Assembly: GCA_017450065.1 (NCBI GenBank)
Contig: JAFSYI010000063.1
Location: 30,710 to 94,709, forward strand
DNA: 64,000 nt
Source of the DNA: Lachnospiraceae bacterium
Lineage (GTDB): Bacteria; Bacillota; Clostridia; Lachnospirales; Lachnospiraceae
Direction of reading: 5' to 3'
This document shows, piece after piece, positions 1 to 64,000 of this stretch (positions are counted from its first letter, which is position 1; each line of letters opens with the position of its first letter). Below the pieces are notes generated by a model. That model made no database searches. It worked only from the letters and a program-made list of their open reading frames with translations, and was not told the DNA's origin. A program made the translations under genes and the position numbers.

Positions 1-554
1 TTATGGGAGAGGGAGCCGGAATAGTTATACTGGAGGAGCTTGAACATGCCAAAGCCCGCGGAGCAAAGATATACGCAGAGGTAACGGGATATGGCTGTTC
101 ATCGGATGCCTTCCATATAACCTCACCTGCAGAGGATGGATCAGGTGCGGCGAAGGCAATGCTTAATGCTCTTAACGACGGCGGATTAGATCCGTCTGAA
201 CTGACATATATCAATGCACACGGCACCGGAACCCACCACAATGATCTCTTCGAAACAAGGGCAATAAAGCTTGCATTCGGAGATCATGCAAAGGATATAA
301 AAGTCAATTCGACCAAATCAATGATAGGACACCTTCTCGGGGCAGCAGGCGCAGTAGAGTTCATTACCTGCATAAAGGAGATACAGGAAGGTTATATTCA
401 TAAGACAGCAGGCTACAGCGAGCAGGATGAAGAAATGGATCTTGATTACTGTAAAGAAGCATACGAAAATGTCGACCTTAAGCATGCTCTGTCGAATTCA
501 CTCGGGTTCGGAGGACATAACGCTTCATTACTCGTAAGCCGTTATAGTGAATAA
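1..554 (+). CDS. fabF: 3-oxoacyl-ACP synthase II FabF (C-terminal part, 5' end outside window)
   Basis: Condensing enzyme that extends acyl-ACP with malonyl-ACP in the cytoplasmic type II fatty-acid pathway. The window opens at the MGEGAG motif, which lies near residue 240 of a roughly 410-residue FabF, so about 183 C-terminal residues are visible. Two of the three catalytic residues are present: His in NAHGTGTHHND and Lys/His in NSTKSMIGHLLGAAGAVE. The active-site Cys lies upstream of the window. The C-terminal SNSLGFGGHNAS with the gating Phe is also typical. The TAA stop is at 552-554, and fabZ follows after 146 bp. The family call is secure from these motifs; the true start cannot be seen. 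Confidence 0.95.
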   Translation, partial: MGEGAGIVILEELEHAKARGAKIYAEVTGYGCSSDAFHITSPAEDGSGAAKAMLNALNDGGLDPSELTYINAHGTGTHHNDLFETRAIKLAFGDHAKDIKVNSTKSMIGHLLGAAGAVEFITCIKEIQEGYIHKTAGYSEQDEEMDLDYCKEAYENVDLKHALSNSLGFGGHNASLLVSRYSE

Positions 555-603
555 AGACAGATATCCGGGGTTCCGGAATAACATTGGCGGGCATACGAAA
601 ATA

Positions 604-633
604 TTGACACAGAATCAGAATACGTAATGTAAT
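604..633 (+). promoter_or_regulatory. Candidate sigma-70 type promoter upstream of fabZ
   Basis: Perfect TTGACA at 604-609, 18-bp spacer, TGTAAT at 628-633 (5 of 6 to TATAAT). It lies in the 146-bp gap between fabF and fabZ and could give an internal transcript for fabZ-accDA-fabH. The sequence downstream (about 630-695) is a simple run of TAATGG/AACAG-like words with no clear hairpin. No FapR-like operator is recognised. Confidence 0.4.
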
Positions 634-700
634 GGTAATGGTAACAGCAACAGTAACAGAAATACAGTACAAACAGGTAATAATGGATAGGTAGTAATAA

Positions 701-1141
701 ATGGAGAAAAAAGATTTACTGACAGCAAAGGAAATAATGGACATAATACCGCACCGTCAGCCCTTTATGCTGATAGATGCGATCGAAGAGATGGAAGAAG
801 GCAAGTCGGTAAGGGCAAGGAAATGCGTAAGCTATAACGAACCCTTCTTCGGCGGACACTTTCCGGCAGAGCCTGTAATGCCCGGCGTACTTATTGTAGA
901 AGCCATGGCGCAGGCAGGAGCAGCAGCAGTCCTGTCAATGCCCGAGATGAAGGGAAAGACAGCCTACTTTGCAGGAATTGACAAGGCACGCTTCAAACGC
1001 AAGGTCGTACCCGGTGACGTACTTACCCTCGAGGTAGAGATAACCAAATTAAAGGGACCCATCGGGATCGGTCAGGGACGAGCAACCGTAGACGGCGAAC
1101 TCGCATGTTCAGCAGAGATCATGTTCGCAATTGGGAACTAA
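701..1141 (+). CDS. fabZ: 3-hydroxyacyl-ACP dehydratase FabZ
   Basis: Hot-dog-fold dehydratase converting 3-hydroxyacyl-ACP to trans-2-enoyl-ACP in fatty-acid elongation. The 146-residue length is normal for Fab[13 protein letters not shown] near the N-terminus is the family signature. The catalytic pair is visible: His53 in [11 protein letters not shown] and Glu67 in VEAMAQAG, close to the H54/E68 of the E. coli enzyme. The ribosome site (GGATAGG) is weak compared with neighbours. Its end lies 26 bp before the accDA start, so the two are probably co-transcribed. Confidence 0.96.
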
Positions 1142-1167
1142 ATATTGAAGGTATTAAGGAGAACATC

Positions 1168-2865
1168 ATGTGGCAGGGAATAAAAAGCGCCAAAAACTAC
1201 TTTACTTTAAAGAAACAGGTAAACGACAAAGAAGAAACAGTCACCTGTAAGCTCTGCGGCGCAGTGCTTAATAAACAGGAAACCATAGAGAATAAGTATA
1301 TCTGCGGCAAGTGCGGATACTACTTCAGGGTCAGGACTCACAACAGGATAAAGATGGTGGCAGATCCCGATTCCTTCGAGGAATGGTTCACGGATATCGA
1401 AGATTCGAACCCGCTTGATTTCCCGGGATATGAAGAAAAGCTTAAGGAAGTTCAGGAAAAGACCGGGCAGAAGGAAGGCATGACCATAGGACGTGCGACC
1501 ATAAACGGACTGCCTGTAGTGCTCGGTATATGCGATTCCAGATTCCTGATGGGATCCATGGGTCATGTATATGGAGAGAAGGTAACCGCAGCCGTTGAAA
1601 GAGCAACAAAGGAAAGGCTTCCGGTAGTTCTGTTCTGCTGCTCGGGAGGAGCCAGGATGCAGGAAGGAATAATGTCCTTAATGCAGATGGAGAAGACCTC
1701 GGCAGCGCTTAAGAGACACTCTGACGCAGGACTTCTGTATATTCCGGTTCTGACAGATCCTACAACCGGCGGTGTTACGGCCAGCTTCGCAATGCTCGGA
1801 GACGTGATACTGGCAGAGCCGGGAGCACTAATTGGTTTTGCGGGTCCGAGAGTCATAGAGAAGACAATAGGCGAGAAGCTTCCTGCAGGTTTCCAGAGTG
1901 CAGAGTTCCAGCTGGAGCATGGTTTTGTGGATGCCATAGTAGAGAGAAAGCATTTAAGGAAAACACTGTATAAGATAATAAAGCTCTACACCGGAGTCCG
2001 CGGATATGCTGATTTTACCGAAAGTGAAGCAGATACGGCAGAACCTGAAGAGGTGGCAAGAGAGCAGGAGGTAAAGTCACTGCCTCTGACTGCATGGGAG
2101 AAGGTCAAGGCTGCAAGAAACGTAGACAGACCTTCAGCCATGGATTACATGGATATAATATTCGATGATTTCTTTGAACTTCACGGAGACAGACTGTTCA
2201 GAGACGATCACGCGGTTGTAGGCGGAATAGCATATCTGGACGGACAGCCCGTTACCGTAATAGGAATACAGAAGGGCAAGAGCTTCGAGGAGTGCGCGTA
2301 CAGGAACTACGGCATGTGCTCACCTGAAGGATACAGAAAGGCACTAAGACTTATGAAGCTTGCGGAGAAGTTCGGAATGCCTGTCATAACCTTTGTAAAT
2401 ACTTCAGGAGCATATCCCGGAAAGGAAGCCGAGGAGAACGGACAGGGCGAAGCGATCGCGCGTAATCTGTACGAAATGTCAGCTCTTGCAACGCCGGTCA
2501 TCTGTCTTATGATAGGAGAAGGCGGAAGCGGCGGAGCGCTTGGACTGGCTGTTGGAAATGAAGTATGGATGATGGAGAATGCTACCTATTCGATACTTTC
2601 CCCGGAAGGCTTCTCGTCGATCCTCTGGAAGTCATCAGACCGTGTGGAAGAAGCAGCAGGCGTTATGAAGCTTACCGCAGCGGATCTGAAGAAGCTTGGG
2701 ATAATCGAGAAGATAATTCCCGAGTACGGCGGGGCAAATGAGTGGACGCTCCGTTCGATAGCTATGTATATGAAGAGGAACCTTAAGGAGTATCTCAAGG
2801 CAGGAGCAAACAAGAGTGGCGCAAGATGGGCTGAGGAGAGATACGAAAGATTCCGTAAATTCTAA
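1168..2865 (+). CDS. accDA: Acetyl-CoA carboxylase carboxyltransferase, beta and alpha subunits fused (AccDA)
   Basis: Transfers the carboxyl group from carboxybiotin to acetyl-CoA, giving malonyl-CoA for fatty-acid synthesis. 565 residues. Residues 1 to about 285 are AccD-like, with a four-Cys zinc finger (C27, C30, C46, C49) followed by the crotonase-like fold ([19 protein letters not shown]). Residues about 310-565 are AccA-like ([39 protein letters not shown]). In E. coli these are separate proteins; here they are one chain. ATG at 1168 is chosen over an upstream in-frame ATG inside fabZ (1105) because TAAGGAG sits 6 bp before it. The biotin carrier and biotin carboxylase genes are not adjacent. 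Confidence 0.95.
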
Positions 2866-2949
2866 ACGGTTTCATTAACAAAGAACAGAGAACTTCATCA
2901 GAAAGTCATATATTACAGTACATAAAAGAAAAATAAGCAGGAGAAAGAA

Positions 2950-3912
2950 ATGTTAGCACGTATAATGGGTACGGGAATGTCTATTCCCGAATTAAGGGTA
3001 ACAAATGACGATCTGGCAAAGATCATGGACACCTCGGATGAGTGGATCACCGAAAGAACAGGTGTGAAAGCAAGACACCTCGCAGTAAACGAGGGAACGA
3101 CATCACTTGCTATAGAAGCATGTAAAAAGGCGCTTGACAATGCAGGAATGGATGCTCATGAGCTTGATCTGATCATAGCGGCAACCGTAACGCCCGATCA
3201 TCTGCTGCCCTTCCTTTCGGGTGAGGTACAGGCAGGACTTGATGCCATGCAGGCGGCGGCCTTTGACATGGTAGTGGGTTGCTCCGGTTATCTGTATGCG
3301 ATAAGCGTTGCCAACGCATATGTCAAATCAGGAATGTATAAGAATATCCTTGTATTCGGAGCCGAGACTCTGAGCCGCATTATGAACTGGGAAGACAGGG
3401 CTTCATGTATCCTCTTCGGGGACGGAGCCGGTGCAACCGTAATAAAGGCGGACGAGGAAGGTATCATCTGCTCGGTGCTTGGAACAGACGGTAAGGCCGG
3501 TCCGGCACTTGGATGCGAAGCAAGGCCGCTGCAGAATCCCTATGTTCATAATGAATGGGATTATCCTTACGTGAAGATGGCGGGCCAGGAGGTGTACAAG
3601 TTCGCAGTGCGTACGGTGCCCAAAAGCATAAATGAGGTGCTTGAAAAGGCAGGAGTATCAGCAGATGAGATTAAGTATTTCGTTATACATCAGGCTAACT
3701 TAAGGATGATAGAGGCCATAGCCAAGAGGCTCGGACAGCCTATGGAGAAATTCCCGGCATGTATTCAGGAGACAGGAAATGTTTCGGCCGCTTCGATTCC
3801 CATGGTACTTGATAAGATAAACAGGGCAGGACAGCTGACACGGGGAGACAAGCTGGTATTTGCAGGCTTCGGAGCAGGACTTACCTGGGGAGCAAGTGTA
3901 CTTACCTGGTAA
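2950..3912 (+). CDS. fabH: 3-oxoacyl-ACP synthase III FabH
   Basis: Initiating condensing enzyme that joins acetyl-CoA or another short acyl-CoA with malonyl-ACP. 320 residues, the usual family length. The catalytic triad is visible: Cys111 in DMVVGCSGYLYA, His247 in IHQANLRM and Asn277 in GNVSAASIPM. Most relatives read GNTSAASIP, so Val replaces Thr next to the Asn. AGGAG lies a few bases before the ATG. It is the last gene of the fatty-acid cluster seen here, 84 bp after accDA. In many Firmicutes fabH comes first, so the order is rearranged. Confidence 0.95.
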   Translation: MLARIMGTGMSIPELRVTNDDLAKIMDTSDEWITERTGVKARHLAVNEGTTSLAIEACKKALDNAGMDAHELDLIIAATVTPDHLLPFLSGEVQAGLDAMQAAAFDMVVGCSGYLYAISVANAYVKSGMYKNILVFGAETLSRIMNWEDRASCILFGDGAGATVIKADEEGIICSVLGTDGKAGPALGCEARPLQNPYVHNEWDYPYVKMAGQEVYKFAVRTVPKSINEVLEKAGVSADEIKYFVIHQANLRMIEAIAKRLGQPMEKFPACIQETGNVSAASIPMVLDKINRAGQLTRGDKLVFAGFGAGLTWGASVLTW

Positions 3913-4081
3913 ATCCGGATGTTTTTCGGAGCAGGAGGATACACAGAGTAATGATCAAAGAATACCCGGGATACAGAAAAGAACATATGGAAATGTTCCG
4001 GGTATTGCCTGAAAGAGAGAGGGCAGATTAAGCAGAAGACAGAAGACAGACGACAGGATAAGTTACAGGGGGATACAGCAC

Positions 4082-7000
4082 ATGATCGATAATCTCAGAC
4101 CATTGTCGTTTCCACATCTGATGAAGTGGATACTGAATGAACAGAAGAAATCAGGTTCCATATTCGGGGTGCGTGATTTCTATCAGGCCAATCCGTTTAA
4201 GACGCTTGATATAATCGGAGAGAAGATGGAGACTCCCTTCGGTCCCGCAGCAGGACCGCATACCCAGTATGCGCAGAGTATAATTGCTGCATATGCCGCA
4301 GGCTGCCGCTTCTTCGAACTTCGTACGGTTTGCCCGAGACAGCTTGACCAGGACCCTGAAATAACCGCCGGATCGGAAGGGTATAACGTAGAGGGCGCTG
4401 CCAATCTGACTTTTGATCAGTCCTATGCCGAGTATTGCAAGGCGTGGGTAGCCATCAAGGTTCTGTCTGTTGAATACGAGATGGGCGGCATGGACGGATT
4501 TATCTTCAATATGTCTGCAGGATACACATATGATGATTTCACATCTCCCGAGATGAAGCTGTTCTTTGAGCATATGAGGGATGCCACCCAATCGGAGATA
4601 TTCGGTGAGTGCCTTGATTTCTTAAGAGAGAATATCGGTATGTTCGAGAATTTAACGCTCGAGGATATAGATGATATCTCGCCTGTGATATCATCTTCGG
4701 TTTCCGTATGTACTCCGCTGGATATTCCGCTGAAGGAGCTTGAAAATATAGCAAGATACCTCATGTGCGACCTTAAGCTTAACATAGGTATCAGGATAAA
4801 CGCTACGCTCCTTGGATACGAGTACTGCCGGAACACCCTGGATTCCATGGGATATTACGATATTGAGATAAACCGTGAGGCAGTAGAAAAAAGTGCCAGG
4901 TATTACGATATGATCCCTCTTATAAATAAGCTTATGGGAATGGCGGGAAAGGAAGGCAGACTCTTCGGAGTGAAGCTGACCGGATCGTTCCCCGTTATCA
5001 GCAGAGGTGACAGAAGTAAGGAATTGAAGCTTTCCGGCAAGGCTCTTTTCCCGCTTTCCGTGGCTTTGGCAGCCCGTATCAGCGAGGATTTTGACGGACG
5101 ATTAAGGATAGGCTTTTCGGGCGGCGCGGACGCCAATAACGTGGAAGACATTTTTGAGGCGGGCGTATGGCCGATAACGATGAATACGACCATATTAAAG
5201 CCGGGCGGATATAACCGGTTTAAGCAGTTCTCATATACCTTTAATGAGTGGTCATATAATGATTTCTACGGAACCCGTACGGGACTTTTAAGACGTATGT
5301 CCGAGAGGGTAAGGCTTAACAACCATTACACCAAACCACTTAAATCAGATATCCAGATAAGACGAAAGGGGAGGATACCGCTTAACGACTGTTTTATAGC
5401 ACCCTGCGTTGAGGGCTGTCCCATAGGCCAGGATATAACAGGATATTTAAGCCTTATAGATGAGGAAAAATACACTGCGGCTCTTAAGGTTATCATCAGG
5501 AATAATCCTCTTCCTTTTACTACAGGCTCAATTTGTACCCATGAGTGCATGAACAACTGCACCAGAATATTTTATGAAAAATCAGTCAAGATAAGAGAAG
5601 CAAAGCTGATCGCCGCGCAGAACGGTTTTGACGGAGTACTGGAAGAGCTTCATCCGGGACTGCCCGTTGGCAGACGGCTTAATATAGCTGTTATCGGAGG
5701 AGGTCCGGCAGGAATGTCTGCAGCATTCTTCCTTGCAAGAGAAGGTCATAAGGTTACCATATACTGTAAGAAGGAAAAGCTGGGAGGTATTGTAAGACAC
5801 ACTATTCCCGATTTCCGTATTCCGGGAGACAGGGTGGATAAGGATGCTGCACTGCTTAAGAAGTTAAATGTTGACATTATACGTGAGCACAGTATTGAGA
5901 AGCTTGAAGAGCTTGAAGGCTTTGATAAGATAATAATTGCCATTGGGTCACAGGATATTAAGCTTAAGGATATTCCGGGTATAAATACACAGGCGGCTGT
6001 TAATTTTCTTACAGATTACAAGAAGAACAGGGGCAAGCTTCCCATGACGGGAAGCGTGGCCATCATAGGCGGAAATAATGCAGCCGTTGATGCTGCCAGG
6101 GCAGCCAAGAGGATCAAGGGCGTTGAGAATGTATATATGATTTACAGACGTACCAGGCAGTACATGATGGCCAATGATGAAGAGCTGCAGACAGCTCTGA
6201 GTGAAGGCATAGAGCTCCTGGAGCTTCTCAGTCCGTTTGAATATTCGGCAGGTCACCTCAAATGTTATGTAAACGAACTCGGAGCCAGAGGTGAGGACGG
6301 TCGCAGGCTTCCCGTAAATACAAATGAGATCATGTCTGTTCCCATTGACCATCTGCTCGCAGCAGTAGGGTATGAGGAGAGCAACGATTTCTATGAACGA
6401 AACGGAATAGAAGTAAATGAAAAGGGATATCCCGTGCTAAATCCGGATACCTATGAAACAAGCATACATAATGTGTTTGTTGTGGGAGATGCGAGAGAGG
6501 GTATGCATTCGGTGGTAGATGCCATAGCGGATGCGAAGAGGGTGAGTGAAGCCATACTGAGGGAATTCAAGGATATGGTGGCAGAGGAACCCGGCAGTGA
6601 ATATCCCGGAGTAGGATACGGTTCACACGGATATCATAACTTAAAGCAGATAGAAGAGCGAAGGAACGCCGGAAGAAGAAGCAGTGACAACAGGCTGAGC
6701 GGTCTGTATGCAAGGAAGGGAATACTGAGGGAGCCTCATTACAGAAATGACGGAAGCCGCTGCCTTGACTGTGCCAGGCTGTGTGAGAACTGTGTGGATG
6801 TATGTCCGAACAGGGCAAATGTTGAGATCAAGGTGCCCGGAAATCCTGTTCCGCAGGTCATTCATCTTGACAGACTGTGTAATGAATGCGGCAACTGTGA
6901 TACCTTCTGCCCATATGAAGGAGCTCCTTATAAAGAAAAATTCACACTTTACGATACGCTGGAGGATTTCCGCGCGGGAAATAATGAAGGACTGGTATTC

Positions 7001-7213
7001 ACGCACGACGGTTCGGCGTTTACGATACGGCTCAGAAAGAAGAAGAGGGTGTTTGATACCGTGACTAACAGGGTGGAAACGATCGAAACCGATGAAATGA
7101 GTGTGTTCAGCGTAAGCCGTATTGAGGCAGCGGAGTTCAACGGTATCAGTACGGATCTGTGTAACCTGATAGCCACGATCTACCAGAATTATAAGTATCT
7201 GATCCTGTGTTAA
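4082..7213 (+). CDS. YgfK-like iron-sulfur flavoprotein (putative selenate reductase subunit family)
   Basis: A 1043-residue cytoplasmic fusion. Residues 1 to about 415 resemble a dihydroorotate-dehydrogenase TIM barrel. Residues about 430-520 hold a GltD-type Cys-rich Fe-S region (APCVEGCPIGQDITGY, TGSICTHECMNNC). FAD/NAD(P) Rossmann motifs follow, with GGGPAG at 539-544 and IIGGNNAAVDAAR near 660. The C-terminus has a two-cluster ferredoxin: CLDCARLCENCVDVCP from residue 894, then CNECGNCDTFCP. This order matches YgfK of E. coli, named for a proposed role in selenate reduction that is poorly established. No ssnA, xdh or molybdenum gene is next to it, so the electron acceptor is unknown. The ribosome site AGGGGGA precedes the ATG. 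Confidence 0.85.
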   Translation: MIDNLRPLSFPHLMKWILNEQKKSGSIFGVRDFYQANPFKTLDIIGEKMETPFGPAAGPHTQYAQSIIAAYAAGCRFFELRTVCPRQLDQDPEITAGSEGYNVEGAANLTFDQSYAEYCKAWVAIKVLSVEYEMGGMDGFIFNMSAGYTYDDFTSPEMKLFFEHMRDATQSEIFGECLDFLRENIGMFENLTLEDIDDISPVISSSVSVCTPLDIPLKELENIARYLMCDLKLNIGIRINATLLGYEYCRNTLDSMGYYDIEINREAVEKSARYYDMIPLINKLMGMAGKEGRLFGVKLTGSFPVISRGDRSKELKLSGKALFPLSVALAARISEDFDGRLRIGFSGGADANNVEDIFEAGVWPITMNTTILKPGGYNRFKQFSYTFNEWSYNDFYGTRTGLLRRMSERVRLNNHYTKPLKSDIQIRRKGRIPLNDCFIAPCVEGCPIGQDITGYLSLIDEEKYTAALKVIIRNNPLPFTTGSICTHECMNNCTRIFYEKSVKIREAKLIAAQNGFDGVLEELHPGLPVGRRLNIAVIGGGPAGMSAAFFLAREGHKVTIYCKKEKLGGIVRHTIPDFRIPGDRVDKDAALLKKLNVDIIREHSIEKLEELEGFDKIIIAIGSQDIKLKDIPGINTQAAVNFLTDYKKNRGKLPMTGSVAIIGGNNAAVDAARAAKRIKGVENVYMIYRRTRQYMMANDEELQTALSEGIELLELLSPFEYSAGHLKCYVNELGARGEDGRRLPVNTNEIMSVPIDHLLAAVGYEESNDFYERNGIEVNEKGYPVLNPDTYETSIHNVFVVGDAREGMHSVVDAIADAKRVSEAILREFKDMVAEEPGSEYPGVGYGSHGYHNLKQIEERRNAGRRSSDNRLSGLYARKGILREPHYRNDGSRCLDCARLCENCVDVCPNRANVEIKVPGNPVPQVIHLDRLCNECGNCDTFCPYEGAPYKEKFTLYDTLEDFRAGNNEGLVFTHDGSAFTIRLRKKKRVFDTVTNRVETIETDEMSVFSVSRIEAAEFNGISTDLCNLIATIYQNYKYLILC

Positions 7214-7251
7214 GCGTAAAGAAAAGGATATATTTTATAAAAAACAATAAA

Positions 7252-8058
7252 TCAGTATGAGAATGTGAAGCCTGCGATAACGAAGTTCCCGTTTACAAAC
7301 CATACGGCACCGACCTGTGTATATTCGGGATGCATCATGATATTGCGGGCTTCTCTTATTTCCATAAGTCCTTCAACTATGACCTTGGGGCTGTAGGTAT
7401 CGGTCGGATGTGAGAAGTTCTCGCTGTTCCAGTATCCCGGTCTTGCTTCCCAGACGGGAATTACGGAATTTCTTACCGGAATACAGTAGTATTCATTCTC
7501 AACATAACCCTGGGGACTGACGGTTGTGAATGGACGGCCGTCAGGCCTTATTTTGTATACGGGATATACCGCATATTCTTTGGCACGTACTTCAGCGGCA
7601 ACGCAGAGACTGGAATTCTTGGCCAGATTTCCCGTGGCGAAGCTGGCTCTGTTCTCATTAAGCGCTGCTATGAGCTCATCGCACATATCCACATCGCAGT
7701 AACCCATTACCGGTTCAACGGAATCCTCGACATCAAAGAACTGCGGAGCTGCTTCATAGGGATCTTCGCTGTCCGGGAAGGGAGTGGGAGTGGGATTGAC
7801 GGTCGGTACGGGCGTAGGAAGGGTATCAGGTTCATATTCGCTTCTTATGATGTTGAGCTGTCGTCCCCCGACTGTGTTCCCGCTTACGGATATGGTATTA
7901 TTGGTATCATCTGAAGCCATGGTCGGTGCATTTTCAGCTGCTCCTGCAGCTTCATCCGCAGCACCTGCAGCTGCATCTGCATTTCTGTTGCAGCCCGACA
8001 TTATCACGGAAGCACCTAAAAGTATGGCGGTCAGTAGCCGCAATTGTCGTATCTTCAT
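7252..8058 (-). CDS. CAP/SCP-domain lipoprotein
   Basis: Secreted lipoprotein of 268 residues. The signal peptide ends in a lipobox with Cys23 (VIMSGC), so the protein should be anchored to the outer face of the membrane. An Ala-rich stretch and a Pro/Thr linker (PTPVPTVNPTPTPFP, about 81-95) lead to a C-terminal CAP domain (about 120-268). Recognisable features are LNENRA, AAEVRAKEY, the RPDGRPF signature and HPEYTQVGAVWF. CAP proteins are widespread extracellular proteins with no single known activity. GGGGAG lies 9 bp before the ATG on the minus strand. It is the last of three minus-strand genes and converges with the YgfK-like gene; no clear terminator is seen in the 38-bp gap. Confidence 0.8.
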   Translation of the reverse strand: MKIRQLRLLTAILLGASVIMSGCNRNADAAAGAADEAAGAAENAPTMASDDTNNTISVSGNTVGGRQLNIIRSEYEPDTLPTPVPTVNPTPTPFPDSEDPYEAAPQFFDVEDSVEPVMGYCDVDMCDELIAALNENRASFATGNLAKNSSLCVAAEVRAKEYAVYPVYKIRPDGRPFTTVSPQGYVENEYYCIPVRNSVIPVWEARPGYWNSENFSHPTDTYSPKVIVEGLMEIREARNIMMHPEYTQVGAVWFVNGNFVIAGFTFSY

Positions 8059-8177
8059 AATGTATTACACTCCCCGTATTATTCCCTCTGATCTGATCCT
8101 GCTCTGTAATTATATACTTCTTATTTTCGTTCGTTTAATTTAAGCTTCTTCCTGCTGTATATCCGGCACGGAATTCT

Positions 8178-9341
8178 TTAATGAAGTCTGTTATATAAAA
8201 ACGTGACCAGCCTGAACAGCGGATTCTCAAAGCGTCTTTTGACACGCTTCAATTCCTGACGGATGGCAATTCCCTGAGGGCAGTGCTGCTCACATCTGCC
8301 GCATTCCTTACAAAGGGATGCCATGCTCTGCTGGGTCTTAAGCGCCGTACACATGGCATATTCCTTGATGCCTACGGCGTAGTTGTCCGTATATGAGGTG
8401 TTCAGACAATGGAAGGAACCCGGAATATCGACTCCGAACGGACAGGGCATGCAGTATGAACAGCCCGTACACGGTACCTTTGTCTTTTGGTTTATTGCTT
8501 TTCTGACTTTTTCGATGGTCCTGAAATCTTCGGGTGTGAAGGAACCCACTGTAACTTCCGAAGCGATCCGGATGTTTTCACGGACCATTTCCATAGAGTT
8601 CATTCCCGACAGTATAACAGATATACCAGGCTGCTCCCAGAGCCATCTGAGCCCCCATTCCGCAGGTGTATATCTGCGGGGGGATGCATCGAAGGCTGCC
8701 TGTGCTTCCCTGGGAAGATTGTTTACCAGACGCCCGCCCTTAAGAGGCTCCATTATGATAACGGGAATCCCCTTTTCGTAAGCTGCTTCAACGCCTTTTC
8801 TGCCGGCCTGTGAGTGCTCATCCACGTAATTGTACTGAACCTGGCAGAAATCCCAGCTGTACGCATTAAGGATCTCCAGGAAAAGGGTGGTATTTCCATG
8901 GAAGGAAAATCCCAGCTTTCTGATCTTCCCTTCATCTTTAAGCTTGTTAAGCCAGTCGAGGGCTCCGTGTTCTGTAAGTGTGTTCCAGGTCTTAAGGTCC
9001 GGAAGCATATGCATCAGATAATAATCGACGTGATCGGTTCTTAAGCGCCTTAACTGCTCGTCGAAATGCTTCTGCATATCGGCTGTATCCTTCATCATAT
9101 AGTGGGGCAGCTTGGTGGCGATATTTATCTTATCGCGGAAGTCGCACTGCTCCATGACACGGCCGAATACTTCTTCTATCCCCGGATAGATGTAGGCCAT
9201 GTCAAAGTAATTGACCCCTGAGTCTATGGCATAAAGAAGCTCCCGTTTGATCTCTTCTTCATCAAACGAGTTGCCCTTCTTCGGAAAGCGCATACATCCA
9301 AAGCCAAGTATTGAGAGGTTATCTTCAGTTCTGTAGTTCAT
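8178..9341 (-). CDS. Aldo/keto reductase with C-terminal 4Fe-4S ferredoxin domain
   Basis: 387 residues. The N-terminal 280 or so residues form an aldo/keto reductase barrel. Candidate catalytic residues are Asp and Tyr in YFDMAYIYPG, Lys in IATKLP and His in YYLMHML. The C-terminus carries two cysteine clusters, CTGCSYCMPCP and CKECGRCEQHCP, expected to bind two 4Fe-4S centres. This architecture is common in anaerobic Clostridia and suggests electron transfer from ferredoxin-like carriers; the substrate cannot be told from sequence. TGAGGAGAC precedes the ATG on the minus strand. Its promoter region contains the run of hairpins at 9360-9477. Confidence 0.88.
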   Translation of the reverse strand: MNYRTEDNLSILGFGCMRFPKKGNSFDEEEIKRELLYAIDSGVNYFDMAYIYPGIEEVFGRVMEQCDFRDKINIATKLPHYMMKDTADMQKHFDEQLRRLRTDHVDYYLMHMLPDLKTWNTLTEHGALDWLNKLKDEGKIRKLGFSFHGNTTLFLEILNAYSWDFCQVQYNYVDEHSQAGRKGVEAAYEKGIPVIIMEPLKGGRLVNNLPREAQAAFDASPRRYTPAEWGLRWLWEQPGISVILSGMNSMEMVRENIRIASEVTVGSFTPEDFRTIEKVRKAINQKTKVPCTGCSYCMPCPFGVDIPGSFHCLNTSYTDNYAVGIKEYAMCTALKTQQSMASLCKECGRCEQHCPQGIAIRQELKRVKRRFENPLFRLVTFLYNRLH

Positions 9342-9359
9342 CGTGTCTCCTCAGGTATA

Positions 9360-9477
9360 GAATAGCGAATTTCATCAGAAATTCGGCATTCGTACTGGAC
9401 CAGGCTCTGCTGAAAGCAGAGACGTGTCATGCGGAACGCATGATTTCTGAATGCATTTCATTGTTTGCATTCAGAAA
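9360..9477. ncRNA. Four consecutive perfect stem-loops between two minus-strand genes
   Basis: Four inverted repeats follow one another with only short spacers. The first has stem 9366-9373 with 9378-9385, extended by GAAT/ATTC at 9360-9363 and 9388-9391. The second pairs CTCTGC 9405-9410 with GCAGAG 9416-9421. The third pairs TCATGCG 9427-9433 with CGCATGA 9437-9443. The fourth pairs 12 bp, 9444-9455 with 9466-9477. All arms match perfectly apart from a 2x2 internal loop in the first. It occupies most of the 150-bp gap between the secreted-protein gene and the aldo/keto reductase gene. It could be a structured leader, a terminator/attenuator or a small RNA; no T tract follows on either strand. 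Which strand is transcribed is inferred from the flanking genes. Confidence 0.55.
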
Positions 9478-9491
9478 GTCATACACAACAT

Positions 9492-10061
9492 TTAGGGAAG
9501 GCTGCTCTTTTTGTATTCATTAACTGCATTGATATTGCCCTGCTCGATCGAGTATGCACCTACCTGTCCTATTATACCATTATAAGCGGCCTGATTGACA
9601 AGTTCCGAATGTGAGTATGATCTTTCCTTCCATGCATTGTCATATTTGGACTTGTTGGTAAACATTGCCCAGCTGGTCGGTTCGGTCATAAGAGACGGAT
9701 CCTTCGGTATCAGGTTATCGATATACTGAGTGGGATTACCTGAGGCTATGGCTCTGTTCATAAGATCGGTGGCCTGGGACTGTGCCCATATGCGGTTGTT
9801 TGCCGCGGCTACACATTCATTCCATGCATTGGCAATGGCCTTCTGGGATGCTCCTTTGTTTACAAGGTCACGCCATTTGTTGATTGCGGCGGCGTGAACC
9901 TGATCGTAGTAGTCTATCCTGTAGAAATCCCAGATTATCTGTCTTACCACAGCCTGATCGTATTGGGAATTGGCTGCCTTAACCTCGGCTGCCGGAATGA
10001 TCATGATCGCGGAAGCAATCGCTGTTGCTATACATAAGGATATGATTTTTCTGCCCTTCAT
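9492..10061 (-). CDS. Small secreted protein of unknown function
   Basis: 189 residues with a classic Sec signal peptide (MKGRKIISLCIATAIAS, cleavage likely after AAEVKA near residue 29). The mature part is polar and probably helical, rich in Ala, Asn and Tyr, with no recognised domain and no obvious catalytic motif. The start at 10061 is preferred over an in-frame ATG 17 codons upstream because AGGGGGAA lies just before it and the signal peptide starts there. It may be transcribed together with the downstream aldo/keto reductase gene through the hairpin region. Confidence 0.7.
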   Translation of the reverse strand: MKGRKIISLCIATAIASAIMIIPAAEVKAANSQYDQAVVRQIIWDFYRIDYYDQVHAAAINKWRDLVNKGASQKAIANAWNECVAAANNRIWAQSQATDLMNRAIASGNPTQYIDNLIPKDPSLMTEPTSWAMFTNKSKYDNAWKERSYSHSELVNQAAYNGIIGQVGAYSIEQGNINAVNEYKKSSLP

Positions 10062-10417
10062 TATAAATTCCCCCTGAATTAGTGTTTTCCAATGTTGCAA
10101 ACGTATCCACATACGTTATCGGACAGGTGAGGGGAAATATTTAGAAAAAAAAGAAAAATCACGAATTTTTGTGAAATATATTCTTATGCCGGATCGGATT
10201 ATCATGGAGAATGAGGACCGACATCAGACTGATGCGGATGTGTTTCCCTTGTAGTAAGAACATCGTAGTGTTAAAATACTTGTATCTGTCCGGAACAGGT
10301 GCTGTAGCTTTAAGAATACACATGATATAAAAGTAACACGCGCCGGCCGGATTGTTAAAGAGAAAAAGTCAGTAAAAGAAAAGTCAGTAAAAAAGGCGGC
10401 AAGAGAGGAAGACATTA
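10062..10417. other. Divergent intergenic region before the glycan cassette
   Basis: About 355 bp between the minus-strand secreted protein and the plus-strand glycosyltransferase, so it must hold both promoters. An A-rich stretch lies at about 10141-10180. One plausible plus-strand promoter is listed separately. No strong hairpin or repeat was seen. Confidence 0.6.
10249..10277 (+). promoter_or_regulatory. Candidate promoter of the glycan cassette
   Basis: TTGTAG at 10249-10254, a 17-bp spacer and TAAAAT at 10272-10277. The -10 matches 5 of 6 and the -35 only 3 of 6. It would give a leader of about 135 nt before the first glycosyltransferase. Confidence 0.35.
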
Positions 10418-11470
10418 ATGGCGGATGGACCGGGCGACGGGGTAAAGCTCAGTATAATCATACCCTGCTACAGAGTAGAGAAATATCTTGCAAGATGTCT
10501 TGATTCCCTGCTTGCTCAGACAATTGAAGGAATCGAGCTTGTATGTATAAATGACGGATCTGATGATAGCTGCCCGGAAATACTTAAAGAATACGGGGAA
10601 CGTTACCCCGACAGGTTTCTGATCATCAATAAGGAAAATGAAGGTGTATGGAAAGCACGCAAAGACGGAATAGCGGCAGCGCATGGCAAATATATAGGTT
10701 TTATCGATCCGGATGATCATGTACATAAGGATTACGCACAGAAGCTGTATCAGGCAGCCTTGGATCATGATGCTGATGCAGCCTGCTGCGGATTTGAACG
10801 CATAGAGGATGAAACCGGAAGGATTTATTCAACGGAGATGACAGGATTTAAGTATGAAACTGTTGACATCCGAAAAGATCCGGGGCTTCTTCTTGAAGTA
10901 AATGCCGCAATCTGGAATAAGATATACAGAGCGGATGTATTAAAGAACATGAAGGATGCCGCGAGCATTCCAAGAGCCATGGATGACCTGATCTTTGGCC
11001 ATATCATCTATCTTAACATAAAAAGGATTGCCTTTGTCAGGGAACCGCTGATCTTTTATACGGTGAGGGCGGACTCAATAGTCAGCAGCATACGTCAGGA
11101 GTATGTTCCGGGCATATACAGAGCCATGACAGAGCTTCGCCGTATCTATGAGACAGACGCGCCGGAAATGCTGGCTTATCTTGATTCTGCAGCCTTTCTC
11201 CACCTTGGTATAGCGCTGATGCACAGGCTTTCTTCGGATCCCGGTACGGATCTTACGGGGGCTATAGCCGGTAATACGGCTCACCTTGATAAGGAACATC
11301 CGCTTTGGAGAAAGAGTCCGTACATAAAGCTGTCATATGTACTGAGCCACAGAGGAGCCAACCTTAAGCTGTACACAGTCCGCAGACTGTACAGCTTACA
11401 TCTGTTCAGACTGTTTCTGATCATTTACGGCCGGATGATAAGGCGCCTGGGTATAGATATCAAATGGTAG
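10418..11470 (+). CDS. Family 2 glycosyltransferase
   Basis: 350-residue GT-A fold enzyme expected to add a sugar from a nucleotide-sugar donor to a lipid-linked or other acceptor at the cytoplasmic face. The N-terminus has the usual VKLSIIIPCYRVEKYLARCL start and the NDGSDDS motif; the metal-binding DPDD is at residues 97-100. The C-terminal 120 residues are less conserved and basic. GAGAGGAAG lies ahead of the ATG. It is the first gene of a tightly packed run (overlaps of 4-7 bp) with a second glycosyltransferase, DUF2304, LicD, flippase and STT3 genes, so a role in building the glycan transferred by STT3 is likely. The sugar cannot be told. Confidence 0.85.
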   Translation: MADGPGDGVKLSIIIPCYRVEKYLARCLDSLLAQTIEGIELVCINDGSDDSCPEILKEYGERYPDRFLIINKENEGVWKARKDGIAAAHGKYIGFIDPDDHVHKDYAQKLYQAALDHDADAACCGFERIEDETGRIYSTEMTGFKYETVDIRKDPGLLLEVNAAIWNKIYRADVLKNMKDAASIPRAMDDLIFGHIIYLNIKRIAFVREPLIFYTVRADSIVSSIRQEYVPGIYRAMTELRRIYETDAPEMLAYLDSAAFLHLGIALMHRLSSDPGTDLTGAIAGNTAHLDKEHPLWRKSPYIKLSYVLSHRGANLKLYTVRRLYSLHLFRLFLIIYGRMIRRLGIDIKW

Positions 11471-12162
11471 AGCACAAGAAGCTGGTGATAATACCTGCCT
11501 TCAATGAAGAGGAGAGTATTATCGGACAATATAATGAAGTGAAGGAAAAGGCAGAGGGCTACGATATCCTTGTGATCAATGACTGCTCGAAGGATATGAC
11601 ACACAGGCTATGTGTGGATAACCATGTTAAGGTACTGGATCTTGCCGTTAATCTTGGGATTGGCGGGGCAATGCAGACAGGATACAGGTATGCCCTGCTT
11701 AACGGATATGACGTGGCTGTACAGATAGACGGAGACGGACAGCACGATCCGGCTTATATAAATAAAATGTATGATGCTCTTGTGTCAGATGGAGCGGACA
11801 TGGTAATTGGCTCCCGTTTTATCGATAAAGAAGGATATCAGTCGACATTTTTAAGGAGGCTGGGCATAGGTTATTTCAGCGCGATAATACGTCTTCTTAC
11901 CGGACATACGGTGACAGATCCCACTTCGGGACTGCGGATGGTGCGAAGGAAGCTGATAGAAGAGTTCGCGTCAGATTATCCGCAGGACTATCCTGAGCCG
12001 GAGAGCGCAGTGAGACTTCTTCAGCATGGGAATAAGGTTGTGGAAGTGTCTGTCAGGATGAGGAGAAGAAGTGGGGGAAGATCGTCGATCCACCCTGTAG
12101 CATCTGTTTATTACATGACAAAAGTAACGATTGCGATCATATTGGAGAGGATGAGAAAGTGA
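11464..12162 (+). CDS. DPM1-like family 2 glycosyltransferase
   Basis: 232 residues resembling polyprenyl-phosphate sugar synthases (dolichol-phosphate mannose synthase type). Visible motifs are LVIIPAFNEEESI, VINDCSKD, NLGIGGAMQTGYRYA, the metal site D89-G-D91 in QIDGDGQHDP, and GSRF. There is no C-terminal membrane segment, but the next gene encodes a small membrane protein of the DUF2304 family that often accompanies such enzymes. It may make the lipid-linked sugar donor for the pathway; that is inference. The start overlaps the preceding stop by 7 bp, which indicates translational coupling. Confidence 0.85.
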   Translation: MVEHKKLVIIPAFNEEESIIGQYNEVKEKAEGYDILVINDCSKDMTHRLCVDNHVKVLDLAVNLGIGGAMQTGYRYALLNGYDVAVQIDGDGQHDPAYINKMYDALVSDGADMVIGSRFIDKEGYQSTFLRRLGIGYFSAIIRLLTGHTVTDPTSGLRMVRRKLIEEFASDYPQDYPEPESAVRLLQHGNKVVEVSVRMRRRSGGRSSIHPVASVYYMTKVTIAIILERMRK

Positions 12163-12503
12163 GCATAAGGCTTAAGATTTTTCTGTTTGTTATCTGGATA
12201 CTCATATTCCTGTTTATGATGATGAAATTAAAGTCCAAAAAAGCAGACATTAAATACATACTGCCATGGCTTTTTGTGGATTTGGGTCTGATGGTAATAA
12301 CCGTTTTCCCGGGGATACTTAACTTCTTCTGCAGCCTTTTCGGCATAGAGACGCCGAGCAACATGCTATTCTTCTTCGGTCTTGTTTTTCTTGCCATGAT
12401 AGTCTTCTCCATAACTCTTGTGCTGTCTAAGCAGAACAGTCAGATTAGGGATCTGACGCAGAGGCTTGCACTGTATGAGGATAAGGAGGGAGAGAAGAAG
12501 TAA
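12159..12503 (+). CDS. DUF2304 family small membrane protein
   Basis: 114 residues with three hydrophobic segments (about 5-20, 34-54, 64-86) and a charged C-terminal tail that may form a short coiled coil. The pattern fits DUF2304 proteins, which commonly sit beside DPM-like glycosyltransferases and probably anchor or assist them. It starts with GTG at 12159, overlapping the preceding TGA by 4 bp. No catalytic motif is seen. Confidence 0.7.
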   Translation: MSIRLKIFLFVIWILIFLFMMMKLKSKKADIKYILPWLFVDLGLMVITVFPGILNFFCSLFGIETPSNMLFFFGLVFLAMIVFSITLVLSKQNSQIRDLTQRLALYEDKEGEKK

Positions 12504-12516
12504 GGTGGGGGTATTT

Positions 12517-13422
12517 ATGTTTCGTAATCTGTTGCAACCGGGGAAGACTGTTTATTCGCAGTGGTTTAATGAATATCGGCTGGATGATAAAGAGATTAAG
12601 GCACTTCAGACCTGTCTTCTCGGAATATTTGCCGATTTCAGGAAACTGTGTGATGATCACGGCATCGGTTATATGATGTGGGGAGGAAGTCTTCTGGGAA
12701 CTGTACGTCATGAAGGATTTATACCATGGGATGACGATATTGATGTAATGATGTTTCGTGAAGACTTTGACAGATTTGTCGGAATTATGAAAGAACAGCA
12801 GAGTCTGGGAAAGCTGAGCAGACTTTTACTTGCGATCCCGTTTGAGTCGAAGGGTTATTATTTTAAGATTCCCAAGTTATATGATATAAATACTCTTTAT
12901 GAATCCATTAATTATATGGGTAACCCTGATTACAATATGGCTGGCATTGATATTTTTATTCTGGAGCGCGTGCCTGAGATTTTTCTGCACAGAAAAATTA
13001 GATATGCCTTATATAATTTTGCGTACTATGCTTCTGCCTTATGTCTTGATCAGGTATTTCCGTCTCCGGTAATTATGGAAAAGAGCAGGAAGATAAAGGA
13101 TGTAAAGCGCTTTTATTCATTCAGGAGATTTCTGGGAGCTTTCTTTGGCGGCCGTGCGGGAATGAAATTCTATCTCAATATATGTAAAGGACTGTCGGAA
13201 TATAAGAAGGCATCGCCCTTACGCGGGATTCCTTCCGGAACGATCAGAGAAATATTCAGGGCTGAGGATCTTTCAGAACCGGAAAAAGGCAGATTCTGCG
13301 GTTATACGGTCAATATTCCTAAAAAATATGACAGGTATCTGACCTATCTGTACGGAGATTATATGAAGATACCGCCGAAGGAGAAAAGGGAGATCCATGT
13401 TGCGTACAGGGTAAGGGTTTAG
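12517..13422 (+). CDS. LicD family phosphotransferase
   Basis: 301 residues. The N-terminal third carries the LicD signature: MMWGGSLLGTVRHEGFIPWD with the acidic WDDDID at residues 71-76, the metal site of this nucleotidyltransferase-fold family. LicD proteins transfer phosphocholine or related phospho-groups to glycans; fukutin belongs to the same superfamily. Here it may add a phospho-substituent to the glycan built by the neighbouring genes. ATG 12517 is chosen because AAGGTGGGGG lies just upstream and the in-frame start at 12466 would overlap DUF2304 by 38 bp. Confidence 0.82.
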   Translation: MFRNLLQPGKTVYSQWFNEYRLDDKEIKALQTCLLGIFADFRKLCDDHGIGYMMWGGSLLGTVRHEGFIPWDDDIDVMMFREDFDRFVGIMKEQQSLGKLSRLLLAIPFESKGYYFKIPKLYDINTLYESINYMGNPDYNMAGIDIFILERVPEIFLHRKIRYALYNFAYYASALCLDQVFPSPVIMEKSRKIKDVKRFYSFRRFLGAFFGGRAGMKFYLNICKGLSEYKKASPLRGIPSGTIREIFRAEDLSEPEKGRFCGYTVNIPKKYDRYLTYLYGDYMKIPPKEKREIHVAYRVRV

Positions 13423-13435
13423 GTGAAGACATACC

Positions 13436-14890
13436 ATGAAGGACAAAGCAGACAGCGGTGCTGATCTACAGCCGGATCTTAGGAAAAACTATATATACAG
13501 ACTTATAAACGAGATTCTGACATTCGCTCTTCCTTTGATAGCCATGCCGTATATATCAAGAGTACTTGGTGCCGGCGGTGTCGGTGAGTACAGCTATACC
13601 TATTCCGTTATCACATACTTTATTATGTTCGGCGCAATGGGAACAGCAAGTTATGGAGCAAGGGAAATAGCCATAAACCGCGATGATAGGCAGACGTGTT
13701 CACGGCTGTTCTGGGAGATCGAGCTTATGAGCATATTATTGTGTCTTGTAAGTCTGATGATGTGGCTGCTCCTGATAATGACAGATACCGCGCACAGGAT
13801 GGTCTTTATAGCGCTGACTCCATATATCCTTGGAACGATGTTTGATATTTCGTGGTTATTTACCGGGTTGGAACGTATCGGCTTCATGGTGACCGCCAAT
13901 GCTGTTGTAAGGATAGCGGGCATGATGCTGTTGTTCCTGATGGTGCGCTCGGTGGACGATCTGGCAATTTACTGTATCATTAATTCCATGACCATGCTGA
14001 CAGCAAATCTGTCCATGTGGTTGTGCCTTCCCCGATTCCTTGTACGAGTCAGCATCAGGGGATTCAGGTTCGGAAATCATTTCCGTGCGATGCTTGTATA
14101 TTTTATCCCGAATATTGCGCGGTCTATATATACCGTATTGGACAAAACACTGATAGGCCTTATTACCGGCAGTCCCTTCCAGAACGGATATTACGAACAG
14201 GCGTCCAAAATGATAGGGGTGGCTGACGGGCTTTCGTTTGTAGTATTCAATTCGGCATTATATGCCAGAATGTCATATCTGTTTGCCATGGGAAAACATG
14301 AGGAGGTTAAGAACAGGATCGCTGAAAATGCAGATTATATCATGTTTATGTGTTTTGGGACGGCTTTCGGACTTGCGGGGATAAGCCATACGCTGGTGCC
14401 TGTTTTCTTCGGTAAGGGATATGAGCCTGTAGAAGGGCTTATATATATGATGCTTCCGCTTGTTCCCGTGATAGGAATAAGCAACTGCCTGGGGACACAG
14501 TACTATACGCCGGCCGGCAGACGGGCACAGAGCGCAGGATATATTGTTGTGGGAGCAGTAACGAATCTTATATTCAATCTGTGTTTAATACCGGTCTATG
14601 AAGCACGTGGCGCTGTGGCCGCATCGGTAGCAGCGGAATTGCTTATAACAGGATTATATCTCAGAAACTGTGATGGATATCTGACAATAAAGCAGATCAT
14701 GGATTCATCAGGCAGAAAGATAGCTGCAGGTATCTGTATGGCGGTTATCGTCCGTCTGCTTGGAGGGCTTAAGCTGAACGGAGTGTACGTGATAATTATA
14801 CAGATATTTACGGGAATTATAACTTATGTTGCGATACTGATCATTCTGAAGGACAGCTTTTTACGGAATCTGAGGGAAAGGGCTTTGTGA
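13436..14890 (+). CDS. Wzx-like oligosaccharide flippase (MOP superfamily)
   Basis: 484-residue polytopic membrane protein with about 12-14 hydrophobic segments. The N-terminal YRLINEILTFALPLIAMPYI and SRVLGAGGVGEYSYTYSV are characteristic of polysaccharide transporters that move undecaprenyl-linked glycans across the membrane. The middle region (YFIPNIARSIYTVLDKTLIG, NGYYEQASKMI) is also typical. In the cassette it would present the finished lipid-linked glycan to the outward-facing active site of the STT3 protein, whose gene overlaps its stop codon by 4 bp. Confidence 0.88.
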   Translation: MKDKADSGADLQPDLRKNYIYRLINEILTFALPLIAMPYISRVLGAGGVGEYSYTYSVITYFIMFGAMGTASYGAREIAINRDDRQTCSRLFWEIELMSILLCLVSLMMWLLLIMTDTAHRMVFIALTPYILGTMFDISWLFTGLERIGFMVTANAVVRIAGMMLLFLMVRSVDDLAIYCIINSMTMLTANLSMWLCLPRFLVRVSIRGFRFGNHFRAMLVYFIPNIARSIYTVLDKTLIGLITGSPFQNGYYEQASKMIGVADGLSFVVFNSALYARMSYLFAMGKHEEVKNRIAENADYIMFMCFGTAFGLAGISHTLVPVFFGKGYEPVEGLIYMMLPLVPVIGISNCLGTQYYTPAGRRAQSAGYIVVGAVTNLIFNLCLIPVYEARGAVAASVAAELLITGLYLRNCDGYLTIKQIMDSSGRKIAAGICMAVIVRLLGGLKLNGVYVIIIQIFTGIITYVAILIILKDSFLRNLRERAL

Positions 14891-17214
14891 AATTTATGAG
14901 TAATAACAATATAAAAAACAGCAATAAGATCATCAAAATAACTGTTCTGATCATACTGATCATGCTGATGTCGTTTGGCTTCAGGTTACTGGTAAATCAT
15001 AGGGTTAATACCGAGCTTGGTGAAGCTTATACAGATCCCGAAACAGGGGTACCGTACCTGACGGAGATGGACTCTTATTACCATCTGAGGATGACGAGGG
15101 ATATTGAGGTGTACGGGCATGCAGGCGAGACTGTTAAGGATGGAGAACCATGGGATGCCTTGAGTTATGCGCCTTATGGAAGAAGTGCGGATAATTACCG
15201 TCCTCTTATGGCCTATATTGCCATTTTTGTATACAGGATACTGTCTGCAGCAGGCATGGTGACACTGGAACAGGTTGCATATTGGCAGGGAGCGGTTCTG
15301 TCAGCTCTGGTCGTAATACCTGTATTTATTATGGCATACCGTATGCAGGGTATGATCGCTGCAGTCACAGCGGCAGTACTATCGGCGGTCAATTACGGAT
15401 ATTTTGTTCATACTGTACCGGGCTTCTATGATACGGATATGGTTATTTCATGGACTTCATGTTTCTTCTTTTGCTTCGGATGTCTGCTGGTATCCTGTAT
15501 GGAGCCGGATAGTGAAGAAGGGGGAAGTAACATATCGGGACGACGTATTAAGATTGCGGTATATTCATTCTTATTTGGTTTGAGCCTGCTTCTTCTTATA
15601 GGTTCATGGTATATCTTTTATATGTTTGCCGGTATATTTGCCGGTACTGTATTACTGTTTATTCTTATGAGGACGGTTATGGCAGGAAAGAGGAATGGAG
15701 CAGCAGTGGTGAAAGGATCGGCACCTTTGATGCTTCTTATCGCAGGATTGTGCATTGCCGTGTTTATTGCAAGACCTGATATCATAAACAGTGTAATAGT
15801 AAATATAAAGGGTGTATTCTCTCAGGGGAAGGGTAGTATATTTCCGAATGCGCTTGTTTCGGTTTCCGAAATGCGTAAGCCTTCTCTTATTGCCGGAGGG
15901 CTGACCGGTCTGTTCCAGATGCGTGTTCTGTCTGATACAAATATAGGCATCATCAATGCAGTAGGAGGACTGGTTCCGTGTCTTGCGGCATTGATCATGT
16001 GTGTTATGCTTGTTATGCGTATTGTAAAAAAGAATGTGAAGTTCGAATATATACTGCTGATCATCTGGTTTCTGATAACTGCGATACTGGCAGTAAGGAG
16101 CTGGCGTTTTATTATGCTGTTTGCTTTTCCTGTTGCGATATTGGCCGGTATGTTTACCGGCAATATATGTTCGCTTATGGAAGAGAAGAAGATGATGGAC
16201 CGGAAGGTGTTTGAAGGAATGATCATAACTCTCATGCTCTTTCCCGCACTCTACGGTGCCTATCGTTCTTCGGCCGATTCAATGCCTTCGGTAAACAGGG
16301 GGATGCATGATTCACTGACATATATAAGGGATAACACGGACGAGGATACGATCTTAGCCGGATGGTGGGATTACGGATATTTCTTTGAAGAAAAAGCTGT
16401 AAGACGTACACTGTTTGACGGAGGTTCACAGGACGGAGCCAGGATATACTGGGTTGCGAGGGCGTTCGCAACGAAGGATGAGGTATTGTCATCCAATATA
16501 TTCCGTATGATCGCAGGCTCAGGTAATGAGGCGGTGGACAGGATGCTTGAGCTGTTCGGAGAAGATAAGGAAACGCTCAGACTTATGGATGAACTGCTTT
16601 CGGGAGACAGGGAGACTGCAATTGCAAGGCTTAAAAGTGAGAATATAGGTGATGAAGAAGCTGAAGAACTCTCTATGCTGCTGTTTCCTGATGTTAAGGA
16701 GGATGTGCTGTGCATTATAACCCGGGAGATGCCGGGTGTTGCAGGGTGGTTTGCGAGATTCGGGTATCCCGATGAAGAAGACGGGTACAGTGATGACGCA
16801 TACGCAGTGATAATGGATCATGAGGATTTCGTATCATATGACGGCAAGGCAGGCTGGCAGATAGCAAGGGATGACGGTAAGATCAACCTGATCATTGAGA
16901 ACGAGGACGGGATGTACAACGCATATACTACACCTGAAGATTCGGAGGATGAGAAGACTCCGGTTGACAGACTGCTAATAGCGGAGAACGGTACCATGAG
17001 AGAGTACCGCTCCAATACAGAGCCGGATGAAAATACCCCGGGATTTGTTGTTTTTGTGCAGAACGATCTTGAGGTGCCCCAGGTGACCGTAATAACATCG
17101 CTTATGGCCGATTCCGTTTTTGGCAGGCTGTATTACCTGGGCGGTTCAGGCCTGGAGCGCTATACTTCGATAGACAATGTACCCGGCAATGTGGCATTGT
17201 ACAGGATTGAATAG
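14887..17214 (+). CDS. STT3-type oligosaccharyltransferase
   Basis: Membrane enzyme transferring a lipid-linked glycan to Asn in N-X-S/T sequons on the outer face. 775 residues: about a dozen hydrophobic segments up to residue 455, then a soluble domain. Hallmarks are all present: first acidic motif at D62 (MDSYYHLRMTRD), DTD at 182-184, an SVSE motif at 325-328 and WWDYG at 493-497. SVSE is the form usual for archaeal and eukaryotic enzymes, whereas Campylobacter PglB has a TIXE form. The gene starts with GTG overlapping the flippase stop (ATG at 14896 is an alternative). The acceptor is not proven; the sequon-rich secreted protein downstream is the best candidate. Confidence 0.9.
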   Translation: MKFMSNNNIKNSNKIIKITVLIILIMLMSFGFRLLVNHRVNTELGEAYTDPETGVPYLTEMDSYYHLRMTRDIEVYGHAGETVKDGEPWDALSYAPYGRSADNYRPLMAYIAIFVYRILSAAGMVTLEQVAYWQGAVLSALVVIPVFIMAYRMQGMIAAVTAAVLSAVNYGYFVHTVPGFYDTDMVISWTSCFFFCFGCLLVSCMEPDSEEGGSNISGRRIKIAVYSFLFGLSLLLLIGSWYIFYMFAGIFAGTVLLFILMRTVMAGKRNGAAVVKGSAPLMLLIAGLCIAVFIARPDIINSVIVNIKGVFSQGKGSIFPNALVSVSEMRKPSLIAGGLTGLFQMRVLSDTNIGIINAVGGLVPCLAALIMCVMLVMRIVKKNVKFEYILLIIWFLITAILAVRSWRFIMLFAFPVAILAGMFTGNICSLMEEKKMMDRKVFEGMIITLMLFPALYGAYRSSADSMPSVNRGMHDSLTYIRDNTDEDTILAGWWDYGYFFEEKAVRRTLFDGGSQDGARIYWVARAFATKDEVLSSNIFRMIAGSGNEAVDRMLELFGEDKETLRLMDELLSGDRETAIARLKSENIGDEEAEELSMLLFPDVKEDVLCIITREMPGVAGWFARFGYPDEEDGYSDDAYAVIMDHEDFVSYDGKAGWQIARDDGKINLIIENEDGMYNAYTTPEDSEDEKTPVDRLLIAENGTMREYRSNTEPDENTPGFVVFVQNDLEVPQVTVITSLMADSVFGRLYYLGGSGLERYTSIDNVPGNVALYRIE

Positions 17215-17272
17215 GGCAGGCTTCTGCATTGGAAGCTTTAAAAAGTTATGATAACTTTATGGAGCCTCATGT

Positions 17273-17348
17273 GGTTATGAAGAGTTTACAGTACAATGGG
17301 TAGTTATGAAGAGTTTGCGATATATGGATAAGTTATGAAGAGTTTACA
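17273..17348 (+). repeat. Three direct repeats with 29-bp period upstream of the ATPase gene
   Basis: The word GTTATGAAGAGTTT followed by ACA, GCG or ACA occurs at 17274, 17303 and 17332, exactly 29 bp apart, in the gap between STT3 and the ATPase gene. Spacers are similar but not identical. Spacing close to three helical turns would put the sites on nearly one face of DNA, which fits iteron-like binding sites of a regulator, possibly of the adjacent ATPase/HTH protein. A related GTTATGATAAC lies at about 17245. Confidence 0.6.
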
Positions 17349-17431
17349 GAGACTTGTTAATGTGTTATCATATAGATGGAGTAATTGATAAAAAGGATAC
17401 ATCTCATCCCATGCAGATACGGAGGACCGGA

Positions 17432-18472
17432 ATGCATACAGAGAACCCATTCACCATAACCTTCGGCAAACAGCCGAATAAGCTTATTTCAAGGTATGAA
17501 GATACCGATGAAATAGTCAGTACATTCAGTGCGGATAATGCCGTAAGCCAGACATTTCTTATTGAAGGCATCCGTGGCAGCGGTAAAACGGTGCTAATGA
17601 CTACCGTGTCCAAAATTCTTGGTGAAAAAAAAGACTGGATAGTTATTAATCTGAATCCGACTATGGATTTACTGGAGAGCTTTGCAGTAAGGCTCAATGA
17701 TGCATGCAATTCCAAGCCTGAATTATTAAGCAAGGGATTCAATATTTCAGCAGCCGGTTTTGGCATAGGAGTGAATGGTGAGGAAAGAAGTACCGATCAT
17801 GTCGGTATGATAGATAAGCTGTTCAAATCACTTATCAGAAAAGACCGAAAGGTTCTTATAACAATAGATGAAGTGGTACACAACAACAATATGAAGGTAT
17901 TTGCCAGCCAATTTCAGATTTTCATCAGGCAGGATTATCCTCTGTTTCTTATTATGACCGGTCTTCATGAGAATATCTATGAAATCCAAAATGATCCTGC
18001 TCTCACTTTTCTCCTGAGGTCACCTAAGATAATAACGGGACCGCTCAGTATTCTTCAGATCACGAAACAGTATAAAAATATTTTTGGAACGGATGAAATA
18101 AAGGCCCGTGAGCTGGCTTATCTTACCAGGGGATTTGCTTTCGCATTTCAGGCATTGGGTGTATCCTATTGGAACAACAGAGAAGCAGGAATGGAGGCGG
18201 TTCTTGAGGAGTTTGATGAGCTGCTGGATGATTTTGTATATAAAAAAATATGGTCGTCGCTGACCACACGTGAACGTGAAATAGTCAGGGCGATAAATAC
18301 AGATGAGGTAAAGGCATCTGAAATATGTGTCCGTACCGGGATTAGTAACAGTTCCTGGTCTCAATACAGAGAAATGCTTGTGGATAAGGGAATTATAGAG
18401 ACACCCCGATATGCTTACGTATCCTTGACACTGCCACGGTTTAATGAGGTGACTGCAAATTACAGGATTTGA
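17432..18472 (+). CDS. AAA-type ATPase with C-terminal helix-turn-helix region
   Basis: 346 residues. Near the N-terminus is FLIEGIRGSGKTVLMTT, a Walker A motif, followed by a Walker B-like VLITIDEV. The middle resembles the archaeal/bacterial ATPase families that act on DNA or in toxin-antitoxin-like units. The last 70 residues (LTTREREIVRAI, VKASEICVRTGISNSSWSQYREML) look like a winged-helix DNA-binding region. ATG 17432 is chosen because GGAGG lies 6 bp before it; in-frame ATGs upstream lack a ribosome site. It stands alone behind three 29-bp repeats. Function is unknown; a link with the flanking glycosylation genes is only positional. Confidence 0.7.
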   Translation: MHTENPFTITFGKQPNKLISRYEDTDEIVSTFSADNAVSQTFLIEGIRGSGKTVLMTTVSKILGEKKDWIVINLNPTMDLLESFAVRLNDACNSKPELLSKGFNISAAGFGIGVNGEERSTDHVGMIDKLFKSLIRKDRKVLITIDEVVHNNNMKVFASQFQIFIRQDYPLFLIMTGLHENIYEIQNDPALTFLLRSPKIITGPLSILQITKQYKNIFGTDEIKARELAYLTRGFAFAFQALGVSYWNNREAGMEAVLEEFDELLDDFVYKKIWSSLTTREREIVRAINTDEVKASEICVRTGISNSSWSQYREMLVDKGIIETPRYAYVSLTLPRFNEVTANYRI

Positions 18473-18534
18473 ATTTGCCTATATCTGTCCAATTACCGGA
18501 TAAACACAAAAAACGACCGAATATACAAAAAAAG

Positions 18535-18563
18535 TTGTTGCATATGACAAGATATGTTATAAC
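18535..18563 (+). promoter_or_regulatory. Candidate promoter of the sequon-rich surface protein
   Basis: TTGTTG at 18535-18540, 17-bp spacer, TATAAC at 18558-18563 (5 of 6). The spacer itself contains a CATAT/ATATG inverted repeat that could be an operator. The leader would be about 85 nt, ending in GAAGGAGGATGAGTT before the ATG at 18655. Confidence 0.5.
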
Positions 18564-18654
18564 TATCTGCATAGGCATAACTATGTGTATTTATGCGGTT
18601 TGGAAATTTTACGGATTAATTTGAATACATTTTGGCGATGAAGGAGGATGAGTT

Positions 18655-21600
18655 ATGTTAGGAAGACGGTTACTTAAGAGGCTGACGCGTCTTGGACTTG
18701 CTACATATGCAATGACTTACTGCATGGCGTTTACCGTCTGCGCGTCCGAGAATCCGATAGCCGATCTTGCGGTTGCGGACACTGTTCAGGTTCTGGAAGT
18801 AGAGGCCGGAAGAGACAGTGGGCTTAATTCAGATTTACTGTCGAAGGATTTAATAAAGGAATCTGAAGACGGTGAGATTATTGGAGCAGACGGCCTGTTG
18901 GAAGATGGGGCTGTTTCTGCCGGTGAGGAGCCGGATAAGCTTCAGGCAGAAGATCTGTTAGTGACACACGAAGGAGAAGAGGGTGAGGCTTTCTTCACTG
19001 AGACTCCCAAGCTGCCACCTGCAGTTGATGACGAAGGAGAGGCAGTTGATCCCGATTATGTTGAATTTAACTGCAGCGCACTTACGGTCACTGATTTGAA
19101 TCAAAGTTATCCGTTCACAGTTTATAAGGGTGGCAACCCCATCGAGAATATTTCGCAGATAAGCTTCGGACTGGCGGATAATAAGAATGGTACAGGTGCA
19201 AGTCCTTCATTCAGAGGTGCAAGTATCAGTGAATACGGTATCCTTAATTTCTCTTCAAGCACCGAATCCATGACATTCTATGTGATCGCAGATGTCGGAG
19301 GAAGGATCGCATCATGTAAGGTCGTGGTATATGTTCCCATAGAAGAGATCGAATTCGTATGTGATACAGATTCCGGGCATGAGCACGGCAAAAATATTAA
19401 TATGACAGTTAATGAAACCGCCGAATGGAGACAGGCCAAGGCTAACATTATTCCGGTGGGACAGAGTTATAAACTGTTAAATATCAGCAGAATATCCTAT
19501 GAATTACTGGAGAACGGAGAGCAGATCGATAAAAATCGCGGAATAAATATGACTGTTGATGAAGGGGGTCTTGCCCATATCGATTTCCTGAATCTTACAC
19601 GTTCCGGACTTTTTGAAATAAGAGCAAAATACAATAATGCATATGTAGATGCTGAGGGTGTCAACCGTACGTATGCAAATAATCCTGAAGCTGTCTGCAG
19701 GCTTAATATATCAGTCAAGGGAGATGTTCTCCTTGATGATTACGAAGCACATCTGTCAGATAAGTCTCTTAAGGTGCAGATGTATAAATCGAAGAATCCT
19801 CTTACAGTTACGTTCCGAAATGCAAATACAGGTTCAACGGCTGAAGTGGATGATTATGTAATAACCAATTGCAGCTTTACCAATAGTAAACTCAATGATT
19901 TTAGCAGTTCCGATTTGCTCAATCTGGGAGTCCTTGAAGACGGTAAGACCGTAAACATTAATGCATCAAAATCATTTGTTGACGCCGGTTCGGTACCGAG
20001 CTTCATTAAGGAATTTAAGAAAGGCATATCAACAGGGCTTGAAGTCTCCGTTAAGGCAACGATTAACGGAACCAGGGTTGAGGATACATTTACGACCAAT
20101 GAGAATGTGACCATTACCTTCGGTGATACAAAACCTACGGCAAAGGATATCAAGGCAGTGGGAACTCTTGAGTTCAATTCCTATAAAGCAGGTCGGGAAG
20201 GACACGGAATAACGTTCCAGGGACCTGAGGTGGGAAGGATTATGACTCCCCCTGCAAAAAAGGACAAAGAAGCATATTTTAAGGCCGGTCTGGACGCAGA
20301 TTCAGATGCGATTGCTTTCAACAGTACTTCTTCAATGCCGGCAAAGGGAAGCGGTAAGCTGAATGTGCTCGTATTCCTGAATGATACGGAATACAATCTC
20401 CCTTCCAATTATAATATTTCTGTTCCGGTAAGCTATAAGATAACGAATGGCGCGCCTGTACTGACGCTTGATCAGTCATCGGCACTGCTGAATTGCGCAT
20501 CATCGGATTTTCTTCTGGTAAGCTTTGGCATTAAAGGAATGACCAGTGATACATCGGTTATGTGTGATGTTAAGGATTCCAAGGGTCATGCAATAAACGG
20601 AACGGCTCCGATCACCGCATATGCATCTCCATATCCATCTGGTACATCGGGATATGTTTATCTGGGCGCCAACTATGGCATTGAATACGGAACGTCATAT
20701 AAGGTGGAAATATATCCTCAAAACGTTGACAGCGGCAGGAAGGGTGTAAAAAAGGTAATCACTGTCAAAACACCGGCTGAGAAGGCAGTACAGAGCTTTA
20801 CGACCAAGCAGAAGGGAACGATAGATGCAGGCATACCCATGTCGGCTGTTTACCTTACTCTTAGCGGCAAGAATGTTAATCTGCTTCTGAAAACACCGGT
20901 TAATGTTACAACGACCTTAAAGAACGGTGAAGATATATCGGATCTGCTGACTTATTATGCTTTTCCCGATGAAAAGCTTAATCCTGTCTTTATACTGTAT
21001 GAGAAGTCACCCTTCCTCCTTCTTGAAAAGGGACTGGGAGGGCAGCAATATGTAACGAAGATTACATATAATATCAGCGGTAATACTATAACAACAGAAT
21101 ATAAGGGTAAGATAAGCAATTCGGTGGTGACACCCAAGCTGGAAGAGTCCAGGATAAGCATTAATCCTGATGCCAATTTCAATCAGACTATCAGGATCCC
21201 GGTTACCAATCTTCCCGGTGGGGAATATAAATATGATATAAAAAATAACTCGCCGTTCGGGATCAATGTCACATCTGAGCTTGCCAGGGATTATGTTGAA
21301 ATATCCACAGATACGATACCCGATTCGGCATACGGAAAGACATTTGAAATTGCGATCACTCCCAAAGCTCCGGAAAAGTACAATGCAACCTTAAGTGCCA
21401 AGGCGGCAACGCTTAAGATAGCTGTACTCAATCCTAAAAAGAATGCCGCAGCTATGTCTGCACAGGTGAAAGGAAGCATCGATGCCGTAAGGGATGATAC
21501 AAATGCAACGGCTGTGATATCATTTAAGAATATATATGACGCAGAAAGCATGATCGAGGATATAGTATGTAAAGATATCGTTCTGAAGGGGAAGGGAAAG

Positions 21601-22128
21601 AGTACACCTTTGCCGTGTTATGATAATTTCAATTGTACAACAGATGGAAATAAGGTCATATTTACACGTATGCCGGGTAAGAATATCCAGGCAGGGACTT
21701 ATGTGGCCACGGTAGAAGCATTTTTATATAATGGCGGACATGTGACGGGCACCGTAGAATTCAAGGTTGTACGTGGAAAGACCAATACGGTTGTCAATCC
21801 TGCGACGGCTGTCCTTATAAACCGTGACAATGCAAGATATACAACGGTTTACTTCAGCCCTAAAAAGAACGATGCCAATGCCATTATAAATGCAACGATC
21901 GTAGCAGATAAGAATAAGTTCGACGAGTATTTCAGCCTCGAGCAGATTAAAGATAAGCCGGGCACATACAGGCTGAGAGTACAGAAGGGATATTACGAGA
22001 AGCAGGTTAAAAAGAGCATTGTTTCCCTGATCACCAAAGAAGTAAGCAAGAACGTTAAGGTTAATGTGTACTATAATGGAAGTACCGAGTGTGAAACGGT
22101 TACGATGAAGGTTAAGATCAAGCCGTAA
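18655..22128 (+). CDS. Sequon-rich secreted surface protein (candidate N-glycoprotein)
   Basis: 1157 residues with a basic signal peptide (likely cleaved after TVCA near residue 30), an acidic low-complexity stretch to about 120, then beta-rich Ig-like modules without a clear named domain. By eye it has 30 N-X-S/T sequons where X is not Pro (for example NCS, NQS, NIS, NGT, NMT, NET), spread over the whole mature region: about one per 39 residues. The giant surface protein at 49223-55144 has about 18 in 1973. No transmembrane anchor or LPXTG is seen at the C-terminus. A strong GGAGG precedes the ATG and a strong terminator follows. The likely role as STT3 substrate is inference. Confidence 0.75.
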   Translation: MLGRRLLKRLTRLGLATYAMTYCMAFTVCASENPIADLAVADTVQVLEVEAGRDSGLNSDLLSKDLIKESEDGEIIGADGLLEDGAVSAGEEPDKLQAEDLLVTHEGEEGEAFFTETPKLPPAVDDEGEAVDPDYVEFNCSALTVTDLNQSYPFTVYKGGNPIENISQISFGLADNKNGTGASPSFRGASISEYGILNFSSSTESMTFYVIADVGGRIASCKVVVYVPIEEIEFVCDTDSGHEHGKNINMTVNETAEWRQAKANIIPVGQSYKLLNISRISYELLENGEQIDKNRGINMTVDEGGLAHIDFLNLTRSGLFEIRAKYNNAYVDAEGVNRTYANNPEAVCRLNISVKGDVLLDDYEAHLSDKSLKVQMYKSKNPLTVTFRNANTGSTAEVDDYVITNCSFTNSKLNDFSSSDLLNLGVLEDGKTVNINASKSFVDAGSVPSFIKEFKKGISTGLEVSVKATINGTRVEDTFTTNENVTITFGDTKPTAKDIKAVGTLEFNSYKAGREGHGITFQGPEVGRIMTPPAKKDKEAYFKAGLDADSDAIAFNSTSSMPAKGSGKLNVLVFLNDTEYNLPSNYNISVPVSYKITNGAPVLTLDQSSALLNCASSDFLLVSFGIKGMTSDTSVMCDVKDSKGHAINGTAPITAYASPYPSGTSGYVYLGANYGIEYGTSYKVEIYPQNVDSGRKGVKKVITVKTPAEKAVQSFTTKQKGTIDAGIPMSAVYLTLSGKNVNLLLKTPVNVTTTLKNGEDISDLLTYYAFPDEKLNPVFILYEKSPFLLLEKGLGGQQYVTKITYNISGNTITTEYKGKISNSVVTPKLEESRISINPDANFNQTIRIPVTNLPGGEYKYDIKNNSPFGINVTSELARDYVEISTDTIPDSAYGKTFEIAITPKAPEKYNATLSAKAATLKIAVLNPKKNAAAMSAQVKGSIDAVRDDTNATAVISFKNIYDAESMIEDIVCKDIVLKGKGKSTPLPCYDNFNCTTDGNKVIFTRMPGKNIQAGTYVATVEAFLYNGGHVTGTVEFKVVRGKTNTVVNPATAVLINRDNARYTTVYFSPKKNDANAIINATIVADKNKFDEYFSLEQIKDKPGTYRLRVQKGYYEKQVKKSIVSLITKEVSKNVKVNVYYNGSTECETVTMKVKIKP

Positions 22129-22162
22129 GGTACAGGCTGCAAAAAGGAATATTGAGCTAATG

Positions 22163-22194
22163 ATCGGGACGGTTAAGACCGTCCCGATTTTTTT
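22163..22194 (+). terminator. Rho-independent terminator after the sequon-rich protein
   Basis: Perfect 11-bp stem ATCGGGACGGT / ACCGTCCCGAT with TAAG loop (22163-22188), followed directly by a run of seven T. It lies 35 bp after the stop codon. Confidence 0.95.
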
Positions 22195-22430
22195 GAAAAA
22201 ATTTTTTAAATTTTCCATAAAAACCATAAACCTCTCACGTATCTATATCAGAGTTAAGAAAATGAGGAATCCGGAAATCCTGAAATTAAAGCATATGAAC
22301 AGCTAATCTGAAGAAACAGTAAACGGAAAGTAAGGCTGGAAGAAAGTGAAACACGAAGAAAGCGGATGGCGTGGAATGTTAAAGGCGTAAGTAAACAAAA
22401 TGAAAAGATACGAAAGGGAGGACGTGTATT
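22195..22430. other. Intergenic region before the VWA lipoprotein gene
   Basis: A/T-rich just after the terminator, then A/G-rich. No convincing -35/-10 pair with proper spacing, repeat or hairpin was found. AAAGGGAGGA at its end is the ribosome site of the next gene. Confidence 0.5.
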
Positions 22431-24458
22431 ATGAAGAGGAGAAGGATCACAGGTTTATTAACAGCAATGACAGTATTATCAATGTGTGTAACAGGCTGCG
22501 GAGGAACGGCAACGGCTAATGCGCCGGCAGCGACTAAGGAAGCTGCATCGGCCGAGGCTGGATACACTGAAGCAGCTCCGGCACAGGAGAGCTATGATGA
22601 TATGTATGATGATGAGTGGGCAGAGGCGGCAGCAGAGGAATACGGTTACGATGAGAAGGAGTACGAGGCTGCGGATACGGAAGCAGGCGAGTATACATAT
22701 GACGGAGCAGCGGCCGAGGCTTATATAAATACTCCGGGTGCTACTCTGCAGGCATCGGCAGCTTCCTATGACAGCAGTGCAGATTATGATGAGACGGCAG
22801 GAGAGGAAGCTTATTATGATGATGTATACGGTGATGAGAACAGCGAAGAGACGGTTTCGTGGGACAGGAACGAAGACAGAAAGAGTGCTGGCTCTGAAGA
22901 GACATACCGTGAAAGCAGAAAAGATAAGAGTGGGAAGAAAGCGAAAACAGCAGGAAGAGATGACTATCTTGGGCAGATATATGATTACAGCTGTTTCCCG
23001 GCAGGATTTAACACTGAAGAATATTCAAAGCTTGAGGAGCAGGGCTACAGATCGGTACTTAACAGACCTCTCTCGACCTTTGCCGCAGATGTTGATACGG
23101 CAAGCTACAGTAACCTTCGCAGGATGCTTAATGACGGATATTCGGTATATGATCTTCCGAGCGGAAGCGTAAGAGTAGAGGAGCTGCTTAATTATTTCAA
23201 TTATAACTATGATGGTCCCAAGGGAAGTGATCCCTTCGGCGTGAACTTTGAGATGTCTGAGTGCCCGTGGAACAGGGAAGCGAAGCTTATGAGCATCGGC
23301 CTTAAGACAGAGGATATCGATTTCGAAGAGACACCGGCATCCAACCTTGTATTTCTTATCGATGTTTCGGGATCGATGTCTGATCCGGATAAGCTGCCTC
23401 TGCTTCAGGAAGCCTTCTGTATGCTGGCAGACCAGCTCACTGATAAGGACAGGGTAAGCATCGTTACCTACGCAAGCGGAGTTAAGACTGTGCTTAAAGG
23501 CGCAAAGGGAAATGAAAGCCGCAGGATCAAGGAAGCTATCAATGATCTGAGGGCTTCGGGCGGAACCAACGGAGGCAAGGGAATCGAGCTGGCTTACGAA
23601 CTGGCTGAGAAGAATTTCATTAAGGGCGGCAACAACCGTGTGCTCCTTGCTACGGACGGAGATCTTAATCTTGGCATCACTTCGGTAGGCGGACTTGAAA
23701 AGCTTATAACAGATAAGAAGGAATCGGGTGTATTCCTTTCGGTGCTTGGATTCGGAACAGGGAATATCAAGGATAACAGGATGGAAACACTGGCTGACAA
23801 GGGTAACGGCAATTACTCATACATCGATTCGGTGAAGGAGGCAAAGAAGGTTCTGGTTGATGAGCTTTCATCCAATATGCTGACTGTCTGCAAGGACGTT
23901 AAGCTTCAGGTGGAATTCAACCCCGCAGTTGTTAAGGGATACCGTCTTGTAGGTTATGCGAACAGGACAATGAAGGCTAAGGATTTCAATGATGATAAGA
24001 AGGACGGTGGTGAGATAGGTGCAGGACATGAGGTTACGGCACTGTATGAGCTGATCCTGACAGAGGATATGGATGCATCGGATGATGACACGGCTGATGT
24101 CAGTGAGCTCCGCTACGCAGATGAGTTCAGAAAAGCCGGAAAGTCATCAAAGAAGAACGGATCCGGCATGAGCTATACAGGAAATGAGGAAATAATGACT
24201 CTGAGCGTTCGTTATAAGAAGCCGTCGGAGGATAAGAGCAATCTCCTTACATATCCTGTAACCTTTAAATGCTATGAGGCTTCTCCGTCGGATAACTTTA
24301 TCTTCCAGAGTGCTGTTGCGGAATTCGGACTTATCGCATCACACAGCGAATATCAGGGGAATGCGGATCTTGACCGTGTGGCCGACGAGCTTGAATCCAT
24401 CAGACTTAACGATGAGTACAAGAGGGAGTTCAGGGATATGGTTGAGGAAGCGTACTGA
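22431..24458 (+). CDS. VWA-domain lipoprotein (YfbK-like, DUF3520)
   Basis: 675 residues. The signal peptide ends in a lipobox (CVTGC), predicting a membrane-anchored extracellular protein. Residues about 28-190 are low-complexity and rich in Ala, Glu, Asp and Tyr. Then comes the YfbK-type N-terminal region (PLSTFAADVDTASYSNLRRML), a von Willebrand A domain with an intact metal site DVSGSMS at 311-317, and a C-terminal DUF3520-like part (ELILTEDM..., SVRYKKPSED). The family is common beside ECF sigma/anti-sigma pairs, as here: the next genes are a sigma factor and its likely anti-sigma. Its role is unknown; surface sensing or adhesion is plausible. Confidence 0.87.
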   Translation: MKRRRITGLLTAMTVLSMCVTGCGGTATANAPAATKEAASAEAGYTEAAPAQESYDDMYDDEWAEAAAEEYGYDEKEYEAADTEAGEYTYDGAAAEAYINTPGATLQASAASYDSSADYDETAGEEAYYDDVYGDENSEETVSWDRNEDRKSAGSEETYRESRKDKSGKKAKTAGRDDYLGQIYDYSCFPAGFNTEEYSKLEEQGYRSVLNRPLSTFAADVDTASYSNLRRMLNDGYSVYDLPSGSVRVEELLNYFNYNYDGPKGSDPFGVNFEMSECPWNREAKLMSIGLKTEDIDFEETPASNLVFLIDVSGSMSDPDKLPLLQEAFCMLADQLTDKDRVSIVTYASGVKTVLKGAKGNESRRIKEAINDLRASGGTNGGKGIELAYELAEKNFIKGGNNRVLLATDGDLNLGITSVGGLEKLITDKKESGVFLSVLGFGTGNIKDNRMETLADKGNGNYSYIDSVKEAKKVLVDELSSNMLTVCKDVKLQVEFNPAVVKGYRLVGYANRTMKAKDFNDDKKDGGEIGAGHEVTALYELILTEDMDASDDDTADVSELRYADEFRKAGKSSKKNGSGMSYTGNEEIMTLSVRYKKPSEDKSNLLTYPVTFKCYEASPSDNFIFQSAVAEFGLIASHSEYQGNADLDRVADELESIRLNDEYKREFRDMVEEAY

Positions 24459-24573
24459 ACCATACAGAGCCGTGTGTTAGAGGTAAATATTCTGAACAGA
24501 TGATTTTGCAAGGAATCAGTCACGAAGGATTTGCCATAAGAGATAACCGTTATAGAGAATAGGCATTAAAAAG

Positions 24574-24609
24574 AGGCCGCAGGAGCTATGAGAACAGGTT
24601 CTGCGGCCT
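24574..24609. terminator. Hairpin, probable terminator
   Basis: AGGCCGCAG pairs perfectly with CTGCGGCCT across an 18-nt loop. There is no T run after it on the plus strand; on the minus strand it is followed by CTTTTTAATG. It may end the lipoprotein transcript or act as an RNA element. Confidence 0.5.
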
Positions 24610-24641
24610 TAGATAAAAGAGCATTAAAAGGCGGCAGAAGC

Positions 24642-24670
24642 TTGCATATGCTTACGGTTCACTGTACAAT
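24642..24670 (+). promoter_or_regulatory. Candidate promoter of the sigma/anti-sigma operon
   Basis: TTGCAT at 24642-24647, 17-bp spacer, TACAAT at 24665-24670 (5 of 6). Located after the hairpin and about 109 bp before the sigma factor ATG. Confidence 0.5.
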
Positions 24671-24778
24671 CATACAGGTAACGTATCTGTCGGGAACGGG
24701 AAGAACCGTTTCCTGTAAAAGGATGTGTGGCTGCGATGAGCTGCTTACACATTATAATATCTGTATGAAAGGAAAGAC

Positions 24779-25351
24779 ATGACTGACGAACAATTCAATA
24801 ATGCCATGGAACGCCTTCGGGACAGGGAGAAGCCGGCGGACAGAGCGAAGGAGGCACTTAAGGAGATATATGAGGAGTACAGCGCTTTCATATATCATGT
24901 GATCCTGGATGTGGTCGGTACACGTGAAAACGCCGAAGATATCACATCGGATTTCTTCATAAAGCTGTGGGAGAAGGCAGGACAGTATAAGCCCGGCAAC
25001 GGGCATCGCGGGTATCTGGCAACAATAGCGCGGAATATGGCGGTAGATCATATAAGGAAGTACAGAAAAGAGGAGCTTGAGGGTGGCCGGGATGAGCAGG
25101 ATGAAGCACCTGATGATATAGGCCGGGCGGTATCCGGTGAACCTTCACCGGAGGAAAGCACAGTAGCTTCTCTCAGCGTCGAGCAGGCGCTTGAACGATT
25201 AAAACCCGTATACCGGCAGATAGTAACGATGAAGGTTCTCGGGGAAATGACTTTTGCTGAGATAGCGGAGTCGATGAGCATGCCAATGGGCACAGTCACG
25301 TGGAATTACCGTGAAGCGATAAAACAGTTAAGGAGGTTCGGATATGAATAA
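24779..25351 (+). CDS. ECF-type RNA polymerase sigma factor
   Basis: 190 residues. Region 2 spans about 30-100 (YSAFIYHVILDVVGTRENAEDITSDFFIKLW and the NMAVDHIRKYRKEE end) and region 4 spans about 135-188 (ALERLKPVYRQIVTMK, GEMTFAEIAESMSMPMGTV), the normal order and size for an extracytoplasmic-function sigma factor. The linker between them is acidic. AAAGGAAAG precedes the ATG. The gene overlaps the next one by 8 bp, the usual arrangement for a sigma and its anti-sigma. It probably controls surface genes nearby, perhaps the VWA lipoprotein; no target promoters were deduced. Confidence 0.92.
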   Translation: MTDEQFNNAMERLRDREKPADRAKEALKEIYEEYSAFIYHVILDVVGTRENAEDITSDFFIKLWEKAGQYKPGNGHRGYLATIARNMAVDHIRKYRKEELEGGRDEQDEAPDDIGRAVSGEPSPEESTVASLSVEQALERLKPVYRQIVTMKVLGEMTFAEIAESMSMPMGTVTWNYREAIKQLRRFGYE

Positions 25352-26615
25352 GATGCTTAATTTCGAAGACGAATACCGAAAATATGCGAAAAGTTCCGCT
25401 CCGGATCTCTGGGACAGGATCGAAGCGGGTATAGATGCGATAAGTACGGAAGAAATATCTTCTGATGACAAGATGCAGAAGCAGACAGATACAGAGGCGG
25501 AAGCAGACAGTAAAGTTATTAGTATAACTGCATCCGAAAGCTATAGAGATTACGGGATCGCGGAATCAGAGGATACCGAAATAGAAGATACCTATAATAG
25601 GGTGGCTGAGCCCCCGGTAAATAATGCTGTTGAGGAAACCGGGGATCCGGCCAGGGCTGGTGGCAGAGAACCATCGGAAATCAGGGAAGATAAGATATCA
25701 GATATAAACAAGGCGAAAAAGCGGATTCATATAACAAGATATACCGGAATAATCGCTGCAGCTGCATGCGGACTTATCGTGATATCGGCTGCGGGGTGGA
25801 TATCGGGATCATCCAAGTCGAATTCAGCTGCGGAATCGGCCTCCTATGCGCCGGCAGCACCGGCAGCCGAAGCGGCATATGAAGCATCAGCCGAAGCATC
25901 AGCCGAAGAAGCAGCTGAAGCAGAAGCACCGGCAGAGAAGGCAGGCAGTTCATATGATTACGAAGCCACATCTGAGGCGGCGGATGATTCATATGTGGAG
26001 TATGAAGAGGCAGCGGAACCGTCTGCAGAAAACACAACATATGCAGAAGAGTCAGCTGATGAAAGTACATATGCCGGTGAGAGCACATATGCTGAAGAGG
26101 AAGCAGCAGATGAAGCTCCGTCAGCAGCCGGAGCATATGCTGATAATTCCAAACAGAGCGAAAGCAACGATGAAGCTGTAATGATGTCCGAAGCGGATGA
26201 TTCTTCCTATGATGCTGCTGAAAGCGAGTATTCCGCCGATGAAAGTGAGATGAGCGATATGACGTTGGCTGCGGATAAGGCTCAAGATCTTAAGGCAAGC
26301 AGGGATCAGTCGGTTGCAGCCGGTAAAAAGAAGACTTCCGATAAATACAGACAGAAGGAACAGAGCCTCACTGTGAAGCTTGATTTACTGAAGGAAGAAG
26401 ACGGGAAGCTTATCTGCACGATGACTGTGACCGATCCGGGTATTACGAAGCATAAGCAGGACGAAGTAATTACGGCGGTGATCAATGAGCCGATAAAGGG
26501 AAAGGTATCGAAATTCTATGAAAAGTCAAGGAGTTCTAAGGATGATACCTATGTGGTCATACTGCTTCCGACAGAGCCGGGTTTTATTGTTACGGATATC
26601 CGGAGGGAATTATAA
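25344..26615 (+). CDS. Membrane-bound anti-sigma-like protein
   Basis: 423 residues. A cytoplasmic N-terminus (FEDEYRKYAKSSAPDLWDRIEAGI, a motif often seen in clostridial anti-sigma proteins) is followed by an acidic linker, one membrane segment at about 134-153, a long extracellular stretch rich in Ala, Glu, Ser and Tyr (about 160-315) and a small C-terminal domain that may be beta-rich (about 335-423). There is no zinc-binding HXXXCXXC motif, so it is not a classic ZAS protein. The start overlaps the sigma gene by 8 bp. The low-complexity part resembles that of the VWA lipoprotein two genes upstream. The anti-sigma role is inferred from position and topology. Confidence 0.72.
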   Translation: MNKMLNFEDEYRKYAKSSAPDLWDRIEAGIDAISTEEISSDDKMQKQTDTEAEADSKVISITASESYRDYGIAESEDTEIEDTYNRVAEPPVNNAVEETGDPARAGGREPSEIREDKISDINKAKKRIHITRYTGIIAAAACGLIVISAAGWISGSSKSNSAAESASYAPAAPAAEAAYEASAEASAEEAAEAEAPAEKAGSSYDYEATSEAADDSYVEYEEAAEPSAENTTYAEESADESTYAGESTYAEEEAADEAPSAAGAYADNSKQSESNDEAVMMSEADDSSYDAAESEYSADESEMSDMTLAADKAQDLKASRDQSVAAGKKKTSDKYRQKEQSLTVKLDLLKEEDGKLICTMTVTDPGITKHKQDEVITAVINEPIKGKVSKFYEKSRSSKDDTYVVILLPTEPGFIVTDIRREL

Positions 26616-26681
26616 GCCGTGCCGATGCGATGCTGAAATGAAAATTCGTTAAAAATTCACAAAAACCGGTGATAAAATGTG

Positions 26682-26710
26682 TTGTGAGTGGTCTATTTTT
26701 CATGTATAAT
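26682..26710 (+). promoter_or_regulatory. Candidate promoter of the secreted hydrolase-like gene
   Basis: TTGTGA at 26682-26687 (4 of 6), 17-bp spacer, perfect TATAAT at 26705-26710. The leader would be about 100 nt before the ATG at 26816. Confidence 0.6.
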
Positions 26711-26815
26711 ATATTCTGACTCTTGAAACATGATGTGCCGTGGGCTGTGTTTGCCAATATAAAGAGTTGATCATTTCGGATGATGATAAAGACTTGGGAA
26801 AAGGAATTACAGTGA

Positions 26816-28222
26816 ATGAGAAATAAGATCATATGCGCAATAACCGTTACGTCACTGCTGGCCGGTGGAATATGGTTTACACCTAAGGCAAATGAAACAG
26901 AGATATCACTTATGGATCAGCCGGGATCAGAGCAGAGTGATGTTTTGTTGGGTGTGGGTGAAGGAATGCCGGGCGCTGATATTGAGCTTACGGCCGGGGA
27001 TGGGCTGATCATGGATGGCGGCATCGATATTTCCGGAGGTTCTTCGGATGAACTTCTGGGTAACGGTTCGGGTCCGGCCGCCGATATAATCGCTCAGGAT
27101 ACATCGAACGGGGAAATTGGTGCAGATGACAGTGATATACTTTTGGATGACGAGGATATCGAAGATGCGGTACCTGATGAACCGGATAATGCCGTGGATA
27201 CGGAAGAGGATGATTATTTCGAGACGGATGCCGCATATATATATGATGACAGACCTTTTGATGCCTCGTATATAACGGGTAAGGGGGTTGACCGTATAAG
27301 AAGAGTGATAGTGGCATATGCCGAGTCATTGGGAGGTACTTTCAGAAGTCCTTATTATAAGGGCGGCCAGCCTGTCAGCATCCAGTGCTGTGCTTATGTC
27401 AATCAGGTATGGAAGCATGTATTCGGAAAGGATATTTATGATACCGGCGTTATGACCACGACGAGTCATGAGGGTGAAACCATTTATAATTTCCTCGACC
27501 GCACCGGTGCAAGAGCGGGAGACATTTTGTATGTGCGTTACTGGAAGGTTAAGAAGAATGACTGGTCGTCGCATTTCATGATCTTGCTTGATTATGATAA
27601 GACGGGTGTATATGTAACGGACGGATATGAAACAGATGACGGTGAGTTCCTTGTATGGCGTATAGACAAGAAGGCAATTTACAGTCAGTCGAACTTCTTT
27701 AAGAAAACAGGAAGCGACCGGGATAAGCCGAACAGTGTACACTGGACCGGCAAGGACGGAAGCTTCTTCAAGCTGTACCGTATGAGGCAGGAGGAGTGGT
27801 GCAGCGTAGCCAATTCAACATATGATGAGTATGAGACCGATCCGATGGTCCGTTCATCATTTGCAAGGATAAACAGAGCCGGGGGAACATATACGATCAC
27901 ATCAATTATCCATTCGGTTAACGGTCTTGACAGGGTTCAGTTCCCCGTATGGACGGTGGCGGACGGACAGGATGACCTGATGGCGGATTATGAGACGGAC
28001 GAAGCGGCTTCAGGCGAAATAGAACCGCTTGATGATGATCTGTACAGGGTTACCTATACGGTTAACATTGCGGATCACAACAACGAATGCGGTAATTACA
28101 TGGCCGAGATGTATATGTATGATACGATGGGTGTGCTTATCACTTACCAGTGCGATGCGGTTAATATGGACGGAGCAGCCGGCAGCGTCTGTGTCGATCC
28201 CATACCCTGGTCGTTGGAGTAA
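26816..28222 (+). CDS. Secreted NlpC/P60- or CHAP-like protein with GBS Bsp-like repeat
   Basis: 468 residues with a signal peptide (ICAITVTSLLAGGIWF) and an acidic low-complexity region to about 145. Residues about 150-310 look like a cysteine peptidase/amidase fold: SIQCCAYVNQVW with Cys191/192 as nucleophile candidates, GDILYVRYW, and His253 in SSHFMILLDYD. The C-terminal 110 residues (SVNGLDRVQFPVWTVADGQD, YTVNIADHNNECGNYMAEMY) fit the GBS Bsp-like repeat found in streptococcal and clostridial wall-binding proteins. The likely role is peptidoglycan cleavage or remodelling at the cell surface. AAAGGA precedes the ATG. Confidence 0.75.
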   Translation: MRNKIICAITVTSLLAGGIWFTPKANETEISLMDQPGSEQSDVLLGVGEGMPGADIELTAGDGLIMDGGIDISGGSSDELLGNGSGPAADIIAQDTSNGEIGADDSDILLDDEDIEDAVPDEPDNAVDTEEDDYFETDAAYIYDDRPFDASYITGKGVDRIRRVIVAYAESLGGTFRSPYYKGGQPVSIQCCAYVNQVWKHVFGKDIYDTGVMTTTSHEGETIYNFLDRTGARAGDILYVRYWKVKKNDWSSHFMILLDYDKTGVYVTDGYETDDGEFLVWRIDKKAIYSQSNFFKKTGSDRDKPNSVHWTGKDGSFFKLYRMRQEEWCSVANSTYDEYETDPMVRSSFARINRAGGTYTITSIIHSVNGLDRVQFPVWTVADGQDDLMADYETDEAASGEIEPLDDDLYRVTYTVNIADHNNECGNYMAEMYMYDTMGVLITYQCDAVNMDGAAGSVCVDPIPWSLE

Positions 28223-28267
28223 TATAAGGATTTTTGGGTAGAGTGAAGCGATTGGAGGAGTATTATT

Positions 28268-28522
28268 ATGTCTGAAATAGCGAGATTTTATGGTTTTGTA
28301 GTTTTTATGGACAATAATTTCGGCGGTTCTCCCAATGTGTTTATTGATTATGAAGAAGATGATATTAAAGGTCATTACGATCTGGTTAAGGGGGAATTTA
28401 CAGATGTGGAATTTCCCAATTACTTAATCCGGGTTATAGCCGAATGGATAAATGATCATATTCAGGTTCTTAATGCTATGTGGAATGAGAAGATGATAAC
28501 TAAGTTACCGGATTGGGAGTGA
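28268..28522 (+). CDS. Small protein, possibly DUF4160-like
   Basis: 84 residues, no signal peptide or membrane segment. The pattern PNVFIDYEEDD, then a short acidic beta-rich stretch and a C-terminal helix IAEWINDHIQVLNAMWNE resembles DUF4160 proteins, which often come in pairs with another small gene, as here. GGAGGAG gives a strong ribosome site. The resemblance is weak and the function unknown. The next gene starts 6 bp downstream. Confidence 0.5.
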   Translation: MSEIARFYGFVVFMDNNFGGSPNVFIDYEEDDIKGHYDLVKGEFTDVEFPNYLIRVIAEWINDHIQVLNAMWNEKMITKLPDWE

Positions 28523-28528
28523 TACATT

Positions 28529-28801
28529 ATGGCAGTACTGAAGAGGGTTCTTGATTATGAAATATGTTTGTGGGAGATAGAGGGGAATGCTCTTAGGGGT
28601 ATTCCTTTACTTCTTATAAGGAAGAATGGGTTTACAGAGATTGTGTCTTTTGAAGAGGGAACCGTAGTTCATGAAATGGGTGATAAAATATTGAGAGAAT
28701 CTGTAAAGGATGCCGTGTTTGGTTGGATAACAGAGAATAAGGATTATCTTCTGGAAGAATATAATAAAGCAAGCAGTTACAGCCGTGAGTATGAGGGATA
28801 G
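28529..28801 (+). CDS. Small hypothetical protein
   Basis: 90 residues, cytoplasmic by appearance, no recognised motif. It lies 6 bp after the preceding small gene and 3 bp before the following one, with GGGAGTG before the ATG, so the three are one transcription unit. A partner of the DUF4160-like protein is possible but unproven. Confidence 0.6.
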   Translation: MAVLKRVLDYEICLWEIEGNALRGIPLLLIRKNGFTEIVSFEEGTVVHEMGDKILRESVKDAVFGWITENKDYLLEEYNKASSYSREYEG

Positions 28802-28804
28802 TGA

Positions 28805-29191
28805 ATGATAGAAAACAGTAATATACTACAATTCGCAGAAGCACTGTGTAAATACAGTAATAAGGATGAAGAGTTCTGCAGGGAATTCATACGGAGGCTT
28901 GAGGAGTCTCCTGCGCTGTATAAGGAGTTCGCATACTATCTTGAGCATCAGGACTTCCTGTGTGAGATGAACATACAGGGGATAACTGTTCCCGATATCC
29001 TGGTATGGCAGGTGGATAAGTTCAAGGCCGGGATAGATGAAGGACGTTTCGAGCTTAAGTATAATGCTGACGCCATGCTTCTTATGGCTTTTAACACCAT
29101 GTATGAGGTGGAAAAGGATCCGTCGAAGTATCTTGAGAATTTCAGAACCGTAACGGGTTCGGATTACGAGGATAAGATCAAAGGATATTAA
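28805..29191 (+). CDS. Hypothetical protein
   Basis: 128 residues, mostly helical and acidic, no signal peptide and no recognised domain. GAGGGATAG precedes the ATG. It follows the two small genes directly and ends 82 bp before the antiporter operon. Confidence 0.6.
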   Translation: MIENSNILQFAEALCKYSNKDEEFCREFIRRLEESPALYKEFAYYLEHQDFLCEMNIQGITVPDILVWQVDKFKAGIDEGRFELKYNADAMLLMAFNTMYEVEKDPSKYLENFRTVTGSDYEDKIKGY

Positions 29192-29219
29192 ATATCACCG
29201 CATATGGTGTGTCAAGACC

Positions 29220-29248
29220 TTGCTAACCACTAAGTTTTGTGCTAACAT
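29220..29248 (+). promoter_or_regulatory. Candidate promoter of the antiporter operon
   Basis: TTGCTA at 29220-29225, 17-bp spacer, TAACAT at 29243-29248 (4 of 6). The word TGCTAAC occurs twice (29221 and 29240), overlapping both elements, so a regulator-binding repeat is an alternative reading. Confidence 0.35.
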
Positions 29249-29273
29249 AGGTGGGTAGACGAAAGGTGAGAGC

Positions 29274-29750
29274 ATGTACGCGGCATTATTTATTTTATGG
29301 ATAATATTTAACGGAAGGTTAACGCCGGAGGTGGCCATTATAGGGCTTATCGTATCGGCAGCAATCTTCCTTTTTATATGCAGATTTATGGATTACAGCA
29401 TTCGTAAAGAGAAGATGCTGTATATCCTTATCCCGTGGATGATCAAATACTTCTTTATATTGTTGACTGAAATAGTCAAAGCTAATTTTGCCACAGCGCG
29501 TTTCGTGCTGGATCCGAAGATAGAGGTGGAACCGAGGATCGTTACCTTCAAGCCGGAGCTTCATTATGATTTCCTTAAGGTGGTACTTGCGAATTCGATC
29601 ACGCTTACGCCGGGAACGATCACAATAGAAATAGAAGACGGTGTATATACTGTGCACTGTCTGGATATGGAGCTGGCAACCGACATAGGTTCGTCAGTAT
29701 TCGTGAAGGAATTAACCAAGGCACAGGAAAGGATGGACAGGGTCAGATGA
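29274..29750 (+). CDS. mnhE: Mrp/Mnh antiporter subunit E (MrpE/MbhA-like)
   Basis: 158 residues with two or three N-terminal membrane segments and a cytoplasmic domain. LVIRGRVTPE-like NGRLTPEVAIIGLIV at the start and TLTPGTITIEIEDGVYTVHCLD near the C-terminus are diagnostic of MrpE. It is the first gene of a long operon of cation/proton antiporter subunits. The complex exchanges Na+ (or similar) for H+ across the membrane. Its stop overlaps the next start by 4 bp. Confidence 0.9.
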   Translation: MYAALFILWIIFNGRLTPEVAIIGLIVSAAIFLFICRFMDYSIRKEKMLYILIPWMIKYFFILLTEIVKANFATARFVLDPKIEVEPRIVTFKPELHYDFLKVVLANSITLTPGTITIEIEDGVYTVHCLDMELATDIGSSVFVKELTKAQERMDRVR

Positions 29751-30169
29751 GCGGCGTTATGTCAGCACAGAATGTGCTCCTGACGGGAATAATGTTTTTA
29801 TATGCCGGTCTTGTGGTCCTTGTACTTATCAGGGCAGTCTCGGGACCGAGGATAGCCGACAGGCTTATGGCAATAAATATGATAGGTACCATAGGTATCT
29901 TCCTTATGGCTGTTACGGCGGTCAAGCTGGATGAGGAATACCTGCTGGATATCTGCGTGATTTATGCAATGATCAGCTTCCTTTCTGTTGTGATACTGAC
30001 GAAGGTTTATATGGGAGTCCATCTTGAGAATGAAATGAAGCGGCAGAAACAGGAAAGGCTGAGGCGTGAGAGCGAAGAGGCAAACGGAAACAGGGATAAG
30101 GAAGAGGATGAGCTTGACAGACTGCTGAAGGGTCTTGAAGAGCTTTCGGACGGGGCTGCAGGTAATTGA
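29747..30169 (+). CDS. mnhF: Mrp/Mnh antiporter subunit F (MrpF/MbhB-like)
   Basis: 140 residues with three membrane segments in the first 85 and the MrpF signature RAVSGPRIADRLMAINMIGT, LLDICVIYAMISFLSVV. The last 50 residues are an unusually long, highly charged tail compared with the roughly 90-residue standard MrpF. ATG overlaps the mnhE stop. A MITE-like element separates it from mnhG. Confidence 0.9.
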   Translation: MSGVMSAQNVLLTGIMFLYAGLVVLVLIRAVSGPRIADRLMAINMIGTIGIFLMAVTAVKLDEEYLLDICVIYAMISFLSVVILTKVYMGVHLENEMKRQKQERLRRESEEANGNRDKEEDELDRLLKGLEELSDGAAGN

Positions 30170-30184
30170 GAACATAAAATAAAT

Positions 30185-30327
30185 GTAACTATTCAGAACA
30201 GGCTCAAAATACTGCGTATTTTTCGCTGTTTTGGATTCATCCAATACATAAATTTATAAAATACAGTTCTTACAAGCAAGCTTGACGCCCTGTATTTTAA
30301 AATTTATGTGCTGTTCTGAATAGTTAC
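30185..30327. mobile_element. MITE-like element with 17-bp perfect terminal inverted repeats
   Basis: GTAACTATTCAGAACAG at 30185-30201 is the exact reverse complement of 30311-30327. AAAT flanks both ends (30181-30184 and 30328-30331), a possible target duplication. Inside are a 7-bp hairpin (30206-30212 with 30216-30222) and a 19-20 bp stem (30247-30266 with 30290-30308, one base unpaired), so the transcript could fold as a three-way junction. No protein is encoded. It lies in the operon between mnhF and mnhG. A decayed relative is seen at 48999-49032. Confidence 0.7.
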
Positions 30328-30413
30328 AAATAAATAAAAGACAAAAGAAAGCAGTGAATAAAAGTCAGAGGAAACAGAAAACGGGCACAGGATTATAAAC
30401 GGGAGATATCTGT

Positions 30414-30731
30414 ATGGAATGGGTAAGATTTATCGCGGCTGCCATATGCCTGATATTTGCAGCCGTCATGGAATGTATAGCGGTATTCGGAGTATATAAG
30501 TTTAAGTTCGTCATGAACAGGATGCATTCGGCAGCCATTGGGGATACCATGGGGCTTATGCTTGGGGCACTGGGACTTATGCTCCTTAAGGGCAGCAGGT
30601 GGTTTTCGTATAAGATGGCTTTGGTTGTACTGTTTTTGTGGATGACTTCCACCATATCATCTCATGTGATCATGAGGATGGAGTACAATATCGATCAGAA
30701 AGCTGTAGAGGAGGAGACGGGAGGAAGATGA
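30414..30731 (+). CDS. mnhG: Mrp/Mnh antiporter subunit G (MrpG/MbhC-like)
   Basis: 105 residues with three membrane segments. The motif VYKFKFVMNRMHSAAIGDTMGL is the MrpG signature (FPDFYTRLHAAT in classical relatives). Gene end overlaps the next start by 4 bp. The gap of about 240 bp from mnhF is filled by the MITE-like element; the cassette otherwise has no gaps between consecutive subunits. Confidence 0.87.
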   Translation: MEWVRFIAAAICLIFAAVMECIAVFGVYKFKFVMNRMHSAAIGDTMGLMLGALGLMLLKGSRWFSYKMALVVLFLWMTSTISSHVIMRMEYNIDQKAVEEETGGR

Positions 30732-31024
30732 CAGTATTTGCATGTTTATTGCTGGGCTTTCTTATAGCCTGCGCGATTGCCACGTGTCTTCATAAGACAC
30801 TGCTTACATCGATAATCATTTTCATGGCATACAGTACGGTCATGAGCGTTATATGGGCTCTGCTGGAATCACCGGATCTTGCCATCACCGAGGCAGCGGT
30901 GGGTGCCGGGGTAACGTCCATACTTTTCTTTGTAACGCTTAAGAAGATCAAGGCCGTGGAGGCCTTCGAGATAAATACGGTAAGTGATGACGGCAGTGAT
31001 GACAGTACACATGGCACCGTATAG
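30728..31024 (+). CDS. MbhD-like small membrane subunit (DUF4040)
   Basis: 98 residues, three membrane segments. ESPDLAITEAAVGAGVTSILFFVTLKKI matches the MbhD/DUF4040 domain that in classical Mrp complexes is part of the C-terminal region of MrpA but is a free subunit in archaeal Mbh-type complexes. Start chosen at ATG 30728, which overlaps the mnhG stop by 4 bp. Confidence 0.8.
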   Translation: MTVFACLLLGFLIACAIATCLHKTLLTSIIIFMAYSTVMSVIWALLESPDLAITEAAVGAGVTSILFFVTLKKIKAVEAFEINTVSDDGSDDSTHGTV

Positions 31025-31077
31025 CATCCCAAAGATATATAAACCAACAGTCATAAGAGAAAAGAACGCACAGATAA

Positions 31078-32049
31078 ATGAGCAGGAAAAGAAGAGATTA
31101 CAAATCAACATTTTACAGCAGAATAGAGAACTTCGTTAACGGCAAAGAGGAGTTTCTGCTTTACAGGGAAAAAAAGGAATCGGATGTCCAGAGGCTTGAG
31201 ACGCTCGAAGAGGAGCTTACCGAGGCTGCCGATCTTCTTGAAATGCGGGAGGAGCTGCAGTGGATGAGGGATCACACGGAGCCTCTTGATTTCCTCAAGA
31301 GATTCCACAGGCTTTACGGCGTTATTGCAGCACTTGTATGTTTTACAATGATGGTACTGCTGCTTGTCACCGTATCGTGGCTGCCCAGATTCGGAAATGC
31401 AGACAATCCTGCCAATAATGAGGTTATAAAGAGATATATCGAGAAGGGTGAGGAAGAAACGGGAGCCGTAAACATAGTTACCGGTCTTATCCTTAATTAC
31501 CGTGGCTTTGATACCATGGGCGAGACCCATGTGCTTTTTATTGCGGCCAGTTGTGTCATGATCCTGCTCCTTATTGCCGAGGGTGAGGAAAAGAGAGCGG
31601 GCTATGCCTTTGACAGATATCTTGAACCGAAGAACGACATCATAATCCAGAAGGTGGCGGCCTTTTTAGTCCCCATGGTTTTTGTACTTGGGATATACGT
31701 TATACTTAACGGTCATCTGTCACCCGGAGGAGGATTCTCGGGAGGAGCCATCATAGGAGCGGGACTTATCATGTACGTATCGGCGTACGGCTTCCGCAAG
31801 ACGGAGCGCTTTTTCAACGAGCATGTATATAAAGTAGCCAAGGTGAGCGCACTGTGCTTCTATGTGTGCTGCTTAAGCTATTATTTCTATATGGGCGCAC
31901 ACGGGTATGATAACCATATTTCACTGGGCACACCCGGAAACATTATTAGCAGCGGCCTCATTCTGTTTATAAATATTTTTGTCGGAACCGAGGTGGCATG
32001 TACCATGTATGCATTCTATGCCCTGTTCAGAAAGGGGGGACTCGAATGA
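31078..32049 (+). CDS. mnhB: Fused MbhE-like and MrpB-like antiporter subunit
   Basis: 323 residues. Residues about 1-80 are a charged, coiled-coil-prone cytoplasmic extension not normally found in MrpB. Residues about 85-180 contain NIVTGLILNYRGFDTMGETHVLFIAA, the MbhE-type element. Residues about 190-320 are MrpB proper (YVILNGHLSPGGGFSGGAIIG). So a subunit pair separate in Mbh complexes is fused. The ribosome site is weak. The stop overlaps the next start by 4 bp. Confidence 0.85.
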   Translation: MSRKRRDYKSTFYSRIENFVNGKEEFLLYREKKESDVQRLETLEEELTEAADLLEMREELQWMRDHTEPLDFLKRFHRLYGVIAALVCFTMMVLLLVTVSWLPRFGNADNPANNEVIKRYIEKGEEETGAVNIVTGLILNYRGFDTMGETHVLFIAASCVMILLLIAEGEEKRAGYAFDRYLEPKNDIIIQKVAAFLVPMVFVLGIYVILNGHLSPGGGFSGGAIIGAGLIMYVSAYGFRKTERFFNEHVYKVAKVSALCFYVCCLSYYFYMGAHGYDNHISLGTPGNIISSGLILFINIFVGTEVACTMYAFYALFRKGGLE

Positions 32050-32555
32050 TTGGTCCCAATCTTTTCTATAACGTATTTTCTGTGGCGGCGGTGATACTCT
32101 TTTCGGTCGGATTCACAACACTTATGCTTCACCGGAACATGATAAAGAAGATAATCGGATTCAATATAATGGATACTGCCGTATATCTCTTGCTTGCCAG
32201 CAAGGGCTATATTTTCGGCAGGAAGGCTCCGATCATCGTTAACGGTATTAAGAGTACGGAAGCCTACATTAATCCCATTCCCGCGGGACTTGTGCTTACG
32301 GGTATAGTTGTTTCCGTATCGGTTACGGCGCTTATGCTGGCCATAACGATAAGGCTGTATGAACGTTATCATTCGCTTGATATTGATGAAATATCATTAA
32401 AGGCAAGGATGGATGCTCCGGGAAGAAACAAATACAGGAAGAAGGAGCCCAATCGAAACGTTGATGCACAAGCAGCCGCAAAGAACGGAGGTATTAAAGG
32501 TAAGGACGCCGTTAATAAAGGTAAGGATAAAACAGTCACGGAGGGCAGGAAATGA
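32046..32555 (+). CDS. mnhC: Mrp/Mnh antiporter subunit C (NuoK-like)
   Basis: 169 residues: three membrane segments with NuoK/MrpC features (KKIIGFNIMDTAVYLLLASKG, IPAGLVLTGIVVSVSVTALMLAI), then a 50-residue basic, Lys/Gly-rich tail that normal MrpC lacks. ATG 32046 overlaps the mnhB stop; an in-frame ATG 48 bp upstream is not needed. The gene end overlaps mnhD by 4 bp. Confidence 0.88.
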   Translation: MIGPNLFYNVFSVAAVILFSVGFTTLMLHRNMIKKIIGFNIMDTAVYLLLASKGYIFGRKAPIIVNGIKSTEAYINPIPAGLVLTGIVVSVSVTALMLAITIRLYERYHSLDIDEISLKARMDAPGRNKYRKKEPNRNVDAQAAAKNGGIKGKDAVNKGKDKTVTEGRK

Positions 32556-34045
32556 GCTGGATAGAAAACTGTGTCCCTCTGTCGATAATCATATGTCTTA
32601 TGGGCGGCATCATAAGCTCGGCGATAAAGGGCGAGGCGGCAAGAAAACTTACAGTAACTCTTATAACGGCAGTGGCCTTGATGAACGCTTTGGTACTTGG
32701 TTATACTGTGCGGCTGGGTCATGAGTTCGTATATGTTATGGGCAGGTTTCCGGCACCATGGGGAAATGAGCTCCGTGCGGGATGCCTTGAGGGACTGATG
32801 GGGCTGTTCTTTTCCGTGATAATGCTCCTGTCTGTCCTAGGCGGTGTGAGAGGGCAGAATGATGATATCAGGCCGGGCAGGATGAACCTTTATTTCATCA
32901 TGATAAACCTTATGATGAGCTCGCTGATGGCGCTGGTTTATACCAACGACCTGTTCACGGCATATGTGTTCGTTGAGATTAATACAATGGCTGCCTGTGC
33001 TCTTATTATGATCAGGGATAACGGTCATACACTTGTGGCTGCTACCAAATACATGATAATGAGTCTGCTTGGCTCCGGTCTTCTGCTTATCGGGATAAGC
33101 ATGCTGTATTCGATAACCGGACAGCTTCTTATGCCGAACATCAGGGACGCGGTTGACAGGCTGGCGGAATCGGGTGAATATGCGATACCGCTTACGGTTA
33201 TAATCGGACTTCTGAGCGTTGCTCTTGCCATCAAGAGTGCACTGTATCCCTTCCACAGCTGGCTGCCGGAGGCGTACGGCTTCTCAACTGCATCCTCAGC
33301 TGCGATACTTTCATCTCTGGTGAGCAAGGGTTATATTTTCCTTCTTATCAAGATATTCTACCGTGTCATCGGGATGCAGGTAATGGTGGGACACAAGATA
33401 ACCAATATCCTGTTTGCTTTCGGCATCATAGGAATGATAATGGGTTCGGTAACCGCTATAAGGCAGACTGATGTGAGGCATCTTATCGCTTACTCCTCGA
33501 TAGCTCAGATAGGTTATATATACATGGGCATCGGGCTTGGAAGCACGGCCGGAATGATCGCCGCAGTATTCCATATATTATCGCACGGAGCTACGAAATC
33601 GATGCTGTTTATCGCACAGAGAGGACTTGTTGAGGTATCAAACGGAAGCAAGAACTTCACAGACCTTAAGGGCTCCGGACTTCGCAATAAGCTTTCGGGC
33701 GTTGCTTTCGCAGTGGGCGCATTTTCGATGGTAGGTATTCCGCTACTGGCAGGCTTTACCTCGAAGGTTTATTTTGCCAAGGCTGCAATTACGGCAGTTG
33801 ATGCGAAGATGTGGATCGCCATGATCACGCTGGCGATCTCGACGATACTTAACGCGGTATATTTCATCCGGGCAACAATATCAATCTATACCCCGAGAAA
33901 TATGAATTATGCGGACCCCAAATACAGACCGGGCATAATGACCGACATTGCGCTTGTCTGTTTTATAGCACTTAATTTCTTCCTGGGAGTTCTTTCTTAT
34001 CCCATATATCATACGATAGAGCTGGGACTTAAGATATTTGGTTAG
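32552..34045 (+). CDS. mnhD: Antiporter subunit D (MrpD/NuoN-like pump), copy 1
   Basis: 497 residues with about 14 membrane segments. The Glu of FVEINTMAAC (TM5) and Lys of IKSALYPFHSWLPEAYGFST (TM7), which form the proton-path pair in this family, are present. RHLIAYSSIAQIGYI and SHGATKSMLFI are further family motifs. It sits at the MrpD position right after mnhC. Confidence 0.9.
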   Translation: MSWIENCVPLSIIICLMGGIISSAIKGEAARKLTVTLITAVALMNALVLGYTVRLGHEFVYVMGRFPAPWGNELRAGCLEGLMGLFFSVIMLLSVLGGVRGQNDDIRPGRMNLYFIMINLMMSSLMALVYTNDLFTAYVFVEINTMAACALIMIRDNGHTLVAATKYMIMSLLGSGLLLIGISMLYSITGQLLMPNIRDAVDRLAESGEYAIPLTVIIGLLSVALAIKSALYPFHSWLPEAYGFSTASSAAILSSLVSKGYIFLLIKIFYRVIGMQVMVGHKITNILFAFGIIGMIMGSVTAIRQTDVRHLIAYSSIAQIGYIYMGIGLGSTAGMIAAVFHILSHGATKSMLFIAQRGLVEVSNGSKNFTDLKGSGLRNKLSGVAFAVGAFSMVGIPLLAGFTSKVYFAKAAITAVDAKMWIAMITLAISTILNAVYFIRATISIYTPRNMNYADPKYRPGIMTDIALVCFIALNFFLGVLSYPIYHTIELGLKIFG

Positions 34046-34056
34046 GGGATTGTTAA

Positions 34057-35352
34057 ATGTACCTTTTAAAGGACGTATCCATTTACTTCAGGCCGGATAC
34101 ACTGGGACTTATGTTTCTGATGCTGACCGCTGCCATGTGGATAATGGATCTGATCTATTCAATTGAATATATGAAAGGTGAGAAACACAGGAAACGCTTT
34201 TACCTGTTCTATGTGCTGACACTTATCAGCATGTGCGGCATATGCATGGCCGGAAATCTCATAACCATGTATATGTGCTATGAGCTGATGGCGATCGCAA
34301 CCCTGCCTCTTGTATTGCATGAGCAGACTGAAGATGCGATCGCGGCAGGTAAGAAATACATCTTCTATTCGGTGGGAGGTGCATTTCTGGGACTTGTGGG
34401 CTTCTTCTTCATATACGTATATGGAGATACGCTTAACTTTACGCCGGGTGGAGTTCTCAATACGGTAAGGCTTGCCGGACATGAGAATGCGATGAGGGTA
34501 GTGACCCTGCTGGTTATTATAGGCTTCGGCTCCAAGGCGGGCATGTTCCCGCTTCATGGATGGCTTCCCACAGCGCATCCGGTGGCACCGTCTCCTGCTT
34601 CGGCTTTTCTGTCCGGAAACATAACGAAGATGGGCGTTTTCGTGATAATAAGATATCTTTATTATCTGGTGGGCGCTGATCTTATAAAGGGTACATGGGT
34701 GCAGTACACCTTCCTTGGACTTACCGTTCTTACGATCGTAATGGGATCCATGATGGCTTACAAAGAGCAGGTATTTAAGAAGAGGCTTGCGTACTCAACT
34801 GTCAGCCAGGTAAGCTATGCACTGTTTGGGATCGCTCTGTTTAACAGGATCGGACTGATCGGAGGACTGCTGCATGTGATATTTCATTCGTTTGCGAAGA
34901 ATACACTGTTCGAGGTTGCAGGCGCCGTGATCCTTAAGACAGGCAAAAAGAAGGCGGATGATTATAAGGACATGGCAAGATACATGCCCATAACCATGTG
35001 CTGCTATACGCTTGTTTCGCTTACTCTTGTGGGTATTCCTCCCACAAGTGCTTTCCTGAGCAAGTGGTATCTTGCAACCGGCTCTCTGGAAACAGAGCTG
35101 AGCGTTATCTCGTGGCTCGGTCCTGTAGCACTTATAATAAGCGCACTGCTTACGGCCGGTTATCTTTTAAGCATTACGCTTAAGGCTTTCTTCCCGGGCG
35201 ATGAATATGACTATCCCTGCCTTGAGAAGAAGGAGCCCGGTAAATACATGCTGATACCCATGCTCATAATGTCGGTTCTCTCGGTTATGATGGGTATCTG
35301 GGCAGAACCTGTCATGCGGGTTGCCAGGCTTATCGCAGCGAGTATTTTGTAG
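34057..35352 (+). CDS. NuoM/MrpD-like antiporter subunit, copy 2
   Basis: 431 residues, polytopic. It keeps the Glu in YMCYELMAIATLPLV and the Lys in GFGSKAGMFPLHGWLPTAHP plus RLAYSTVSQVSY and HSFAKNTLF. It is shorter than copy 1. The gene begins 11 bp after copy 1, so this is part of the same transcription unit. An extra pump-like subunit of this type is not part of a standard seven-subunit Mrp antiporter. Confidence 0.88.
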   Translation: MYLLKDVSIYFRPDTLGLMFLMLTAAMWIMDLIYSIEYMKGEKHRKRFYLFYVLTLISMCGICMAGNLITMYMCYELMAIATLPLVLHEQTEDAIAAGKKYIFYSVGGAFLGLVGFFFIYVYGDTLNFTPGGVLNTVRLAGHENAMRVVTLLVIIGFGSKAGMFPLHGWLPTAHPVAPSPASAFLSGNITKMGVFVIIRYLYYLVGADLIKGTWVQYTFLGLTVLTIVMGSMMAYKEQVFKKRLAYSTVSQVSYALFGIALFNRIGLIGGLLHVIFHSFAKNTLFEVAGAVILKTGKKKADDYKDMARYMPITMCCYTLVSLTLVGIPPTSAFLSKWYLATGSLETELSVISWLGPVALIISALLTAGYLLSITLKAFFPGDEYDYPCLEKKEPGKYMLIPMLIMSVLSVMMGIWAEPVMRVARLIAASIL

Positions 35353-35359
35353 GAGAAAA

Positions 35360-36823
35360 ATGACTAAGTACATGATAATCGTTCCGATCCTCTTTCCGAT
35401 AATCACGGGAGCGATACTTCCGCTTTTCAGGTTCACGGAAAGAAAGAGCAGGAACATCTACACAGAGCTTGTGACTCTGCTTAATTCAATAATGGTATGG
35501 ATACTGCTGTTCAATGCGCCGAAGGGCTCGGTAAGGGCACTTAATCTTGCCGGTGATCTGGAGATAACCTTCATGGTGGACGGACTTGGTTCGGTGTTCG
35601 CGGGGCTTATAGCATTTCTGTGGCCGATAGCGACCCTGTATGCCTTTGAGTATATGGAGCATCACGGTAAGGAGAACACCTTCTTTACCTTCTATACGAT
35701 GACCTACGGAGTAACTCTGGGAATTGCATTGGCAGCCAATCTCATGACCATGTATATGTTTTATGAGATGCTGACTCTTGTGACTCTTCCGCTTGTTATG
35801 GCCGGAATGAGCAGAGAGGCCATAATGGCCGGACGGAAATATATTCTGTATTCAATGGGTGGAGCTGCCTTTGCTTTTATCGGGTTTATATTTATCTTCA
35901 CTTTCGGTACCACAATGAACTTTGTTCCCGGGGGTGTACTGCAGGGAGCGGATATTGCGGGCAGAGGAAACCTTCTGAGAGCCGTATATGTACTTGCTGT
36001 TCTTGGCTTCGGCGTTAAGGCAGCGATCTTTCCCTTCCACAGATGGCTTCCGACGGCATCCATAGCTCCGACGCCGGTTACGGCTCTGCTGCATGCTGTG
36101 GCAGTCGTAAAAGCAGGTGCTTTTGCGATAATAAGGATCACCTATTACAGCTTCGGAACGGAATTCCTGAAGGGGACATTTGCCCAGCATACGGTAATGT
36201 GCTTTGCCATGGTGACGATCATCTTCGGATCCGCCAGAGCGGTCAAGGAGCCGCATTTCAAGAGAAGGCTGGCTTATTCAACAGTAAGCAATCTTTCATA
36301 TATTGTCTTCGGGGCTTCGCTTATGACGCAGGCCGGACTGGCAGCGGCATTAACTCATATGATATATCATGCAGTGATAAAGATCACGCTGTTCTTCTGT
36401 GCAGGTGCGGTGCTTGTAAGAACACATAAGGAGTATGTAAAGGAATTGAACGGACTGGGATACAGGATGCCCGTAACCTTTGCCGCCTTTACCGTAGGAG
36501 CCCTGTCGCTTACCGGTGTTCCGCCGTTTCCAGGATTTATCAGTAAATGGAATCTGTGTACTGCGGCTGTGGCCGAAGGAACGCCTTATGCATATGCAGG
36601 AACAGGTGTGCTGCTTACATCGGCATTCCTTACCGCCATATATATGTTCACGACACTGTTCCGGGCTTATTTCCCGAAGGATGATTTTGATCCTAAGACA
36701 ATACAGGGCTTCAGCGATCCGGGATGGCAGATGTGTGTACCGTTTGTGATATTTATTATTGTAATGACAGTGCTTGGATTCACGGCTCCCATAGTGTACA
36801 GGATATGCAGCGGGGTCATGTGA
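35360..36823 (+). CDS. NuoM/MrpD-like antiporter subunit, copy 3
   Basis: 487 residues, polytopic. Conserved Glu in MFYEMLTLVTLPLVM and Lys in GVKAAIFPFHRWLPTASIAP, then VKEPHFKRRLAYSTVSNLSY. Very similar in layout to copy 2, pointing to tandem duplication. Start at ATG 35360, directly behind AGGAG (35351-35355), which itself overlaps the stop of the previous gene. Confidence 0.88.
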   Translation: MTKYMIIVPILFPIITGAILPLFRFTERKSRNIYTELVTLLNSIMVWILLFNAPKGSVRALNLAGDLEITFMVDGLGSVFAGLIAFLWPIATLYAFEYMEHHGKENTFFTFYTMTYGVTLGIALAANLMTMYMFYEMLTLVTLPLVMAGMSREAIMAGRKYILYSMGGAAFAFIGFIFIFTFGTTMNFVPGGVLQGADIAGRGNLLRAVYVLAVLGFGVKAAIFPFHRWLPTASIAPTPVTALLHAVAVVKAGAFAIIRITYYSFGTEFLKGTFAQHTVMCFAMVTIIFGSARAVKEPHFKRRLAYSTVSNLSYIVFGASLMTQAGLAAALTHMIYHAVIKITLFFCAGAVLVRTHKEYVKELNGLGYRMPVTFAAFTVGALSLTGVPPFPGFISKWNLCTAAVAEGTPYAYAGTGVLLTSAFLTAIYMFTTLFRAYFPKDDFDPKTIQGFSDPGWQMCVPFVIFIIVMTVLGFTAPIVYRICSGVM

Positions 36824-36867
36824 TAGAAAAGTATAGCTTTTAGTAACTACAGTAACGGAGAGAATAT

Positions 36868-39021
36868 ATGCTGTTTACTTTGGCAGCAGGCCCTATGGTG
36901 GCCGGTGTGATAGCATTTATACTGGGAAAGAAGTTCGGAAGACCTGTAAGGGATTATTTTGCGGATCTTGCGGCTGTTGGTGAGCTCGCCCTTCTTATAT
37001 ACTGCTCATACCTTGAGCTTAACGGAACACCCGTGTACTTTATAGCGAAGGATATGTGCGGTCTGGGTTTAAGCTTGAAGCTTGACGGATTCAGGATAAT
37101 ATATGGACTGGTGGCCGCCTTTATGTGGGCAATGACCACGATATTTTCAAGAGAATATATGGCACATTATCCAAGAACCAACAGGTATTATTTCTTCTTT
37201 CTGTTTACGCTCGGAGCGACGGTGGGAGTGTTCCTGTCGGCGGATCTGTTCACAACCTTCCTGTTCTTTGAGATAATGTCCTTCACTTCATATGCATGGG
37301 TTGCGCATGATGAGACGAAGGAATCCCTTCGTGCCGCGGAGACGTATCTGTGTGTTGCGGTCATAGGCGGTATGGTCATGCTCATGGGTCTCTTCCTTCT
37401 GTACAGTATTACAGGAACGCTCAGGATGGATGAGCTGTATGAATCAGTAAGCCAGGCTGTCGTGGCTGATCCTTCGGTTAAGTTAAGGGTCTACGTTGCA
37501 GGCGGCTGTATGCTGTTTGGCTTCGGCGCCAAGGCAGGTATGTTCCCGCTGCACATCTGGCTTCCCAAAGCGCATCCCGTAGCTCCGGCCCCGGCATCCG
37601 CCCTTCTGTCCGGTATCCTTACGAAATCGGGAATCTTCGGGATACTGGTGATCTCATCGCAGATATTCCTTCACGATCCGTACTGGGGCTTTACGATACT
37701 GGTGCTCGGTGTGATAACGATGTTCACCGGAGCACTTCTCGGAGTATTCAGTATAAATATTAAACGCACCCTGGCATGCTCATCAATGTCACAGATAGGT
37801 TTCATCCTTGTAGGTATAGGTATGCAGGGACTGCTAGGCGAAGAAAACGCACTTGCGATCAGGGGAACTATCCTTCATATGGTCAATCATTCACTTATTA
37901 AGCTGGTACTGTTCATGTGCGCAGGAGTTATCTATATGAACCTGCATGAGCTTGACTTAAACAGTATAAGAGGCTTCGGGAAAGGTAAGATCGTTCTCAC
38001 GGCGGCTTTTCTGACCGGTGGGCTGTCAATAAGCGGTATTCCCGGATTCTCGGGTTATGTGAGCAAAACACTGCTGCATGAATCAATAGTGGAATATATG
38101 AATGAAGCTCCGGCGGAAATGTACGGAACATATAAGTTCATTGAAGCTGTATTCCTCCTGACCGGAGGAATGACGCTTGCCTATATGACGAAGCTTTTTG
38201 TTGCCGTTTTTTTGGAGAAACGTACACAAGGTACCGGACAGGGTCATGCGGAAGTTTATTCATATGATGCAGGAAACGGATTATACGATGAATCACATGA
38301 TAAGAGACGCAGGGAAGGATATTACATGAACGATCAGTCATCATTTGCCATAATCCTTGCGGCGCTGGGGCTGTTCGTGCTGGGCGCAGGACCGTACAGA
38401 TTCATGGACAGATTAGCGTCACTTGCTGTTCCTTTTATGAACGGTGAGGGATTTGGTGAGAAAGTTAATTATTTCTCGGGCGGCAACCTTAAGGGCGGGC
38501 TGATCTCCGTAAGCATCGGAATGCTCATATATTTTGGGTTTATAAGAACTGTTCTTATGAAGAAGGATGAGAACGGGAATAAGGTATATATCGACGCATG
38601 GCCGGCGTGGCTTGATATAGAGAATCTTATTTACCGTCCGGCTCTTCAGCATATCATCCCGTTTGTCCTTTCATTTATCTTAAGGATAATTGACAGGATG
38701 ACGGATCATATCGTATCTCTGATGCAGAGAACTCTGCTCAGTGAGATCGAGCCGAGAAGGCCACTGCTTTACGGTAATGCGTTCACACATATGACGGGAA
38801 TAGCCCTTGATAAGGTGGAAGAACTTCTTAATGATACCGTCAGGAAGAAGCGTCCAAAGCATGTGAATTATGAAAAGAAGATCGTGCTTTCGGTCGAGCA
38901 GGTGTTTAAGACCTTCAGGCTTACATCCAGAAGTGTATCCTTCGGGCTTATGATGTTCAGCCTGGGATGTATCTTTACACTTATTTATCTTATTTATGTA
39001 CTTGTTATGCATATATCATAG
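36868..39021 (+). CDS. NuoL/MrpA-like antiporter subunit, copy 4 with C-terminal extension
   Basis: 717 residues. The pump core keeps Glu in FLFFEIMSFTSYAWVAHDE and Lys in GFGAKAGMFPLHIWLPKAHP. After about residue 500 there is an extended C-terminal part with further hydrophobic segments and amphipathic stretches, reminiscent of the lateral helix region of NuoL/MrpA though not demonstrably the same. GGAGAG precedes the ATG. Together with copies 1-3 this makes four antiporter-like subunits in one operon. Confidence 0.87.
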   Translation: MLFTLAAGPMVAGVIAFILGKKFGRPVRDYFADLAAVGELALLIYCSYLELNGTPVYFIAKDMCGLGLSLKLDGFRIIYGLVAAFMWAMTTIFSREYMAHYPRTNRYYFFFLFTLGATVGVFLSADLFTTFLFFEIMSFTSYAWVAHDETKESLRAAETYLCVAVIGGMVMLMGLFLLYSITGTLRMDELYESVSQAVVADPSVKLRVYVAGGCMLFGFGAKAGMFPLHIWLPKAHPVAPAPASALLSGILTKSGIFGILVISSQIFLHDPYWGFTILVLGVITMFTGALLGVFSINIKRTLACSSMSQIGFILVGIGMQGLLGEENALAIRGTILHMVNHSLIKLVLFMCAGVIYMNLHELDLNSIRGFGKGKIVLTAAFLTGGLSISGIPGFSGYVSKTLLHESIVEYMNEAPAEMYGTYKFIEAVFLLTGGMTLAYMTKLFVAVFLEKRTQGTGQGHAEVYSYDAGNGLYDESHDKRRREGYYMNDQSSFAIILAALGLFVLGAGPYRFMDRLASLAVPFMNGEGFGEKVNYFSGGNLKGGLISVSIGMLIYFGFIRTVLMKKDENGNKVYIDAWPAWLDIENLIYRPALQHIIPFVLSFILRIIDRMTDHIVSLMQRTLLSEIEPRRPLLYGNAFTHMTGIALDKVEELLNDTVRKKRPKHVNYEKKIVLSVEQVFKTFRLTSRSVSFGLMMFSLGCIFTLIYLIYVLVMHIS

Positions 39022-39030
39022 GAGACTGTT

Positions 39031-40788
39031 ATGAACATAGACGAGGTCCTTAAAGAACTTGATTCTCTTCCGGGCGGGGAGGAAACGTATAAAACCTTTG
39101 ATTTTCTTAAAGAGAAAATAGAAGAAGCCTGTAAGGAGGGTGACCATTCTTCCGAGCTTACTCTTATAAATGAAATGATCGGTTACTGCCGTTATACCGG
39201 AAGACATGATGATTCCGCGTTCTATGGGGACTATGCTGTCAGACTCTGTGAGGAGCAGGGACTTGCGGATACGCTTCCGTATGCAACGTCTCTTCTTAAT
39301 ATTGCGACGGCCGACAGGGCAGCAGGCAGGCTTAAGGAATCCATGAATGGGTATAGGAAGGTCGAGGCTCTGTACGATAAGCTGGTAAAGAAGGGTGATT
39401 ATCTGTACGCAGCTCTTTATAATAACATGAGCCTTCTGTACCAGGAAATGGACGATCACAGAGGTTCGGCAAGATATCTGGAGGCAGCACTTAATACGAT
39501 AGACGGTCTTGACGGCGAGCGTGTACCACAGGCAATAACAAGGACCAATCTTGCACAGGCATATTTAAGACTTCATAATTACGACAGGGCTGAGGATCTG
39601 CTTAAAGAAGCGGAGACTATTTTTGAGGAGCTGGGTGGAGATGAGTTCCATTATCCCGGATGTTTAAATGCTTTGGGTCAGCTGTATTACGAGCGGAAGG
39701 AATATGCAAAGAGCAGAGACTATTACAGAAGGGCGCTCGGGCTGTTAAAGCATCATGTGGGTGAAGACAATCCGGGATATATCTCTGTTGCCAGGAATCT
39801 TGAGATGGCAGAAAATATGACCGGACAGACCTGCAGGACTGAAGAAGAACTTACAGAAAAAAATGAAAAGATGAACGGAATGGAATTAAGCCGCAGGTTT
39901 TATGAGGAATTCGGAAAGGATATGATAAAGAACGGATTTCCGGGGTACATGGACAGGATCACGGTCGGACTTGTGGGAAGAGGCTCCCAGTGCTACGGAT
40001 ATGATGATGAGCTCTCGGCAGATCATGATTACGGGCCGGATTTCTGTATCTTTCTGGATGACGATCTTTTCTACAGTATAGGTGATGAGCTTCAGAAAGC
40101 ATATGATGGTCTGCCCGAGGAATATATGGGCTATAAACGGGTCACTTTACTGCCGCCTGACGGCAGAAGGGTCGGGGTGATAAGAACAAGAGAATTCTAC
40201 AGCCGTGTTTTGGAGGTGGATGAAGGTTTTCTTGCGGAATACATTGATGCGGCTTCTCCGGATATTTACAGATTCTTTGCTGCGGTTAAGGAAGAACATC
40301 TGTCTGCATGCACCAACGGAGAAATATTTAAGGAAGGGCTTGGCGAATTTATCAGTATAAGGAAACTGCTGTCTTATTATCCGGACAGTATCTGGAGACG
40401 ACGGATAGCGGAAGAGCTTCACTATTCAGCCCAGATGGGTCAGTATAACTATATCAGAATGCTTAAGCGGGGAGAGAAGGTAGCTTCTGAGATCGCACTG
40501 GCAGGATATATGGAACATACGATGAAGCTGGTATATCTGATAAACAGGAAATATGCCCCGTATTATAAATGGCTTCATCATGGAATGGCCGACCTTGAGA
40601 AGGCGGCTGTCATAATGGATATCTTTAATGCGGTCTATGATATGCCCAAAGGAGACGACAGAATCCGGATGACAATCGAAATAGTAGCGGCTATAATCAT
40701 AGAAGAGCTTGAAAAGGCAGGGATGACAGGAAATATACCCAAAGAAGAGAAGTTCCTGGATGTATATTCAAGGATGATGATCGAATGA
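39031..40788 (+). CDS. TPR protein with DUF4037 nucleotidyltransferase-like domain
   Basis: 585 residues. The N-terminal half (about 1-270) consists of TPR-like helical repeats. From about 290 comes a DUF4037 region with GRGSQCYGYDDELSADHDYG (residues 316-335, D331-H-D333), the likely metal site of a nucleotidyltransferase fold. ATAGGAGA lies before the ATG, 9 bp after the antiporter operon. The next gene encodes a DUF4125 protein, a family often found with DUF4037. Substrate unknown. Confidence 0.75.
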   Translation: MNIDEVLKELDSLPGGEETYKTFDFLKEKIEEACKEGDHSSELTLINEMIGYCRYTGRHDDSAFYGDYAVRLCEEQGLADTLPYATSLLNIATADRAAGRLKESMNGYRKVEALYDKLVKKGDYLYAALYNNMSLLYQEMDDHRGSARYLEAALNTIDGLDGERVPQAITRTNLAQAYLRLHNYDRAEDLLKEAETIFEELGGDEFHYPGCLNALGQLYYERKEYAKSRDYYRRALGLLKHHVGEDNPGYISVARNLEMAENMTGQTCRTEEELTEKNEKMNGMELSRRFYEEFGKDMIKNGFPGYMDRITVGLVGRGSQCYGYDDELSADHDYGPDFCIFLDDDLFYSIGDELQKAYDGLPEEYMGYKRVTLLPPDGRRVGVIRTREFYSRVLEVDEGFLAEYIDAASPDIYRFFAAVKEEHLSACTNGEIFKEGLGEFISIRKLLSYYPDSIWRRRIAEELHYSAQMGQYNYIRMLKRGEKVASEIALAGYMEHTMKLVYLINRKYAPYYKWLHHGMADLEKAAVIMDIFNAVYDMPKGDDRIRMTIEIVAAIIIEELEKAGMTGNIPKEEKFLDVYSRMMIE

Positions 40789-40882
40789 TGCCTCCATTAC
40801 GACCATAAACAGGCACAACAAACGTTTAAGTGAAGAGAATTTTGAATTATGACAAAAAATATAATAAAGGAGGAGAGTAAAT

Positions 40883-41581
40883 ATGTCAGAAATTAACTTG
40901 AATACTAACCTAAGTTCGTGTATCATAAACAACGCACCGGGTGTTAAAGAAGGAAAAGCACCCGTGTCCGGAAGCAGTGAAAGAGACGCCGTGAATGAAA
41001 TAGTCATGCTTGAGTGGCAGGCATTTGATAAGGTTCAGAACGAGGGCGGCCGGGCATCCTGTCAGGATGACTGGGATACATTTTCAATAATGAGAAGAAG
41101 CCAGTATGATACATGGACCGATGAGATGCTGGATTCATATATAGATGATTTCTATACCGCCAATGAGAACGGCTGGAATCTGATCACCGAGAAGTATGCA
41201 CGTATGGAAGAAAGTACAGCTCCGGAGTGCTATGCAAAGATAAAGGATGCGCTTCCGGAAGTTGATGATACCAAGAAGGCGATCGTAGATCAGATAGCGG
41301 GAATACAGGTTGAATGGATGGAACAGTTTGCGGATCAGTACCCCAAGGCAGCTGCAAATGCAAGAAGTATTCATTCATCCGAGGATACGACAGACAACAC
41401 TTCTTATGAAACATATTTGCGCGGAGAGCTTATGACGTATTCCGCCAGAACCCTGGCTTTGTACGGACAGTTTATCGTAAAGCTCGCCGGCAGCGGAAAG
41501 AATCTGGCATGCATGATAATGGAAAATACGGCGAAAGCATACGGATATGAGAGCCTTAAGGCACTTGAGGAAAGTCTGTAA
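40883..41581 (+). CDS. DUF4125 family protein
   Basis: 232 residues, soluble, helical. IVMLEWQAFDKVQNEGGRASCQDDWDTFSIMRRSQY is the characteristic opening of DUF4125. It has a very strong ribosome site (AAAGGAGGAG). The family has no known activity but pairs with TPR-DUF4037 proteins, as here. A 94-bp gap precedes it with a TATAAT-like word but no good -35. Confidence 0.75.
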   Translation: MSEINLNTNLSSCIINNAPGVKEGKAPVSGSSERDAVNEIVMLEWQAFDKVQNEGGRASCQDDWDTFSIMRRSQYDTWTDEMLDSYIDDFYTANENGWNLITEKYARMEESTAPECYAKIKDALPEVDDTKKAIVDQIAGIQVEWMEQFADQYPKAAANARSIHSSEDTTDNTSYETYLRGELMTYSARTLALYGQFIVKLAGSGKNLACMIMENTAKAYGYESLKALEESL

Positions 41582-41648
41582 AGCATAACCTGAGGAGCCT
41601 GATATGTATCAGGTATGCCGGAACACTTAAGAACAGATAAAGAGATCT

Positions 41649-44162
41649 ATGGGTAACGAGGACAGCACTACATCAGGTAAGACAATTAAAGAACGTACTG
41701 TTAAGAAAAAGGCAGCGCGGAGTATTGTTGCACCCACGACCGATGAGGAGATCACCGGCAGGGAGTCAAGACGCCGCGAGTCTTTTGCTGCAATGAACAG
41801 ACAGCCTGTAAGCGAGAGGGAATCCAGGGTCATCAAGACTCCCGGCGGTATGAAGGTACGCGAGGAATCAGGTAAGGGAGTTAAGATGGTTACTGCTCCG
41901 ATCCGTCTTACATGGAATGAGGATACGCTGACACCTTCTCAGGGAACGACCAGAAAGGTACAGGCAACCGGTTGGCCTGAGACTCCGCCGGCTCCGAAGA
42001 AGAGCGGTAAGGAGATGGCAAAGACAAAGACGGCATCGCAGGGACAGGATGATAACCTTCGCGGTCAACAGCTGCATCAGGACAGGCAGCAACAGCAAAT
42101 CAGACCACAGCAGCAAATCAGATCGCAAGAGCAGGGCAGACCGCAGCAACCGGTTCCGAAGCGCCGGCCTGCGCCTGATACAACGGGACAGCGTCAACCC
42201 GGACCGAACGGACCGGACAGAAATATGCAGCCGGTTCCACGCATTCCGGAGACAATGGAAGCCCTGAAGGAAATGACGGGTCCTCTGCCGGATATTAAAG
42301 AAGAGCTTAAAAGAAGCAATCCGGCGCAGCAAAGGTATATGCCTGAAGCGGTAAGAGACAGGCAGAACGGTTCACTTACTGTACGCCCGATGAAAGAAGG
42401 ACCGCAGAAGGGAATGCAGGGTCAGCAGCGTACCATAACGGGAAGCTATGGGCAGCCTCATTCGGATATGGCGGGACTGTCGTCTGTTAAGGATTCCAAC
42501 CTTGGGAATACAAGCGTCTGGAATCCTGTAGAACAGGAAAGAGAGCCATTAAATAAGGAAAACAAAAGAGCTGCTGACGGCGGTGTGACTGTACCGATCA
42601 GCATGCGCGATCCCGACAGGGCCAACACACATACAACTGTAACAAACAGGATAGACAGAGAAGCGGTAAACGAAGAAATAGAGCACAGAGGTCAGAGAAG
42701 GATACTAAAGACCGTTGTAACGACCACAACAACCACTACTTACGAAACAGTTAATGATGATGATCTGAGAGAAATATCTGCGCCACCGGCCGATACGGTA
42801 ACGGAAACGGTACCTGTGGCCAAGGCACCGGGACCGGCAGGACATCCGTCCGCAAGACCCGGGACAAGACCTGCACCCGGACCCGGAACAAGGCAGGGAC
42901 AGCACCCTCAGAGACCGCAGAATATGCGGAATCCAGCAAACAGGGCAGGAGTGGTTCCCGGTCAGCGCCGACCCGCACAGAACCGTCCTCCGATGCCCAA
43001 CCGGGGTAATATGCAGAACACGGGAATGATGCAGAACCCGAACGGAATGCAGAATACCGAAGTGATGCAGAACCCGAACGGAATGCAGAACACGGGAATG
43101 ATGCAGAACCCGAACGGAATGCAGAACACGGGCATGATTCAGAACCCGAGCGGAATACAGAACACGGGGATGATGAATAAGCCGCCGGCAGACAGGAAAC
43201 CCATGTCAGCTATGGACAGGCAGCTGGCCGATATCGAAAAAGCATTGGGACTTGCACCGGAAGCTCCGACAGGAAATCCTGCAGGGAACCCCGCAGGGAA
43301 TCCGGTGGCGCCGCAACCGGCCGCAGATAACATTGGTAACAACACTGCCGGTATGGGAGTAAATAATATAAATAATACAGCTGCCAGGCCCGGTGCAGAT
43401 CAGGAGAAAAAACAGCTTAATGAGGACATTTTTAAAGGGATAGATACTTTCTCAAAGAGTCCGACCGTAACTATTGACGAAAAAACAGGGCAGAGGAATA
43501 AATCATCCGAATATGTGATCCTTGCGATCGAAGGCGTTGTTTTTATTATTGTGCTGTGTATATGCATGATGATCTACAGCAATATCAGAAAGAGCAACCT
43601 CGATTCGGATATTGATATTGTAAAGACTGAGACGGAAGAAACAGAAACATCGGCTGATGAAGATGATATGACAATGGATACCGGTTCTGACGGTCTGGAG
43701 GTTCAGGAAGCGGGAGCCGGTGATGAGATAATGACGGAGAGTGATGTGGAATCCGGAACATTAGAAGATCTTACGGGTACGGCTGCATCGGATTCCGTTG
43801 ATGTGGATAATGACAGCTTTACGCTGAGATGTACCAACGTAACTGTTGTTCTTGATTCAGACAATAATCCGGCTGCACTCATCTACTTTACATTTGTCAA
43901 TAAGACGAGTAAACTTTTATCTATGTCGGAAGTCTTTCCGCCGAGTGTTACCCAGAACGGAGAGGCATGCGAGACATCTGCTTCACTTAATGAATATCCG
44001 GAGGAATTCTATAACAAGGATACACAGATTTCCGACGGAACTTCAATAGACTGCTGTTATGCCGTATCGCTTAAGGATGCAATATCACCGTTGCAGCTGA
44101 CGATACATGATAACTATGAAACATTCAGTGATATAGGAACAACAGAGATACCGTTGCAATAG
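41649..44162 (+). CDS. Membrane protein with Gln/Pro/Asn-rich cytoplasmic region and DUF5067-like C-terminal domain
   Basis: 837 residues. The first 600 have no signal peptide and are low-complexity: basic, then Gln/Pro/Arg-rich (about 130-200), a Thr-rich stretch and a 12-residue repeat (MQNPNGMQNTGM type) at about 455-509. A single membrane segment lies at about 622-644 (VILAIEGVVFIIVLCICMMI). The extracellular part is acidic and ends with a domain resembling DUF5067 (NVTVVLDSDNNPAALIYFTF, FVNKTSKLLSMSEVFPPSVTQNG). The topology predicted is N-in/C-out. Function unknown; possible scaffold linking cytoplasm and surface. Confidence 0.65.
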   Translation: MGNEDSTTSGKTIKERTVKKKAARSIVAPTTDEEITGRESRRRESFAAMNRQPVSERESRVIKTPGGMKVREESGKGVKMVTAPIRLTWNEDTLTPSQGTTRKVQATGWPETPPAPKKSGKEMAKTKTASQGQDDNLRGQQLHQDRQQQQIRPQQQIRSQEQGRPQQPVPKRRPAPDTTGQRQPGPNGPDRNMQPVPRIPETMEALKEMTGPLPDIKEELKRSNPAQQRYMPEAVRDRQNGSLTVRPMKEGPQKGMQGQQRTITGSYGQPHSDMAGLSSVKDSNLGNTSVWNPVEQEREPLNKENKRAADGGVTVPISMRDPDRANTHTTVTNRIDREAVNEEIEHRGQRRILKTVVTTTTTTTYETVNDDDLREISAPPADTVTETVPVAKAPGPAGHPSARPGTRPAPGPGTRQGQHPQRPQNMRNPANRAGVVPGQRRPAQNRPPMPNRGNMQNTGMMQNPNGMQNTEVMQNPNGMQNTGMMQNPNGMQNTGMIQNPSGIQNTGMMNKPPADRKPMSAMDRQLADIEKALGLAPEAPTGNPAGNPAGNPVAPQPAADNIGNNTAGMGVNNINNTAARPGADQEKKQLNEDIFKGIDTFSKSPTVTIDEKTGQRNKSSEYVILAIEGVVFIIVLCICMMIYSNIRKSNLDSDIDIVKTETEETETSADEDDMTMDTGSDGLEVQEAGAGDEIMTESDVESGTLEDLTGTAASDSVDVDNDSFTLRCTNVTVVLDSDNNPAALIYFTFVNKTSKLLSMSEVFPPSVTQNGEACETSASLNEYPEEFYNKDTQISDGTSIDCCYAVSLKDAISPLQLTIHDNYETFSDIGTTEIPLQ
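43011..43175 (+). repeat. In-frame 36-bp tandem repeat
   Basis: About 4.6 copies of a 36-bp unit starting at 43011, 43047, 43083, 43119 and 43155, coding for MQNTGMMQNPNG-like 12-residue repeats. Copies differ by a few bases. There are no unique spacers, so it is a coding minisatellite and not a CRISPR array. Confidence 0.9.
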
Positions 44163-44191
44163 TCTGGATTTCAGAGGAGGAGAAAGGGAAA

Positions 44192-45298
44192 ATGAAGAAA
44201 AGAAGAACTAAAAGGAAAAGAATGACGCAGGTACTTATCATTGTCGGAGCAGTATTCGTGGTGGTCATCATAGTTGCTGCGGTTATACTTCTGCTCAGAT
44301 CATTAAAGACGCTGAAATCAATAACACTGACTCCCAATTTTGCCGAGACCGAGCTGGATGTTGATCAGGATTACGTATTTACCATAAAAGCCAATCCGTC
44401 CAAGGCAAATCTCAAGTCCCTGAAGTATAATGTTGATGATGCAACCGCATCCTTCGGTAAAGGGTCAGGATCGGAGACTACAACAGCCATCCTCCATACC
44501 GGGGCAGAGGGTACGGTTACACTGTATGTAAATAAGGATAAGGTTAAGAGTAACGTGCTGACTTTCCAGGTTGTCGATCAGGCAAGGAAAGCCGAGGAAG
44601 AAGCAGCTGCGGCAGAGAAGGCTGCTCAGGAAGCACAGCTTGCTGCAGAAGCTGCCGCTCAGGAAATGCAGGAAGCTGAGGCTGTTACGATGGTAATGGT
44701 TACAGGTGATAATGTCCGTATGAGGGCAGAGCCGAACACAGACTGTGAGATAGTAAAAACATGCAAGAAGGGTGAGACTTATACAAAGATTGAGACAGTG
44801 GATGACTGGACCAAGATTGATAACGGCGGCAGAGAGTGCTATATAAAGACTGAATTCTTAAAAGAAGTAACAGCCGAGGAAGCCGAACAGGCACAGGCGG
44901 AAATAACGCAGGAACAACAGGATACTGCTGAAGCTGATAAGAAGAAAGAAGAAGAAAAGAAGAAGACGGAAGAAACACAGAAAAACAATAACGATCAGGC
45001 TGCAGCAGATGCAGCGGCAAAGGCAGCTGCGGATGCAGAGGCAAAAGCCAAGGCAGATGCGGAAGCAGCAGCAAAGGCTCAGGCAGAAGCAGAGGCGGCA
45101 GCACAGGCTGCAGCAGCGGCAGCAGCTGCGGCATCGGCAGGATCGGTAACCATTAACTGTGCAGACGGACCTGCACAGTTTTCAAAGGCTGAGTATGATT
45201 ATTTCGTTGCTACATGGAATTATACAGGAATGCCTGAGGAAATGATGACTCATCACAGCGCTGCTGAGCTGCATCAGCTGTATAACAATACCCATTAA
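44192..45298 (+). CDS. Membrane-anchored protein with SH3b domain and Ala/Glu-rich coiled coil
   Basis: 368 residues. A Lys/Arg-rich start and one membrane segment (about 12-36) anchor it with the bulk outside. Then an Ig-like region (about 40-130), a short Ala/Glu helix, a bacterial SH3 domain (VTGDNVRMRAEPNTDCEIV to WTKIDNGGRECYIKTEFL, about 170-230), a long Ala/Gln/Lys-rich coiled-coil-prone stretch (about 235-325) and a unique C-terminal tail. SH3b domains usually bind peptidoglycan. GGAGGAG precedes the ATG. It follows the DUF5067-like protein directly and may act with it. Confidence 0.75.
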   Translation: MKKRRTKRKRMTQVLIIVGAVFVVVIIVAAVILLLRSLKTLKSITLTPNFAETELDVDQDYVFTIKANPSKANLKSLKYNVDDATASFGKGSGSETTTAILHTGAEGTVTLYVNKDKVKSNVLTFQVVDQARKAEEEAAAAEKAAQEAQLAAEAAAQEMQEAEAVTMVMVTGDNVRMRAEPNTDCEIVKTCKKGETYTKIETVDDWTKIDNGGRECYIKTEFLKEVTAEEAEQAQAEITQEQQDTAEADKKKEEEKKKTEETQKNNNDQAAADAAAKAAADAEAKAKADAEAAAKAQAEAEAAAQAAAAAAAAASAGSVTINCADGPAQFSKAEYDYFVATWNYTGMPEEMMTHHSAAELHQLYNNTH

Positions 45299-45324
45299 GA
45301 CTATCGGATATGATATGACAATAC

Positions 45325-45359
45325 AGAACCGTCTCAATAATATGTGGGACGGTTCTTTG
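45325..45359 (+). terminator. Probable terminator after the SH3b protein
   Basis: AGAACCGTC at 45325-45333 pairs perfectly with GACGGTTCT at 45348-45356; two more pairs including one G-U extend the stem. It is followed by only a short TTTG. It ends 10 bp before the -35 of the next promoter. Confidence 0.75.
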
Positions 45360-45368
45360 ATGCCTGGA

Positions 45369-45397
45369 TTGACACGATAATTGCCGCAGTATATACT
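45369..45397 (+). promoter_or_regulatory. Near-consensus sigma-70 promoter producing a leaderless diguanylate cyclase mRNA
   Basis: Perfect TTGACA at 45369-45374, 17-bp spacer and TATACT at 45392-45397 (5 of 6). The ATG of the next gene is at 45405, just 7 nt after the -10, which is where transcription should begin. No Shine-Dalgarno sequence exists between promoter and ATG. Confidence 0.85.
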
Positions 45398-45404
45398 TGA
45401 ATTT

Positions 45405-47297
45405 ATGAAGATAGCATTATTTGTAGGACAAATCTATATGTACAGCCAGAGGGAGATCATCAAGGGTGTTTATGATGAATGCAAGAAGCATCATGATGAT
45501 CTGCATCTTTTTTCTTTTCATGTATCAAAAGACGAGAAGTTTGATCTGGGTGAATATGAATATATAAGAAGGATGGATCTTGACGGATTCGATGCTTTTA
45601 TTCTGTATGCGTGCGCGTTTTACAATCCCAAAATACAGAAGATGGTTGTGACCAAGCTGAAGGCGGCAGGAAAGCCGATAATATCAATTGACAGTTACCA
45701 GGAAGATTTTATAAATGTGACCAGCTGCAATAAGGAGTCAATGGCTGAACTGGTTGAACATCTTATATCCGAACACGGTGTTAAAAAGATCAATTATGTA
45801 AGCGGACCTACGGACAGTGCCGATGCGGCAGACAGGCTTGAGGCATGTAAAGAGGTAATGGAGAAGCACGGACTTAAGCTTGATGATGAGCGGATTTTCT
45901 CCGGTACATATTATGTGGATAGCGGATATAAAGCATATGAATATTTCAAGGCAAATGATATGATGGATGCCGATGCCTTTGTATGTGCCAATGACCAGAT
46001 TGCAATGGGAATATTCTATAAGGCCGAGGCAGATGATTACCGGATACCGGATGATTTTATCATTACGGGCTTTGATCATATTCCCGAGGCTGCATATAAC
46101 GATCCCTCGATCACATCCATTGAAAGATATGAACGTTCCATCGGAATGACGGCGTACAGCCTTATAAATAAGAAGAGCGATGAACCGGTCAGGATAATTC
46201 CCAAGCTTGCGATCGGGACAAGCTGCTGCAGGAACTGCAGGGTTTATACAAGCAAGCGGGATGAATATCTGCGCAAGTGCATAAAGAGAGCGGTGGATAT
46301 TTCAAGATATACAGGTTATGTAAGTGACTGTGCGGCTGATTTTATGACATACAGATCCGTTGCTGAAATGTACGGCATTTTGCCCGAGTATCAGCGTAAG
46401 TTCGGCATTCCGGTCATGAGTATAGTCCTTGACAGAAATGAGAGGCTTAAGACCCTTGATATCCCATACCACTATAATGCTCTTGATGATGAACAGATGA
46501 GTATGCATATTAAGCGCAGGGATATTTATAACGACCGGGTAGAAGGTAATCTGTATATCTATTCTTCACTTCATTACGGCAGTGAATATTTCGGATATGT
46601 GGTCAGCACGAATTATTTCGATGCTCTGAACAATGAACTCTACCATATGTTCGTTAACAATATTTCCAATATGTTTGAGTCAGCGCTGAAATACAAAGAA
46701 CAGGAGGAGTACATAAACAAGCTTAAGGATTTAAGCTATTATGATCCTCTTACCAAGCTGTATAACAGGCTGGGATTCTTCAACATAACTGAGGATATGT
46801 TTGACCGGGCAAGGGCAGACGGACTTGAGACCTTCATTATCTTTGCAGATCTTGATAAGCTTAAAGTGATCAACGATACCATGGGTCATAAGATGGGTGA
46901 TGAGTATCTTGTTGATTTTGCCAATATATTGTCGGGAACCACGGATTCAGGTGATGTAGTGATGAGATTCGGCGGTGACGAATTCGTGGTATTCGGAATC
47001 TCAGATGTTGAGGATGAGGTTCGCAAGAAAATCCTGAGCATTCAGGAGCAGATAAAGATATTCAATGAAAAAGGTAAATATTCGCCTTATATACTCAGCG
47101 TCAGCATTGGATATACAATAATACATCATGACACCGATCAGACTCTGTTTAAATTCATAGAGGATGCGGATGGCAAGATGTATAAGGCTAAGATGGAAAA
47201 ATATGAAGCACGCACCGGAAGTAAGGACAGACGTTCGGGCAGAGACCGCCGCGTAAGCAACAGGAGAAGTCTTAATGAGCCTGTGAATCTTACATAG
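45405..47297 (+). CDS. Diguanylate cyclase (GGDEF) with LacI-type ligand-binding domain
   Basis: 630 residues without signal peptide or membrane segment. Residues about 1-275 are a periplasmic-binding-like sensor of the LacI type (MKIALFVGQIYMYSQREII, ADAFVCANDQIAMGI, FIITGFDHIPEAAYNDP), here without a DNA-binding head. A linker domain of about 170 residues follows, then a GGDEF domain (YDPLTKLYNRLGFF, GGDEF at 523-527) that makes cyclic di-GMP. At the inhibitory RXXD position there is DSGD, so the feedback site seems absent. Start is ATG 45405: an upstream in-frame TTG (45381) lies inside the promoter spacer. Confidence 0.9.
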   Translation: MKIALFVGQIYMYSQREIIKGVYDECKKHHDDLHLFSFHVSKDEKFDLGEYEYIRRMDLDGFDAFILYACAFYNPKIQKMVVTKLKAAGKPIISIDSYQEDFINVTSCNKESMAELVEHLISEHGVKKINYVSGPTDSADAADRLEACKEVMEKHGLKLDDERIFSGTYYVDSGYKAYEYFKANDMMDADAFVCANDQIAMGIFYKAEADDYRIPDDFIITGFDHIPEAAYNDPSITSIERYERSIGMTAYSLINKKSDEPVRIIPKLAIGTSCCRNCRVYTSKRDEYLRKCIKRAVDISRYTGYVSDCAADFMTYRSVAEMYGILPEYQRKFGIPVMSIVLDRNERLKTLDIPYHYNALDDEQMSMHIKRRDIYNDRVEGNLYIYSSLHYGSEYFGYVVSTNYFDALNNELYHMFVNNISNMFESALKYKEQEEYINKLKDLSYYDPLTKLYNRLGFFNITEDMFDRARADGLETFIIFADLDKLKVINDTMGHKMGDEYLVDFANILSGTTDSGDVVMRFGGDEFVVFGISDVEDEVRKKILSIQEQIKIFNEKGKYSPYILSVSIGYTIIHHDTDQTLFKFIEDADGKMYKAKMEKYEARTGSKDRRSGRDRRVSNRRSLNEPVNLT

Positions 47298-47307
47298 AAA
47301 GAGAAGC

Positions 47308-47335
47308 CGGGGGACGGTTCAGAACCAATCCCCCG
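47308..47335. terminator. Bidirectional terminator between convergent genes
   Basis: CGGGGGA pairs with TCCCCCG across 14 nt that itself can form GGTTC/GAACC. It lies between the stop codons of the diguanylate cyclase and the isomerase genes. T runs are short. Confidence 0.7.
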
Positions 47336-47346
47336 CTCAACAAAGC

Positions 47347-47988
47347 TTACTTTCCGATCAATTCGCTGACAGTTGCGGCAATCCTTTCATTTTTGCAGTC
47401 TCTGTAGAAGAATTCCTTAAAGTGTTCGCCGGACAATGCTCCGACAACAAGTTCCCTGTCAAGCTCTTTTAATATATCGCAGATATCTCTGTAGGTTATA
47501 GTCTTTACTTCGTCAAGAATTTTCTTATTGCGTTTCTCGGGTACAGCTCTTTCTCTCGGATAACCCTGTCCGCTTTCTTCGCAGTAGAGTTTCTCAAAAA
47601 TATATTCAAGATTTAAGTCGCCGCCCCAGCCGAAGCCCTTGGCGAACGGAATGGCAATGGCGTTTCCGTCGTTGATCTGCGCAAATGTATATGCATCCAG
47701 AGCATCTTCGACATGTCCGCAGATGACACCGGGAAATGAATTGAGCGCAAGCATTGCACCTTCGCCGGTACCGCAGCCTGTTATAACATAATCTGCTGCG
47801 CCGGAATTAAGCAGGACTGCAGCCAGAATGCCGTTCTGAACATAGGTAAGCTGGCATTCGTCATCAGCTGCATACATACCGTAATTAACGACTTCGTGTC
47901 CCATGGGCTCCACTACTTTCTTAAGAGCTGCTTCTATTATACCGTTCTTGGCAGCCTGTGAATTCTCATTAATAAGTGCGATCTTCAT
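47347..47988 (-). CDS. RpiB/LacA/LacB family sugar-phosphate isomerase
   Basis: 213 residues, longer than the roughly 150 of typical RpiB because of a C-terminal extension. MKIALINENSQAAKNGII at the N-terminus and ITGCGTGEGAMLALN (with the family's catalytic Cys) and VEDALDAYTFAQINDGNAIAI identify the fold. It isomerises a sugar phosphate such as ribose-5-phosphate or galactose-6-phosphate; which one is not clear. AGGAGGT gives a strong ribosome site on the minus strand. Confidence 0.85.
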   Translation of the reverse strand: MKIALINENSQAAKNGIIEAALKKVVEPMGHEVVNYGMYAADDECQLTYVQNGILAAVLLNSGAADYVITGCGTGEGAMLALNSFPGVICGHVEDALDAYTFAQINDGNAIAIPFAKGFGWGGDLNLEYIFEKLYCEESGQGYPRERAVPEKRNKKILDEVKTITYRDICDILKELDRELVVGALSGEHFKEFFYRDCKNERIAATVSELIGK

Positions 47989-48127
47989 TGTAAACCTCCT
48001 GTGTATAAGATATTTGATGATACATTTAAATATAACACAGTTTTGGAATTAATGATATGATTTGTACTGTTATGGAACGGGATTTCAGTAACTTTAATGT
48101 AAAAATATAAAAATGGAGGTTATAGTA

Positions 48128-48973
48128 ATGTACAGATTATCAGGAGTGGAAGATATGGTGCTGCAGCAGATAGTGAGTAATGAGATCGCTGCAGGTTTTC
48201 TTAAGACCTTCGGGGTCAAGAGGGCTGTGAACAAGCTTGAATTCGGCGACCGTGAAAAGGAAATACTGAAATATCTTTTTAAAACCTATTCCGGAAATGA
48301 TTCACTGCACGATCTCGGAGATATACAGTTAGAAGAGATCGGGAAGAAGATTTCGAAGATGTATGAAGAACTGATCGATATGGATTATGAATATATATTT
48401 GATGAATTCGGAGAGTATCTCATGTACATCTTTATTGAACATGCGAAGAAGAATGCTTCCGTTAACGGGGAGTACGGATATCTCGATATCGATGATGTTA
48501 CCAAAGAGAACTATTCAGATGTTCCGCTGTTTGCGTCTTCGAGCAGCTGTATCATGGATGAACTGTATTTAAGGAAGTTCTTTGGTGATCTTTTTGATGA
48601 ATTCCTCGGAGGTATCGGTGATTATGAGGATGAGTATGGTTATGAAGAAGATACGGAAAATGAAGATCATGATGAAAATGATGAGGCCGGGGACGGGGAC
48701 GAGGATGACGACGATTACGATGACTATGATGAAGAAGAGTTTAAGCAGAGATTTGTTGATAAGATGATCAGACAGGCATCGATGTTTGCATACATGGGAT
48801 TCGAGAATGACAGCAGTGATTCTTTTGTCTTCTGGGATGACGACTTCCTCAGCTATGATAAACCCGGGGGAGCAGAAAGATTATTATCCGGTCTTTCAGA
48901 GATAAAAGGAGTTATTATGACCCGGAATGGAAGGGAACCTATATCCGGCTCTGTCGGACGTCCGACGGAATGA
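48128..48973 (+). CDS. Acidic hypothetical protein
   Basis: 281 residues, soluble. The N-terminal half is helical without known motifs; residues about 164-204 are almost entirely Asp, Glu, Tyr and Gly; the C-terminus is more ordinary. ATG 48128 is chosen because GGAGG at 48115-48119 lies 8 bp before it. A perfect 14-bp palindrome (GTCGGACGTCCGAC, 48953-48966) sits within the last codons. No function can be assigned. Confidence 0.65.
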   Translation: MYRLSGVEDMVLQQIVSNEIAAGFLKTFGVKRAVNKLEFGDREKEILKYLFKTYSGNDSLHDLGDIQLEEIGKKISKMYEELIDMDYEYIFDEFGEYLMYIFIEHAKKNASVNGEYGYLDIDDVTKENYSDVPLFASSSSCIMDELYLRKFFGDLFDEFLGGIGDYEDEYGYEEDTENEDHDENDEAGDGDEDDDDYDDYDEEEFKQRFVDKMIRQASMFAYMGFENDSSDSFVFWDDDFLSYDKPGGAERLLSGLSEIKGVIMTRNGREPISGSVGRPTE

Positions 48974-48998
48974 TCCTTCGCCCCGTTCTATATCCCTT

Positions 48999-49032
48999 TT
49001 TTAAAATATATCTTAACTGGATAGTTACAAAT
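48999..49032. repeat. Decayed end of the MITE-like element
   Basis: CTGGATAGTTACAAAT (49017-49032) matches 15 of 16 bases of the right end of the element at 30185-30327 plus its AAAT flank; TTTTAAAAT(A/T)TAT just before it also corresponds to that element's inner arm. The left half is missing. Confidence 0.45.
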
Positions 49033-49109
49033 TGTCAGATATATATATATTATTTGCATGATATAGAATATTTGTATAGCAATTTCTACAAAAGATATAC
49101 ATCAAAGTA

Positions 49110-49138
49110 TTGTAACTTTATCTACAATCTGTTAGAAT
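49110..49138 (+). promoter_or_regulatory. Candidate promoter of the giant surface protein
   Basis: TTGTAA at 49110-49115, 17-bp spacer, TAGAAT at 49133-49138 (5 of 6). The very A/T-rich region repeats GTAACTTTA at 49112 and 49148. Leader about 78 nt. Confidence 0.5.
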
Positions 49139-49222
49139 TTTAACAGTGTAACTTTAATATATTGTTGCGTTTGCACAATAAAGTAACGAAGCAATGCTTT
49201 GACTGAACAAGGAGGGTAAGAG

Positions 49223-52200
49223 ATGGCAGGCAAGAGGAACGGTTTTTCCCGGAAATGTGCGATATTACTGGCAATAGCCATGGTATTCGGCAATATTCCG
49301 CAGACTGCATATGCTAACGAGGTCATCAGTGTCGCAAAGGATGGCGATGTATTGACCGGAGAAGTTCTGGTGAATGATGATTCATCGGAAATCCTGAATG
49401 ACGGAGTACTTCTGTCGGATGGGGAAAGTAATGATATTAAGAGTGATGAAAAGAAAACAGAGGAAACGTTAATTCCGGATGTTGACGCCGATAACCTCAC
49501 CATGGTTTCCGATAGTGTGAAAGAGTATGATACAGACAACCGCCCTGAAGTGATAGAAAATGAGGGCGCTGTGCATTATGACTGGGGCAATGTAGAACAT
49601 TTTCAGAAGGATCGTTTATACAGGATAAGAGGGTCATGGAACGAAAATAAGCTCCTTACAGGCAATTCGGGAGTAAATATAGGAACCAACCAACATAAAA
49701 AAGCACAGATGTGGATCTTTTCAAAGCCTGGCATAGACGAGAAGTATAGTGGTTGGAATTATAATCATCAGGAATTGTATGTTATCTTTCCATATACTGA
49801 CAATAATTGGGGAGATAAGTCAGCAGTAGATACAGGTGTACTTGATGCAATGGGATACTCGGATGATCTTAATTCCAGTGATGCAGGTGTAGGACTTGAA
49901 CCTAATCCTCCTACAATATCCTTAGACACGACAAATAAGTGGATGATAAGCAGGTACAAAAATATAAGTGAGAATGATGGCTATGTTTTACGTACAGGAG
50001 TAGATAAACCCGGCGTTGACAAGGCTTTGACTTATCAAACGTACGATGCTTACCCGATTAGTATGACGGCTTATAACACATCGGTTGTAGCACAGATCCA
50101 ACACTGGTTTATTGATCCGGCGTATTTGATCACTGCAGCGACAGATAATAGCAACTACGGAACAGTCTCAATAAGCGGGGGCTGGGAATGTGCTATTGAA
50201 GGTGAGCAGGTTAATGTAACAACAAACCCAAATACGGGATGTCAATTGGATAAGCTTACGTATACTGTTAATGGGAGTGAGTATGATATTACCGCATCGA
50301 AATCTTTCAGTATGCCTGCGGGGGACGTTGAAGTTAAAGCAACCTTCAGTCAGATACCGGTGGTAACACCAGTGATCACATCACAGCCGACGGACCTTAA
50401 GCTGTATGCAGGCCAGTCCGGTAAGCTCAGTATAGTAGCGACAGTACCAAGCGGATATAGCCTTGAATATCAGTGGCAGAGTAGCCCCGATAATTCAACT
50501 TGGACAAATATTTCGAATGCAAAAAGCAAAGATTATAGATTTACACCTACAACTGAGGGAACAACCTACTACAGGTGCCTGGTACGTTCGAAGACAGGAA
50601 GCGTATATTCAGATTATGTGCCGAGTGACGTTGCAACTGTAACAGTAACAGAGGCAACCCCTGTGATCACATCACAGCCTACGGATCTTGAGCTGTATGC
50701 AGGCCAGTCCGGTAAGCTGAGTATAGTTGCTTCCGGCCAGAATCTTGAGTATAAATGGCAGCAAACATCCAAGAAGCAAGCCGAGGAAAAAGATTGGAGT
50801 GATATCCAGACAGCAACAGGTAAAGAGTATGAATTTGATACGACAGCTGAGGGAACAACCTACTACAGGTGCCTGGTACGTTCGAAGACAGGAAGCGTAT
50901 ATTCAGATTATGTGCCGAGTGACGTTGCAACCGTAACAGTAAAAGAGGCAACACCTGTGATCACATCACAGCCGGCAGATCTTGAGCTGTATGCCGGATC
51001 ATCCGGTAAGCTTAGTATCGTAGCAACGGGACCGAGTGGTTATACCCTTGAATATCTGTGGGAAAGCAGTCCGGATAACACAGACTGGACAGTAATACAA
51101 GGTGCAACAGAGAAAGACTATACTTTTACACCGACAGCTAAGGGAACAACTTACTACAGATGCAAGGTACGCACATCTATAAAGGTAGATCAGGAAGAGA
51201 TAACGTCATCTTACGAAGAGAGTGCAGCTTCAAAAGTAACAGTAAAAGAAGCAACGCCTGTGATCACATCTCAGCCGACAGACCTTAACCTGACATTCAG
51301 CGAGAGCGGAATACTCAGCATAGTGGCAACGGCTCCGGAAGGCTATGGGTTAACTTACCAGTGGGTGAAGAAAGTCGGAAATGACTATGTGGCATGGAAT
51401 CCGGATACCCCCAGCGCTGAAGCAAAAAGTATAACCTATGTAGCAGATAATAAGGATGAGGTGGGTACAAACACACTCAGATGTAAAGTGATCTCTACGA
51501 TCATGGTAGATTCAGAACCGGTAACGGCAGAGACATACAGTGATGTAGTGAAGCTGGTAGTTGCGCCTAAAGCTGCTGAAATAACAAAGGCACCGTTACC
51601 TAAGACTCTGAGCTTTAACACAGCACCACAGCCGCTTGTTGAAGAAGGCACCTGTGTTAACGGAACAATGAACTATGCAGTGCTTGAAGAGGGCAAGGTT
51701 CCGGATAATGATACCGCCTGGTCAACAACAATACCTGCAGGAACGAATGTAGGAAAGTATTATGTATGGTACAAAGCGAAAGCAGCAGAAGGCACAGGCT
51801 ATAAAGATTCACAGGCCGATTATGTAACATCAACTATCGACAAGATAGAAACAGGTATAGAAGTACTGGGTAAGAGCCTTAAATATTCCGGTGATGAACA
51901 GGTATTGGCAGAGATCAATGGTACTGTTCCGGACGGTGTTACCGTATCGTTCAGTATGGACGGAGATAAATGGAATAAAGAAATACCCAAGAAAAAGGAT
52001 GCAGGCGTTTATACTGTATTCTGGATGGTAGATGGCGGAGATAACTACCTCAGCTCTTCGGGCAGAGTAGTGTCATCAATAGGCAGAAACGTTCTTACAG
52101 TTAATATAACAAACTATGAAGGAGTATATGACGGAAAAGGACACAGCATTAAGGTAGGCGTTACAAATGCCGATGCAGAACCTGTCATCACTTATTCGCT

Positions 52201-55144
52201 GGTAAAGACCAATCCTATTTATGAGAACTCTGTATCCGTAAAGGATGTAACGGATGGTACGGAAGTCTATTTCAGGATAACTGATAAAAAAGGTAACTAC
52301 GAAGATTATGAGAGTAACGGAACAGTAAAGATAACACCCAAGACTCTTACGGTTACAGCTACTGCAAATACTATTACTTACGGTGATGCACCTGCAGGAA
52401 ACGGTGTGACCTATGACGGCTTTGCTGAGGGTGATTCAGAGGATGATCTTACAGGTACTCCGGATTATGATTTTACCTACAGCCAATATGGTGATGTCGG
52501 TAACACATATGAAATAACACCCAAGGGTCTTAATGGGAAGAATTATACCATGGATTATAAACCGGGTATCCTTACCGTTGTACCAAAAGAGATAGGTCTT
52601 GACTGGGGAGAACAGACCACCTTCGTATATAACGGTGAACTGCTGGGTCCCGATCCGGTGGCAACAGGTACCGTAAACAGTGATAAGATACAGGTGGATG
52701 CCGAAAACAATAAGAATATGAATCCCGGTCAGTATACGGCAACAGCTAAATCCCTGACAGGTGCGAAGGCCGGGAACTATGTGCTTCCCAAAACGACTAC
52801 TTCCGATTATACGATCGTGAAGGGACAGTCTGAGATCATCACGCCTCCGACGGAAATTGAGGGTCTTGTTTATGACAGTACACCCAAGAAGCTTGTTTCG
52901 GGAAATGCTGTAGCAAAGAACGGTAAGATCCAGTATTCGGTACAGACAGAATTAGTAGATGATCAGACGATCCTTCCGTGGTCAGATCTGATCCCTGAGG
53001 AAACGAATGCAAAGACCTACTATGTATACTTTAGGTCAAAGGGAGATCCGGAAATAGGATATGAGGATGCGTATTGTAAAGCGCCGGTTACTGTTACGAT
53101 AGATAAAGCTGCGGCTCTTACCATTGATACCACACCGATAGTCCTTACAAGAAGTGTTAATAAAAAGGATCTTAAAGATTTGATCAATGGAGGTGAGTGG
53201 CCTGATTATTATGGCATTCCCGCATACTCATGGAAGGGTGCTGCCAATGTGGCAACTGTAGATGGATCGGTACTGAAGGCCGAAGCAACAACAGGTAACG
53301 GGTTTGCGGTTATTGGTATACCTGAATCCGATAATGCATACGGAACCCATAAAGAAATAAGAGTAACCGTTAATGGTCAGAATCAGGATGATCCCGAAGA
53401 GAACGGAACCATTACTGCTTCCTTTGCAGACGAACTGGAGAAGGTCGTAATAGGTGAGACGGAATACAGCTATCTTGTTTATACAGGAGAAAAGCTGATG
53501 CCTGAAATTATCGTGCAAAACGGCACGAAGACACTGGTTCCGGGTAAGGATTACAACGTTAAATACAGTGACAACATAAAAGCCAATGCTGTAATAGGAT
53601 ATGAGGGTACGGCTGATGCAATAACAGGAAAGCTGGCATCCGTAACCGTACAGGGCAAGGGTGACTATAATGACAAGGATGTTCTTTACTTCCTGATAGC
53701 CAAGGCAGATATTGAAGCTGCATCGGCAGGCAATAACGTGGTATTGGCAGGGCAGAAGGCTTCACCTATACTCAGCTACATGGGTAATGTCCTGAGAAAA
53801 GACAGAGACTATACGGGTGATTTTTCAAAGACATTCATTGATCCGAAGGCAGACAACAAGATAGAGATAACAGGCAAGGGTAACTTTATAGGTACTAAAA
53901 CTGTCAGGATAGTAGTAGTAAATGTCAAAAGAGCGATAGATGTAAGCATTGCGAATGCCGACATAACCTATAATGGCGAGGCACATACTCTTACTGACAG
54001 ACAGCTGGTTGTTAAAGACAAGGGCACGGGAGCCAAGCTTACAGAGGGTGAAGATTATACCGTAACCTACAGCAACAACACTAACGCAGGTTCAGTCAAG
54101 GTACTTGTTGCCGGTCTGGGAACATACCAGGGTAAGGTAAGTAAGACATTTAAGATAAAGCCCGCAAAATATGCAGTATTTAAGATAACGAATGAGCAGG
54201 ATCTTATAAATAAGGGTGTGGACTTTGCCAATATCGGAGTTACTCCCGAGGTGTATGTAACAGCGGATCTGGATGCGGATCATAAGGATATTTCGCTGGT
54301 TAACGGCAAGGACTTTACAATTTCTTACGGTGATAACAAGAAGGTGGGTTACGGTAAGGCAACGATCAAGTTCACCGGTAATTATAAGGGAGCACAATCC
54401 ATAACCCAGCATTTCAAGATCAATAAGGTGATCTTCGAAAATGGTGTGGATTCCGGAATAACCGTAGCGAACAATCTTGTATATAATCCTTCAAAGAATA
54501 AGATGGGAGCTTATTTCCCTAAAGCAGGTACGAATCTGTTCGTTGTCATGAACGGAGTACTCATTAAGTCCTCAGAGTGTACGCTGTCCTTCTATTCAAG
54601 CGATGATTATGCTGCAGAACATCTGCTGACAAAGGATTCGCCGGTAACCTTCGGAGAGGGTGAGAATGAAGTTACGGTATATGTTAAGGCCGAGCCTAAC
54701 CCCAAAAATGCGAACTATAACGGTGGTGCTCTTACAGGATCTTATAGAATAGTCAAGGGCGATAACCTGCTGGATGTATCCAAGGCAAAGATAAGCATCG
54801 TGGATAAGAATACCGGTAAGGCCGTCAAGGTTCATTATACGGGACAGAAAGTCGGATTCGCCGGTGATGACCAGTTCAGCCAGGGATTCCTGAAGGTTGT
54901 CATCAAGAATGGAAAACAGGAAATCGTTCTGCTGGAGAACGGTGTAGGCGATAATCAGGTCAGTGATTTCTTTGACATAGAGTATGTTAATAATGTCAGA
55001 AGAGGAACCGCATACGTACTGATAAGCGCCAAGGATAAGGATGAACAGCCTCAGGATAAGGGTTATAATTTCGTAGGCTCAGCCAAAGGAAGCTTCCGCA
55101 TCGGACAGCTTGGATTAAAGGAACTTCTTAATCTGCTGCTGTAA
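49223..55144 (+). CDS. Giant secreted Ig-like/MBG-domain surface protein
   Basis: 1973 residues. A signal peptide (KCAILLAIAMVFGNIPQTAYA) is followed by an acidic linker, a ricin/lectin-like or unknown N-terminal region (about 110-300), a short Gly/Thr repeat domain, four Ig-like repeats beginning TPVITSQPTDL at about 381, 479, 577 and 677, an MBG-type domain (VTATANTITYGDAPAGNGVT, about 1045-1125) and several further beta-rich modules (VTYSNNTNAGSVKVLVAG type). No LPXTG or hydrophobic anchor is seen; it ends in GLKELLNLLL. AAGGAGGG precedes the ATG. Probably a cell-surface adhesin or structural protein. Confidence 0.85.
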   Translation: MAGKRNGFSRKCAILLAIAMVFGNIPQTAYANEVISVAKDGDVLTGEVLVNDDSSEILNDGVLLSDGESNDIKSDEKKTEETLIPDVDADNLTMVSDSVKEYDTDNRPEVIENEGAVHYDWGNVEHFQKDRLYRIRGSWNENKLLTGNSGVNIGTNQHKKAQMWIFSKPGIDEKYSGWNYNHQELYVIFPYTDNNWGDKSAVDTGVLDAMGYSDDLNSSDAGVGLEPNPPTISLDTTNKWMISRYKNISENDGYVLRTGVDKPGVDKALTYQTYDAYPISMTAYNTSVVAQIQHWFIDPAYLITAATDNSNYGTVSISGGWECAIEGEQVNVTTNPNTGCQLDKLTYTVNGSEYDITASKSFSMPAGDVEVKATFSQIPVVTPVITSQPTDLKLYAGQSGKLSIVATVPSGYSLEYQWQSSPDNSTWTNISNAKSKDYRFTPTTEGTTYYRCLVRSKTGSVYSDYVPSDVATVTVTEATPVITSQPTDLELYAGQSGKLSIVASGQNLEYKWQQTSKKQAEEKDWSDIQTATGKEYEFDTTAEGTTYYRCLVRSKTGSVYSDYVPSDVATVTVKEATPVITSQPADLELYAGSSGKLSIVATGPSGYTLEYLWESSPDNTDWTVIQGATEKDYTFTPTAKGTTYYRCKVRTSIKVDQEEITSSYEESAASKVTVKEATPVITSQPTDLNLTFSESGILSIVATAPEGYGLTYQWVKKVGNDYVAWNPDTPSAEAKSITYVADNKDEVGTNTLRCKVISTIMVDSEPVTAETYSDVVKLVVAPKAAEITKAPLPKTLSFNTAPQPLVEEGTCVNGTMNYAVLEEGKVPDNDTAWSTTIPAGTNVGKYYVWYKAKAAEGTGYKDSQADYVTSTIDKIETGIEVLGKSLKYSGDEQVLAEINGTVPDGVTVSFSMDGDKWNKEIPKKKDAGVYTVFWMVDGGDNYLSSSGRVVSSIGRNVLTVNITNYEGVYDGKGHSIKVGVTNADAEPVITYSLVKTNPIYENSVSVKDVTDGTEVYFRITDKKGNYEDYESNGTVKITPKTLTVTATANTITYGDAPAGNGVTYDGFAEGDSEDDLTGTPDYDFTYSQYGDVGNTYEITPKGLNGKNYTMDYKPGILTVVPKEIGLDWGEQTTFVYNGELLGPDPVATGTVNSDKIQVDAENNKNMNPGQYTATAKSLTGAKAGNYVLPKTTTSDYTIVKGQSEIITPPTEIEGLVYDSTPKKLVSGNAVAKNGKIQYSVQTELVDDQTILPWSDLIPEETNAKTYYVYFRSKGDPEIGYEDAYCKAPVTVTIDKAAALTIDTTPIVLTRSVNKKDLKDLINGGEWPDYYGIPAYSWKGAANVATVDGSVLKAEATTGNGFAVIGIPESDNAYGTHKEIRVTVNGQNQDDPEENGTITASFADELEKVVIGETEYSYLVYTGEKLMPEIIVQNGTKTLVPGKDYNVKYSDNIKANAVIGYEGTADAITGKLASVTVQGKGDYNDKDVLYFLIAKADIEAASAGNNVVLAGQKASPILSYMGNVLRKDRDYTGDFSKTFIDPKADNKIEITGKGNFIGTKTVRIVVVNVKRAIDVSIANADITYNGEAHTLTDRQLVVKDKGTGAKLTEGEDYTVTYSNNTNAGSVKVLVAGLGTYQGKVSKTFKIKPAKYAVFKITNEQDLINKGVDFANIGVTPEVYVTADLDADHKDISLVNGKDFTISYGDNKKVGYGKATIKFTGNYKGAQSITQHFKINKVIFENGVDSGITVANNLVYNPSKNKMGAYFPKAGTNLFVVMNGVLIKSSECTLSFYSSDDYAAEHLLTKDSPVTFGEGENEVTVYVKAEPNPKNANYNGGALTGSYRIVKGDNLLDVSKAKISIVDKNTGKAVKVHYTGQKVGFAGDDQFSQGFLKVVIKNGKQEIVLLENGVGDNQVSDFFDIEYVNNVRRGTAYVLISAKDKDEQPQDKGYNFVGSAKGSFRIGQLGLKELLNLLL
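50553..50931 (+). repeat. 85-bp exact direct repeat within the Ig-like repeats
   Basis: 50553-50637 and 50847-50931 are identical over 85 bp, 294 bp (98 codons) apart, at the ends of two successive Ig-like repeats. The flanking parts have diverged more, pointing to recent gene conversion or duplication. Confidence 0.88.
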
Positions 55145-55494
55145 GAACGGAGCAGTGGGGACGGTTCTGTGGCTGACATGTTAAGCTGAAGGATCACCCC
55201 CGGATCATAACAGTCAAAAAGTAAAGCAACATTTAAAGTGGACACTTAACGGCAGAAAACTTCTGTATCAGAGAATAAGAGGATGATCTGCCGGGAGGGG
55301 TCCACTTTGATGATGTGATAAAATAAATTCTTAAGGCTTGATGACCTTAGGGAGTCTGCGGTACCGGTCGTGACATGATATATTGGTTTTGGATTTCCAT
55401 TCGGGAAATATGACCGTAGTTGCGGGAGGAGCATGGAAAGCAGAGACAGAACGGGACTCTGAGAGAAGACAGATTAAAGGAACGCGGGATATAT
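55145..55494. other. Intergenic region with palindromic element, possible IS remnant
   Basis: 350 bp between the giant gene and the radical SAM gene. AAAGTGGAC (55235-55243) and GTCCACTTT (55300-55308) are inverted, with CGGCAG/CTGCCG nested inside (55250-55255, 55289-55294), giving a long interrupted stem. GTGGAC-type inverted ends are reminiscent of insertion-sequence termini, but no transposase remains. The rest shows nothing recognisable. Confidence 0.4.
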
Positions 55495-56787
55495 ATGAAT
55501 GTTCTTATAATATTGACGTGGCCAAGGAAGGACAGAAGCTACAGGAGCAGATTATCTTCATTTCTGTCATATGCTCCTACAACCCTTGGTTTACTTGCGG
55601 CCATCGTAAAAAGAGAACGGCCGGAATGGGTGACAGATACTGTTGATGAAATGTCCGAAACCGTTTCATATGACAGGAAGAATTATGATATCGTCATGAT
55701 ATCCTCAACGACTGCTTCCGTGAAACGCGGATATGAGATAGCACAAGAGTTTAGGAAAAGAAGATCCCATGTGGTAATGGGCGGATATCATGTAAGATAT
55801 AATCATGAAGAGGCGCTTAAATATGCTGATACGGTCATAGTCGGTCCGGGAGAATATGCTCTGGCTGATTTCATAAGGGATTACGAAGCAGGAGAGCCGA
55901 AGAGAGTATATAGCTGCATACATGTAAACGGAGAAGATATACCAGCACCGGACAGGAGCGCAATAAAGGTTAAGCATTATCTTAAAGTCCCGGCCGTAAC
56001 GGCCAATAACGGCTGCTTCAATCATTGCGCATATTGCACCATAAGTGAGATGTGGAGGGATTCGACTCCGCGTCCCGTATCAAATGTGATAGAGGAAATA
56101 AAGAACCTGAAAACGCGGATGATAATATTTTACGATCCCAATTTCTTCGGTAACAGGGAGTATTCGATCGAACTCATGAAGGAGCTTAAGAAGCTTAAGC
56201 TAAGGTGGGCAGGGAGTGCTGTCATTAATGTGGGATTTGATGAAGAACTGCTGACGCTTGCTGAACAGAGCGGCTGTACGGGTCTGCTTTTCGGGCTTGA
56301 ATCCATGAATAAGAAAACCCTGGATGACAGTAAGAAACCATTTAACGATCCGCTTTGCTACAGGCAGGCAATAGAGAATATCAAGAGGCACCGGATCATG
56401 GCAAACGGATGCTTCATCCTGGGAATGGACGGAGACACCGAGGAGGATCTTCTTTCCCTTCCGGGACAGGTTGCCTATCTTAAGCTTGATCTTGCCCGGT
56501 TTGCGGTACTTACTCCGGTTCCGGGTTCGGATCTGTATAAGAAGCTTGAGAAAAATGGAAGGATCACAGACACGGACTGGGATCATTATACGCAGCATAA
56601 GGTTGTGTTCAGACCTGTAGGAATGTCCGGTGAAAGACTTGAGGAAATATACAGATATGTGTGGAAGGAAACCTACAGAATGGGAAATATCATAAAAAGG
56701 GTTAGGAATGCTCCCGGCGGAGGGCTCCTGCCTATGTTAGTGTGTTTTACATCAAACATCGGGTTTAAATATCTTGGGATCGAATAG
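55495..56787 (+). CDS. Cobalamin-binding-type radical SAM protein
   Basis: 430 residues. An N-terminal Rossmann-like B12-binding type region (about 1-150: VLIILTWPRKDRSYRSRLSS, VMGGYHVRYNHEEALKYAD) precedes the radical SAM core with the cluster motif C174-X3-C178-X2-C181 (GCFNHCAYC) and downstream FYDPNFFGNREYS, GLLFGLESMNKKTL. This is the B12-dependent class that includes methylases and hopanoid/bacteriochlorophyll enzymes; the substrate is unknown. No His typical of base-off B12 binding is evident. Start at ATG 55495 is preferred over upstream 55420; AAAGGA lies 13 bp before it, a rather long spacing. Confidence 0.82.
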   Translation: MNVLIILTWPRKDRSYRSRLSSFLSYAPTTLGLLAAIVKRERPEWVTDTVDEMSETVSYDRKNYDIVMISSTTASVKRGYEIAQEFRKRRSHVVMGGYHVRYNHEEALKYADTVIVGPGEYALADFIRDYEAGEPKRVYSCIHVNGEDIPAPDRSAIKVKHYLKVPAVTANNGCFNHCAYCTISEMWRDSTPRPVSNVIEEIKNLKTRMIIFYDPNFFGNREYSIELMKELKKLKLRWAGSAVINVGFDEELLTLAEQSGCTGLLFGLESMNKKTLDDSKKPFNDPLCYRQAIENIKRHRIMANGCFILGMDGDTEEDLLSLPGQVAYLKLDLARFAVLTPVPGSDLYKKLEKNGRITDTDWDHYTQHKVVFRPVGMSGERLEEIYRYVWKETYRMGNIIKRVRNAPGGGLLPMLVCFTSNIGFKYLGIE

Positions 56788-56834
56788 AGGTGGAGACAGG
56801 AAATAATAAGGAGTAGAAAAGGTGGATAAAAAGG

Positions 56835-57599
56835 ATGAATAAGAAAGTATTTATGACTGTAGTTATCTGGGTGGCAGTAGTACTTCAGGGCTGTTCCCAA
56901 AGTAATCCGGAGCAGGCTTCGGAACAGGAGGTGATCTCTTTTGATTCACAACCCGTGGTGATCACACAGGAAACGTCAAAGGATAATATTTTCGAAACAG
57001 CAAAGGATAAAGCTGCTGAAACAGCAAAGGATAACGCTTCCGAAGCGGCAGAGGATAAAGCTGCTGAAACAGCAAAGGATGACACTTCCGAAGCAGCAGA
57101 GGATAAAGCTACTGAAACAGCGAAGGATGACACTTCCGAAACAGCGAAGGATAATGCTTCCGAAACAGCAAACATTATCGCAACTGTGCATGTAAATGTA
57201 ACTTATGAAGACGGAAGCCCTGATATTATCGAGTATTTGGATATAAACGGTGTTAAAGAGAAACCCGATGAGACCGGCAAAACCATAACAGGATACGATG
57301 AGTCCGGAAAGCCTGTATATAAAAGGTCAGACAGCTCGGTTACCGATTCAAAGGGAGCAATGGATGTAGAGATTACCTATGAATTCTATTCTCTTGAGCA
57401 TGACTTTGATTTCCGTATTGAACCGTTTTCACCTGAAAACGGCGGTGGCATAGAGACTGTTAAGGGTTCTGTCATTACGGATGGAACGAGCAGGGATTTC
57501 ACATATGAAACTGTCTGCCGCCGCGGGCAGACAGGAATCTGGTACGCCGGAATCTGCTCCTGCAGGAACGGTGTTTTGGGTGATTATGACGGACTGTAA
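56835..57599 (+). CDS. Lipoprotein with 8-residue tandem repeats
   Basis: 254 residues. The lipobox LQGC with Cys20 predicts surface anchoring. Residues about 54-112 are a near-perfect series of 8-residue units of the type ETAKDNAS / EAAEDKAA, likely an extended helical spacer lifting the C-terminal domain from the membrane. The last 130 residues contain a beta-rich region (VNVTYEDGSPDIIEYLDIN) of unknown kind. The C-terminal 30 residues (VCRRGQTGIWYAGIC...) look out of character and could reflect a frameshift. Confidence 0.7.
   Translation: MNKKVFMTVVIWVAVVLQGCSQSNPEQASEQEVISFDSQPVVITQETSKDNIFETAKDKAAETAKDNASEAAEDKAAETAKDDTSEAAEDKATETAKDDTSETAKDNASETANIIATVHVNVTYEDGSPDIIEYLDINGVKEKPDETGKTITGYDESGKPVYKRSDSSVTDSKGAMDVEITYEFYSLEHDFDFRIEPFSPENGGGIETVKGSVITDGTSRDFTYETVCRRGQTGIWYAGICSCRNGVLGDYDGL
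56994..57170 (+). repeat. In-frame 24-bp tandem repeat
   Basis: About 7.4 copies of a 24-bp unit (GAAACAGCAAAGGATAAAGC-like), each coding for E-(T/A)-A-(K/E)-D-x-x-x. Variable copy number is expected between strains. Confidence 0.85.
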
Positions 57600-57622
57600 A
57601 GACATGCAGAAGGAGGGCCTAA

Positions 57623-58028
57623 TATGACAAAAAGAAGACTATTGTACCTGTCAGGTATCTGACATGGTCAAGCTCTGATGATAGTATAGCAACGGTAAAT
57701 GCCGGTAAAGTAAATGTAAAATCTGATATCGTTTGGGGTGATAAAACATAAGGCAGTAACAACGCTTAATTTCACAGGCGGCCCAATTGTGATCGGAGAA
57801 GGTGAATACAAGGATTATGAGCTGTTTGTATACATCGGAAAGAATGTGAATGATCCGGGTATGAAAGTTCTTACAGAGGGTAATGATTTCAAGGCCGTCT
57901 ATTCCAATAATGTAAAAACCGGCATGGCGACCATAATTCTCAATACAGCAGACAAGAGTGAAACCTATTTTGGAAGCAATACATATACATTCCGGATAGT
58001 CAGGGGAAGTATGCCATGGGTTAAGTGA
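57623..58028 (+). pseudogene. Frameshifted remnant of an Ig-like surface protein
   Basis: Frame 57623-57751 reads through a Big_2-like signature (LTWSSSDDSIATVNAGKV) and stops; the next frame, opening at 57738 and ending at 58028, continues with a beta-rich module (LFVYIGKNVNDPGMKVLTEGN, DFKAVYSNNVKTGMATIIL) like those in the giant surface protein. Neither piece has a signal peptide. The two parts together look like the C-terminal end of a once larger surface protein broken by a frameshift. A good ribosome site (AAGGAGG at about 57610) feeds only a 12-codon reading frame. Confidence 0.65.
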
Positions 58029-58189
58029 AACATTAAGATGCAAAACAGATAACAATGATACATTCAAAATTTGAATTTCTAAAGAAATGATAAATAATCG
58101 GTGATATGATTCTATGTAGTGATTCATATCGGGTTTCGGTGTGCAGTTTAACGAGGTATCCTGCTCTGTTATTTTGGCTATAAAAGTGC

Positions 58190-58195
58190 TATAAT
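58190..58195 (+). promoter_or_regulatory. Possible -10 element of the small-gene/protease operon
   Basis: Perfect TATAAT at 58190-58195, 38 bp before the ATG at 58233, but no good -35 at 16-18 bp. Extended -10 or activator use is possible. Confidence 0.4.
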
Positions 58196-58232
58196 TATAT
58201 TGTAGTAAGGTGAATTTATGGAGGGTTTTGCC

Positions 58233-58481
58233 ATGAAGAAAACAAAACTTATTTACTATAATGGAGAATTGGTAAACCTGTATAAGTTTAGTGAACAACA
58301 TCCAGAATTAAGCCTATTCGTTATAAAAGGAACATGGTATGAGGCTTTGCTTTATGCTGCAGTTGAAGGTAATGATGTAAAGGATACGGATGAAGCCCTA
58401 AAATATTCATATACAGACCAGGATTTTGATGTTGTAGAGAAATATGATCTGAATATTGGTAGAGTAGGAGGTTTATTATGA
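58233..58481 (+). CDS. Small hypothetical protein paired with the protease
   Basis: 82 residues, no membrane segment, no known domain. ATG 58233 follows GGAGGG; an in-frame ATG at 58218 lies before this site. Its stop overlaps the next start by 4 bp, so its product is probably made in step with the protease-like protein; it might be its substrate, chaperone or inhibitor, which is speculation. Confidence 0.65.
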   Translation: MKKTKLIYYNGELVNLYKFSEQHPELSLFVIKGTWYEALLYAAVEGNDVKDTDEALKYSYTDQDFDVVEKYDLNIGRVGGLL

Positions 58482-58951
58482 CCTTTCATCATATCCAGAA
58501 TGAAGAAGGTTTAAAAGATACGCATTGGTATGTAGATCTTAAAGTGTCTGACAAAAAGACTGTTAGAAATATGCTGATTGATACAGGTGCATCAATTTCA
58601 ACATTAGGGATCAAGACTGTAGCAAGACTATATGAACAGAGCGAGACTGATATTATCAACTATTTGAAAGGCTCGGGAGTAATAGATAAGCTGGAAAAAT
58701 ATACTGCAACAAATGACAGAATAGAGCTTTATGGTATATATATAAGAAATGTAAAGCTTGGAGATACGAATTTGCCGGTATTTAAGGCATATACCAGATT
58801 GGATGGATATGTTAGCAACCTGATAGGTATGGATGTTCTGGCAGCATGTGAAATAAGGTTGGATTCTACAAAACATGGAACAGCAGATATGAACTTGTCT
58901 TTATATAATCCCGATGTTTTGGGTGCAGCCGAAATAAAATCTGTTGTTTAA
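58478..58951 (+). CDS. Retropepsin-like aspartic protease
   Basis: 157 residues, cytoplasmic. NMLIDTGASISTL contains the catalytic DTGA motif, and NLIGMDVLAACEIRLD near the C-terminus is the second family element of clan AA single-domain aspartic proteases, which work as homodimers. Lachnospiraceae carry related small proteins of unknown substrate. Coupled by a 4-bp overlap to the 82-residue upstream gene. Confidence 0.8.
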   Translation: MTFHHIQNEEGLKDTHWYVDLKVSDKKTVRNMLIDTGASISTLGIKTVARLYEQSETDIINYLKGSGVIDKLEKYTATNDRIELYGIYIRNVKLGDTNLPVFKAYTRLDGYVSNLIGMDVLAACEIRLDSTKHGTADMNLSLYNPDVLGAAEIKSVV

Positions 58952-59266
58952 ACATTATATCTGACTTACTGGACATATAAGACTTAGAAAGTTAGTCAAA
59001 CATTATAGCCAAATGTTGAAAGTTTTGAAAACGAAGAATAACAATGATTAAAAGGAGAGATAGATTATGACAGATGAGTATGATCTATCTATAAACATGT
59101 AAGGAAAGAAGAGTTTTATAATGAGGGGGCTGTCACAGCAGGTGGCAGCTCCTGATGTTTGCATGGATCAACCAGATTGTTTAAAAGGAGTGTTTCATTG
59201 CCCTTAGGCACTTTCTAATGTATAATATTGAGGTGCGTAATAACATATCACAATGGGAGAAGGGTT
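58952..59266. other. Intergenic region before the restriction-modification operon
   Basis: 315 bp. It has a short reading frame 59067-59102 (11 codons, MTDEYDLSINM) behind a good AAAGGAGA ribosome site, then an 11-bp hairpin (59126-59136 with 59142-59152, two G-U pairs), then the promoter at 59198-59226. The short frame may be the start of a decayed gene or a leader peptide. Confidence 0.45.
59198..59226 (+). promoter_or_regulatory. Promoter of the hsdRMS operon
   Basis: TTGCCC at 59198-59203 (3 to 4 of 6), 17-bp spacer, perfect TATAAT at 59221-59226. Transcription should start near 59233, about 34 nt before the HsdR ATG. Confidence 0.65.
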
Positions 59267-62194
59267 ATGGGGCATATATCGGAATATGAAGTCGAGACCA
59301 GATTTATAGACCGTCTTGAGTCTATCGGTTACGAATATATCGAGCTCAAAAATTATACCGATGTTTTGGATAATTTCAGGACTCAGTTGTCGGTCTTTAA
59401 TAGAAAAAAACTTGTTGAAGCCAAGGGTTCTGCTGATCTGTCCGATGCTGAGTTTAACAGAGTCCTGATTCATCTCGAAAACAAGTCTGTTTATGAGTCA
59501 GCAAAGATACTGAGGGATAAATATGTTTTATCCCTTGATAATGGCAAGACAGTTTATCTTGATTTTTTCTCGTTTGATACAGACAGAAATATATATCAGG
59601 TTTCCCACCAAATCACAATGGATAAGGATCATAAGGATGATGTCAGCTATAAAAATCGGTACGATGTCACCGTACTGATCAATGGTCTGCCTTTGGTACA
59701 GATTGAGCTGAAACGTCCTGGGGTTGAGATCAATGAGGCGATAAATCAGATTAACAGATACAGGAAATTTTCGTTTAAGGGATTGTTCCGTTATCTCCAA
59801 TTGTTCGTTGTATCCAATTCGGTGCAGACTAAGTATTTCTGTAACGAGAATGAGATGGATAATGGACTGTATAATCCGATCCTTAAATCCCTTGTGTTCT
59901 TCTGGACAGATGAAAAGAATAAAAGGATCAATACACTGGAGGAGTTCACATCAGAGTTCTTTCGCAAGTCAGCCATAACAGAAATGATAGATAAATTCAT
60001 GGTCATAAAATCTACAGAGCCTGTTCTTATGGTCATGCGTCCATATCAGATCTATGCTGTCAAGGCTGCAAAGAAGCGTATCATAGAAGCAAATCAGAAC
60101 GGTTATGTATTTGCCTGCACAGGCTCAGGGAAAACGCTTACATCATTCAAACTGGCTCAGTTGCTGCGTGATGAGCCTGTAATAGATAAAGTTATATTTC
60201 TTATAGACCGCAAGGATCTTGATGATCAGACAGTAGATGAATATAACAGCTTTGAGAAGGACTGTGTCGATAATTCGGATTCGACATATGTTCTCGTTAA
60301 ACAGCTGCAGGAAACAGACAGGAAGCTTATCGTAACGACAATCCAGAAGATGGCCAATGCTGTCAAATCAAAGAAATATGAAAAACTGATGGACGAGTAT
60401 CATGATAAGAAAGTCGTCTTCATTATTGATGAATGCCACCGTTCCCAGTTTGGCAAGATGCATGGGGATATAGAAAGGCATTTTGGAAAGGCTAACTATA
60501 TAGGATTCACAGGAACACCTATCTTTGAAGCCAATAAAGGTGCTGATGGCAGGACTACAGCCGATGTATTTAATGCCGGTATTCTTCCTAATGGAGAAAA
60601 ACGCGATTCATGCCTGCACCGATATATGATAAAGGATGCCATTGCTGATGGGAATGTCCTTAGATTTTCAGTTGAATATCAGCGTACCATATTTGCTCAT
60701 AATATAGCACATAAGGGGATAGACCCTGAACAACTTGATGATCCTGAATACTGTAAACGCCATAATATAGATATGGATGGCCTTTATCATGATGAGGAGA
60801 GGATACGGAAGGTTGCAGAGCACATCCTTGATCACCATGATCAGCATGTTCATCCCCAGGGGAAAGATATATATACAGCATTGTTTGCTGTGGATTCCAT
60901 TAAGACTCTCGGACAGTATTATGATGTATTTAAGGAGCTGAATGATAAACGACCTGAGCAGGACAGATATAAGATAGCAGCCATATTCAGTTATGGATCC
61001 AATGAGGATATGGATGGGACGGGTTATGAACATTCAGCAGAGCTGCTGGATCGTATTATGGGCGATTATAATGAAATGTTTGGCACATCATTCAGTCTTG
61101 ACGGTTTTGATTCATATCGGAAGGATATTTCCAAAAGGCTTAAGCAGAAGAACCTCCCGCAGGTTGATATATTGCTCGTTGTCAATATGATGCTCACAGG
61201 ATTCGATGCCAAGCCCCTGAATACATTATACCTTGATAAGAACCTCATATGGCATACCCTTGTACAGGCCTATAGTCGTACAAATCGTGTAGATAAGGTC
61301 ACAAAACAGTTTGGACAGATCGTTTCATATCGTAATATTAAAAAATGGCAGGATGATGCACTGAGGCTGTTCTCAGGGGATGGGGATCCTAATGAATACC
61401 TGCTGGAGAATTATGAATATTATGTGCAGAAATGGATAAACCAGGAGCCGGTATTAAGGAAGATAGTCCGTAATGTTGATGAAGCTGGTCAGTTGCAGAA
61501 TGAAGATGAAATAAGGATGTTCATCATAGCGTTCAGGACAATGGTTGGTACGCTTGCAACATTAAAAACCTTCAGTAAGTTTGACTGGGCAGACCTTGCA
61601 GTAGTTATGGACGAGGAAGAATATGAAGGCTTCAAAAGCTGGTATCTGTATTACAAGGATCAGACCGGGAAGCCGCATCCAAAGGTTCCGGTACCTGTTG
61701 ATGTGGACTTCGATATAGAGCTTGTCAGGACAGACAGAATAAATGTCGTATATATCCTCAACCTTCTTAAGACTGTAAATAAGGCAGGAAAATCAGAGGA
61801 AGATAGGGAAGCAGACCTTGATTTGATATTACGTGAGATCGAAAGGTCAGATAATGAATCCCTAAGAGCCAAGAAGGATATAATGGTTGATTTCATACGC
61901 CTGAGATTCTATAACCTGTCTGATGATGCTGATATACAGGCTGCTTTTGAAGATTTTGAAAAGGAACGCCAACAAGCAGAGATGGAAGAATTTGCTTATT
62001 CAAACGGGATTGATTATACGATCGTAAATGATATTATGACTGATTATGTATTCAACGGTAAGATATCAGAGGAGTCAATAAGAAAGCGTCTTGAGGCATA
62101 TCATTTGGGGATCCTTAAGACTACAGTCCTTACAGGAAAAATACAGAGATTCATAGAACAGACATATATTAAATTCAAAGCAGAGGGAGAATAA
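59267..62194 (+). CDS. hsdR: Type I restriction enzyme, R (nuclease/translocase) subunit
   Basis: 975 residues. N-terminal region with the type I signature EVETRFIDRLESIGYEYI, a PD-(D/E)XK nuclease core (VTVLINGLPLVQIELKRPG, near 130-150), a SF2 helicase domain with Walker A (CTGSGKT, about 283-289) and DECH box at 388-391, GFTGTPIF, and C-terminal helical parts. The R subunit pumps DNA and cuts at a distance when the target site is unmethylated. ATG 59267 follows GGAGAAGGG. hsdM begins directly after its stop. Confidence 0.95.
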   Translation: MGHISEYEVETRFIDRLESIGYEYIELKNYTDVLDNFRTQLSVFNRKKLVEAKGSADLSDAEFNRVLIHLENKSVYESAKILRDKYVLSLDNGKTVYLDFFSFDTDRNIYQVSHQITMDKDHKDDVSYKNRYDVTVLINGLPLVQIELKRPGVEINEAINQINRYRKFSFKGLFRYLQLFVVSNSVQTKYFCNENEMDNGLYNPILKSLVFFWTDEKNKRINTLEEFTSEFFRKSAITEMIDKFMVIKSTEPVLMVMRPYQIYAVKAAKKRIIEANQNGYVFACTGSGKTLTSFKLAQLLRDEPVIDKVIFLIDRKDLDDQTVDEYNSFEKDCVDNSDSTYVLVKQLQETDRKLIVTTIQKMANAVKSKKYEKLMDEYHDKKVVFIIDECHRSQFGKMHGDIERHFGKANYIGFTGTPIFEANKGADGRTTADVFNAGILPNGEKRDSCLHRYMIKDAIADGNVLRFSVEYQRTIFAHNIAHKGIDPEQLDDPEYCKRHNIDMDGLYHDEERIRKVAEHILDHHDQHVHPQGKDIYTALFAVDSIKTLGQYYDVFKELNDKRPEQDRYKIAAIFSYGSNEDMDGTGYEHSAELLDRIMGDYNEMFGTSFSLDGFDSYRKDISKRLKQKNLPQVDILLVVNMMLTGFDAKPLNTLYLDKNLIWHTLVQAYSRTNRVDKVTKQFGQIVSYRNIKKWQDDALRLFSGDGDPNEYLLENYEYYVQKWINQEPVLRKIVRNVDEAGQLQNEDEIRMFIIAFRTMVGTLATLKTFSKFDWADLAVVMDEEEYEGFKSWYLYYKDQTGKPHPKVPVPVDVDFDIELVRTDRINVVYILNLLKTVNKAGKSEEDREADLDLILREIERSDNESLRAKKDIMVDFIRLRFYNLSDDADIQAAFEDFEKERQQAEMEEFAYSNGIDYTIVNDIMTDYVFNGKISEESIRKRLEAYHLGILKTTVLTGKIQRFIEQTYIKFKAEGE

Positions 62195-63793
62195 ATGGCT
62201 ATCAATACAGATAAAGTACAATCACAGGCAGCAGAGCTGTCATCACAGCTTTGGTCTATTGCAAACGATCTTCGTGGAGGAATGGATGCAAATGAGTTCC
62301 GGAATTATATTCTTGGAACCATATTTTATAGATATCTTTCAGAACGTACCGAGCTCTATATGCAGGATATTCTGAAGGACGATAACCTTGCATATGAAGA
62401 GGCTTTTGCAAATGATGATTATAAACCTATAGTTGAAAAATGGAGCCTCGAACATCTCGGGTATATCATAAAACCTGAGAACCTGTTCAGAGAGCTTAAC
62501 CGTAAGATCATAAAGCCTGTTGGGGATGGAGATAAGTTTTCTGTAGAGGACTATGAACGTGCTGTAAATGAACTTACGGGATCCACCCTTGGTCATAAAT
62601 CCGAAGCTGCGTTTGCTGGACTCTTTGATGATATGAGACTGCAGGATACAAGACTTGGAGACACTGTATCGGAGAGGACAGATAAGATAGGCAAGGTTAT
62701 TGCCAAGATAGGTGAGATAGACATGGATCTGCAGGATCAGGAATTCGATGTACTGGGTACTGCATATATGATCCTTATTGGATTATTTCAGAGCGGAGCA
62801 GGTAAGAAGGGTGGCGAATTCTTTACACCGGTAGGCCCTTCAACCCTGTGTGCTACCCTTGCTTCTCTTGGACTTGATGAGGCAAGGACTGTAGGTGATT
62901 GCACCTGCGGTTCCGGATCCATGCTTCTTGATGTCAGGAAGCACCTGACAACAGGAAGGGTAGGACATTTTTATGGTCAGGAAAATAATCCTACGACATA
63001 TAACCTTGCAAGAATGAATATGTTGATGCATGGCATAGACTATCAGAATTTCAGTATATATAAAGGCGATACCCTTACCAACGATATGTACGGTGATGAC
63101 CTTAAGCTTACGGTACAGGTCTGTAATCCACCTTATTCCCTTAAGTGGGATGCTAAGGCTGATCTTGCTGATGATCCGAGGTATTCGGGAGTAGATAAGC
63201 TGGCACCCAAATCACACGCTGACTTCGCATTCGTCCAGCATATGGTTTATCACATGGAAGAAGCTGATGGACGTGTTGCTGTACTGCTTCCTCATGGTGT
63301 TCTGTTCCGTGGGGGAGCTGAAGAGGATATAAGAAAATGGCTCATAAGCAACGTTAACAGACTGGATGCAGTTATAGGACTTCCGGCAAATCTTTTCCAT
63401 GGTACATCGATACCTGTATGTATCCTTGTCCTTAAAAGCAAGCGTAACGGGAATAGTAATAATATACTCTTTATTGATGCGAGCAAGGATTTCATAAAGG
63501 GTAAAAATCAGAATGAACTGTCTGATGAGCATATTAAGAAGATAATAGACACCTATGCAAACAGAGTAGATGTTCCGAAGTATGCTTATGTGGCTGATAT
63601 CCAGTCGGAAATCATAGACAAGAATGCTTACAACCTCAATATCCCAAGATATGTGGATACCACTGAGGAGGAAGAGGAAATAGATCTGGATCAGGTTACA
63701 AAGGATATAAGAGATATTGATAATGAAATCGCTGCTGTTTCATCTAAGCTTAAGGAATCATTTTCTGAACTTGGGCTTGCGTTCCCGTTTTGA
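62195..63793 (+). CDS. hsdM: Type I restriction-modification system methyltransferase subunit
   Basis: 532 residues. Helical N-terminal domain (ELSSQLWSIANDLRGGMDAN), then the N6-adenine methylase core with AdoMet motif from about 234 (GDCTCGSGSMLLD) and NPPY at 311-314, then a C-terminal helical tail for binding HsdS. With HsdS it methylates adenine in the target site; with HsdR it directs restriction. GAGGGAGA precedes the ATG and the gene begins directly after the hsdR stop codon. Confidence 0.96.
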   Translation: MAINTDKVQSQAAELSSQLWSIANDLRGGMDANEFRNYILGTIFYRYLSERTELYMQDILKDDNLAYEEAFANDDYKPIVEKWSLEHLGYIIKPENLFRELNRKIIKPVGDGDKFSVEDYERAVNELTGSTLGHKSEAAFAGLFDDMRLQDTRLGDTVSERTDKIGKVIAKIGEIDMDLQDQEFDVLGTAYMILIGLFQSGAGKKGGEFFTPVGPSTLCATLASLGLDEARTVGDCTCGSGSMLLDVRKHLTTGRVGHFYGQENNPTTYNLARMNMLMHGIDYQNFSIYKGDTLTNDMYGDDLKLTVQVCNPPYSLKWDAKADLADDPRYSGVDKLAPKSHADFAFVQHMVYHMEEADGRVAVLLPHGVLFRGGAEEDIRKWLISNVNRLDAVIGLPANLFHGTSIPVCILVLKSKRNGNSNNILFIDASKDFIKGKNQNELSDEHIKKIIDTYANRVDVPKYAYVADIQSEIIDKNAYNLNIPRYVDTTEEEEEIDLDQVTKDIRDIDNEIAAVSSKLKESFSELGLAFPF

Positions 63794-63810
63794 AAAGGAG
63801 GGTAAAGGCC

Positions 63811-64000
63811 ATGAGTGATAAGAAAGTCCCCAAAATAAGATTTCCGGAATTTACTGAAGCTTGGGAACAGCGTAAGTTGGGAGAAGTGTTTGAAGAATAC
63901 TCCGAAAAGAAGCATGAAGAGCTTCCTCCGCTGACAATAATTCAGGGCGGCGGAACCATTTTAAGAGAAGAATCTGACAGGGCTTTACAGTATGATAAAA
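63811..64000 (+). CDS. hsdS: Type I restriction-modification specificity subunit HsdS (5' part, continues past the window)
   Basis: About 63 residues visible, opening MSDKKVPKIRFPEFTEAWEQ and continuing RKLGEVFEEYSEKKHEE, the common start of HsdS proteins leading into the first target-recognition domain. AAAAGGAGGG gives a strong ribosome site 17 bp after hsdM. Whether this locus has extra hsdS copies or a recombinase for phase variation lies beyond the window. Confidence 0.9.
   Translation, partial: MSDKKVPKIRFPEFTEAWEQRKLGEVFEEYSEKKHEELPPLTIIQGGGTILREESDRALQYDK

Follow-up and report, generated by a model that had tools for sequence, protein, structure and literature searches.

Is the secreted protein encoded beside an STT3-family oligosaccharyltransferase gene in a rumen bacterium of the Lachnospiraceae the enzyme's own acceptor? 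The candidate, P0001 (1157 aa; positions 18655 to 22128, + strand), is encoded by an open ORF in the window, that is, the whole stretch of 64,000 nucleotides analyzed. A passage of a 2016 paper (PMC4973528) describes bacterial STT3-type N-glycosylation as thought to be restricted to the delta- and epsilonproteobacteria, and a literature search that took in few subscription papers and no preprints brought up none dealing with this modification in Lachnospiraceae or rumen Firmicutes. The pairing of an STT3 of the kind found in archaea and animals with a sequon-packed secreted neighbor in a rumen bacterium points to what may be a private system for coating a protein with sugar. It provides evidence at the sequence level for the use of STT3 N-glycosylation by a Gram-positive lineage on a dedicated, sequon-packed protein. 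New here is a conserved signal peptide shared among the candidate acceptors, by which the clients of the STT3 may be chosen.

Sequon enrichment in P0001

P0001 contains 30 N-[^P]-[S/T] sequons (18 NxT and 12 NxS) between residues 139 and 1141, in agreement with the count of about 30 made by eye in the first-pass annotation. The 8 to 10 sequons expected there from composition were too few; composition-matched shuffles gave 12.7 (sd 3.2), yet the enrichment is still 2.3-fold (z 5.5). When P0001 without its signal peptide was shuffled within 40-residue blocks, the expectation was 13.0 (z 5.0). The enrichment therefore persists against a composition-matched null. The control patterns [S/T]xN (9 vs 12.9), NxxS/T (15 vs 13.3), NP[S/T] (0 vs 0.6), and DxS/T (6 vs 10.4) were not raised. 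The sole raised control was NxxxS/T (21 vs 13.3, z 2.4), an excess that the relatives of P0001 do not share; DxS/T was raised in those relatives (62 vs 44.1, z 3.1).

Across 457 kb of this genome, the window included, 276 ORFs reach 200 aa or more, and their sequon z had a mean of 0.09 (sd 1.11); P0001 ranked highest (5.6), and the runner-up reached 3.6. The crude signal-peptide rule applied to this sample does not flag P0001, and the 48 "secreted-like" proteins therefore exclude it. Eight large proteins of this genome that lack the signal peptide described below (untagged proteins) together contained 123 sequons against 120.1 expected, so that the STT3 neighbor alone was enriched among the nine large proteins tested. 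The surface protein of 1973 residues at 49223 to 55144 has 18 sequons, the number previously estimated, and 20.2 were expected. An untagged 1829-aa protein in another genome (G467) was likewise not enriched.

Campylobacter-type PglB enzymes follow an acceptor rule of D/E at position −2 of the sequon, as stated in a passage of PMC9561416. An acidic residue occupies this position in 3 of the 30 P0001 sequons and in 37 of 399 (9%) from 14 related or tagged proteins, whose overall D+E content is 13.6%. Neither P0001 nor the pooled set follows this rule, which bears out the earlier remark on the missing acidic residue.

The first 37 codons of P0001 (18655 to 18765, + strand; MLGRRLLKRLTRLGLATYAMTYCMAFTVCA, followed by SE) match the signal-peptide profile, with cleavage predicted by eye after VCA. 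A sequon-free stretch, acidic as judged by eye, extends from there to the first sequon (18766 to 19068, + strand). A Pfam scan of P0001 at E 0.001 gave no families and in particular no SLH domain, and the protein is accordingly not placed among S-layer proteins of the SLH type. No serine-rich repeat region was seen in the translation by eye, nor any such family by Pfam, and the acceptor profile had no match among solved structures at E 1. Rfam at gathering scores and a tRNA search gave no match in the window.

STT3 and the upstream glycan genes

The STT3 gene (775 aa; 14887 to 17214, + strand) ends 1.44 kb upstream of P0001, close to the 1.4 kb first given. Its product scored 135.2 bits against PF02516 (cut-off 24.5) and 33.7 bits against PF21436 (cut-off 23), the STT3 N-terminal and STT3/PglB core domains, and its profile matched the PglB structures 3rce, 6gxc, and 5ogl. 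WWDYG, DSYYH, DTD, and SVSE are present in this protein and in the alignment of type-A sequences, in one of six of which SVSE is SISE. DSYYH, DTD, and SVSE hold the acidic loop residues of STT3/AglB/PglB enzymes. The core motifs of the window STT3 are intact. In a tree, the clade of this STT3 groups near enzymes of Methanobacteriaceae with a support of 92, but the node was drawn open; the proposed label "archaeal-type" is only partly supported. A weak PF02516 hit in G015 was rejected as an STT3, being below the cut-off and without the motif.

Genes of a putative lipid-linked pathway lie directly upstream on the same strand. These encode two family 2 glycosyltransferases (PF00535; 10418 to 11470 and 11464 to 12162), the second of which resembles a polyprenyl-phosphate-sugar synthase and may act as one, a small DUF2304 membrane protein (PF10066; 12159 to 12503), a LicD-family phosphotransferase (PF04991; 12466 to 13422), and a Polysacc_synt flippase (PF01943; 13436 to 14890), which is the candidate exporter of the lipid-linked oligosaccharide. 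Relatives of the flippase occur in G009 and L059. A LicD gene also lies near STT3 in G009, G030, and G006, and not at every locus; the STT3 locus of MC2017 has a GT1 gene and a flippase candidate without a Pfam match. The gene between STT3 and P0001 (17354 to 18472, + strand) gave weak AAA/ATPase-domain matches below the curated cut-offs. It is present at this place in the source genome (G000) and G032, whereas in G009, G030, G006, and G003 it does not lie between the two genes, and it is not counted as core. No HMW1C-type soluble N-glycosyltransferase was found among the nine proteins scanned from 10418 to 24458.

Relatives of P0001 and the shared signal peptide

Relatives of P0001 or proteins with the same signal peptide (tagged proteins) were found in other Clostridia, mostly Lachnospiraceae, and usually beside an STT3 of the same clade. 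The source genome and G032 are near copies and do not count as independent. Despite widely differing bodies, 16 of the 18 readable tagged proteins have a sequon z of at least 3. Two relatives of 34 to 36% identity adjoining STT3 contain 27 sequons each (11.4 and 9.5 expected), and truncated relatives contain 13 (4.7) and 6 (2.0). Distant tagged proteins reach 54 vs 19.1, 44 vs 17.8, 39 vs 23.2, 41 vs 14.3, and 45 vs 14.2, and proteins found through the tag alone 42 vs 12.7 and 27 vs 10.1. In eight distant tagged proteins combined, NxT was raised 3.3-fold and NxS 1.6-fold, with flat controls (NP[S/T] 2 vs 3.4; [S/T]xN 116 vs 109.5). The two that are not clearly enriched are the tagged protein of G556 (10 vs 6.3, z 1.7 to 1.8) and, from G752, a fragment of 154 aa (5 vs 3.5, z 1.0). 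In G027, which is 59% complete, a P0001 relative stands at the start of a contig and STT3 was not detected.

Conservation of the sequons among orthologues, which had been put forward as a check, holds for their number and fails for individual sites. Of 23 sequons of the source genome that could be aligned to G009, 7 are still sequons there and 8 retain the Asn, compared with 21 of 50 other Asn residues; the totals are nevertheless 30 and 27. Among relatives at 30 to 46% identity, 2 to 7 sites are kept of 19 to 30. Conserved individual sites were accordingly rejected. Since most sites have turned over while the counts stay about twice those expected, continued selection is needed. For the P0001 relatives, these results show that selection keeps many sequons, not fixed sites.

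The signal peptide is strikingly conserved (consensus about RLTRxxLxxYxxxxCMxFTVCAEE). The 13 proteins behind its profile came from 12 genomes; 8 were obtained by acceptor searches blind to STT3 and 5 from STT3 neighborhoods. Of the 19 genomes selected that carry this STT3 clade, 16 had strong matches (E < 1e-10). For 12 of these the match is by construction, since their proteins went into the profile; the others are G032 (the near copy), G750, G752, and G758. G757, G416, and G397 carry the clade without a strong match, and none of 17 comparison genomes had one. Among 397 genomes of the family, only G000, G467, and G556 matched strongly, each of which has this STT3. For 14 of the 16 strongly matching genomes of the clade, STT3 and the tagged gene lie within 10 kb on one contig. 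Five weak matches (E 0.001 to 0.008; G727, G743, G316, G645, and G685) were set aside, and at the three of these places examined (G727, G743, and G316) no enriched large ORF was present. Recent DNA exchange as the source of the likeness was rejected, third codon positions averaging 48% identity over 45 pairs. The tag is thus associated with this STT3 clade; a possible mechanism is considered below.

Proposed role of P0001

As the first-pass annotation proposed, P0001 is very probably a densely N-glycosylated protein that serves the adjacent upstream STT3 as its dedicated acceptor. The enrichment is tied to STT3 because only the STT3 neighbor is enriched among the nine large proteins of the genome, because relatives and tagged proteins beside the same clade are enriched elsewhere (16 of 18), and because fragments with Big_2 (Ig-type) domains are near chance (295 vs 270.2; n = 29, of which 28 are from other genomes of the family). 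From this we infer that P0001 is probably glycosylated and may be the exclusive acceptor.

Judging from their families, the glycosyltransferases of the locus would assemble an oligosaccharide on a polyprenyl lipid, LicD would add a phospho-substituent in the source genome, and the flippase would turn the lipid-linked oligosaccharide outward. P0001 would be exported by its Sec-type signal peptide. The motifs, sequon context, and co-occurrence suggest en bloc transfer of the oligosaccharide by STT3 to Asn within N-X-T/S, without an acidic −2 requirement. Many sequons maintained by selection at sites that are not fixed would be expected of a glycan coat, and the signal peptide perhaps serves as an address tag.

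The sequon excess might instead follow from the structure or composition of adhesins, with their beta-rich, Asn/Thr-rich repeats, and have no link to glycosylation. Those tagged proteins that were run against Pfam do look like modular surface proteins (Ig-like, PMP-type repeat, and LysM), the raised NxxxS/T of P0001 and DxS/T of its relatives fit such an origin, and one PMP-repeat control protein has 89 sequons against 72.1 (z 2.3). We nevertheless regard it as highly improbable: the Big_2 fragments are near chance, neither the reversed pattern nor NP[S/T] is raised, NxT exceeds NxS, several domain architectures are enriched, and the matched adhesins tested from genomes without STT3 lack the two- to threefold excess. 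Slightly more improbable still is that the sequons were inherited together with STT3 from N-glycosylating rumen archaea and that the proteins are unmodified today. The grouping with Methanobacteriaceae enzymes agrees with it, but sequon numbers do not fall with divergence as neutral decay would have it, most sites having turned over at 30 to 46% identity with counts kept high.

A stronger contender, to which we give a little less than an even chance, is a general STT3 that modifies any exported sequon, with P0001 as the client under the strongest selection and the tag serving another purpose such as septum placement. It is compatible with most of the dedicated-acceptor explanation and denies only the exclusivity and the role of the tag. 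STT3 enzymes elsewhere are general, the C. jejuni N-glycan being found on at least 80 proteins in a passage of PMC9561416; staphylococcal YSIRK signal peptides are described in PMC5962339 as required for septal secretion; and chance-level sequons on other exported proteins do not imply that these are unmodified. Against it stand the lack of enrichment in the eight large untagged proteins and the 1829-aa protein of G467, and the strong tag matches, which were found only in genomes with this STT3 clade. The tag could, as a tentative proposal that we hold rather less probable than its contrary, be an address by which adhesins that are otherwise unrelated reach a secretion site holding this STT3. 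This would amount to private co-secretional N-glycosylation in Gram-positives, in which bodies are swappable and the tag and sequon density are kept. MC2017, whose tagged protein has 54 sequons, is seemingly a cultured carrier, and the system therefore appears directly testable. An oligosaccharyltransferase without an acidic −2 rule and acceptors with 30 to 54 sites would be useful in glycoprotein engineering.

Comparison with known systems

The locus shares with Campylobacter PglB the STT3 family, WWDYG, an Asn acceptor, and nearby polysaccharide-assembly genes, but differs in its Gram-positive host, its Polysacc_synt-type flippase, the missing acidic −2 preference, and the dedicated sequon-packed neighbor, whose signal peptide is shared. 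Archaeal AglB uses N-X-S/T acceptors without an acidic −2 rule and heavily glycosylates a sequon-rich surface protein, as is proposed here; the present host is bacterial, however, the bodies are adhesin-like, and enrichment is confined to tagged or related neighbors among those tested. Serine-rich repeat glycoproteins with accessory Sec, which are O-glycosylated before export, likewise have an adhesin with a special signal peptide encoded alongside the genes for its glycosylation, whereas the modification here would be N-linked by lipid-linked en bloc transfer and P0001 lacks serine-rich repeats. YSIRK/GXXS signal peptides are also conserved motifs common to different mature surface proteins of Gram-positives; the motif here is different, and its strong matches were found only in genomes with one oligosaccharyltransferase clade. 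HMW1C, a cytoplasmic N-glycosyltransferase, also has its adhesin adjacent, but is soluble, unlike the membrane STT3 here.

Other STT3 loci

The idea that any neighbor of an STT3 is sequon-rich was rejected, since the type-B STT3 (WWDMG; G008, G021, and G036) has no such neighbor; most other bacterial STT3 loci read also have none. Two further sets whose z is 3 or more were left out of the argument, namely the archaeal STT3s of L067, L068, and L071 and short ORFs in L075 (1 vs 0.0), L076 (7 vs 2.4), L081 (6 vs 1.3), and L121 (5 vs 1.6). In L070, L081, and L083, an STT3 of a different clade has sequon-rich neighbors with other signal peptides.

STT3 locus and the sequon excess of its neighbour

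The STT3 gene of the window (14887..17214, + strand) encodes an oligosaccharyltransferase: it matched PF02516 with 135.2 bits, the STT3/PglB core was also present, the WWDYG, DSYYH, DTD, and SVSE motifs were intact, and a profile match to PglB structures was obtained. Two GT2 genes and genes for DUF2304, LicD, and a Polysacc_synt flippase precede STT3 in this order, all 5' of the candidate acceptor P0001. Elsewhere, LicD likewise lies close to STT3 in genomes G009, G030, and G006, and G009 and locus L059 have a Polysacc_synt flippase; the MC2017 locus has GT1 genes, and its candidate flippase matched no Pfam family. The glycan genes therefore vary between loci, and any donor structure read from them is putative.

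P0001 (ORF 18655-22128, + strand) is a 1157-aa protein with a signal peptide judged by eye. The first-pass annotation had proposed it as a heavily N-glycosylated acceptor carrying about 30 sequons (N-X-S/T), and exactly 30 were counted, compared with 12.7 expected from composition shuffles (sd 3.2, z 5.5) and 13.0 from shuffling inside 40-residue blocks (z 5.0). P0001 was also the top outlier when 276 ORFs (minimum length 200 aa) from 457 kb of its genome, G000, were compared (mean z 0.09, sd 1.11; runner-up 3.6). Both NxT (18 vs 6.5) and NxS (12 vs 6.1) contributed. Control patterns gave 9 vs 12.9 for [S/T]xN, 15 vs 13.3 for NxxS/T, and 0 vs 0.6 for NP[S/T]; NxxxS/T was likewise high (21 vs 13.3, z 2.4), which was not seen in P0001 relatives.

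Two other G000 ORFs showed smaller deviations. An untagged 646-aa protein on contig C2 (L045:5818-7758; 13 vs 5.4, z 3.3), secreted-like by a crude rule, is perhaps a further STT3 client. The 286-aa ORF at 48113-48973 of the window has four NxS against 0.9 expected (z 3.4) and no NxT; given the small numbers, this excess is probably due to chance.

P0001 relatives in the genus

Of 37 genomes belonging to the genus, 9 had PF02516 matches above the cut-off, as did 5 of 392 drawn from the order. Six of the nine encode a type A STT3 (WWDYG), and a P0001 relative follows STT3 in all six; the other three encode type B (WWDMG), and no P0001-like neighbour was found at those loci. Besides P0001 itself, the relatives carried 30 vs 12.3 (G032), 27 vs 11.4 (G009), and 27 vs 9.5 (G030) sequons, and the genes cut by contig ends 13 vs 4.7 (G006) and 6 vs 2.0 (G003). 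Relatives occurred in 7 of the 37 genomes, the seventh being G027 (59% complete), in which the body of a relative lies at a contig start (22 vs 12.3) and STT3 was not found. In five pooled relatives, NxS/T reached 95 vs 39.5; DxS/T was raised too (62 vs 44.1, z 3.1).

Over window positions 16936-22435, which span the 3' end of STT3, the gene that follows it, and the acceptor gene, G000 and G032 (L021) were 94-100% identical in 500-base steps, compared with only 59-81% upstream (13436-16435). Judged from this alignment, the acceptor segment was likely exchanged recently between species. Among six loci compared, a gene with weak AAA/ATPase matches lies between STT3 and the acceptor at just two, those of G000 and the closely related G032.

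A conserved signal peptide shared by candidate acceptors

A type A STT3 profile scan of genome contigs yielded at least 417 confirmed relatives; 79 distinct loci were kept among the matches listed, and neighbourhoods were read at 36 of these. The matches listed extended to additional Lachnospiraceae and to Clostridia outside that family, from sources that included yak rumen, roe deer rumen, goat reticulum, and goat omasum; among them were MC2017 and AD3010, which are not marked as MAGs. Neighbours sharing the first 37 residues of P0001 (the tag; mean column identity 70%) showed sequon excess at L057 (54 vs 19.1), L063 (44 vs 17.8), L062 (39 vs 23.2), L059 (30 vs 11.0, cut), and L060 (13 vs 3.7, interrupted by N); L054 and L055 did likewise and are the G030 and G009 contigs over again. 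The L061 neighbour (G556) was weak (10 vs 6.4). In the tagged protein at L063:2000-5206, a GNNT-repeat linker forms a run of sequons.

Whole-protein alignment of the L057, L059, L060, L062, and L063 proteins with P0001 gave only 16-21% identity, which does not demonstrate homology of their bodies, and domains differed among tagged proteins (Big_2, PMP-type repeats, MBG, LysM, Big_3_5). Identities at tag codon positions 1, 2, and 3 were 72, 83, and 48% (45 pairs), indicating that selection acts on the tag peptide, which presumably has a function.

In 36 chosen genomes, strong tag-profile matches (E <1e-10) were obtained in 16 of the 19 with an STT3 of the type A clade (G397 and G758 being assigned by profile score or identity, not by tree) and in none of the remaining 17, which comprised G027 and 16 genomes carrying other STT3s. 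Twelve of the 16 supplied the profile rows; G032, G750, G752, and G758 contributed none. The tagged gene and STT3 lay within 10 kb on one contig in 14 of the 16; in G750 and G752, the tagged gene was elsewhere than STT3, near a contig end. Across 397 genomes drawn from the family, strong matches were confined to G000, G467, and G556, all possessing STT3, and five more were weak (E 0.001 to 0.008). The STT3 profile matched 7 of 368 genomes drawn from the family, four closely (these three and G397); G397 gave no tag match.

An acceptor-profile search over 397 genomes of the family found G467, with two tandem tagged proteins beside STT3 (41 vs 14.3 and 45 vs 14.2), and G556 again. G375, G235, and G660 matched through inner parts only, and no STT3 match was present in them; the G375 (1810 aa, 15 vs 18.0) and G235 (2496 aa, 13 vs 11.4) proteins were at chance. 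About 3 kb from a third tagged protein of G467, an ORF (L200:1013-2068) resembles, by eye, the window gene at 17354-18472.

Contig ends fell inside the tagged or related gene in G027, G006, G003, L059, G752, and the second copy of G756 (L024, L025, L026, L059, L197, and L199), a pattern that may point to a hypervariable gene at which assemblies break.

The sequon excess accompanies the tag

Proteins located by the tag alone were used to test its link with sequon excess. G750 had 42 vs 12.7 (z 9.2) and the third G467 copy 27 vs 10.1 (z 6.4); fragments of the second G756 copy (170 aa) and of G752 (154 aa, 5 vs 3.5) gave z 3.0 and 1.0, and just 26 residues were visible in G758. Overall, 16 of the 18 tagged proteins that could be read, two of which are the near copies in G000 and G032, had z at or above 3; those of G556 and G752 did not. 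Eight distant tagged proteins, pooled with the tag removed (7636 aa), had 274 vs 110.0 NxS/T (NxT 187 vs 56.0; NxS 87 vs 53.3), with 116 vs 109.5 for [S/T]xN, 2 vs 3.4 for NP[S/T], 97 vs 113.0 for NxxS/T, and 26 vs 21.2 for QxS/T.

No excess was present over eight large untagged G000 proteins (123 vs 120.1 summed). These eight comprised one of 1973 aa (18 vs 20.2), one of 1498 aa that the P0001 profile matched in part (8 vs 11.2), and, among the matches listed, six Big_2 proteins (14 vs 12.1, 21 vs 16.2, 18 vs 15.9, 12 vs 13.8, 26 vs 22.1, and a fragment with 6 vs 8.6). An untagged 1829-aa G467 protein was not enriched (13 vs 15.4), and 29 Big_2 fragments, one from G000, gave 295 vs 270.2. PMP-repeat controls from three of the four genomes with matches besides G467 gave 11 vs 13.1, 35 vs 37.5, and 89 vs 72.1 (z 2.3; G530, not established as STT3-free). 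The tagged proteins bear a selection signature on sequons, most simply explained if dense N-glycosylation by their partner STT3 has been favoured by selection; they would then be glycan-modified, presumably at the cell surface. A passage in one paper describes STT3-type N-glycosylation in bacteria as thought to be restricted to delta- and epsilonproteobacteria (PMC4973528), and our literature search found no report of it in Lachnospiraceae or rumen Firmicutes.

Sequon turnover and context

Conservation of sequons in orthologues held for their number and failed for their place: between G000 and G009 (36% identity), 7 of 23 aligned sequons were still sequons, and sequon Asn were not retained more than other Asn (8/23 vs 21/50). 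Other distant pairs behaved similarly; the near copies G000 and G032 have 29 of 30 in common. In these alignments, it is the number of sequons that is kept, and not their position.

As the first-pass annotation had stated, there was no acidic preference at -2: the frequency of D/E at this position was no higher for sequon Asn than for other Asn (14/125 vs 26/212; distant set, 26/330 vs 54/435). Aromatic residues, in contrast, were commoner at -2 of sequon Asn than of other Asn (25/125 vs 16/212, p 0.001; distant set, 55/330 vs 45/435, p 0.013; kinship ignored in both).

Phylogeny of STT3

A quick tree was made of 56 STT3 rows, namely the window, 44 of the 79 loci, and 11 others. All 16 rows from tag-bearing genomes grouped in a single 18-member clade (support 100), together with AD3010 and G416. 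This clade was placed close to Methanobacteriaceae and type B; the node there has support 92 but is drawn open, so an archaeal origin is suggested only tentatively.

A different Clostridia STT3 clade also had sequon-rich neighbours with other signal peptides (L081:2897-5815, 30 vs 9.7; L083:1975-5082, 34 vs 15.5; L070:640-2631, 16 vs 6.7), possibly independent enzyme-acceptor pairs. The STT3 proteins of Methanobrevibacter are themselves sequon-rich (L067, 18 vs 8.0; L068, 19 vs 7.6; L071, 17 vs 7.6), unlike the type A bacterial STT3s.
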